Part shown: piece after piece, positions 1 through 26,394 of the stretch
How the letters are laid out: every line of letters starts with the position of its first letter
Numbering within the stretch: position 1 is the first letter of the stretch
Virus record (IMG/VR): IMGVR_UViG_3300042876_000252
Span: 1-26,394 of that record
Direction: 5' to 3' (one strand)
Source: a virus
DNA length: 26,394 nt
Program-made: the position numbers and the translations under genes
The notes under the pieces: model-generated
Databases searched by the model: none
Told to the model about the DNA's origin: nothing
The model's input: the letters and a program-made list of their open reading frames with translations, nothing else

Positions 1-1
1 G

Positions 2-40
2 CCACGTGGATACCTTCTCAAGGTTGTTGAAGAGGCTTGA
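2..40 (+). CDS. C-terminal end of an upstream gene (partial), possibly the scaffolding protein
   Basis: An open frame enters from the window edge and stops at TGA 38-40, giving the tail PRGYLLKVVEEA. In T7-like phages the gene before the capsid gene encodes the scaffolding (capsid assembly) protein, so position suggests that identity. Twelve residues are too few to confirm it from sequence. Confidence 0.35.
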   Translation, partial: PRGYLLKVVEEA

Positions 41-77
41 CAAACAACAAGTCTAATTCAAAGGGATAAAGCCAACC

Positions 78-1043
78 ATGGCTAATGCAACTGTAAGTAG
101 ACAAGGCGCTATCAATGGCGCAGTAGCGGACAAGGCGGAACAAGAAGCTCTCTTTCTGAAAATCTTTGGTGGCGAGATTCTGGCCGCCTTCGAACAGAAG
201 ACCATCATGATGGACAAACACACCGTCCGTTCCATCGAGCATGGCAAGTCCGTGAGCTTCCCCGCAACGGGTAGGATTTCCAGTGCGTACCACGTCCCCG
301 GCACCGAGCTGGTGGGTACGGTAGTTCTGGCCAATGAAAGAGTCATCACCATTGATGGCCTCTTGGTGGCCCAGGCGTTCGTTGCAGACATCGACGATGC
401 CATGAACCACTACGATGTTTCCAGCATTTACAGCACCGAGATGGGCAGACAGCTTGCCTCCGTGTGGGATCAGAACGTGCTCTGCGAGCTGATCCTTGGT
501 GCTCGTGCTGCTGCGACTGTGACCGGGCTCGACGGTGGAACCGCTATCATTGACGCCGACTTTGGCTCTGCCACGCTGGCCACTCAGGCGGCTGCTATCG
601 GCAAGGGGCTGTATGCTGCGGCTCAGGCAATGGATGAGAAGAACGTTCCTGATGAGGGCCGGTATGCTGCGTTCAAGCCTGCCGAGTACTACAACTTGGT
701 GCAGGCCGTACAGACCGGGGGCTTCTCCGTCATCAATTCGCTCTATGGTACGGCTGGGAGCTACTCCGATGGTAAGGTGACCAGGATTGCCGGGATTGAG
801 ATCCTCAAGACCAACAACCTCCCTGTCACGGACCTCTCTGCGAAGACCTTCCACGGCGTCAATGCCGCAACCACGAAAGGCGTAGTGTGGACCAAGGAGG
901 CAGTTGGTACGGTCAAGCTGATGGACCTCTCTGTCAGGGCTGACTATGACCCTCGCCGGATTGGTACGCTTCTGGTGGCCAAGTACGCGATTGGTCACGG
1001 CTACTTGAGACCCGAGTGTTGCGTTGAACTGAAGACCGCCTAA
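78..1043 (+). CDS. Major capsid protein (T7 gp10-like)
   Basis: This 321-residue protein should form the icosahedral head shell. T7 gp10A is 345 residues. The N-terminal part carries the pattern typical of the family: ALFLKIFGGEILAAFEQKT at about residues 24-42, HTVRSIEHGKSVSFPATGR at about 48-66, then AYHVPGTELVG, close to the T7 gp10 arrangement of FLKVFGGEVLTAF, MVRSISSGKSAQFP and AAYLAPG. The start ATG at 78 follows an AAAGGGATAAAG stretch serving as a modest ribosome-binding site. The gene is followed at once by a strong terminator, as in T7, which fits a transcript ending after the most abundant virion protein. I saw no evidence for a frameshifted long form like gp10B. Confidence 0.95.
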   Translation: MANATVSRQGAINGAVADKAEQEALFLKIFGGEILAAFEQKTIMMDKHTVRSIEHGKSVSFPATGRISSAYHVPGTELVGTVVLANERVITIDGLLVAQAFVADIDDAMNHYDVSSIYSTEMGRQLASVWDQNVLCELILGARAAATVTGLDGGTAIIDADFGSATLATQAAAIGKGLYAAAQAMDEKNVPDEGRYAAFKPAEYYNLVQAVQTGGFSVINSLYGTAGSYSDGKVTRIAGIEILKTNNLPVTDLSAKTFHGVNAATTKGVVWTKEAVGTVKLMDLSVRADYDPRRIGTLLVAKYAIGHGYLRPECCVELKTA

Positions 1044-1048
1044 ACCAA

Positions 1049-1094
1049 AAGGGGAAGTGTATCCGGTAACTTAGGGTATGCTTCCCCTTTTTTT
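1049..1094 (+). terminator. Rho-independent terminator after the capsid gene
   Basis: AAGGGGAAG (1049-1057) pairs perfectly with CTTCCCCTT (1081-1089). The right arm runs into seven T residues (1088-1094). It sits only 5 nt after the capsid stop codon, the place of T-phi between genes 10 and 11 in T7. The next gene starts at 1110, so some read-through must serve the tail genes unless a further promoter exists. Confidence 0.85.
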
Positions 1095-1109
1095 GCTGAA
1101 GGATTACAA

Positions 1110-1904
1110 ATGTCCGATCTGCAATACAAAAACACCAACTATGTTCCCGGCACTGAGATTGTGTTCGATGCTCCCGTGTCTGTGCAGCTTGGTAAGATTT
1201 CCTTGGAGCTTCGCACCACTGCAACAGTGGGTAATCGGCAGATGGCCCTTGAGGTGCGCGCCAGTTCCAAGGCCATCTTTGCCCTGCTGAACCAGATCAA
1301 GGCCAAGTTCTATGCCTTGCTTGCTAAATTGGACGCCGACACGGGCGTGACCTCCACAGCCTTTGCTGCAATCCGGGCTGTTGTCCCTGCTGACGCTACC
1401 AGCTTGGCAACTGGCTACACACTGGCCAATGCCATTAAGGCCGATCACAATGCCGTGCTGACAATCCTCAACGGTGACACTGGTGTGACGGATACCAACT
1501 ATGTGGCTACCATGGCCGTTGCGGCGGCTGATGCCACTACCCAGCTCACACTTGCAACCTTGGTCAACGAACTCCGCGCACAGTTTGATGCGCTGCTGGC
1601 CAAGCTGGATGCCGACATACTGGTCAACTCGACAGACTATCGCCCCACGCTCACCCCTACCCTTGCGGCCCTCACAACGGCCATCACTACCAATGCCTCC
1701 GCTGTGGTTGCAGCCAGCAAGACCATGCTCCTCAGTTTCGCACCCAACACGGCAGATGGCACGGTGGCAAACAGATCCATCCACACCAATCTTGCAGCCG
1801 GGGCAGTCACCATTCGCCCGACTGAATCCCTTTATATCTATGACAGAACCAATGTGGCTGCGCTTGACAGGCTCACGGTCACGGTGGAGGCACGGAGAAA
1901 CTAA
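1110..1904 (+). CDS. Putative virion decoration or head-fibre protein with three 46-residue repeats
   Basis: This 264-residue protein has no counterpart in T7 at this position. It is rich in Ala, Thr and Leu. Residues 67-85, 113-131 and 159-177 carry the same motif, FYALLAKLDADTGVTSTAF and two variants, spaced exactly 46 residues apart, which suggests a repeated helical or coiled-coil rod. The C-terminal part (SIHTNLAAGAVTIRP, then LTVTVEAR) looks like beta structure. Similar LLAKLDADxGVTDTDY segments occur in phage structural proteins of unclear role. Lying between the capsid terminator and tail tubular protein A, it is probably a virion component on the head surface or at the head-tail joint. 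The function is inferred from context only. Its stop TAA (1902-1904) abuts the next start. Confidence 0.7.
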   Translation: MSDLQYKNTNYVPGTEIVFDAPVSVQLGKISLELRTTATVGNRQMALEVRASSKAIFALLNQIKAKFYALLAKLDADTGVTSTAFAAIRAVVPADATSLATGYTLANAIKADHNAVLTILNGDTGVTDTNYVATMAVAAADATTQLTLATLVNELRAQFDALLAKLDADILVNSTDYRPTLTPTLAALTTAITTNASAVVAASKTMLLSFAPNTADGTVANRSIHTNLAAGAVTIRPTESLYIYDRTNVAALDRLTVTVEARRN

Positions 1905-2483
1905 ATGATGATGCCCATGACCGAGCTTGAAGCTGTAAACGAAATGCTCAGGCTGATTGGAGAACTTCCGGTCAGCGATGTGAATGACTCCGGAGTGGAT
2001 GAGGCAGCCAGAGCCCGTGACCTACTCAGGACTGTATCAAGAGATGTGCAAGGTCATGGGCTCCACTGCAACACCGAGGAAGGCTATCCCCTCAACTTGG
2101 ATTCACAGGGGTTTATCAACGTGCCCGCCAATGCACAGGTACAGTGTGACAGTTACAGGTGGATGGACATCACACAGCGCGGCACACGGATCTACAATAA
2201 GGAGCAGCACACCTACATCTTTACCCAGCCTTTGAAGGTGGACATTGTGTTCTTCCTCCCATTTGAAGAGCTTCCCCAGGATGCTCGACAGTACATCGCC
2301 GTGAGAGCTGGCCGGATGTTCATCAGGACTGAGAACGGTTCGGATGGTGAGAACGGCATGGCTGCTGAAGATGAAAGTAAGGCATTGGTGGAACTCCGGG
2401 CAAACGAAGAGATTAGGTGGAAGAACAACATGGGGCGCAACAGATACAACTATCCCCGCGCCTATCCCTTGGGGCAGCTCTAA
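1905..2483 (+). CDS. Tail tubular protein A (T7 gp11-like, gatekeeper)
   Basis: At 192 residues this matches T7 gp11 (196 residues), which forms a 12-mer ring between the portal and the nozzle. Family-typical features are the N-terminal TELEAVNEMLRLIGELPVSDV, the central LNLDSQGFINVPANAQV, and VDIVFFLPFEELPQDARQYIAVRAGR near residues 108-133. Alternative in-frame ATGs at 1908, 1914 and 1920 are possible. The first was taken because GGAG lies at a suitable distance before it and because it directly follows the previous stop. The stop TAA overlaps the tail tubular B start (TAATG), so the two are probably translationally coupled. Confidence 0.93.
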   Translation: MMMPMTELEAVNEMLRLIGELPVSDVNDSGVDEAARARDLLRTVSRDVQGHGLHCNTEEGYPLNLDSQGFINVPANAQVQCDSYRWMDITQRGTRIYNKEQHTYIFTQPLKVDIVFFLPFEELPQDARQYIAVRAGRMFIRTENGSDGENGMAAEDESKALVELRANEEIRWKNNMGRNRYNYPRAYPLGQL

Positions 2484-5095
2484 TGAAAGTCAGCAGAACA
2501 AACACAGCCCTGCACAACGGTGTATCCCAGCAACCCCCATCACTGAGGCTTGAGTCTCAATGCGAGGTGGAAGAAAACTGCATGTCCACCCTGGTAGACG
2601 GGACGTTCAGGAGATACCCCACCGAGTTCGTAGCCAAGCTGAACAGCGGCGCGGCAGCGGGTTGCCTCCTACACACCATCAACAGGGATGCAACGGAACA
2701 ATATCAAGTCATCTTCACCGGGAGTGCCACAGAGCCTATCGAGGTGTTCACCATCACTGGAACTAAGAAGGTGGTCAAGTATGGTAGGCTGACGGATGAC
2801 CTTACCTTTACCGAAGACAACGCAATCAAGACTTACCTTGGGCTGTCCGGTGGCCTCCCCTCAGAGCACCTCAGAGCTGTGACCATATCTGATTACACAC
2901 TGGTGCTGAATAACCTTAAAGTGGTGGCCAACGATGCCACAGAGGTTGCTGAACCCCTTCAGAACGTTGCTATGGTGTACGTCAAGAGTGCCATTAACTC
3001 AGCGGGCTACACCATAGCTGTGAATGGAATCAGTTACACTTACACTGCTGGTGCCACTGGAGTAATATCCACAGATAGTATAGCAGCGTATCTCTCGATA
3101 GGTATTGACAACGCTGTTCCTAACTTGACCGTAAGGCGTAAGGGCAATGTGGTCTTGATGTACTTCCCGGACAACAGAGAGTTTGCCCTTTCTACAACTG
3201 ATAGTTATGGTGATAACGCACTCATCCCCATCAAAGGGGAAGTGTCGGCTTACACCAAGCTGCCTCCTACGGCATTCGGTGAAGAACTGGTGCTACTCAA
3301 TGGTGGGGCACATAAGTTCACCGTGAGTGCAACCACACCGGAAGAGTACTTTGTCGAGCTGTTGGCTGGGGGCAGTCCTTCACTAGGTAATCCCGACTAC
3401 ATCAAGATAGGTGCTACCAAGCTCACCACACAGGGTGTCAAGGACTCGCTTGAGGTCAACACGTGGGCTTACGATGCAGTCAACAAGACGGTCTATCTGA
3501 GAGTTGAGGGTGATGTTGACCCCGACACTGTTGCAGACCCCATCCAGTGGGCACAGGACGACTCTCAGAGTATGCGGGTTAAGATAGTTCAGAATGCTCA
3601 AGGTCAGTCCATAGGTTACTACGTGAAGTACGAAAATGGGAACTGGACTGAAACCCGTGGATGGGGATTGAAGAACAAAGTTGATCCTTTGACCATGCCT
3701 CACAGGTTGGTGCGTATGGCTGACGGTTCGTTCGTCTTCGCCCCCTGCCTGTGGGATGAGCGAAAGGTAGGGGATGAGGACACTTGTCCAACTCCCAGCT
3801 TCTTCGGCCAGCAGATTAGCAACTTGGTCTTCCACCGTAACCGGCTGGGCTTCCTGTCCAAGGACGCACCATTCTTCACCAGGGCTGGGGAGTATTTCAA
3901 GCTGTGGCCACAGACGGCCATGGAGGTGCTTGATGATGACCCGATTGATGTGCAAGCCAACACCACACAGGTGACCACGTTCCGGGAGGCCATCCCGTTC
4001 AACAGAAACTTGTTGCTCAGGTCCGATGCGGGGCAGTTCATCTTACATTCCGGTGATGCTCCTCTAACGCCCAAGTCTGTGGTCATCGACCCCACCACCA
4101 CATTCGGGACCATTCCAGGGGCAGTGTCGGCCTCAGTGGGAAGCAATGCTTACTTCGCATGCCCCAACGGCAACTACCTGAGTGTCCGTGAGTACTTCGT
4201 ACAGCCTAACAGCAGTGTGGACGATGCTGCGGATGTGACAGTCCACCTGCCCCACTACATCCCCACCGGCAACATTCAGCTCTTGGGGTGCTCCGCTCTC
4301 GACCTGATGTTCGGGTTCAATCCCTCAGATCCACGGTCTGTCTACGCTTACAAGTACTTTTGGGCTGGGGATCAGAAGGCCCAGTCAGCTTGGATGAAAT
4401 GGAGCTTCAATCATAACATCCTTGGGGCCTCCCTGTTGGACAGCTCCCTGTATCTCCTCTTGCTGAAGGGCACGGATGTGTGTCTGGAGCGGATCAAACT
4501 GGCTCAGGACTTCACCACGGGGCTCGACTTCAAGGTGCGCCTCGATGGCCTTGTGAGTGTCGCGGGAGTCCACAGCGCCGGGGTCACAACCTGGACCCTT
4601 CCGTATACCGACAGCTCGACAGCTTACCAAGTGATTGACTGTGCTTCAGGCTTGCGGATACCCGACACCTCCAAGATTGATGCAACACACATCATCGCAG
4701 AGGGCGACTATTCAGAATCCACAGTGGCCATCGGTAGGACTTACAAGTCCACTTGGGAGCCTAGCACTTGGTTCTTGAGGGATGCTAAGGGTAACGCCAT
4801 GGTGGACGGCGCGCTGAAGCATAAGCGTGTGATGTTCACTTTCGACAAATCAGGGTACTTCGAGATTCATGTTATACCGAAAGGCAGGGCAACAATAGTT
4901 AACCGATGGCGTTCCTTGCAAGCTGGTCTGTCACTCGCTGGTGTTGCTTCCCTACAAAAGGGTAACATGTCTGTATCGGCGCTTGGTAGAAACGATAATA
5001 TCAGGATACAGATAGTGTCTGAATCACATCTACCCTTCTACATCACAGGAGTCACTAACACTGGAGTCTACACTATTCAATCAAAGTCCGTCTAA
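2483..5095 (+). CDS. Tail tubular protein B (T7 gp12-like, nozzle)
   Basis: The start is the ATG at 2483 inside TAATG, giving 870 residues (T7 gp12 has 794). The open frame extends upstream to 2417, but that part only overlaps tail tubular A. The N-terminus, MKVSRTNTALHNGVSQQPPS, is the hallmark of the gp12 family, whose proteins begin by describing a GVSQQ motif. Other family segments are HRLVRMADGSF, FHRNRLGFLSKD and FFTRAGEYFKLWP in the middle third, and WMKWSF further on. The protein should form the hexameric tail nozzle that binds the fibres. Its last bases overlap an open frame belonging to the next gene, discussed separately. Confidence 0.95.
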   Translation: MKVSRTNTALHNGVSQQPPSLRLESQCEVEENCMSTLVDGTFRRYPTEFVAKLNSGAAAGCLLHTINRDATEQYQVIFTGSATEPIEVFTITGTKKVVKYGRLTDDLTFTEDNAIKTYLGLSGGLPSEHLRAVTISDYTLVLNNLKVVANDATEVAEPLQNVAMVYVKSAINSAGYTIAVNGISYTYTAGATGVISTDSIAAYLSIGIDNAVPNLTVRRKGNVVLMYFPDNREFALSTTDSYGDNALIPIKGEVSAYTKLPPTAFGEELVLLNGGAHKFTVSATTPEEYFVELLAGGSPSLGNPDYIKIGATKLTTQGVKDSLEVNTWAYDAVNKTVYLRVEGDVDPDTVADPIQWAQDDSQSMRVKIVQNAQGQSIGYYVKYENGNWTETRGWGLKNKVDPLTMPHRLVRMADGSFVFAPCLWDERKVGDEDTCPTPSFFGQQISNLVFHRNRLGFLSKDAPFFTRAGEYFKLWPQTAMEVLDDDPIDVQANTTQVTTFREAIPFNRNLLLRSDAGQFILHSGDAPLTPKSVVIDPTTTFGTIPGAVSASVGSNAYFACPNGNYLSVREYFVQPNSSVDDAADVTVHLPHYIPTGNIQLLGCSALDLMFGFNPSDPRSVYAYKYFWAGDQKAQSAWMKWSFNHNILGASLLDSSLYLLLLKGTDVCLERIKLAQDFTTGLDFKVRLDGLVSVAGVHSAGVTTWTLPYTDSSTAYQVIDCASGLRIPDTSKIDATHIIAEGDYSESTVAIGRTYKSTWEPSTWFLRDAKGNAMVDGALKHKRVMFTFDKSGYFEIHVIPKGRATIVNRWRSLQAGLSLAGVASLQKGNMSVSALGRNDNIRIQIVSESHLPFYITGVTNTGVYTIQSKSV

Positions 5096-5168
5096 CCAAT
5101 ACGTCAGGGAAGTAACGGAAGAGGATCTAAAGGAGATTGGCGGCACCTTCAAACTGAGAAAGATAGAC

Positions 5169-5564
5169 TTGATAGAGGGCGCCGCCCTCACCGGAGCCAA
5201 TCCGTATGACGCACTCGTGTCCACCTTGACACACAGCGCCACAGTGCGCGCCCTCCGCTTCCCGGACCTCCGGGGATTCTGCGGAATAGTCCAACTGGAT
5301 CAGCACGTGGCCTGCCCCTGGATGGTGGCGAATGACAGGTTAGTGGAATCCAGCAGGACCGTGCTCCGGTATTCCCTCTACACAGTCAATGCGCTCTGTG
5401 CGCCTTACGCCGAGGTCTACAACTGGGTGGCAGCGCAGAACATACAGTCGATCCGCTGGCTGGAGTGGTTGGGCTTCACTGTGGAGCCTGAGCCCGTATT
5501 CTTCTGTGACCCTCTAGTTCCCTTCCACTTGTTCCACAGGAGTAGCAGTCTATGTGCTTCGTAG
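5169..5564 (+). CDS. Internal virion protein A-like (T7 gp13-like, GNAT-like), start uncertain
   Basis: The frame gives 131 residues from a TTG at 5169. Similarity to T7 gp13 lies in CPWMVANDRLVES and, near the C-terminus, VYNWVAAQNIQSIRWLEWLGF, which matches the gp13 pattern YVWVGNTxxIRFLKxIGA and recalls acetyltransferase-fold ends. T7 gp13 is needed for virion assembly but is not kept as a core protein. The start is odd: convincing family-like sequence (VREVTEEDLKEIGGTF) lies upstream of the TTG in the same frame, which is open from 5016, yet no ATG, GTG or TTG occurs before 5169. AAGGAG at 5130-5135 has no suitable start behind it. A lost start, a rare start codon or a frameshift from the nozzle gene are all possible. 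The 3' end overlaps the next gene by 13 nt. Confidence 0.75.
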   Translation: MIEGAALTGANPYDALVSTLTHSATVRALRFPDLRGFCGIVQLDQHVACPWMVANDRLVESSRTVLRYSLYTVNALCAPYAEVYNWVAAQNIQSIRWLEWLGFTVEPEPVFFCDPLVPFHLFHRSSSLCAS

Positions 5565-6157
5565 CAGCACCCATGCTGTTGGCTGGGATGTCTGCTGCGT
5601 TAGGTGTGGGGAAAGCCATCATGGACATTCGCCAGACCAACCAGCAGGCCGGTGCCACAGCGGAAGCGGCAAATAAAGCAGTAGCTATTGATTATCAAAT
5701 CCTCGCCAGGAGACAGAGCGAGATCAACGAACAGCACGCCTCAGAGGCCATGGAGCGCCAAAGAGTTGGGCTCAAGGAGCGCAGCAAGATTCAGGTGGCC
5801 ATGGGTGAATCCGGTGTGCTTGGCAATTCGCCTCTCAGAGAGATCAACGATTCATTCTTGCAGGCGGGTTACGACACCTCCCGCATAGAGCAGAACCGAG
5901 AGATTAACATCAACCGGACTCAAGACATGGCGTTGCAGTCGTACAGCCAAGCTCAAGGCCGAGTCAATCAAGCCAAGGCTTCCGCTGTCAACCCGTTCCT
6001 GTCCATCCTGAAGATAGGTATGGCTGGAGCTAGCGGGTACATGCAAGGCGCTGCCGCTGGTAACACTCTATTCCCCGGTGGGAGTTCAGGCGGCTTTGAC
6101 TTCACCGGATCAAGTTCAGCCCTCAACCGTTTGAAACTCTCTGACGGCCTGAGTTAA
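5552..6157 (+). CDS. Internal virion protein B (T7 gp14-like)
   Basis: This 201-residue protein (T7 gp14 is 196) starts MCFVAAPMLLAGMSAALGVG, a Cys plus hydrophobic N-terminus like MCWAAAIP in gp14. A long Gln/Ala/Glu-rich helical region follows (about residues 30-105), including RSKIQVAMGESGVLGNSPLR, which matches the gp14 pattern IRAAIGESMLEGSS. The C-terminal part contains a hydrophobic Gly/Ala segment (about 152-170). In T7 the protein is ejected and forms the outer-membrane pore of the trans-envelope channel, so the same role is expected here. A CAGGAG precedes the start, which lies inside the end of the previous gene. Confidence 0.9.
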   Translation: MCFVAAPMLLAGMSAALGVGKAIMDIRQTNQQAGATAEAANKAVAIDYQILARRQSEINEQHASEAMERQRVGLKERSKIQVAMGESGVLGNSPLREINDSFLQAGYDTSRIEQNREININRTQDMALQSYSQAQGRVNQAKASAVNPFLSILKIGMAGASGYMQGAAAGNTLFPGGSSGGFDFTGSSSALNRLKLSDGLS

Positions 6158-6166
6158 AGGAGCACT

Positions 6167-8656
6167 ATGCCTGAGTTCGCACCAGATAAACTAGGGGGCC
6201 GCAAGCCGATAGACCCTAGAGACACTTACAGGTACTCCACAGTCAAAGCCGATGTGGAGGCCAAACCGATTGACGCCTATGTTGCGCCCGGTGCCAACTC
6301 CCTCCAATCTATCCTGTCAGTGATTGGTGGGGGTCAGGATCTTCTGAAGTCCTACGAGCAATACAAGCAGACCGAGAATGTGAAGGACACGGAGCAGGCG
6401 GCGGCGGACACGGCACGGGGCCTTCCCCAGCAAGAGGATGCTTCCCGAGCGTACATCCGAAAGTATGAGGAATTGCAGGGGCGCGCCGAAGTGGGGAAGT
6501 TCCACGGGGAAGCTCTTGAGTACCTCATGAAGAACCGGGACTTGCCCCGCGAAGAGTTCGACAAGGGGTTCTACGACATCCAGCGGAAGTACACCTTGGG
6601 GCCGAGTGACAACGCCCTACGTGGATTCGCTCCTGGTGCTCTGGAGGTTGAGAGCGCCATCAGGACTGGGTACGCAGACCACCAAGCTAAGAAGGTCCAA
6701 GAGACAATCCATCAGAATATGTCCGTGGAACTTCGGGACCAGTTCAATGCCGCTGACGCTCAAGCTCAGAGTGTGGCACAGGCCAACGCACCCAAGCCGG
6801 TGTATGACGCACGGCCTGTCAAAGCTCCGCTGGTGGATGGGGAAGGGGCACCTTCACAGTCCAACAACTTGGGGAACATCCGTGCCAGCAAGACCAGCTT
6901 CAGGGCGTACAGCAAACCGGAGCAAGGTGCTGCTGACGCCACGTCCTTGCTGAGAAGGGCTTACAGTGGCCTGACCCTCACACAGATAGGTAACAAATGG
7001 GCTCCGCCGTCCGATAACAACAACACCCCCGCATGGATCAACACGGTTTCCACCACATCCGGACTTGCTCCTGGTGAAGTGCCCAACCTGAATGACCCCG
7101 AAGTGGTGACCAAGCTGTTGACCGGCATTGCCAAGGCTGAGAAGAGTGCCAAGGATCTGCAACGGTTCACCCCCGAGGTAATCAGGGCGGGAGTTGAATC
7201 AGCTCTCTCAGGTAAGCCTATCGGGACCAACCCTCTGGCTGGGCCTCAGATTGACTATGGTGCTCTGGCCGAGAAGAAACGGCAGATTGTCTCTGATACG
7301 ATGGCTAAGTATCCCGAGCTGTCCGACCGCAAGAGGATCGGATTGACGGCCATCACCACGGCCTATCAGCAGGGCCTTGCGAATCATGACCCCCATGCCA
7401 TGGACTTCGCCTTTCTCCCGGATCAGTCCGGCGTAACCATAGCCAGCTCTATGGATGACCAGACAGCGGCGCGGTTGACCGAGATGAAGCACAGCTTGAT
7501 GCAGGATGCCGATGCTTACGGGCAGAGAGCAAAGCGTGACTTGGAGTACAACCGTAAGGAAGCTGAACGGTCCACCCTCACGGCACTGAATCAGATAGAC
7601 CTTCAAGATATGCCCGCCAGCGAGAAGGGCGCGGCTAAGATGGCGCTCCTGACTGAAGCTATGAGCAACGATAGAATATCCCCGGATACGGGTAAGGTGG
7701 TCTATGACCTAGCCAAGAGGCAGGCAGCGGGCAACTATGCCGAAGTGGCAGACCAGTCCATTGTCCAAGGTCTGTTCATGGACAAGGAGCTTGGCCTCTC
7801 CAATCCCGTGGAGATGCTCAAGAGGGTCAACTACTTGGCCGCCAATGGCTTCCTTGATGAGAAGCATACCAAATACTTCATGGAACAGTTTGGTGATAGA
7901 GCGGGGAAGATTCGCTCCGTGGATAAGACACGGGACGATGAAGAGTTGAAGCAGACGTTCAACAGTGGGCTTAGGTTGTTTGAGCCTATGTCTGACAACC
8001 TGTATGGAGGCAACGGGCTTAGTCCTGAAGATAAGCAACTTGCTATTCAAGAGCAGCTCACCTTTAAGCAGAACTTCTACCAAGGGGTTAGAGAGTGGCG
8101 CAGTGAGTATGCCAAGAGCAATCCGAATGCCGACCCGGATGTTACACCTACGGGTTCAGCCTTGAGGAAGGTCTTTGATGATGCTGTGAAGCAGACCAAG
8201 GCTTACAGCCCCAAGGCATTGGTGGAACAAAGGAAGGCCATGGAACAAGCTCTTGCTGAGAAAGAGAAGCTCAAGAATGCTCCGTACAGTAAAGTACCAG
8301 TGAAGGAACCTAACTGGTGGGTTGATCCTCACTTTGAACAGCCCAAGTCCCTGATAGATTCGCCCCAGTTGGCTGAAGTGAAGGCCAAGCGTGAGGCTGT
8401 GCTTATGAAAGCCTTGGACGAAGCGGGTAAGCAGTCTACTGATCCAGGCCCTATGGATAGAGTCAAAGCAGCTATCATAGAATTTCTAGCAGGTGCTCAT
8501 GAGTCTGCTGTTGACATAACCAACACTCTATCAAGTCCTAGCCCGTCTGAGCTTGCTACCAGAATAACCAAGCCCAGCCGTAAAGGTACGCTTACTCCTA
8601 AACAGGTAGCGGATCAAGAGGCTTATAGACAATTCAACCAAAGTCAAGGAAGGTAA
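6167..8656 (+). CDS. Internal virion protein C (T7 gp15-like) with a lysozyme-like insert
   Basis: This 829-residue protein fills the gp15 slot (T7 gp15 is 747 residues), the ejected periplasmic tube subunit. Most of it is predicted helical and charged. Residues about 233-340 look different: NNLGNIRASKTSFRAYSKPE, then SGLTLTQIGNKWAPPSDNNN and WINTVSTTSG. This NLGNIR / F-x-x-Y-x-x-P / I-x-x-WAPPxDNN pattern is known from phage virion proteins annotated as murein transglycosylase or lysozyme-like. A cell-wall-opening role during DNA ejection is therefore likely, and T7 carries that activity in gp16 instead. The start ATG follows AAAGGAG at 6157-6163. The gene ends 3 nt before the gp16-like gene. 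Confidence 0.88.
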   Translation: MPEFAPDKLGGRKPIDPRDTYRYSTVKADVEAKPIDAYVAPGANSLQSILSVIGGGQDLLKSYEQYKQTENVKDTEQAAADTARGLPQQEDASRAYIRKYEELQGRAEVGKFHGEALEYLMKNRDLPREEFDKGFYDIQRKYTLGPSDNALRGFAPGALEVESAIRTGYADHQAKKVQETIHQNMSVELRDQFNAADAQAQSVAQANAPKPVYDARPVKAPLVDGEGAPSQSNNLGNIRASKTSFRAYSKPEQGAADATSLLRRAYSGLTLTQIGNKWAPPSDNNNTPAWINTVSTTSGLAPGEVPNLNDPEVVTKLLTGIAKAEKSAKDLQRFTPEVIRAGVESALSGKPIGTNPLAGPQIDYGALAEKKRQIVSDTMAKYPELSDRKRIGLTAITTAYQQGLANHDPHAMDFAFLPDQSGVTIASSMDDQTAARLTEMKHSLMQDADAYGQRAKRDLEYNRKEAERSTLTALNQIDLQDMPASEKGAAKMALLTEAMSNDRISPDTGKVVYDLAKRQAAGNYAEVADQSIVQGLFMDKELGLSNPVEMLKRVNYLAANGFLDEKHTKYFMEQFGDRAGKIRSVDKTRDDEELKQTFNSGLRLFEPMSDNLYGGNGLSPEDKQLAIQEQLTFKQNFYQGVREWRSEYAKSNPNADPDVTPTGSALRKVFDDAVKQTKAYSPKALVEQRKAMEQALAEKEKLKNAPYSKVPVKEPNWWVDPHFEQPKSLIDSPQLAEVKAKREAVLMKALDEAGKQSTDPGPMDRVKAAIIEFLAGAHESAVDITNTLSSPSPSELATRITKPSRKGTLTPKQVADQEAYRQFNQSQGR

Positions 8657-8659
8657 TAA

Positions 8660-11600
8660 ATGGCTGATGAGACTCAGTTTAACCAAGAGCTGAACAATGC
8701 AACCGTGGCTGAGTCCATCCCCCAGCCCGAGATAACCAGAGAGCGTATTCAATCAATCATCCAATCCAACTTCTTGGACCTCACCAAAGAGCAGGGGGAG
8801 TATGCTTACAGCAAGGGTATGCTCACCCCTGAGCAGGCCCATGACCACGCCGACTATCTCACCAACCCGGTGAACTATCACTTCAGGGATGCCTTCCGGG
8901 GTGTGGGGCGAGGTGTCAGGAATGCAGCGGATGAGCTGATGCAGACCGGGCAGAGCCTCTACAAGTGGGCGACCGGCTCAGAGTTCCAGTCGGTACATCT
9001 CCCGGAGATGGTTCAGAAGCCCAACACTGCAATCGGTGGCTTGACTGAGGGGCTCTCACAGTTCGCCACAGCGTTCATCCCCTACATGGGCATGGCCGGG
9101 AAGGTGGCCAAAGTGGGTAAGCTGGCCACGCTAGCGGAAGCCTCTCCCAAGATTGCTGAGTTTGTGAAGATGACGGTTGCGGGTATGGCTACCGATGCCA
9201 CAGCGTTTGACCCCTACCAAGGTGGTCTGTCCAACTTTATCCAAGACAACCCATCCCTGAGCAACCCCATCACGGAGTTTCTCAAGGCTGATCCCAGCAG
9301 GCCCGAGGGATTTGCAAGGCTCACCAAAGCCATCGAAGGGGCAATCACCGGCACGGCTGCTGAGGGCCTCTTGCTGGCTCTGAGGTTCACCAAGGCCAAG
9401 CTGTGGGGCGTCAACAGGCAAGACCCTGCCGCTGTGGCTGAAGCTGTGGGGAAGGACTTCATAGGGCCGGTCAAGCCTACTCCCATCACACTAGATGCAG
9501 ATGGAAAGCTCGCTTTCAAGAACAGGGACATTGCTGTTGAGGGCCGGGTAGTGGATGGAGAGTTCGTCATCACCTCCGCTGTGAAGGACGCAGAGAGTAC
9601 CAACAAGAAGACCTTGGGAACGGCCCTGGAAGACATTCTGACGCAGTTAGCTGACCAGGGGCATGAGATTAAGTCCATCCGTGGGGAGGGCTCACAGGCT
9701 TTCACAAAGGCCATACTGGACAAGTACGGTGACGCTGTCGGAGTGACCCAAGGGTTGAACGATGCTCAACGGAAAGTCGAAGTCAACATGCTCAAGGTGC
9801 CGGGTAAGTACGGGCACACTGTTGCCGATATGGTCAGCAAGCCTGTTGAGATGCCTGTGTTCGAGATGGATGAGAAGGAGCTATACACCAGGGCGGCAAA
9901 GGTTGTGCTGGGTGATGAGGGTATTGATAAGGCGTTGATTCAGCGTACCGTCAACATTCAGAATATCAATGCACCTGAGCAAGCAGTGCGTCTTATACAG
10001 GAAACAGGTAGAGCCACCGAAGTAGAAGCACAGGTCATGAAGCAGAATGCTGTTGTGAGTGATGAGGCGCAGAAGGTTGCCGCCAACACATTCCTAAGAA
10101 AGACTCTTGACCTGCCTGCACAGCTAGCCAAAGACTGGTTCATGATGAAGGACGGGACTAGATTCAGCGCCCGAGTCTTGGGTTACAAGTCGGTAATCAC
10201 CAATCTATTCGAGTCATGGCAGCAAGAGATTAAGGATGCCCTGGCTTCGAGGGATATTACAGCCGGGCTCAAGGCTATGGAGTCCGGGGCAATACTGGGC
10301 AAGGCCCTCTACATGTTCAAGGGCATAGAGAATGAAGTAGGACTTTCCCTGCGCGCCATAGGGATCAACACCAAGGGAATGCGGAATGCTTGGGAGAATC
10401 TAACTCCTGATGCTCTGAAGTCCTTGATGGATACCGAGGGAAGTTCGATATGGGGCAAGCTGGAACGGATAGCCAACGTGACCGATCCGGCTGTGCTGGC
10501 CCGGCTGGCCCGTGGAGAATCGGAACACAAGTTCCTCAGTGGCCTGCTGGAGTTCCGGCAGAGTGCCCTGTTGGCCAACCCCGGCACCAACGTGGTGAAC
10601 ATCGCAGGGAACGGCTTGGCCTTGACCATGAGCAAGCTGGAGAGGTCCACCGCGCTGGGCTGGGAGTCAGCCAGACACCTTGACCCAGCTATTGCCAAGG
10701 AAGTGGTTGCGGACCTCTACGGTGCTACACGTGGGATCATCGAGGCCATACGGTTGCCGTTCAACATCGTGAAGAAGACCAAAGAGACATGGGAGCAGAT
10801 AGAGCAGCAGCAGGGCTTTGCCATGAAGGTGCGTGCAGCAAAGAAGACCTTCCTGGATGACCCCGAGTTCGGCACTTTCTGGAAGTCCTTGATGACCGGA
10901 GATTCGTTCATGGACCCTGCCGGGGCTATGCAAGGCGAGCTTCGCAATGCAGCCATCCCCACTTATCTTGGTGGCCCTGTATGGCGGCTGGCCTTCCGGC
11001 TCCCCACAGCGATGGATGAATTGTTCAAGTCCATTGCGTACCATTCGGAGCTTCACGCACTGAGCTACCGTGAGATGAGGATGCACTCCCCCGCCACAGG
11101 TGCGCTTGAGTTCCTGCACAAGATGGGCACCAATCCCTCTGAGCAGATCCGGTTACAAGCCCTTCAGAAGATGCAAGAGCTTACCTTCAGCTCACCCTTG
11201 GGACCAATGGCCTCTGCCATCGGGCGTGCCATGAACTCTGATACACGGCTGGGGCTGACTACGAAGATCATGTTCTTTCCCTTCTACAAAATCGCCGTGA
11301 ACCTCGCCAAGTTTGGCATAGACCGCACCCCGTTGCTTGCCATGACCACCAAACGATTCAAGGAAGACGTTGCCGCTGGAGGGATCAGGAGAGCTGAAGC
11401 CTTCACCAGGATGGGCACGGGATCGGCCCTGCTGGGCTTAGGTGCCACGCTGTATGCGGCAGGTAGGATCACAGGGGCCGCGCCGAAGGATCAGGCACAG
11501 GCTTGGATAAACGCCGGGATACCTGAGTATGCATACAAGTGGAGGGACACCGGGAATAATGAAAGGGATTGGATCAGGTTCAACCGGCTGGACCCCTTGG

Positions 11601-12442
11601 CCATGTTCCTTGGTATATCCGCCGATGTGGTGGGCACTATCGAAAGACGGATGGTGTCGGAAGACAAACAGGAAGACCTCATCACAGCGGCCACAATGAT
11701 CCTAAGCAACAACTTGGCCTCTAAGACGTACATGAGAAGTATGTCCGAGATGATGGACGTGCTTTTCAGGTCCGACCGGATGAACCTGGACAAATGGGGC
11801 AGGAACCACATAGCCTCATACTTCCCCTTCGCTTCGGGATTTGACGCCTTGCAGCGGGAACGTGATCCGCTGATGCGTGAGCCGGTCGATGCTTGGGATG
11901 CGTTTATCACACAGCACATCTCACCGGAAGACCTCCCAGCACGTAGACACAATGTCTATGGCACACCAGTGGAGCGCCATGAGCGCACCTTGACGGCCTT
12001 CGACAAGTACCACGAATCGAATGACCCTGTGTTGCAAGAGATGCTCAAGGTAGGTGCCAACGTGGGTGCGCCGACCGAGCACACCAGGATTGCCAACCAA
12101 CCTATCAAATACACTTCAGCTCAGTTCCAGCGACTCAATGACATCATCAGCACACTACCTATGAGAGAGTCATTGGAGAAGCAAATCAATCATCCGGGCT
12201 ACAAACAGATAGACGACAGTGAAGCCGGGAAGGAATTGAAATCGCGGATCTTGAAGAGGACCGTTGAGAACATCAGGAGTACGGCAAAGAGAATCCTGAT
12301 GAAGGAGGATCAGACTATCACAAACGAAGTCAAACAGAAGCTCTTGAAGCAGGCCGATGCTATCCGGGGGATTCACACCGTGGCTCAACCCAAGGCCCAG
12401 CTTGAAGAATGGAACACCTTACGCCTTAACGAGGTAGATTGA
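8660..12442 (+). CDS. Internal virion protein D (T7 gp16-like)
   Basis: At 1260 residues this is close to T7 gp16 (1318 residues), the ejected protein that spans the inner membrane and helps pull DNA in. Position after the gp15-like gene, great length and composition support the call. Hydrophobic stretches lie at about residues 130-185 and 920-940 (GSALLGLGATLYAAG). The conserved C-terminal third contains RFNRLDPLAMFLGISADVVG and HIASYFPFASGFDALQ. I see no soluble-lytic-transglycosylase motif at the N-terminus, where T7 gp16 has one; the neighbouring genes carry lysozyme-like sequence instead. AAGGAAGGT precedes the ATG. The stop overlaps the next start by one base. Confidence 0.9.
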   Translation: MADETQFNQELNNATVAESIPQPEITRERIQSIIQSNFLDLTKEQGEYAYSKGMLTPEQAHDHADYLTNPVNYHFRDAFRGVGRGVRNAADELMQTGQSLYKWATGSEFQSVHLPEMVQKPNTAIGGLTEGLSQFATAFIPYMGMAGKVAKVGKLATLAEASPKIAEFVKMTVAGMATDATAFDPYQGGLSNFIQDNPSLSNPITEFLKADPSRPEGFARLTKAIEGAITGTAAEGLLLALRFTKAKLWGVNRQDPAAVAEAVGKDFIGPVKPTPITLDADGKLAFKNRDIAVEGRVVDGEFVITSAVKDAESTNKKTLGTALEDILTQLADQGHEIKSIRGEGSQAFTKAILDKYGDAVGVTQGLNDAQRKVEVNMLKVPGKYGHTVADMVSKPVEMPVFEMDEKELYTRAAKVVLGDEGIDKALIQRTVNIQNINAPEQAVRLIQETGRATEVEAQVMKQNAVVSDEAQKVAANTFLRKTLDLPAQLAKDWFMMKDGTRFSARVLGYKSVITNLFESWQQEIKDALASRDITAGLKAMESGAILGKALYMFKGIENEVGLSLRAIGINTKGMRNAWENLTPDALKSLMDTEGSSIWGKLERIANVTDPAVLARLARGESEHKFLSGLLEFRQSALLANPGTNVVNIAGNGLALTMSKLERSTALGWESARHLDPAIAKEVVADLYGATRGIIEAIRLPFNIVKKTKETWEQIEQQQGFAMKVRAAKKTFLDDPEFGTFWKSLMTGDSFMDPAGAMQGELRNAAIPTYLGGPVWRLAFRLPTAMDELFKSIAYHSELHALSYREMRMHSPATGALEFLHKMGTNPSEQIRLQALQKMQELTFSSPLGPMASAIGRAMNSDTRLGLTTKIMFFPFYKIAVNLAKFGIDRTPLLAMTTKRFKEDVAAGGIRRAEAFTRMGTGSALLGLGATLYAAGRITGAAPKDQAQAWINAGIPEYAYKWRDTGNNERDWIRFNRLDPLAMFLGISADVVGTIERRMVSEDKQEDLITAATMILSNNLASKTYMRSMSEMMDVLFRSDRMNLDKWGRNHIASYFPFASGFDALQRERDPLMREPVDAWDAFITQHISPEDLPARRHNVYGTPVERHERTLTAFDKYHESNDPVLQEMLKVGANVGAPTEHTRIANQPIKYTSAQFQRLNDIISTLPMRESLEKQINHPGYKQIDDSEAGKELKSRILKRTVENIRSTAKRILMKEDQTITNEVKQKLLKQADAIRGIHTVAQPKAQLEEWNTLRLNEVD

Positions 12443-12882
12443 TGAGCTACAACCCCAAGCAGTTCAAAGCCCTTGTCACCAAGATTCTCAAGGCCGTACC
12501 CATGGAGAACTTCTATTCCGAAGCTGCTGTATATCTCTTGCTGGGCACGGCTGCACAAGAGTCCACCTTTGGCACCTACCTCAGACAGATCACCGGCCCC
12601 GCAAGGGGCTGCTTTCAAATGGAGGGTGCCACATTCAATTGGCTCAAGGAGAAGTACAAGGGCTTAATGCCCGAGCTGGCCCAGTGGGATGCAGATGATA
12701 TGGAGTGGAACCTCGCTCTTGCTATCATCATGTGCCGATTAAAGTACATGAGTTGTCCCGGAGCCTTACCCACGGAGCTGGTGGGTTGGGCGGCCTACTG
12801 GAAGAAGTACTATAACACCCCCTTGGGTGCGGGTACTGAGATGGAATTCATCAGGAACTTTAAACGGTTCGTAACAGTTTAA
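12442..12882 (+). CDS. Small lysozyme/transglycosylase-like protein
   Basis: This 146-residue protein starts at the ATG in TGATG, overlapping the gp16-like stop. The motif GTAAQESTFGTYLRQ has a Glu (E40) in the place of the catalytic acid of lysozyme-fold transglycosylases. It is followed by GPARGCFQMEGATFNWL, resembling the G-x-x-G-x-x-Q-x substrate-binding motif. It most likely cleaves peptidoglycan. It could be the endolysin, paired with the membrane protein at 14676, or a virion-associated hydrolase replacing the domain missing from the gp16-like protein. No signal peptide is visible. Its place between the internal virion proteins and the tail fibre favours a virion or late-lysis role. 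T7 has no gene here. Confidence 0.7.
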   Translation: MSYNPKQFKALVTKILKAVPMENFYSEAAVYLLLGTAAQESTFGTYLRQITGPARGCFQMEGATFNWLKEKYKGLMPELAQWDADDMEWNLALAIIMCRLKYMSCPGALPTELVGWAAYWKKYYNTPLGAGTEMEFIRNFKRFVTV

Positions 12883-12894
12883 CTTAGGAGTGTT

Positions 12895-14679
12895 ATGGCT
12901 TATTCGCATGTGACTTACGTAGGGGATGGATCGACAACAGTATTCGCTGTGCCCTTCCCCTACATTTCCCCGCTGGATGTTGCTGTTACTGTGGCCGGTG
13001 CTCCGGTCGAGCCTGCATGGCTCACAGACGCAAGCATATCACTGGTGCCTGCCCCTGTCTCCGGCTCCCTCGTGAAGATTCAGCGCAGGACTTCTCCTGA
13101 GACTCGTAAGGTGGAGTTCAACGACAGCTCCAACCTCACTGCCGCCACACTCAACAAGGATTCGCTCCAGGCGTTCTATCTGGCACAGGAGTCAGCGGAC
13201 GATATTGACAGTGTGGAAGCCGGGATCAGCGGAGAGATCCAGTCCCGTTTGACTGAAGACATCGACATCAGGAACACCATTGCTGAACTCGTGGTTGGCT
13301 CTCTGCCTGTCGAAGTTGAGCCGGCGAACAACGCTGTGCCCAGGGCCGGGAGCACCGGAAGACTCAGCCGGAAGTGGTTGGGTGATGTGATCGACATCCG
13401 GGACTATGGTGCAGTGTGCAACTCCCTTACGGATGACACCACAGCAATAAGGAACGCCATAACTGGTAATCCAGGTGGGCATATCATCATCACAGGTGTG
13501 CCTGTGGTAACCAGTGGGCTCAACTTGTCCGGCTTCGGTGGGACTATCGAATGGTTGGGTGGTGCTTATCTCAAGGCTGGCGCAAACGACTTCAAAGTGT
13601 TCTTCAATACTACTAACTCTTGGGGTTGCCGACTGATTGACCTCCGTATAAAGGGCACTGGTACAACTGGTGTCATCGCCGGGGAGTTCTCAAGATTCAA
13701 TTACAACGGTGCTGCCATCGTCAGACCGTACCTCAGAGATATGCATAGCGGGTTCATCCTCACATCGCTCAACTTTGGACTCTCCATTGAGTATCCATGT
13801 ATGGTCAATGTGCTGCATCCGATAAAGCTGTTGTACTCCAACTCAGCAGTCATCATTCACCATCCTATTATAGACGGTTACGGAGAGGTGGAAGATGATC
13901 CGGCGATTGAGATTACATCAGATGGCAACATAGGGGTCAAGATCCTCGGCGGCTTCATCCAAGCTGGCAAGGTTGGGCTCCGTGATTCGGGAAGAGCCAC
14001 ACAAGTGCTTGGCACCTACTTTGAGAACAACGATGAGGACATCGACCTTGTGAACAGCAAGTTCTTCTCTTCGCTGGGCACGAACCATGCCGCACTTGTC
14101 GGTGCATCCGCATACAGACTGCGGAACTCTGATGGCGCACTCATCGTGAATCCGTACATGGGATCGGGTGCCAGATCCACCGGGCTGCTCGACTCCAACG
14201 GATCGAACACCAATTGTTCGGTGCAGTACACACGAGGTGCGGCCACAGAGAATGTCCCGCTGGGCGTTACTACCGGGATCAACTTCATCTATCCTGTGAC
14301 GAGAGGCACCTTTACCCCTGTTGTAGCTGGTACAACATCTGCCGGGGTGGGCACCTATACTGTGCAATGGGGGCGTTACACCCAGGAAGGCAAGAGAGTG
14401 ACCGCCGAGATGTTCTTGACGTGGACAGCCCACACAGGCACGGGGAACATCTCCGTGACCGGACTGCCCGTTGCAGCGGACTCCGCATTCCTCACCTTCC
14501 ACCAAGGCCCTGTTGTGTTCTCTGGCGGCCCCTACACCGGCCCCGGCTTAACCTGTTACCTCAATGGAACCGGGAACAACATCACCGTGGCCCAAGTGTC
14601 CACTGCCGGTGCGCTGTCCTTCGTGGCGCTGCCTGCTGCTGGATCACTGAAGATCCGTATGGAGTATGATACACCGTGA
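12895..14679 (+). CDS. Tail fibre/tailspike with T7 gp17-like anchor and pectate-lyase-like beta-helix
   Basis: The 594-residue protein has three parts. Residues 1 to about 110 match the gp17 N-terminal tail-attachment domain: YVGDGSTTVFAVPFPYISP, then FNDSSNLTAATLNKDSLQAF and an AQESADD end. Residues about 167-195, DIRDYGAVCNSLTDDTTAIR, match the start of pectate-lyase-3-type beta-helices (usually DFGAVGDGVTDDTAAIQ). The following repeats, such as GFGGTIEWLGGAYLKAG and IKILGGFI-type strands, suit a right-handed beta-helix. The last ~110 residues (GTFTPVVAGTTSAGVGTYTV onward) look like a separate C-terminal beta domain. It should bind the host surface and may depolymerise a capsule or O-antigen, but catalytic residues cannot be assigned. 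TTAGGAG precedes the start. Confidence 0.9.
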   Translation: MAYSHVTYVGDGSTTVFAVPFPYISPLDVAVTVAGAPVEPAWLTDASISLVPAPVSGSLVKIQRRTSPETRKVEFNDSSNLTAATLNKDSLQAFYLAQESADDIDSVEAGISGEIQSRLTEDIDIRNTIAELVVGSLPVEVEPANNAVPRAGSTGRLSRKWLGDVIDIRDYGAVCNSLTDDTTAIRNAITGNPGGHIIITGVPVVTSGLNLSGFGGTIEWLGGAYLKAGANDFKVFFNTTNSWGCRLIDLRIKGTGTTGVIAGEFSRFNYNGAAIVRPYLRDMHSGFILTSLNFGLSIEYPCMVNVLHPIKLLYSNSAVIIHHPIIDGYGEVEDDPAIEITSDGNIGVKILGGFIQAGKVGLRDSGRATQVLGTYFENNDEDIDLVNSKFFSSLGTNHAALVGASAYRLRNSDGALIVNPYMGSGARSTGLLDSNGSNTNCSVQYTRGAATENVPLGVTTGINFIYPVTRGTFTPVVAGTTSAGVGTYTVQWGRYTQEGKRVTAEMFLTWTAHTGTGNISVTGLPVAADSAFLTFHQGPVVFSGGPYTGPGLTCYLNGTGNNITVAQVSTAGALSFVALPAAGSLKIRMEYDTP

Positions 14680-14936
14680 CAAGAGATGATCTAAAGCCGA
14701 TCATGGTTGAGGCTGTAAGGGAAGCTCTAGCTACACACAGGTGCTTCTGTAACCTGTCGGGGGAGGGTATCTCCCCTGCCACTCATGTGGAGCACCATAG
14801 GGAGTGGGGGGAGTTGAAGCAGTCCATAGGCAAAGTGAAAGTCGGAGTTGTGCTTGCTATTTGCACACTGATAACAACTTCCGGTTTGGGAGTACTCTGG
14901 CTTGGCTTGAAATACACTTTCGGAGTAGCGAAATGA
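14676..14936 (+). CDS. Small single-pass membrane protein, putative holin
   Basis: The 86-residue product starts with GTG inside GTGA, overlapping the tail-fibre stop, which implies coupled translation. The first half is polar and contains HRCFCN (residues 21-26) and a His pair (HVEHH). Residues about 56-78 form one hydrophobic helix (VGVVLAICTLITTSGLGVLW), and the last residues are short and basic. In T7 the class II holin gp17.5 lies at exactly this place, between fibre and small terminase, so a lysis role is likely. It has no sequence feature that proves holin activity, and a spanin or anchor function is possible. The CxC and His residues are unusual for a holin. Confidence 0.6.
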   Translation: MTRDDLKPIMVEAVREALATHRCFCNLSGEGISPATHVEHHREWGELKQSIGKVKVGVVLAICTLITTSGLGVLWLGLKYTFGVAK

Positions 14937-15148
14937 CAAGAGCGGAAAACCTTAGCAAACTGTTTGACACCGTGTGTGACACTCTCTCTGAGAAGTTGCA
15001 GAGCGAAGAGTGTACCCCCAATGATGTGAAGAACGCGATTCAGTTCTTGAAGGACAACGGGATAACCGGAGAGCCGCGCAAGGGTACTCCCCTGGATAGG
15101 CTGCTGGAAGACCTCCCGTTCAACGAGATAAACCCGCACGTGAGCTAG
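14933..15148 (+). CDS. terS: Terminase small subunit (T7 gp18-like)
   Basis: The 71-residue frame starts at ATG 14933, overlapping the previous stop as ATGA. An upstream extension of the open frame to 14804 only shadows the holin-like gene. The segment NDVKNAIQFLKDNGITGEPR is the recognisable core of T7-like small terminases, which typically read ARQFLKDNNI. The N-terminal part is a helix of the kind used for oligomer and DNA contacts. T7 gp18 has 89 residues, so this one is short. It should recognise concatemeric DNA for packaging together with the large subunit encoded next. Confidence 0.85.
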   Translation: MTRAENLSKLFDTVCDTLSEKLQSEECTPNDVKNAIQFLKDNGITGEPRKGTPLDRLLEDLPFNEINPHVS

Positions 15149-15271
15149 GTCTACACATGGCACCCCGTTAGAGGCCCTTTACAGAGCTTCTGGCGGGGGC
15201 ACCTTAGCACCCACCTAATCATATCACCCATCCCCCGTTAGTCCCTCCTGAACCCACACAGAAAGAAAAAT
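15149..15271 (+). other. Intergenic gap between small and large terminase genes
   Basis: No gene fits here, whereas T7 carries the Rz-like 18.5 gene. The gap holds two copies of the intergenic motif CCCC(C)GTTAG, at 15162-15171 and 15232-15242, and a related GGCACCTTAG at about 15198-15206. The leader AGAAAGAAAAAT before the large-terminase start is A-rich rather than a clear Shine-Dalgarno. Confidence 0.5.
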
Positions 15272-16999
15272 ATGACGGATACCATGGGTAATCGGGTGAA
15301 CCCCGAGAATCCCATCCAGATGAACCCGGTTAAAGCCGACTTTCGCAATTTCATGTATTTGGTTTGGAAACACCTCAACCTCCCTGACCCCACACCTGTG
15401 CAATACGAGATTGCCTATTACCTTCAGCACGGACCCGACCGACAGATCATAGAGGCGTTCCGGGGTGTGGGTAAGAGCTGGATCACCTCTGCCTTTGTGG
15501 TGTGGACCCTCTTGAGAAACCCCAATGCTCAGTTCTTGGTGGTCAGTGCCAGCAAGCAGAGGGCCGATGCGTTCTCGACGTTCACCCTGCGCCTGATCTA
15601 CGACATGCCCATCTTGCAACACCTCATCCCGAGGACCGACCAGCGCAACAGTAAGATTGCCTTTGACGTTGACGGAGCCAGAGCGGCACATGCCCCCAGC
15701 GTGAAGAGTGCCGGTGTGTTCGGCCAGTTGGCGGGCTCCCGCTCCACACACATCATTGCCGATGACGTAGAGATTCCCAACAACTCAGCCACACAGGACA
15801 TGCGCGACAAGCTGCTCAAGGCCGTGATGGAGTTCGAAGCAATCAAGGTGCCGGAAGGCGGCAGGATCACCTACCTTGGCACTCCTCAGACCGAAGAGTC
15901 AATCTATAACAAGCTCAGGGGGAAGGGCTTCCAGTGCTGCATATGGCCTGCCCGAGTCCCGACCGAGGATCAGCTTGGAGTTTATCAAGACTCCCTGGCA
16001 CCCTCCATCGAGCGGATGACCATGGAAGGCAAGGCAGGGAGAGCAACAGACCCTCGACGGTTCACCGATGTCAAGCTGATGGAGACTGAGGCAAGCATGG
16101 GCCGGTCCGGATTCGCCCTTCAGTTCATGTTGGACACAGCGCCCAGTGATGCAGACAAGTACCCCCTCAAGCTCAGTGACCTGATAGTCATGGACCTCAA
16201 CCCCAAGAAGGCCCCCGCCTTGGTGCAGTACGGCTCAAGTGTCGAGCTGCAAATGAAGGAGCTGGCAAACATCGGGTTCGACGGTGACAGATGGTACAGG
16301 CCCCTCTACTCAGACAAAGAGTGGGCCGAGTTCGAAGGCAGCGTGATGGCCATAGATCCATCAGGCCGTGGCGCAGACGAGACTACCTATGCCGTGGTGA
16401 AGCAGTTGCACGGTATGCTCTTCCTTACGGCCTTCGGTGGCTTCAAGGGCGGCTACGAGGATCACACACTCTATGCCCTGGCTCAGGTGGCCAAGGACCA
16501 GAACGTCAACGAGATTGTCATAGAGTCCAACTTTGGTGACGGTATGTTCTCCCGGTTGTTTCAGCCCGTGCTCAACAAGCTGCACAGGTGTGTGATTAGC
16601 GAGAAGTCACACCACACTCAGAAGGAAAAGAGGATCATCGACGTTCTTGAGCCTGTCATGAACCGACACAAGCTGGTAATCGACAGGTCTTGTGTGGTGG
16701 AGGATCTGAAGAAGGTAAGTGACAGGTTGACCTTCTCGTTGTTCTACCAGATGACCAGGATCACCAGAGAGCGTGGCGCGCTGAAGCATGATGACTTGAT
16801 CGACGTGCTCAGTATGGCTGTGGCCTACTGGGTGGAGAGCATGAGCCGTGATGACACCGAGGCACTGAAGAACTGGAAGGAGCAGGCCCTTGAGGATCAG
16901 CTCCAGGAATTCGTGGACGGCTGCACTCAGGGGAAGGGGAAGCTAGTCGGACGGCCTGTCAATAAGAATAATTGGTTGTTCGGGATGCAGCGTAAGTAG
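15272..16999 (+). CDS. terL: Terminase large subunit (T7 gp19-like)
   Basis: The 575-residue packaging motor (T7 gp19 is 586) shows the expected ATPase and nuclease motifs. Walker A is EAFRGVGKS at residues 61-69, and Walker B is HIIADDVE with D164 and D165. The C-terminal RNase H-fold nuclease has acidic residues in MAIDPSGRGADE (D362), VIESNFGDG (E418) and KHDDLIDVLSMA (D507). It pumps DNA into the prohead and cuts concatemers, which in T7-like phages leaves short direct terminal repeats. It is the last late gene, and the genome ends are expected in the following non-coding kilobase. Confidence 0.96.
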   Translation: MTDTMGNRVNPENPIQMNPVKADFRNFMYLVWKHLNLPDPTPVQYEIAYYLQHGPDRQIIEAFRGVGKSWITSAFVVWTLLRNPNAQFLVVSASKQRADAFSTFTLRLIYDMPILQHLIPRTDQRNSKIAFDVDGARAAHAPSVKSAGVFGQLAGSRSTHIIADDVEIPNNSATQDMRDKLLKAVMEFEAIKVPEGGRITYLGTPQTEESIYNKLRGKGFQCCIWPARVPTEDQLGVYQDSLAPSIERMTMEGKAGRATDPRRFTDVKLMETEASMGRSGFALQFMLDTAPSDADKYPLKLSDLIVMDLNPKKAPALVQYGSSVELQMKELANIGFDGDRWYRPLYSDKEWAEFEGSVMAIDPSGRGADETTYAVVKQLHGMLFLTAFGGFKGGYEDHTLYALAQVAKDQNVNEIVIESNFGDGMFSRLFQPVLNKLHRCVISEKSHHTQKEKRIIDVLEPVMNRHKLVIDRSCVVEDLKKVSDRLTFSLFYQMTRITRERGALKHDDLIDVLSMAVAYWVESMSRDDTEALKNWKEQALEDQLQEFVDGCTQGKGKLVGRPVNKNNWLFGMQRK

Positions 17000-17023
17000 C
17001 TGACTTTCCGCCTTATACTTCGT

Positions 17024-17122
17024 ACCCCCTTAGTTGAGATAAGCCAGGGTAAAGTGTTATGTTATACTGTATGTATAACTCATGTCCAAGATCCATGGTA
17101 AAGTGTATGGTACTCACTATAA
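17024..17122 (+). promoter_or_regulatory. Promoter-like module A (near-duplicate of the RNA polymerase leader)
   Basis: Blocks in order: ACCCCCTTAGTTGA (17024-17037); a 28-bp block (17047-17074) identical to 22475-22502 and containing an extended -10, TGTTATACT (17060-17068); ATGTCCAAGATCCAT (17082-17096), identical to 22523-22537; and TACTCACTATAA (17111-17122). ACTCACTATA equals the core of the T7 RNA polymerase promoter, and CACTATAA is shared with module B. It may be a host promoter, a phage polymerase promoter near the right end (like phi-OR), or both. Confidence 0.5.
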
Positions 17123-17696
17123 ACCTACACAGATAATCCTACTCTGCGGCGGGATGGGCTGGCAAGAAGTGCGAAAAGTCACACCTCTTGAAAGTCCGTC
17201 CTGCCCAACAGGGGATTAACTTTAGACATCCCTCCAGAGGGACATCTAGATTAGCTCCCTGCTCAGGTGTCGGGCTAGGTATTTGGCCAAAAAATCTGAG
17301 ATGGTATACGCAGGTGTTTAGCGGGTGAGTGTCCCCCGTGGCCCCGCGCACGTAGTACAGCCGCACGTAGTTAAACTTGAACTTAAACAGTACTGTCTTG
17401 ACTGTTCAAATCATCCATAAAGGCAAGCTCGGGCGCTGGACTGTGCCATAGTATCCACACAAGGCCACATCTAAACCCTTGCCTAGCCTCACTGTGTATC
17501 GGATTGACAATCCTATGCTGTGCTCTTGACTGGGTCAGGGCGTGGGCATTGCCCTACCTGAACGTGGTCATGCTGCGCCTTGAGTTCGACAATGGCGAAT
17601 CTCATAGCCACTCTTGCATTCGATAATGTCGAACGCTTGTGTGTGGTTTGATCTATCGCTTTTCTTTCACCTAACTTTCACCTTTCCCAGGTAACA

Positions 17697-17792
17697 CGAC
17701 CTAGCCCAGCACCTTGCCATCGACCTAGCCCAGCACCTTGCCATCGACCTAGCCCAGCACCTTACCATCGACCCAGCCAAACACCTCGCCAT
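17697..17792 (+). repeat. 24-bp direct tandem repeat, four copies
   Basis: The unit CGACCTAGCCCAGCACCTTG followed by CCAT occurs identically at 17697-17720 and 17721-17744, with one change at 17745-17768, and degenerately at 17769-17792. On the minus strand it would encode repeats of MARCWARS, but that reading frame has no start context and I take it as a by-product. The repeat could be a replication or packaging element near the genome ends, or simple slippage expansion. Confidence 0.8.
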
Positions 17793-17886
17793 TACCACAC
17801 CACCTCTTAAACTCCAGATTATCACCTCGCTAAACCCTTGCCTAGCTTGCCTTTGCAACTATCTTCACCTTGTGTGAAAATAATCC

Positions 17887-17916
17887 TTGACATTCGTTGG
17901 CGCTAACGAGTACAAC
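17887..17916 (+). promoter_or_regulatory. Early sigma70-like promoter with a palindromic operator in the spacer
   Basis: TTGACA (17887-17892) and TACAAC (17911-17916) are separated by 18 bp, a plausible host-polymerase promoter for the early operon. The spacer contains CGTTGGCGCTAACG (17895-17908), a near-perfect 14-bp palindrome in which only the G/T pair breaks symmetry. A protein bound there would block the promoter. The same GGCGCTAACGA core recurs before the RNA polymerase gene (22708-22718). An AGGAGGG at about 17926-17932 is not followed by a usable start codon. Confidence 0.6.
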
Positions 17917-18075
17917 TGTACCTAACAGGAGGGAAACAGAGTACAGCGGGACGCGAACACAAGTTTAGCCCGCCACACAAAAGAGAATATGGCTGGAATG
18001 CTGAGAGTCTAACGACAGGTAGCGTAGCAGACCTAGCAGCACCTAATCAGGGTCAATGGCAAGGTGAGGTGCTCA

Positions 18076-18156
18076 ATGGGGTTAGCGGTAATCGAACCGG
18101 GCGAATGCCAGCAAGTTTTCCCTAATTTGATCTTAGAGCCAAGCCAAACGGCTTAG
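18076..18156 (+). CDS. Possible 26-residue leader or small early protein
   Basis: ATG at 18076 follows GAGGT with acceptable spacing and opens 26 codons to TAG 18154-18156 (MGLAVIEPGECQQVFPNLIL and six more). I recognise no family. It is the first translatable frame after the early promoter with a ribosome-binding site. It could be a leader peptide or chance; the evidence is weak. Confidence 0.25.
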   Translation: MGLAVIEPGECQQVFPNLILEPSQTA

Positions 18157-18191
18157 ATGTGAGATTAACCTTAGATGAAAGGGGAAACAAG

Positions 18192-18338
18192 ATGATTGAC
18201 AGGAGTGAAGCCTCGAAGGCGTTAGCGAAGGCTATTGCATACAAGCAATGCGGCAAGGACACAGAAGCCGATGCTTGGGCGATACGGTTAGTCAAACTGC
18301 TGGAATGCTCGAATATCCTGAAAGGTGAAAGCAGATGA
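18192..18338 (+). CDS. Small early phage protein (SEASKALAKAIAYKQCGK family)
   Basis: A 48-residue protein starts at ATG 18192 after AAAGGGGAAACA, the same ribosome-binding context as the following early genes. The sequence DRSEASKALAKAIAYKQCGK, then ADAWAIRLVKLLECSNIL, is a pattern I recognise from small uncharacterised proteins in many phages and prophages, predicted as two amphipathic helices. No biochemical role is known to me. The stop overlaps the next start (ATGA), so this is the first member of a coupled chain of three tiny genes. Confidence 0.75.
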   Translation: MIDRSEASKALAKAIAYKQCGKDTEADAWAIRLVKLLECSNILKGESR

Positions 18339-18508
18339 AATACAAAGTCTGGACAGCAGAAGGCGTGATAGGTTGTCACTCGGCATTGCAGGCCGTGAGG
18401 CTAGCTTGCCAGTTGTGTGACAGTAGCGAAACAATGGTTGAAATAAGCCGTTCCAATTCGCTTGTCTTCAAGATTTGGTACACTTCAGAAGGACTGATTA
18501 GACTATGA
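18335..18508 (+). CDS. Hypothetical 57-residue early protein
   Basis: The frame begins MKYKVWTAEGVIGCHSALQA and ends SLVFKIWYTSEGLIRL. It overlaps its upstream neighbour by ATGA and its downstream neighbour by ATGA. A small alpha/beta fold is plausible: a beta strand, a helix with two Cys (ACQLC), then two strands. I recognise no family. Gene spacing and continuous coupling support that it is translated. Confidence 0.6.
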   Translation: MKYKVWTAEGVIGCHSALQAVRLACQLCDSSETMVEISRSNSLVFKIWYTSEGLIRL

Positions 18509-18570
18509 CGACACAGCAGGAAACAGCAGCGAAACGGATTGCCGAGCTTTTGGGTTACCTGCAAGACTAG
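18505..18570 (+). CDS. Possible 21-residue peptide ending inside an intergenic hairpin
   Basis: ATG 18505 overlaps the preceding stop and opens MTTQQETAAKRIAELLGYLQ plus D, to TAG 18568-18570. The peptide is an amphipathic helix. Its last codons and stop lie in the 5' arm and loop of the hairpin at 18557-18579, so ribosomes reading it would melt that structure. It may be a regulatory peptide coupled to hairpin folding or the remnant of a longer gene. Confidence 0.4.
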   Translation: MTTQQETAAKRIAELLGYLQD

Positions 18571-18588
18571 CTTGTAGGTTGCCTTGGA
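18547..18588 (+). repeat. Intergenic hairpin cassette, copy 1
   Basis: CTTTTGGGTTA and TGCCTTGGA frame the stem ACCTGCAAG (18557-18565) / CTTGTAGGT (18571-18579), with 9 pairs including one G-U and loop ACTAG. The flanks are shared with copies 2-4. The stem sequence is shared with copy 3 only. Confidence 0.8.
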
Positions 18589-18603
18589 GTTTAACCGTAC
18601 TGA

Positions 18604-18619
18604 ATCATTGACGTTAACG
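18604..18619 (+). promoter_or_regulatory. GCGYTAACG-type motif before the 124-residue gene
   Basis: The sequence AATCATTGACGTTAACGC (about 18603-18620) nearly repeats AATCATTGTCGTTAACGC at about 25237-25254. On the minus strand it reads GCGTTAACGTC, matching the palindromic core in the early promoter. The role is unknown; it may be an operator. Confidence 0.4.
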
Positions 18620-18642
18620 CTATCATCAACAAAGGGGAAACC

Positions 18643-19017
18643 ATGAAAACCGGACGGACAGACGTGCAGCGCGACAATCGCAAGACACATTGCCTTAACT
18701 CCACTCTGATAGGCTATTCATCCATCTGGTTGAATCCAGGCGATACGTTTCTTTACCGTGAGCACCTCGAAGGGGGAAAGGAAAGAATCCGCTTTGGTAG
18801 GTGTTACGGAAGGGTCAAACCCTTGGTTAGCTTGGGAGGTGAAAAGACAATATGGCATGTACTAGCTTTGGTAGCTTCGGACAGAATGACAGGCGCTTAT
18901 GAAAGGTGGATTGAACCTAAAGACGTTATCGAGACTGTACCGGAAAAGTACACTAACCCATTGATACGCTCTTGGTTTGACGAACAGGAGTACTGGAGAG
19001 ATCAGGACAAGCACTAA
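18643..19017 (+). CDS. Hypothetical 124-residue early protein
   Basis: The start follows AAAGGGGAAACC, the shared early ribosome-binding site. The sequence includes NSTLIGYSSIWLNPGDTFLY, GGKERIRFGRCYGRVKPLVS and a C-terminal acidic and aromatic tail (WFDEQEYWRDQDKH). The middle looks like a small beta barrel: alternating strands with Gly turns, followed by IWHVLALVASDR and YERWIEPKDV. I cannot assign a family. Early position in a T7-like phage suggests a host-takeover or anti-defence role, but that is context only. Confidence 0.7.
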   Translation: MKTGRTDVQRDNRKTHCLNSTLIGYSSIWLNPGDTFLYREHLEGGKERIRFGRCYGRVKPLVSLGGEKTIWHVLALVASDRMTGAYERWIEPKDVIETVPEKYTNPLIRSWFDEQEYWRDQDKH

Positions 19018-19025
19018 GCGTTAAA

Positions 19026-19067
19026 CTTTTGGGTTAGGTCTGACCCGGTATCAGACCTTGCCTTGAA
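19026..19067 (+). repeat. Intergenic hairpin cassette, copy 2
   Basis: Same flanks as copy 1, with a perfect 8-bp stem AGGTCTGA (19036-19043) / TCAGACCT (19051-19058) and a CCCGGTA loop. Downstream CTTGACTCTACTGCACC is shared with copy 3. Confidence 0.85.
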
Positions 19068-19109
19068 TCTTGACTCTACTGCACCAAACACCTAACCAAA
19101 GGGGAAACC

Positions 19110-19403
19110 ATGACACCTCAAGAACTGCAACAAAAGCTAATCATTGCGGATAATCGTGCGAAACGTATAACCGATATGATCCGTGAACGTGCAAGAAAAG
19201 TTTGTCGTGAGGCTAACCTTGACCCAAACTTACTTGGTATCCATCCGCATAACGCAATGTGTGGCTTTGAGAGTGGTAACCCATGGCCCGAAGTGAATTA
19301 CCAAAAGTGTAGACTCACCCTTCACTTGCTGCAACGTATGTTTGAACCACATAGAATCTACAACAGATATGCAGAACGGTTAATCAGAGACTTTTACCGA
19401 TAG
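19110..19403 (+). CDS. Hypothetical 97-residue basic early protein
   Basis: The start follows AAAGGGGAAACC. The N-terminal half is a long charged helix (TPQELQQKLIIADNRAKRI, then RERARKVCREANL). The C-terminal half, CRLTLHLLQRMFEPHRIYNR followed by YAERLIRDFYR, is also helical and very basic. Nucleic-acid or host-protein binding would suit the charge, but I recognise no family. It lies between hairpin cassettes 2 and 3. Confidence 0.7.
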   Translation: MTPQELQQKLIIADNRAKRITDMIRERARKVCREANLDPNLLGIHPHNAMCGFESGNPWPEVNYQKCRLTLHLLQRMFEPHRIYNRYAERLIRDFYR

Positions 19404-19408
19404 GCTAG

Positions 19409-19449
19409 CTTTTGGGTTACCTACAACATGGCTTGTAGGTTGCCTTGAA
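19409..19449 (+). repeat. Intergenic hairpin cassette, copy 3
   Basis: Perfect 8-bp stem ACCTACAA (19419-19426) / TTGTAGGT (19433-19440), loop CATGGC, between the shared flanks CTTTTGGGTTA and TGCCTTGAA. The stem type matches copy 1. Confidence 0.85.
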
Positions 19450-19491
19450 CCTTGACTCTACTGCACCTAACACACACACAAAGGGGAAGTC

Positions 19492-19722
19492 ATGAAAGCT
19501 ATTCAGACGAAGTACCACGGCGCAACGAATTACCGTGGGTCAAGAATCATTGCCACAGCAGACGATAACCCACGCCTAACCCAGCCCTACAACAGGGAAG
19601 GCGAAGCCACAGAGGAAGACGTTCACAGACGTGCCGCTTATGCTTTACGGGATAAGCTAGGCTGGAAAGGTGAGCTTGTAGGGGGATGGAAAAAGGACAG
19701 TTACTATTGGGTTTTTGTGTAG
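19492..19722 (+). CDS. Small conserved phage protein (MKAIxTKYxxATNxRGSRI family)
   Basis: This 76-residue protein has the order I know from a widespread family of small uncharacterised phage and prophage proteins: N-terminal MKAIQTKYHGATNYRGSRII, then a variable segment, then VHRRAAYALRDKLGWKGELV and a C-terminal KDSYYWVFV. The usual family length is about 70-75 residues, so it is complete. The function is unknown; these genes are common in accessory early regions. AAAGGGGAAGTC precedes the ATG. Confidence 0.8.
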   Translation: MKAIQTKYHGATNYRGSRIIATADDNPRLTQPYNREGEATEEDVHRRAAYALRDKLGWKGELVGGWKKDSYYWVFV

Positions 19723-19727
19723 CTTAG

Positions 19728-19769
19728 CTTTTGGGTTAGGTCTGACCCGGTTTCAGACCTTGCCTTGAA
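19728..19769 (+). repeat. Intergenic hairpin cassette, copy 4
   Basis: Perfect 8-bp stem AGGTCTGA (19738-19745) / TCAGACCT (19753-19760) with a CCCGGTT loop, same flanks as the other copies and same stem as copy 2. AAAGGGGAAACC and a start codon follow at 19785-19799. Confidence 0.85.
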
Positions 19770-19796
19770 CCTAACCTAACACCTAAAGGGGAAACC

Positions 19797-20021
19797 ATGA
19801 CAACGGAAGAACTACGCAAGGCCATAGAGGAAACCGTTCTTTATCACGAGGTAGAGTACCGGATTTACGAAAAGGTGATCCAGGTACTTACGCCTATGGT
19901 AGGCAAGCCGATTACCAAGAGACTCGCCACAGCAGTTCAAAGGGAAAAACGGCTGGATTGTCATTCCCGTGGAGAACAAACCGCCGATCGAATGCACGAA
20001 CGAAATGAGAAACGAACTTGA
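19797..20021 (+). CDS. Early protein, upstream part of a gene probably broken by a frameshift
   Basis: The ATG follows AAAGGGGAAACC. The first ~46 residues (MTTEELRKAIEETVLYHEVE and onward to ITKRLATAV) look like ordinary helical protein. After about 19935 this frame becomes low-quality (REKRLDCHSRGEQTADRMHE), while the +1 frame gives sensible sequence (FKGKNGWIVIPVENKPPIE) that continues for another ~115 residues to 20295. The switch falls around CAAAGGGAAAAAC (19938-19950). The intact product would be about 165 residues. I recognise no family. Confidence 0.5.
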   Translation: MTTEELRKAIEETVLYHEVEYRIYEKVIQVLTPMVGKPITKRLATAVQREKRLDCHSRGEQTADRMHERNEKRT

Positions 20022-20295
20022 GCTTTACGAGTTTGTCAATGATCCACCACAGAATTACTTTTTGTATATCAATGAGGAGCGCGATCAAGCTACCACGTGG
20101 ATGGGTGGGGTTTTAGGTACAGTGTACCTTGGGAGGTCGTATAGGTCCAATTGGGGCGACTGGCGCGTGCCTGTGTGGGTCAAGGGGATCAACGGACAGT
20201 TTTATCAGGGAACGTATTACCCTGACTCCGGGAATTACGCACGGGTTAAGGCTACCAAGAATAAGCCTAGATGGGACATACGCTGTCATTTTTAG
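19969..20295 (+). CDS. Downstream part of the same broken gene, or a GTG-started separate protein
   Basis: The frame is open from 19903 but has no ATG, GTG or TTG with a ribosome-binding site at its true beginning. GTG 19969 is the first in-frame start. The product includes LELYEFVNDPPQNYFLYINE, TTWMGGVLGTVYLGRSYRSN and WVKGINGQFYQGTYYPDSGN, a compact, aromatic-rich beta-type protein unlike the chance frames around it. Because credible protein sequence continues upstream of the GTG, I favour one gene split by a single-base shift over two genes. Confidence 0.55.
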   Translation: MENKPPIECTNEMRNELELYEFVNDPPQNYFLYINEERDQATTWMGGVLGTVYLGRSYRSNWGDWRVPVWVKGINGQFYQGTYYPDSGNYARVKATKNKPRWDIRCHF

Positions 20296-20308
20296 AGGAG
20301 GTTTAACC

Positions 20309-20500
20309 ATGGAAGGTCGTAGCGTGTTAACACTCACGGAAAAAGAGGAAATATTGAAAGCTGTTGACCGAGCCCAGCGGGCTACTGAAAAGCTGAATAC
20401 ACTGTGTAGGAAGAGAGGCGTTAGAGAAGTTATGGCCACCTTCGCGGAAACCAGACGGGACGCTAGGATACTCTACCAAGCGGGATACAGGGAGGTTTAA
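20309..20500 (+). CDS. Hypothetical 63-residue early protein
   Basis: ATG 20309 follows a strong GAGGAGG at about 20295-20301, a different ribosome-binding context from the preceding genes. The product (SVLTLTEKEEILKAVDRAQR, then EKLNTLCRKRGVREVMATFA) is helical and charged. The open frame extends upstream to 20129, but only as a shadow of the preceding gene. No family recognised. It is the last gene before the structured leader at 20570. Confidence 0.65.
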   Translation: MEGRSVLTLTEKEEILKAVDRAQRATEKLNTLCRKRGVREVMATFAETRRDARILYQAGYREV

Positions 20501-20569
20501 CACGTTGCGGTGGCCGTGGGCTTGCTTGCGGCTTCCCCTGTGTGCTAAACTGTAAAGAGGTCCAAACGC

Positions 20570-20632
20570 TTGACCTTTACCCGGTCCCTCGCTGGAGGGA
20601 CTCACGAAAGGGTCAACAGGGTATGCTTTTTG
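20570..20632 (+). terminator. Nested stem-loop with T-run: possible terminator or attenuator before the integrase operon
   Basis: The outer arms TTGACCTTT (20570-20578) and AAAGGGTCAA (20607-20616) pair with one bulged G. Inside them TCCCTC (20585-20590) pairs with GAGGGA (20595-20600) around a GCTG loop. A TTTTT run follows at about 20627-20631. The T-run is about 10 nt beyond the stem, so intrinsic termination may be weak. It separates the early genes from the regulator/integrase operon. The rest of the 20501-20712 gap shows one GCGCTAACG motif (20674-20682) and no gene. Confidence 0.5.
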
Positions 20633-20712
20633 CTTTACCGCAACTCAGAAATGGAGGGGTCACTTTTTGGCTTGCGCTAACGTAGCAGTCCAGGTAGAAA
20701 TGAGGTGAATCA

Positions 20713-20907
20713 ATGGTTTTGCAGTTTGAAGGGCTAGAGGTTGAAGTAGTGGCGGGGGACTTCGTGTATCTTCGGGTTAACGGATCTGATGGTCATGTTT
20801 TATGGGAGGATTTGCCATCAGAAGCGAGGGGAAAATTATGTGCCGAATTGAAACACTTAAAAGAGTTCTTCGAGTATTGCGGGGCGCTCATGAAGAAATG
20901 CCCGTGA
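20713..20907 (+). CDS. Hypothetical 64-residue protein, first gene of the integrase operon
   Basis: ATG 20713 follows GAGGTG. The product is acidic (LQFEGLEVEVVAGDFVYLRV, then HVLWEDLPSEARGKLCAELK) and reads as two or three beta strands followed by a helix. No family recognised. Its last 70 nt overlap the winged-helix gene in another frame. Since both frames look protein-like the overlap may be real, though one start could be wrong. Confidence 0.5.
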   Translation: MVLQFEGLEVEVVAGDFVYLRVNGSDGHVLWEDLPSEARGKLCAELKHLKEFFEYCGALMKKCP

Positions 20908-21143
20908 GACAAATTGAATTACTCCTTTCAATCTCCCCGACCGGGGGCACATCAGGGCCGGACCTTGAGCTTACAACCGGGCTGTCGAGTAGCGCGGTTT
21001 ACCGGCTGGGCAAGTCTCTGATAGACAAAGAGCTTGTTGTTCAGCAGCCGGATCACATCAATGCTAAAGCCAAGCGCCTCTTTTTGTCGAGCAAAGGTAA
21101 GACTGTGGTTGAGGAGGTTTACACCATTCTGAAGGAGGATTGA
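20838..21143 (+). CDS. MarR-like winged-helix DNA-binding protein, candidate lysogeny regulator
   Basis: From ATG 20838, preceded by GAGGGGA, the product has 101 residues. The frame is open further upstream to 20802, but that start has no ribosome-binding site. The pattern LELTTGLSSSAVYRLGKSLI, then DKELVVQQ, then AKRLFLSSKGKTVVEEV matches the recognition helix, wing and C-terminal LTxKGxxLLxE of MarR-family regulators, without the long dimerisation helices of full-length members (about 140 residues). It is two bases upstream of int and shares its transcript, and no CI-like repressor is visible elsewhere. It is therefore the best candidate for a repressor or excision control factor acting at the palindromes in this window. 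Confidence 0.7.
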   Translation: MCRIETLKRVLRVLRGAHEEMPVRQIELLLSISPTGGTSGPDLELTTGLSSSAVYRLGKSLIDKELVVQQPDHINAKAKRLFLSSKGKTVVEEVYTILKED

Positions 21144-21144
21144 T

Positions 21145-22233
21145 ATGACCTTAGTGGCCGTTCCGGGTTCACAGTACTGGCATTGTGATATTTTGGTGGG
21201 TGGTGACCGTGTCAAAAAGTCAACCAAAGTTAAACGACCCCCTGACAGTGCGGGGAAACGGGCGGCCACTGAGGCTCGCAAGGCCGCTCTGGCAGTTGAG
21301 GAGGAGTACAGGCAAGACAAGATCAAAGAGCAGCGGGAGGCCGCCAGGAGGGAAGCTGCCGGTTTTACGGAAGACATCCTTCTCAGCGCTGCCGTCAAGC
21401 GGATGTATAACACTCGCTGGCATGAGAAGGCCGATGGGGAGGCCATGCGTAAAAAAATGGAGTGGGTTGTTTCCCAAGTGGGCGACCCCATGCTTTCCAA
21501 AGTCAACGAGGAGTTTGTTGACAAGATGGTTGAAAAGCTGCGCTCATGTGGCAGGCAACCCGCAACCATCAACAGGTACAAGGCGCACCTGCGGATTATC
21601 ATGAGGCACGCTGTGCTCAAGTGGCGAGTGCCTGCGAGAATCCCCAGCATGGATATGTCCGACGAAACGGAAGGCCGGATGTTTGTGCTCACAGAGGATC
21701 AAGAGGCGAAGTTGACACTTACTCTCAGGGCCGCGCCGGTTGCTGAGACTCAGGGTAGACAGTACGCCGAGTATCCCGGTTACGCTGATTTATTTGAGGT
21801 GTTGGTTGACACCGGTCTACGCCTTGGGGAAGCCCGGCAGATTACCTTTTCCCGGCACATTGACCTTGAGGTGGGGGAAATCCGGCTTGATGGGGTGATG
21901 TGCAAGAGTGGCAAGGGGCGCGTCATTCCCATGACCAACAGAGTGAAAAACATTCTCACAGAGCGGAAGGCACTGGGTGTGGATCTGGCTTTCCCGTGGT
22001 CCCACTCCCGAGTTGAGCAGGTGTGGAACGGACTGGTACGCAAGAGGATGAACATTGCTGACCCGGAGTTCTGCATACACTGTCTGCGGCACACTTTTGC
22101 CTCCCGGTTGGTCAGGAAGGGTGTTGACCTGTACGTGGTCAAAAAGCTCATGGGTCATGCCAGCATCAGCACAACGGAACGGTATGCCAAATTGCAGACT
22201 GCGAACCTCGCTGACGCTGTAAAACTGCTGTGA
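21145..22233 (+). CDS. int: Tyrosine recombinase (phage integrase)
   Basis: The 362-residue protein catalyses site-specific recombination between attP and attB. The N-terminal ~50 residues (YWHCDILVGGDRVKKSTKV) look like an arm-binding beta domain, and residues about 75-175 like the helical core-binding SAM-like domain. The catalytic domain has R226 (DTGLRLGEARQ), probable K257 (KSGKGRVIP), H312 and R315 (HCLRHTF), H338 (LMGHASISTTERY) and the nucleophile Y347, a complete set. AAGGAGGATTGAT precedes the ATG, giving a strong ribosome-binding site. Translation is probably coupled to the winged-helix gene ending two bases earlier. The tRNA-Trp-like attP begins about 75 nt after the stop, the usual int-attP arrangement. 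Confidence 0.96.
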   Translation: MTLVAVPGSQYWHCDILVGGDRVKKSTKVKRPPDSAGKRAATEARKAALAVEEEYRQDKIKEQREAARREAAGFTEDILLSAAVKRMYNTRWHEKADGEAMRKKMEWVVSQVGDPMLSKVNEEFVDKMVEKLRSCGRQPATINRYKAHLRIIMRHAVLKWRVPARIPSMDMSDETEGRMFVLTEDQEAKLTLTLRAAPVAETQGRQYAEYPGYADLFEVLVDTGLRLGEARQITFSRHIDLEVGEIRLDGVMCKSGKGRVIPMTNRVKNILTERKALGVDLAFPWSHSRVEQVWNGLVRKRMNIADPEFCIHCLRHTFASRLVRKGVDLYVVKKLMGHASISTTERYAKLQTANLADAVKLL

Positions 22234-22277
22234 AAACTAGGGGGAATAGTGTGGGAAAACGAGCCTGTTTTTCACAC
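22229..22277 (+). promoter_or_regulatory. Candidate integrase arm-type sites and imperfect hairpin (P arm)
   Basis: Related sequences occur three times: TGTGAAAAC (22229-22237), GTGTGGGAAAAC (22249-22260) and, on the minus strand, GTGTGAAAAAC (22267-22277). A fourth, GTGTGAAAAA, lies on the other side of attP at 22426-22435. The second and third together fold into an 11-pair hairpin with one bulge and a GAGCCT loop. Repeats on both sides of an attP core are typical arm-type binding sites. Confidence 0.45.
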
Positions 22278-22308
22278 CAGATGCAACGCAAGTGGTTGAT
22301 ATTCTTAA

Positions 22309-22364
22309 AGAGCATCGGACTCCAAATCCGAGGGTTGGGGGTTCGAATCCCTCCTGGCCTGCCA
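22309..22364 (+). other. attP core: 3' portion of a tRNA-Trp gene (anticodon CCA)
   Basis: The stretch reads as a tRNA from the 3' strand of the D stem onward: AGAGC (22309-22313), anticodon stem TCGGA/TCCGA around CTCCAAA (anticodon CCA, Trp), variable loop GGGTT, T stem GGGGG/CCCTC with loop TTCGAAT, acceptor strand CTGGCCT, G and encoded CCA (22362-22364). The 5' acceptor and most of the D arm are missing (upstream bases do not pair with CTGGCCT), so this is not a working tRNA gene. Phage attP sites that copy the 3' end of a tRNA rebuild the host gene upon integration. Confidence 0.88.
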
Positions 22365-22383
22365 AAGAAAATCAAGTAGTTAG

Positions 22384-22418
22384 CCCGCCTCTTTGACCAT
22401 CCGAGGGGCGGGTTTTTT
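22384..22418 (+). terminator. Rho-independent terminator just downstream of attP
   Basis: CCCGCC (22384-22389) pairs with GGCGGG (22407-22412), with additional C/T-G pairing inward, followed by TTTTTT (22413-22418). It would end transcription of int in the phage. In the lysogen it would end transcription of the rebuilt tRNA-Trp gene before the phage RNA polymerase. Confidence 0.8.
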
Positions 22419-22439
22419 CGTCCTAGTGTGAAAAATGGT

Positions 22440-22547
22440 GGGGGTACGGCACCCCCTTAGTTGAAGTCCTCCAGGGGTAAAGTGTTATGTTATACTGTAT
22501 GTTAAACTGTATGGTACAGTTTATGTCCAAGATCCATTACACTATAA
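22440..22547 (+). promoter_or_regulatory. Promoter-like module B upstream of the RNA polymerase gene
   Basis: The module opens with a hairpin GGGGGT/ACCCCC (22440-22456) running into CCCCCTTAGTTGA. The 28-bp block 22475-22502 is identical to 17047-17074 and contains an extended -10 TGTTATACT (22488-22496). A second near-repeat TTAAACTGTATGG (22502-22514), ATGTCCAAGATCCAT (22523-22537) and ACACTATAA (22539-22547) follow. The last element resembles the CACTATA core of T7, SP6 and K11 promoters. This could allow host-driven first transcription and phage-polymerase feedback. Confidence 0.5.
22504..22522 (+). promoter_or_regulatory. Perfect 8-bp inverted repeat, operator-like
   Basis: AAACTGTATGGTACAGTTT is an exact inverted repeat (AAACTGTA / TACAGTTT) with a TGG spacer, lying 8 bp downstream of the extended -10. 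Module A lacks the perfect palindrome, so this site is specific to the RNA polymerase leader and would suit a dimeric repressor. Confidence 0.55.
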
Positions 22548-22736
22548 TATTATCCTCTTATACCATCCCCTAGACTATCCCATTCTGTCAGATAACCTTA
22601 CACAATCCTGAAAAGAATGGCTGTACGCAGCACTCTATGACTGGCTAGTGGGGGAGTACCACCCCCTTAGTCGGATACTCCAGAAACTTTGTCGCTTGAT
22701 TGTTGGTGGCGCTAACGAAGGGAGAGAATCAGCACT
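22548..22736 (+). promoter_or_regulatory. Remaining RNA polymerase leader with hairpin and GCGCTAACG motif
   Basis: No gene fits. A second GGGGG/CCCCC hairpin (22650-22666) ends in CCCCCTTAGT, copying the one at 22440. At 22695-22718 lies CTTGATTGTTGGTGGCGCTA plus ACGA, matching 19 of 24 positions of the early promoter segment 17886-17909, including a -35-like TTGA and GGCGCTAACGA, but with no -10. GGGAGAG precedes the polymerase start. Confidence 0.45.
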
Positions 22737-25238
22737 ATGTCTCAAGACAAGCTACTCCGTAAACAACTCTGTATGGAAGCTAGCGCAGCATTGGAAGGTA
22801 AGATGGATTATGAGGCCGCTTTATTCTCAGGCAGGCCCCTCCCACCTCACTTCGGTCTGCTCAAGATGGGCTTGCAACCGTTTGCCGAAGCCATAGCCTT
22901 AGAGCAAATGCCCTCAAGGGGAGGACACGCCGGGCAGAGGACCAAAAAGCTGTTTCGCTGTTTCACACCCTCAGACCTAGCCTATGTCGCACTTTGGACC
23001 ATGGTAACAGAGGTGCAGAGTGAACGCTCTGTGGCCTCCACAAGCGTCCTGCTGGGCACTGTGGCCAAGGATCATTTTGAGTACATGCGTTTCCTTGAGC
23101 AGAACCCTAAGCTCCTCAAAACGGTTGAGAGTGGCCTTAAAACCAAGCACGCTGGACACCGGCACACGGTTATTCTCAGAGCCAAGCGCAAGTATGACAT
23201 CCCTGACGTTGCGTGGGATCATGAAGACCTCAAAGCGTTTGGTCTTCGGTTGATCCACCTGTTAATCGAGAGCACAGGCCAGTTTGAAATCAGTTTCTCT
23301 CAGGATTCCGTGGGGAAGATGAAGAAGCTCAAAACTGTTGAGCCCTCACAGGAAACCCGGCGATACATGGAGAGGAGCAACAAGCGGTGCGTTTTAGTGT
23401 CAGCCAAGTACCTGCCCTGCTGCATCCCGCCGAAGCCTTGGACCAAACCCCGTGGTTGTGGTTTTTATTCTGGTGTGGGTGCCCACAATCTTAAGCTGGT
23501 TAAAACTAGGCACGACAAGGTTATAGACCTCATGAGCTTGTGTGACTGGAACAAGATTTTCAAAGGGCTCAACGCTCTGCAAGAGACTGCGTGGAAAATC
23601 AACAAGCCGGTCCTTGAGGTGGTCGATGAGGTTTGGGACCACACCAACGGGTTGGGAATCATGGACAAGGTAGAGGCGATTGTGTTTCCGCCTAAGCCGT
23701 GGTCCACCGATGAAGAGTGGAAGTTTTACAAAAAGGATCACCCCGAAGCATACCTAAAGTGGTGCCGGGAAACCACAGAGGCACACGACTTGGAAGCCAC
23801 CACTGGGGCACACGCTAAATTCGCCGCTCAGGCCATAGGCAGAGCCCGGCAGTTCAAGGATGAGGAGAAGTTTTATTTTGTCTGGACCTGTGACTATCGA
23901 GGGAGAGTGTACCCTATTCAACTGTACCTCACTCCCCAAGGTGACGACCTGTGCAAGGGCTTGCTTCAGTTCGCCGATGGTGTAGCACTCGGTGAGGACG
24001 GGGCGGACTGGCTGGCGATCCATGGGGCGAACTGTTTTGGCGAGGACAAGGTTAGCCTTGCTGACAGGATACGATGGGTCACGGACCACGCCGAAGAAAT
24101 AGATGACTCAGCCACTAATCCGCTGGACGGTGAACGGTTCTGGCTCCAGGCTGATGATCCGTGGATGTTCCTTGCGTTCTGCTTTGAGTGGGCTCAACTC
24201 CGCGACCACTGCGCCGGGGGTAATCCCGAGTCTACCTTTGTATCACACCTCCCCATAGGGGTTGATGGCTCATGCAATGGCCTCCAGCACCTGTCGGCTA
24301 TGGTCCGGGATGAAGAGGGAGGGGCCGCTGTCAATCTAGTACCTCAACCTCGACCAAATGATATTTATTCACAGGTGTGCCGTGGGCTTATCGACCTAGT
24401 CTCTCTGGATCTGGACTCGAAGTTTGAGCAGATCATCAAGGACAAGGAGGGAGAGGAGAAGTGCCGGATTCACCATGGTCAGATGGCCCTGCTGTGGCAA
24501 GGAAAAATTGACCGGAAGTTGGTCAAACCGGGCGTCATGACCACGCCATACGGTAGCACCTCCTATGGTAAGCGTCTGCAAATCATGGAGAGGCTCAAGA
24601 AGTTGGGTGGCGACTACCTAGCCATAGACAAGAAACAGCAATGGCAACCTGCTCTATACTTAAGCAAGAAACTTGAGCAGGTAATAGACCAAGCCGTTTC
24701 CGCTGCATCTCTGGTCATGGAATTCTTCAAGAAGATTGCCAAGCTCTTCAGCCAAGCTGGTTTGAACGTCATTACTTGGGTTAGTCCTTCTGGATTTCTC
24801 TCCGTGCAGCACTATGTGCAATCGGAGACTGTCAAGGTTTATACACTGTGGGGTAAACAGAAAATTCGGGTGAGCTACTACAAGGATACCGATGTGGCTG
24901 ATGGCAGCAAGGCAAGCGCGGGGATCAGTCCCAATGTGGTTCACTCCTTCGATGCTGCACACCTCATCAACTCTGTATGTGCCGCCAAGGATCAGGGTGT
25001 CAACGACTTCGCCATGGTCCATGACTCCTATGGATGCCACGCCGGGCACATGTCCATCTTGAGTGACGTGCTGCGACAGGAGTTCGTCAAGATTTACAGT
25101 GGTAATGTATTGGAGGATCTAGCGGCACAACTCAAGGCCCAGCTCCCTGAAGAGCAGCAGGCTGAGTTCCCCGCCGTGCCTCCTATGGGAAACTTGGATC
25201 TCAGCGGAGTGCTGAAGTCTAGCTATTTCTTTGCCTAA
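22737..25238 (+). CDS. Single-subunit DNA-directed RNA polymerase (T7 gp1-like)
   Basis: The 833-residue enzyme (T7 gp1 is 883) transcribes the phage middle and late genes. Conserved segments in order are DYRGRVYPIQLYLTPQGDDL (motif T/A region, residues about 385-405), GVDGSCNGLQHLSAM with catalytic D510, KPGVMTTPYGST with K597 and Y605 (T7 K631, Y639), SPNVVHSFDAAHL, and FAMVHDSYG with the second catalytic D763. The C-terminus SSYFFA resembles the FAFA foot of T7. All residues needed for catalysis are present. Unlike in lytic T7, the gene is separated from the early promoter by int, attP and a terminator and has its own complex leader, so independent and repressible expression is likely. Confidence 0.97.
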   Translation: MSQDKLLRKQLCMEASAALEGKMDYEAALFSGRPLPPHFGLLKMGLQPFAEAIALEQMPSRGGHAGQRTKKLFRCFTPSDLAYVALWTMVTEVQSERSVASTSVLLGTVAKDHFEYMRFLEQNPKLLKTVESGLKTKHAGHRHTVILRAKRKYDIPDVAWDHEDLKAFGLRLIHLLIESTGQFEISFSQDSVGKMKKLKTVEPSQETRRYMERSNKRCVLVSAKYLPCCIPPKPWTKPRGCGFYSGVGAHNLKLVKTRHDKVIDLMSLCDWNKIFKGLNALQETAWKINKPVLEVVDEVWDHTNGLGIMDKVEAIVFPPKPWSTDEEWKFYKKDHPEAYLKWCRETTEAHDLEATTGAHAKFAAQAIGRARQFKDEEKFYFVWTCDYRGRVYPIQLYLTPQGDDLCKGLLQFADGVALGEDGADWLAIHGANCFGEDKVSLADRIRWVTDHAEEIDDSATNPLDGERFWLQADDPWMFLAFCFEWAQLRDHCAGGNPESTFVSHLPIGVDGSCNGLQHLSAMVRDEEGGAAVNLVPQPRPNDIYSQVCRGLIDLVSLDLDSKFEQIIKDKEGEEKCRIHHGQMALLWQGKIDRKLVKPGVMTTPYGSTSYGKRLQIMERLKKLGGDYLAIDKKQQWQPALYLSKKLEQVIDQAVSAASLVMEFFKKIAKLFSQAGLNVITWVSPSGFLSVQHYVQSETVKVYTLWGKQKIRVSYYKDTDVADGSKASAGISPNVVHSFDAAHLINSVCAAKDQGVNDFAMVHDSYGCHAGHMSILSDVLRQEFVKIYSGNVLEDLAAQLKAQLPEEQQAEFPAVPPMGNLDLSGVLKSSYFFA

Positions 25239-25244
25239 TCATTG

Positions 25245-25258
25245 TCGTTAACGCCAAC
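25245..25258 (+). promoter_or_regulatory. GCGYTAACG-type motif downstream of the RNA polymerase gene
   Basis: TCGTTAACGCCAAC is the reverse complement of GTTGGCGTTAACGA and so matches the palindrome in the early promoter with one base changed. Flanking AATCATTG is also found at the 18604 copy. The gap is only 36 nt, so any regulator bound here would sit beside the next ribosome-binding site. Confidence 0.4.
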
Positions 25259-25274
25259 AACAAGGAGCACCAAA

Positions 25275-25457
25275 ATGACCGACAACAAGTACAACCCCAC
25301 GTCCCGCACCACCCCCGCATGGCTCATCTGCCACGCCAGAGGACTCGGCCAGCGAAAGGCCCTCGTGTATCCCCAGCCCGGCAAACACCTGACCACGGTG
25401 GATCGCCAGAAAGCCTACACGGTTCATCCTGATGGTTCACTGAGAAGGGGGTTCTGA
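25275..25457 (+). CDS. Hypothetical 60-residue protein
   Basis: ATG 25275 follows AAGGAG (25262-25267). The frame is open a little further upstream but without a better start. The product is basic (TSRTTPAWLICHARGLGQRK, then KAYTVHPDGSLRRGF) with strand-like segments. No family recognised. Its stop overlaps the start of the methyltransferase-like gene (TGATG), implying coupled translation. Confidence 0.6.
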   Translation: MTDNKYNPTSRTTPAWLICHARGLGQRKALVYPQPGKHLTTVDRQKAYTVHPDGSLRRGF

Positions 25458-26053
25458 TGAGAGTGCTGGTTGCCTGTGAGTATTCCGGGACAGTTCGGGA
25501 CGCATTCCTAGCGGTGGGGCACTACGCGATGAGCTGTGACCTACTCCCCACGGATCAACCCGGCCCCCATGTCCAAGGGGATGTCTTGCCCTTGCTTGAG
25601 GAAGAGTGGGACTTGATGATTGCTCACCCACCCTGCACCTATTTGTGCAGCTCCGGGTTGCACTGGAACAAGAGGCTGGCCGAGAGGGCCGAGCTGACAG
25701 CCAAGGCTCTGGAGTTCGTCAAGCTGTTGCTCTCCGCGCCTATCCCCCGGATAGCTCTTGAGAATCCCATGGGGTGTATCTCAACACGTATCCGGCAGCC
25801 CGACCAGTACATCCAGCCTTGGCAGTTCGGCCACGATGCCAGCAAGAAAACAGGTTTGTGGCTGAAGAACCTCCCCCTGTTGAGGCCCACCCGAATAGTT
25901 CACCCCCGGATGGTCAACGGCAAACCCCGGTGGAGCAATCAGACCGACTCAGGACAGAACAAACTTCCTCCCTCGAAGGACCGATGGAAGATCCGAAGCG
26001 CAACCTACCCCGGCATTGCCAAGGCTATGGCCGAGCAATGGGGCAACCTATAA
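25457..26053 (+). CDS. Short cytosine-methyltransferase-like protein
   Basis: The 198-residue protein starts MRVLVACEYSGTVRDAFLAV, resembling the motif I nucleotide-binding loop of C5-cytosine methyltransferases. It has HPPCTYLCSSG with C60 as the potential nucleophile (PPC motif IV) and ALENPMG with E102 (ENP-like motif VI). A family of such short proteins is found in phages. It lacks room for a normal target-recognition domain (typical enzymes exceed 300 residues). It may methylate DNA without strong specificity to evade restriction, need a partner, or act on nucleotides. Position after the polymerase suits an early protection role. Activity is not proven by the sequence. Confidence 0.75.
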   Translation: MRVLVACEYSGTVRDAFLAVGHYAMSCDLLPTDQPGPHVQGDVLPLLEEEWDLMIAHPPCTYLCSSGLHWNKRLAERAELTAKALEFVKLLLSAPIPRIALENPMGCISTRIRQPDQYIQPWQFGHDASKKTGLWLKNLPLLRPTRIVHPRMVNGKPRWSNQTDSGQNKLPPSKDRWKIRSATYPGIAKAMAEQWGNL

Positions 26054-26065
26054 GGAGAACTCAGG

Positions 26066-26209
26066 ATGACCAGACAGGAACTCCTAGCGTGTTGCTACAA
26101 GTTCTTTCGTGATGACAAGCAATTGCCTGTGACGCTCTATGTGAAGCTCCAGATGAACGGAATTGACCCCGAGAAACTCTATGAGAGATGGGAGGAACAG
26201 AGAAGATGA
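26066..26209 (+). CDS. Hypothetical 47-residue protein
   Basis: ATG 26066 follows AAGGAGAA. The product MTRQELLACCYKFFRDDKQL continues to YERWEEQRR and looks like a small helical protein with a CC pair. No family recognised. Start and stop overlap the pattern of its neighbours: the stop overlaps the next ATG (ATGA). Confidence 0.55.
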   Translation: MTRQELLACCYKFFRDDKQLPVTLYVKLQMNGIDPEKLYERWEEQRR

Positions 26210-26394
26210 AACTGTGTAAAGACTGTAAACACAAAGAAGTTGAAGTCAGTAAGGAACCCTGTAATCAGTGTCACTCCTATTTCACACATAACCGCAAGCA
26301 TTTGAAGTGGGAGGCCAAGACTGTAACTATGTCCTACCTCGACCAAGGTTGCCCTAACTGTCTTCATGAGGGGGTGGGTATGGATGATGAGCCG
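26206..26394 (+). CDS. Cys-rich, zinc-ribbon-like protein, cut by the window end
   Basis: ATG 26206 overlaps the preceding stop. The 63 codons seen contain three CxxC pairs: C4/C7 (CKDC), C19/C22 (CNQC) and C49/C52 (CPNC), enough for one zinc site plus a partial second. Small zinc-ribbon proteins are common in phage early regions and often bind nucleic acid or host proteins; no specific role can be given. The frame is still open at 26394. Confidence 0.6.
   Translation, partial: MKLCKDCKHKEVEVSKEPCNQCHSYFTHNRKHLKWEAKTVTMSYLDQGCPNCLHEGVGMDDEP

Follow-up and report, generated by a model that had tools for sequence, protein, structure and literature searches.

A temperate T7-like phage with a predicted tRNA-Trp attachment site between integrase and RNA polymerase, and a polymerase probably controlled from its own promoter region

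Introduction

Can the place at which a temperate phage opens its genome decide whether its RNA polymerase is transcribed? The question is raised by IMGVR_UViG_3300042876_000252, part of the genome of a temperate T7-like phage; its 26,394 nt (the window, analysed here in full) hold a winged-helix regulator gene, a tyrosine integrase gene, the 3' part of a tRNA-Trp and a T7-type RNA polymerase (RNAP) gene in that order. A preliminary description of this DNA proposed that the genome form is itself the transcription switch.

Results

Gene content of the window

The contig starts in a structural module, with genes for a T7-like major capsid protein (MCP; 78..1043, + strand; PHROG_267, 6.6e-78), a tail tubular protein B-like product (2417..5095, +; PHROG_457, 3.8e-175) and internal virion proteins, followed by the terminase large subunit gene (TerL; 15272..16999, +; PHROG_38, 6.6e-114; 59% identical to L097). 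Most of the small early ORFs in 18643..20907 (+) match no known family. Downstream of the RNAP gene lies a phage DNA methyltransferase gene (25457..26053, +; PHROG_757, 4e-64), whose DNA matches the methyltransferase region of Rhizobium phage Pasto at 66% identity. The 26.4-kb contig is partial: it lacks DNA polymerase, primase and portal genes, and any T7-like polymerase/primase and direct terminal repeats would lie beyond its ends. T7-like structural genes and a terminase are thus combined with a tyrosine integrase directly upstream of the RNAP gene and a tRNA-derived core between the two.

The regulator (20802..21143, +; PHROG_9665, 1.9e-9) is MarR/IclR-like, with Pfam matches to MarR_2 (8e-4) and HTH_IclR (3e-4) that are both below the cut-off; its gene adjoins that of the integrase, as expected of temperate T7-like phages. 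The integrase (21145..22233, +; 362 aa; PHROG integrase, 3e-47; Pfam Phage_integrase, 8.6e-24) shows the R..HxxR..Y motifs, and a protein search of IMG/VR returned no relatives of it. The RNAP (22737..25238, +; 833 aa; PHROG_414, 1e-210) matches T7 RNAP in the PDB at 5.8e-101 and keeps the equivalents of T7 D537, K631, Y639 and D812, so that the catalytic residues are intact. PHROG, Pfam and Rfam matches confirmed the preliminary account of a complete integrase, a tRNA-Trp 3' part and an RNAP gene, flanked by phage genes.

The attP core and its tRNA-Trp target

ARAGORN and Rfam both called a tRNA-Trp(CCA) at 22286-22364 (38 bits), of which only 22309-22364 (+) is genuine tRNA sequence. These 56 nt (AGAGCAT...GCCA), the 3' part of the tRNA including CCA, are intergenic, and an exact match to them occurs in the tRNA-Trp genes of 31 bacterial contigs, most of them Desulfobacterota or Nitrospirota, which supplies the matching bacterial tRNA-Trp on which the preliminary description depended. 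The last 49 nt are identical in 57 host loci. Before 22309 the phage sequence departs from all host tRNAs; its 5' half is unlike that of any host tRNA-Trp, on which ground a stand-alone functional phage tRNA was rejected, and the window holds no further tRNA. Neither hallmark of tRNA-dependent lysogeny (PMC10865867) was found in the window: instead of a core of about 10 bp that leaves the host tRNA unrestored, identity extends over 56 nt through CCA, and there is no complete phage-borne tRNA of the disrupted isotype.

Candidate arm-type repeats TRGTGTGRRAAA lie on both sides of the core, on the left (22226..22279) at 22226 (+), 22247 (+) and 22268 (minus strand), and on the right at 22424..22435 (+), as TAGTGTGAAAAA. 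These repeats, the terminator described below and the regulator gene add to what the preliminary description listed. A short stretch resembling the right flank follows seven host tRNA-Trp genes (L020, L037, L045, L049, L062, L066 and L072), which is weakly consistent with the assignment. Because phage genes lie on both flanks, attL and attR were rejected and the earlier call of attP was borne out; sequence comparison supports 22309-22364 as the presumed attP core with a tRNA-Trp target. The host is probably a sulfate-reducing or related anaerobic bacterium.

Bacterial genomes were searched for tRNA-Trp genes next to this RNAP gene, as had been suggested beforehand; host tRNA-Trp sites were found, but none occupied by this phage. 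A T7-type RNAP profile matched none of 296 Nitrospirota genomes and none of 56 genomes from the class of the tRNA-Trp MAGs G001 and G004, absences that are weakly shown, since control genomes went unmatched too, though the profile did find Desulfovibrionales RNAPs. One of 395 genomes in a Desulfobacterota sample was positive; its match was ProddE-like and none was of this phage. The tRNA-Trp core occurred in no other IMG/VR contig, and a duplicate of the tRNA-Trp 3' end, which would mark an occupied site, was not found in the fetched stretches of the 57 host loci.

Prophage geometry in relatives

The integrated form was observed directly in relatives, where the RNAP gene lies at one end of the prophage and the early genes at the other. 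In G1066 (IMGVR_UViG_3300048577_000543), a metagenomic provirus with the highest TerL identity (59%) among near-full-length matches, a host chemoreceptor gene and an intact tRNA-SeC precede the RNAP gene, while TerL, early genes, a MarR-like gene and the integrase gene, at the contig end, come last. Like the window, G1066 has a MarR-like gene next to the integrase gene and a tRNA pointing at RNAP; it differs in its tRNA (SeC) and in being integrated, and is known only from a metagenomic contig. Three Desulfovibrionales genomes (G845, G974 and G384) have the RNAP gene just inside one att end, with an integrase visible at the opposite end in two. In G845, 56 bp of tRNA-Leu stand 230 bp before RNAP and recur exactly in the intact tRNA beside the integrase gene, about 43 kb away; in G974, RNAP and integrase stand at opposite ends and the host tRNA-Leu is split into nt 1-39 and 29-87. 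Both carry long runs of phage genes. The order in G384 is host DNA, tRNA-Leu core, CI gene and RNAP. These four elements display the prophage geometry foreseen in the preliminary description. Several relatives carry a replacement tRNA-Leu(UAA), that is, tRNA-dependent lysogeny among T7-like phages.

The integrase-att-RNAP order is also found in ProddE, LUZ100, HTVC019P, L002, L005, L101, L110 and L115. Desulfovibrio phage ProddE (MZ666938) and the related prophages G384 and G845 are, like the window, T7-like with a tRNA core between integrase and RNAP. Identity between ProddE and this phage is 39% for MCP, 53% for TerL, 33% for RNAP and 29% for integrase. ProddE differs in its core, a tRNA-Leu on the opposite strand, and it and G384 have a CI-type repressor gene between att and RNAP. 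Pseudomonas phage LUZ100 (OP329100) shares a MarR-like regulator, integrase, tRNA-like core, terminator, phage promoter and RNAP (PMC10134795), but its core is short and resembles the anticodon arm of a tRNA-Leu, it carries a complete tRNA-Leu gene in addition, and a stable lysogen was not obtained. The likeness to marine T7-like phages noted earlier is supported by the HTVC019P pelagiphage group, which has the regulator-integrase-RNAP order with other hosts and tRNAs, and by P-SSP7, which like the cyanophage S-TIP37 has attP in tRNA sequence downstream of the integrase gene (PMC8776855), again with other hosts and tRNAs. Pasto, a temperate T7-like phage (Boeckman et al. 2022, Virology 568:86, cited after PMC10134795), has an HTH regulator and integrase upstream of RNAP and the related methyltransferase, but several genes and a tRNA-Leu intervene between integrase and RNAP. 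In mycobacteriophage BPs, with integration-dependent immunity, the position of attP makes integration alter gene expression, but that attP is part of the repressor gene and the protein is altered (PMC4557955), whereas here the core is intergenic, the regulator gene lies apart at 20802-21143 and no gene is cut. The papers on G11 (PMC10142737) and Paku (PMC9022590) give no attachment-site detail.

Terminator and putative control elements of the RNAP gene

A strong predicted intrinsic terminator (22382..22419, +), with a dG of about -21 kcal/mol and a T6 tract, lies 17 nt past the end of the tRNA and separates attP from RNAP. In the module that follows, a GGGGGN7CCCCC palindrome (22440..22456) overlaps the first phage-promoter-like motif CCCCCTTAGT (22452..22461, +), a second such palindrome with its CCCCCTTAGT motif lies at 22650..22671 (+), and an operator-like GGTGGCGCTAACG (22705..22717, +) precedes the RNAP start codon by 20 nt. 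An extended -10-like TGTTATACT (22488..22496, +) is kept in a promoter-like element after TerL (17024..17080, +) that is 86% identical to 22451-22508 (blastn 1.5e-13); because no sigma-70-like site in the stretch from terminator to RNAP passed the threshold of an automatic promoter scan, this candidate -10 rests on conservation between the two copies only.

Operator-like palindromes are common to this module and a candidate early promoter, TTGACA-N18-TACAAC (17887..17916, +), whose spacer holds the palindrome GTTGGCGCTAAC (17896-17907). Others lie upstream of the first listed early ORF (18607..18624) and just after RNAP (25241..25258), and an operator-like GCTTGCGCTAACG (20670..20682, +) precedes the regulator/integrase unit. 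The CCCCSTTAGW motif occurs five times in the window (at 15163, 15233, 17025, 22452 and 22662) against 0.16 expected, always intergenic and on the + strand, and GTTRNCGYYAAC gave 14 strand-hits against 1.9 expected, with six of seven sites intergenic where intergenic DNA makes up 13% of the window; these chance values are optimistic, as the motifs were picked after inspecting the sequence. Promoter and operator roles, like the identity of the repressor protein, are putative and drawn from the DNA.

Discussion

We propose that the phage would integrate at the host tRNA-Trp, its own 3' part restoring the tRNA, and that this recombination, which we infer from the attP anatomy, would open the circular genome between integrase and RNAP. 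The prophage would then read tRNA-Trp, terminator and RNAP, through structural genes, TerL, early genes and regulator, to integrase. The terminator would remain with RNAP, shielding it from the early/integrase transcript while the phage DNA is free and from the tRNA promoter once the genome is integrated. Because RNAP would be shielded in both forms, its most probable switch is its own promoter region, through a host-type start and positive feedback from phage-type promoters, together with a trans-acting repressor on shared operators, rather than the genome form. The equivalent terminator in LUZ100 ends most of the transcripts that begin at the lysogeny promoter P3, and RNAP there is immediately preceded by a phage-specific promoter (PMC10134795); a trans-acting repressor with positive feedback, as proposed for that phage, appears the likelier arrangement here too. 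Taken as a whole, with the contig as the free-phage configuration, a tRNA-Trp attP, a prophage ending in RNAP, and RNAP controlled by its promoter region and a repressor in trans, this explanation seems to us quite probable.

In the earlier proposal, host transcription of the early operon in free phage DNA runs through integrase and attP into RNAP and integration cuts the link; the architecture of the prophage would thus keep RNAP off until excision, and a new infection would find it on. The geometry is genuine and is repeated in relatives, and in the model for LUZ100 the earliest RNAP transcripts are made when transcription from P3 sporadically passes terminator T4 (PMC10134795), a route that a prophage would lack. 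However, a strong terminator stands between core and RNAP, the RNAP gene has promoter-like and operator-like elements of its own, and in ProddE and G384 the CI gene stays with RNAP after integration. Integration alone was rejected as the best explanation on account of the terminator and the control elements beside RNAP; the switch proposal finds no support in the DNA and is unlikely, and the earlier interpretation is partly supported. Genome form may still contribute via terminator read-through. That selection has kept attP between early operon and RNAP, allowing early read-through into RNAP only in free DNA, is quite unlikely; if true, integration and excision would themselves belong to the lysis-lysogeny switch of T7-like phages that use various tRNA targets.

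An integrase and attP are no proof of lysogeny, because P-SSP7 and S-TIP37 integrate at tRNA-Leu and stable lysogens have not been found (PMC8776855). This phage could similarly be essentially lytic, with attP and integrase allowing transient insertion, and no prophage of it was found in the genomes and contigs searched. Yet G1066, G845, G974 and G384 are T7-like elements integrated in bacterial DNA, and the window has a regulator and operator-like sites; we consider this reading unlikely as well.

After integration the host tRNA-Trp promoter would point at RNAP, and transcription leaking past the terminator could also set a basal RNAP level tied to host growth. The tRNA and RNAP share one direction in the window, in G1066 and, with a hairpin in between, in G974, but the tRNA is opposite in ProddE and G845, hence no general requirement, and the terminator intervenes; such coupling is very unlikely. 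That the tRNA piece is merely a captured, decaying tRNA gene is hardly credible: ARAGORN scores a whole tRNA, and the 5' half thus keeps some tRNA-like pairing, but identity begins in the D-arm and ends at CCA, the core adjoins the integrase gene with arm-like repeats, and this same position is where relatives have joined host tRNA genes on integration.

The layout itself is already known from P-SSP7, HTVC019P, LUZ100 and ProddE, and what is new is one more temperate T7-like phage, with tRNA-Trp as its target. It opens for testing the question of how a self-amplifying polymerase stays silent in a prophage, for which the DNA points to a terminator plus a repressor and not to genome form alone.

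Gene order and RNA polymerase

The record of 26,394 bases, classed as linear in IMG/VR, is a partial phage genome. Genes for the MCP, tail, internal virion proteins and TerL (78-16999) are followed by a 1.6-kb stretch without clear genes, then by a run of small early ORFs and the gene for a winged-helix regulator (20802-21143). Next come a tyrosine integrase (21145-22233), the 3' part of tRNA-Trp, a T7-type RNA polymerase (RNAP, 22737-25238) and a methyltransferase. The RNAP aligns with T7 RNAP across residues 75-833, retaining the catalytic aspartates, lysine and tyrosine.

A 24-nt tandem repeat, CGACCTAGCCCAGCACCTTGCCAT, lies inside the non-coding region after TerL (17697-17792), and may mark an origin or genome-end region. 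Hairpin-like spacers of the form CTTTTGGGTTAGGTCTGACCCGG..CAGACC, together with AAAGGGGAAACC, recur ahead of early ORFs (19026-19070, 19728-19772, 18534-18564 and 19396-19426) and may be RNA processing and ribosome-binding sites. The T7-type RNAP of six IMG/VR contigs (L006-L009, L015 and L101) comes in two parts, with the break near window-RNAP residues 245-260, a candidate split gene, frameshift or intron. Another genome searched has a three-piece RNAP close to a tRNA-Leu(UAG) at 249-334 (G776:C81, L096).

The attP core and its tRNA-Trp target

ARAGORN and Rfam called a whole tRNA-Trp at attP; compared with real genes, the shared part is confined to 22309-22364. Identity with host tRNA-Trp covers exactly these 56 nt in 31 host loci, and at least 49 nt of the core are identical in 57. 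Since the bacteria with matching genes are mostly Desulfobacterota and Nitrospirota, the host probably belongs to one of these phyla or a neighbouring group. Genome searches over part of these phyla, in which the controls were silent, revealed no tRNA-Trp site occupied by the window phage. At seven host loci (L020, L037, L045, L049, L062, L066 and L072), tRNA-Trp is followed by a GG..AAATCAAG..TTAGC-like sequence resembling the phage right flank, perhaps belonging to other elements that use the same tRNA-Trp.

TRGTGTGRRAAA repeats flank the core on both sides (22226, 22247, 22268 (minus strand) and 22424), placed as arm-type integrase sites are. Three match the full consensus, and this reading is suggestive only, because the consensus was derived from the repeats themselves and its looser form is not enriched across the whole window.

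Prophage geometry in relatives

The preliminary description predicted a prophage starting with RNAP at the tRNA and ending with the early genes and integrase, and this geometry was borne out in relatives. The metagenomic provirus G1066 (IMGVR_UViG_3300048577_000543; TerL 59% identical to that of the window) begins with a host chemoreceptor-like gene, an intact tRNA-SeC and RNAP; its far end carries TerL, the early ORFs, then a MarR-like gene followed by integrase. G845, a Desulfovibrionales chromosome, has an exact 56-bp tRNA-Leu(UAG) repeat 230 bp ahead of RNAP; the second copy, ~43 kb away, is within an intact tRNA adjoining the integrase. The prophage of G974, also from Desulfovibrionales, has RNAP at one end and integrase at the other, and a contig of a third such genome, G384, shows the RNAP end, in the order host DNA, tRNA-Leu core, CI repressor, RNAP.

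Free-phage records of ProddE, LUZ100 and HTVC019P, and IMG/VR contigs L002, L005, L101, L110 and L115, have the order integrase-att-RNAP, the short tRNA-like cores of LUZ100 and HTVC019P having been identified by eye. In cyanophages, attP lies downstream of the integrase (PMC8776855). The window phage fits with the temperate T7-like phages P-SSP7, HTVC019P, Pasto, LUZ100 and ProddE, but differs in its tRNA-Trp target, in its probable host and in its core, a long 3' part with which the tRNA would be restored. Its layout is already known from earlier phages, and it displays the pattern of neither tRNA-dependent lysogeny nor integration-dependent immunity.

Control of the RNA polymerase

A hairpin with a T6 run (dG near -21 kcal/mol) lies 17 nt past the tRNA end, between the core and RNAP. 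G1066 and G974 likewise have a hairpin after their core or tRNA, and none is evident at the corresponding place in L101 or L115. LUZ100 has a mapped terminator at this position (PMC10134795).

Two CCCCCTTAGT copies upstream of RNAP both fall within a GGGGGN7CCCCC palindrome that is absent elsewhere in the window. Across the window, the degenerate motif CCCCSTTAGW has five copies against 0.16 expected, a chance statistic that is optimistic because the window motifs were spotted by inspection. All five are intergenic and on the + strand, as phage promoters would be. A 58-nt element with an extended -10 is common to the RNAP upstream region and the region after TerL. GTTGGCGCTAAC-like palindromes, candidate repressor operators, occur inside a TTGACA-type early promoter, within its spacer (17896), ahead of the first listed early ORF (18607-18624), 20 nt ahead of RNAP (22705), after RNAP (25241-25258) and, in weaker form, ahead of the regulator/integrase unit (20670).

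In the LUZ100 model, host transcription of marR-int mostly stops ahead of RNAP, the polymerase stimulates its own promoter in a feedback loop, and the regulator acts as a repressor (PMC10134795). Taken together, the window terminator and the promoter-like and operator-like motifs resemble this arrangement. The earlier proposal that integration, by separating the early operon from RNAP, makes genome form a transcription switch is not supported by these elements; genome form could still contribute to RNAP transcription through read-through.

tRNA-Leu(UAA) carriage in relatives

In G974, the host tRNA-Leu(UAA), intact in its relatives, is split at the anticodon loop by the T7-like prophage (G974:C1:255081-298528; L088-L090). 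Nucleotides 1-39 lie at 298490-298528 and nucleotides 29-87 at 255081-255139, and the prophage itself bears a complete tRNA-Leu(UAA) at 255188-255276. A complete tRNA-Leu(UAA) also directly follows the integrase in L002, L005, L101, L110 and L115, with an ACTTAAAA core immediately after it in L002, L101 and L115. RNAP comes next in all five, L110 and L115 holding only its putative start.

Judged from these sequences, G974 and the five contigs look like cases of tRNA-dependent lysogeny outside the actinobacteriophages, the group in which it has been described (PMC10865867). The tRNA-Leu of LUZ100 and pelagiphages has been explained as left over from imprecise excision (PMC10134795), and the tRNA-dependent lysogeny pattern offers an alternative reading of it.
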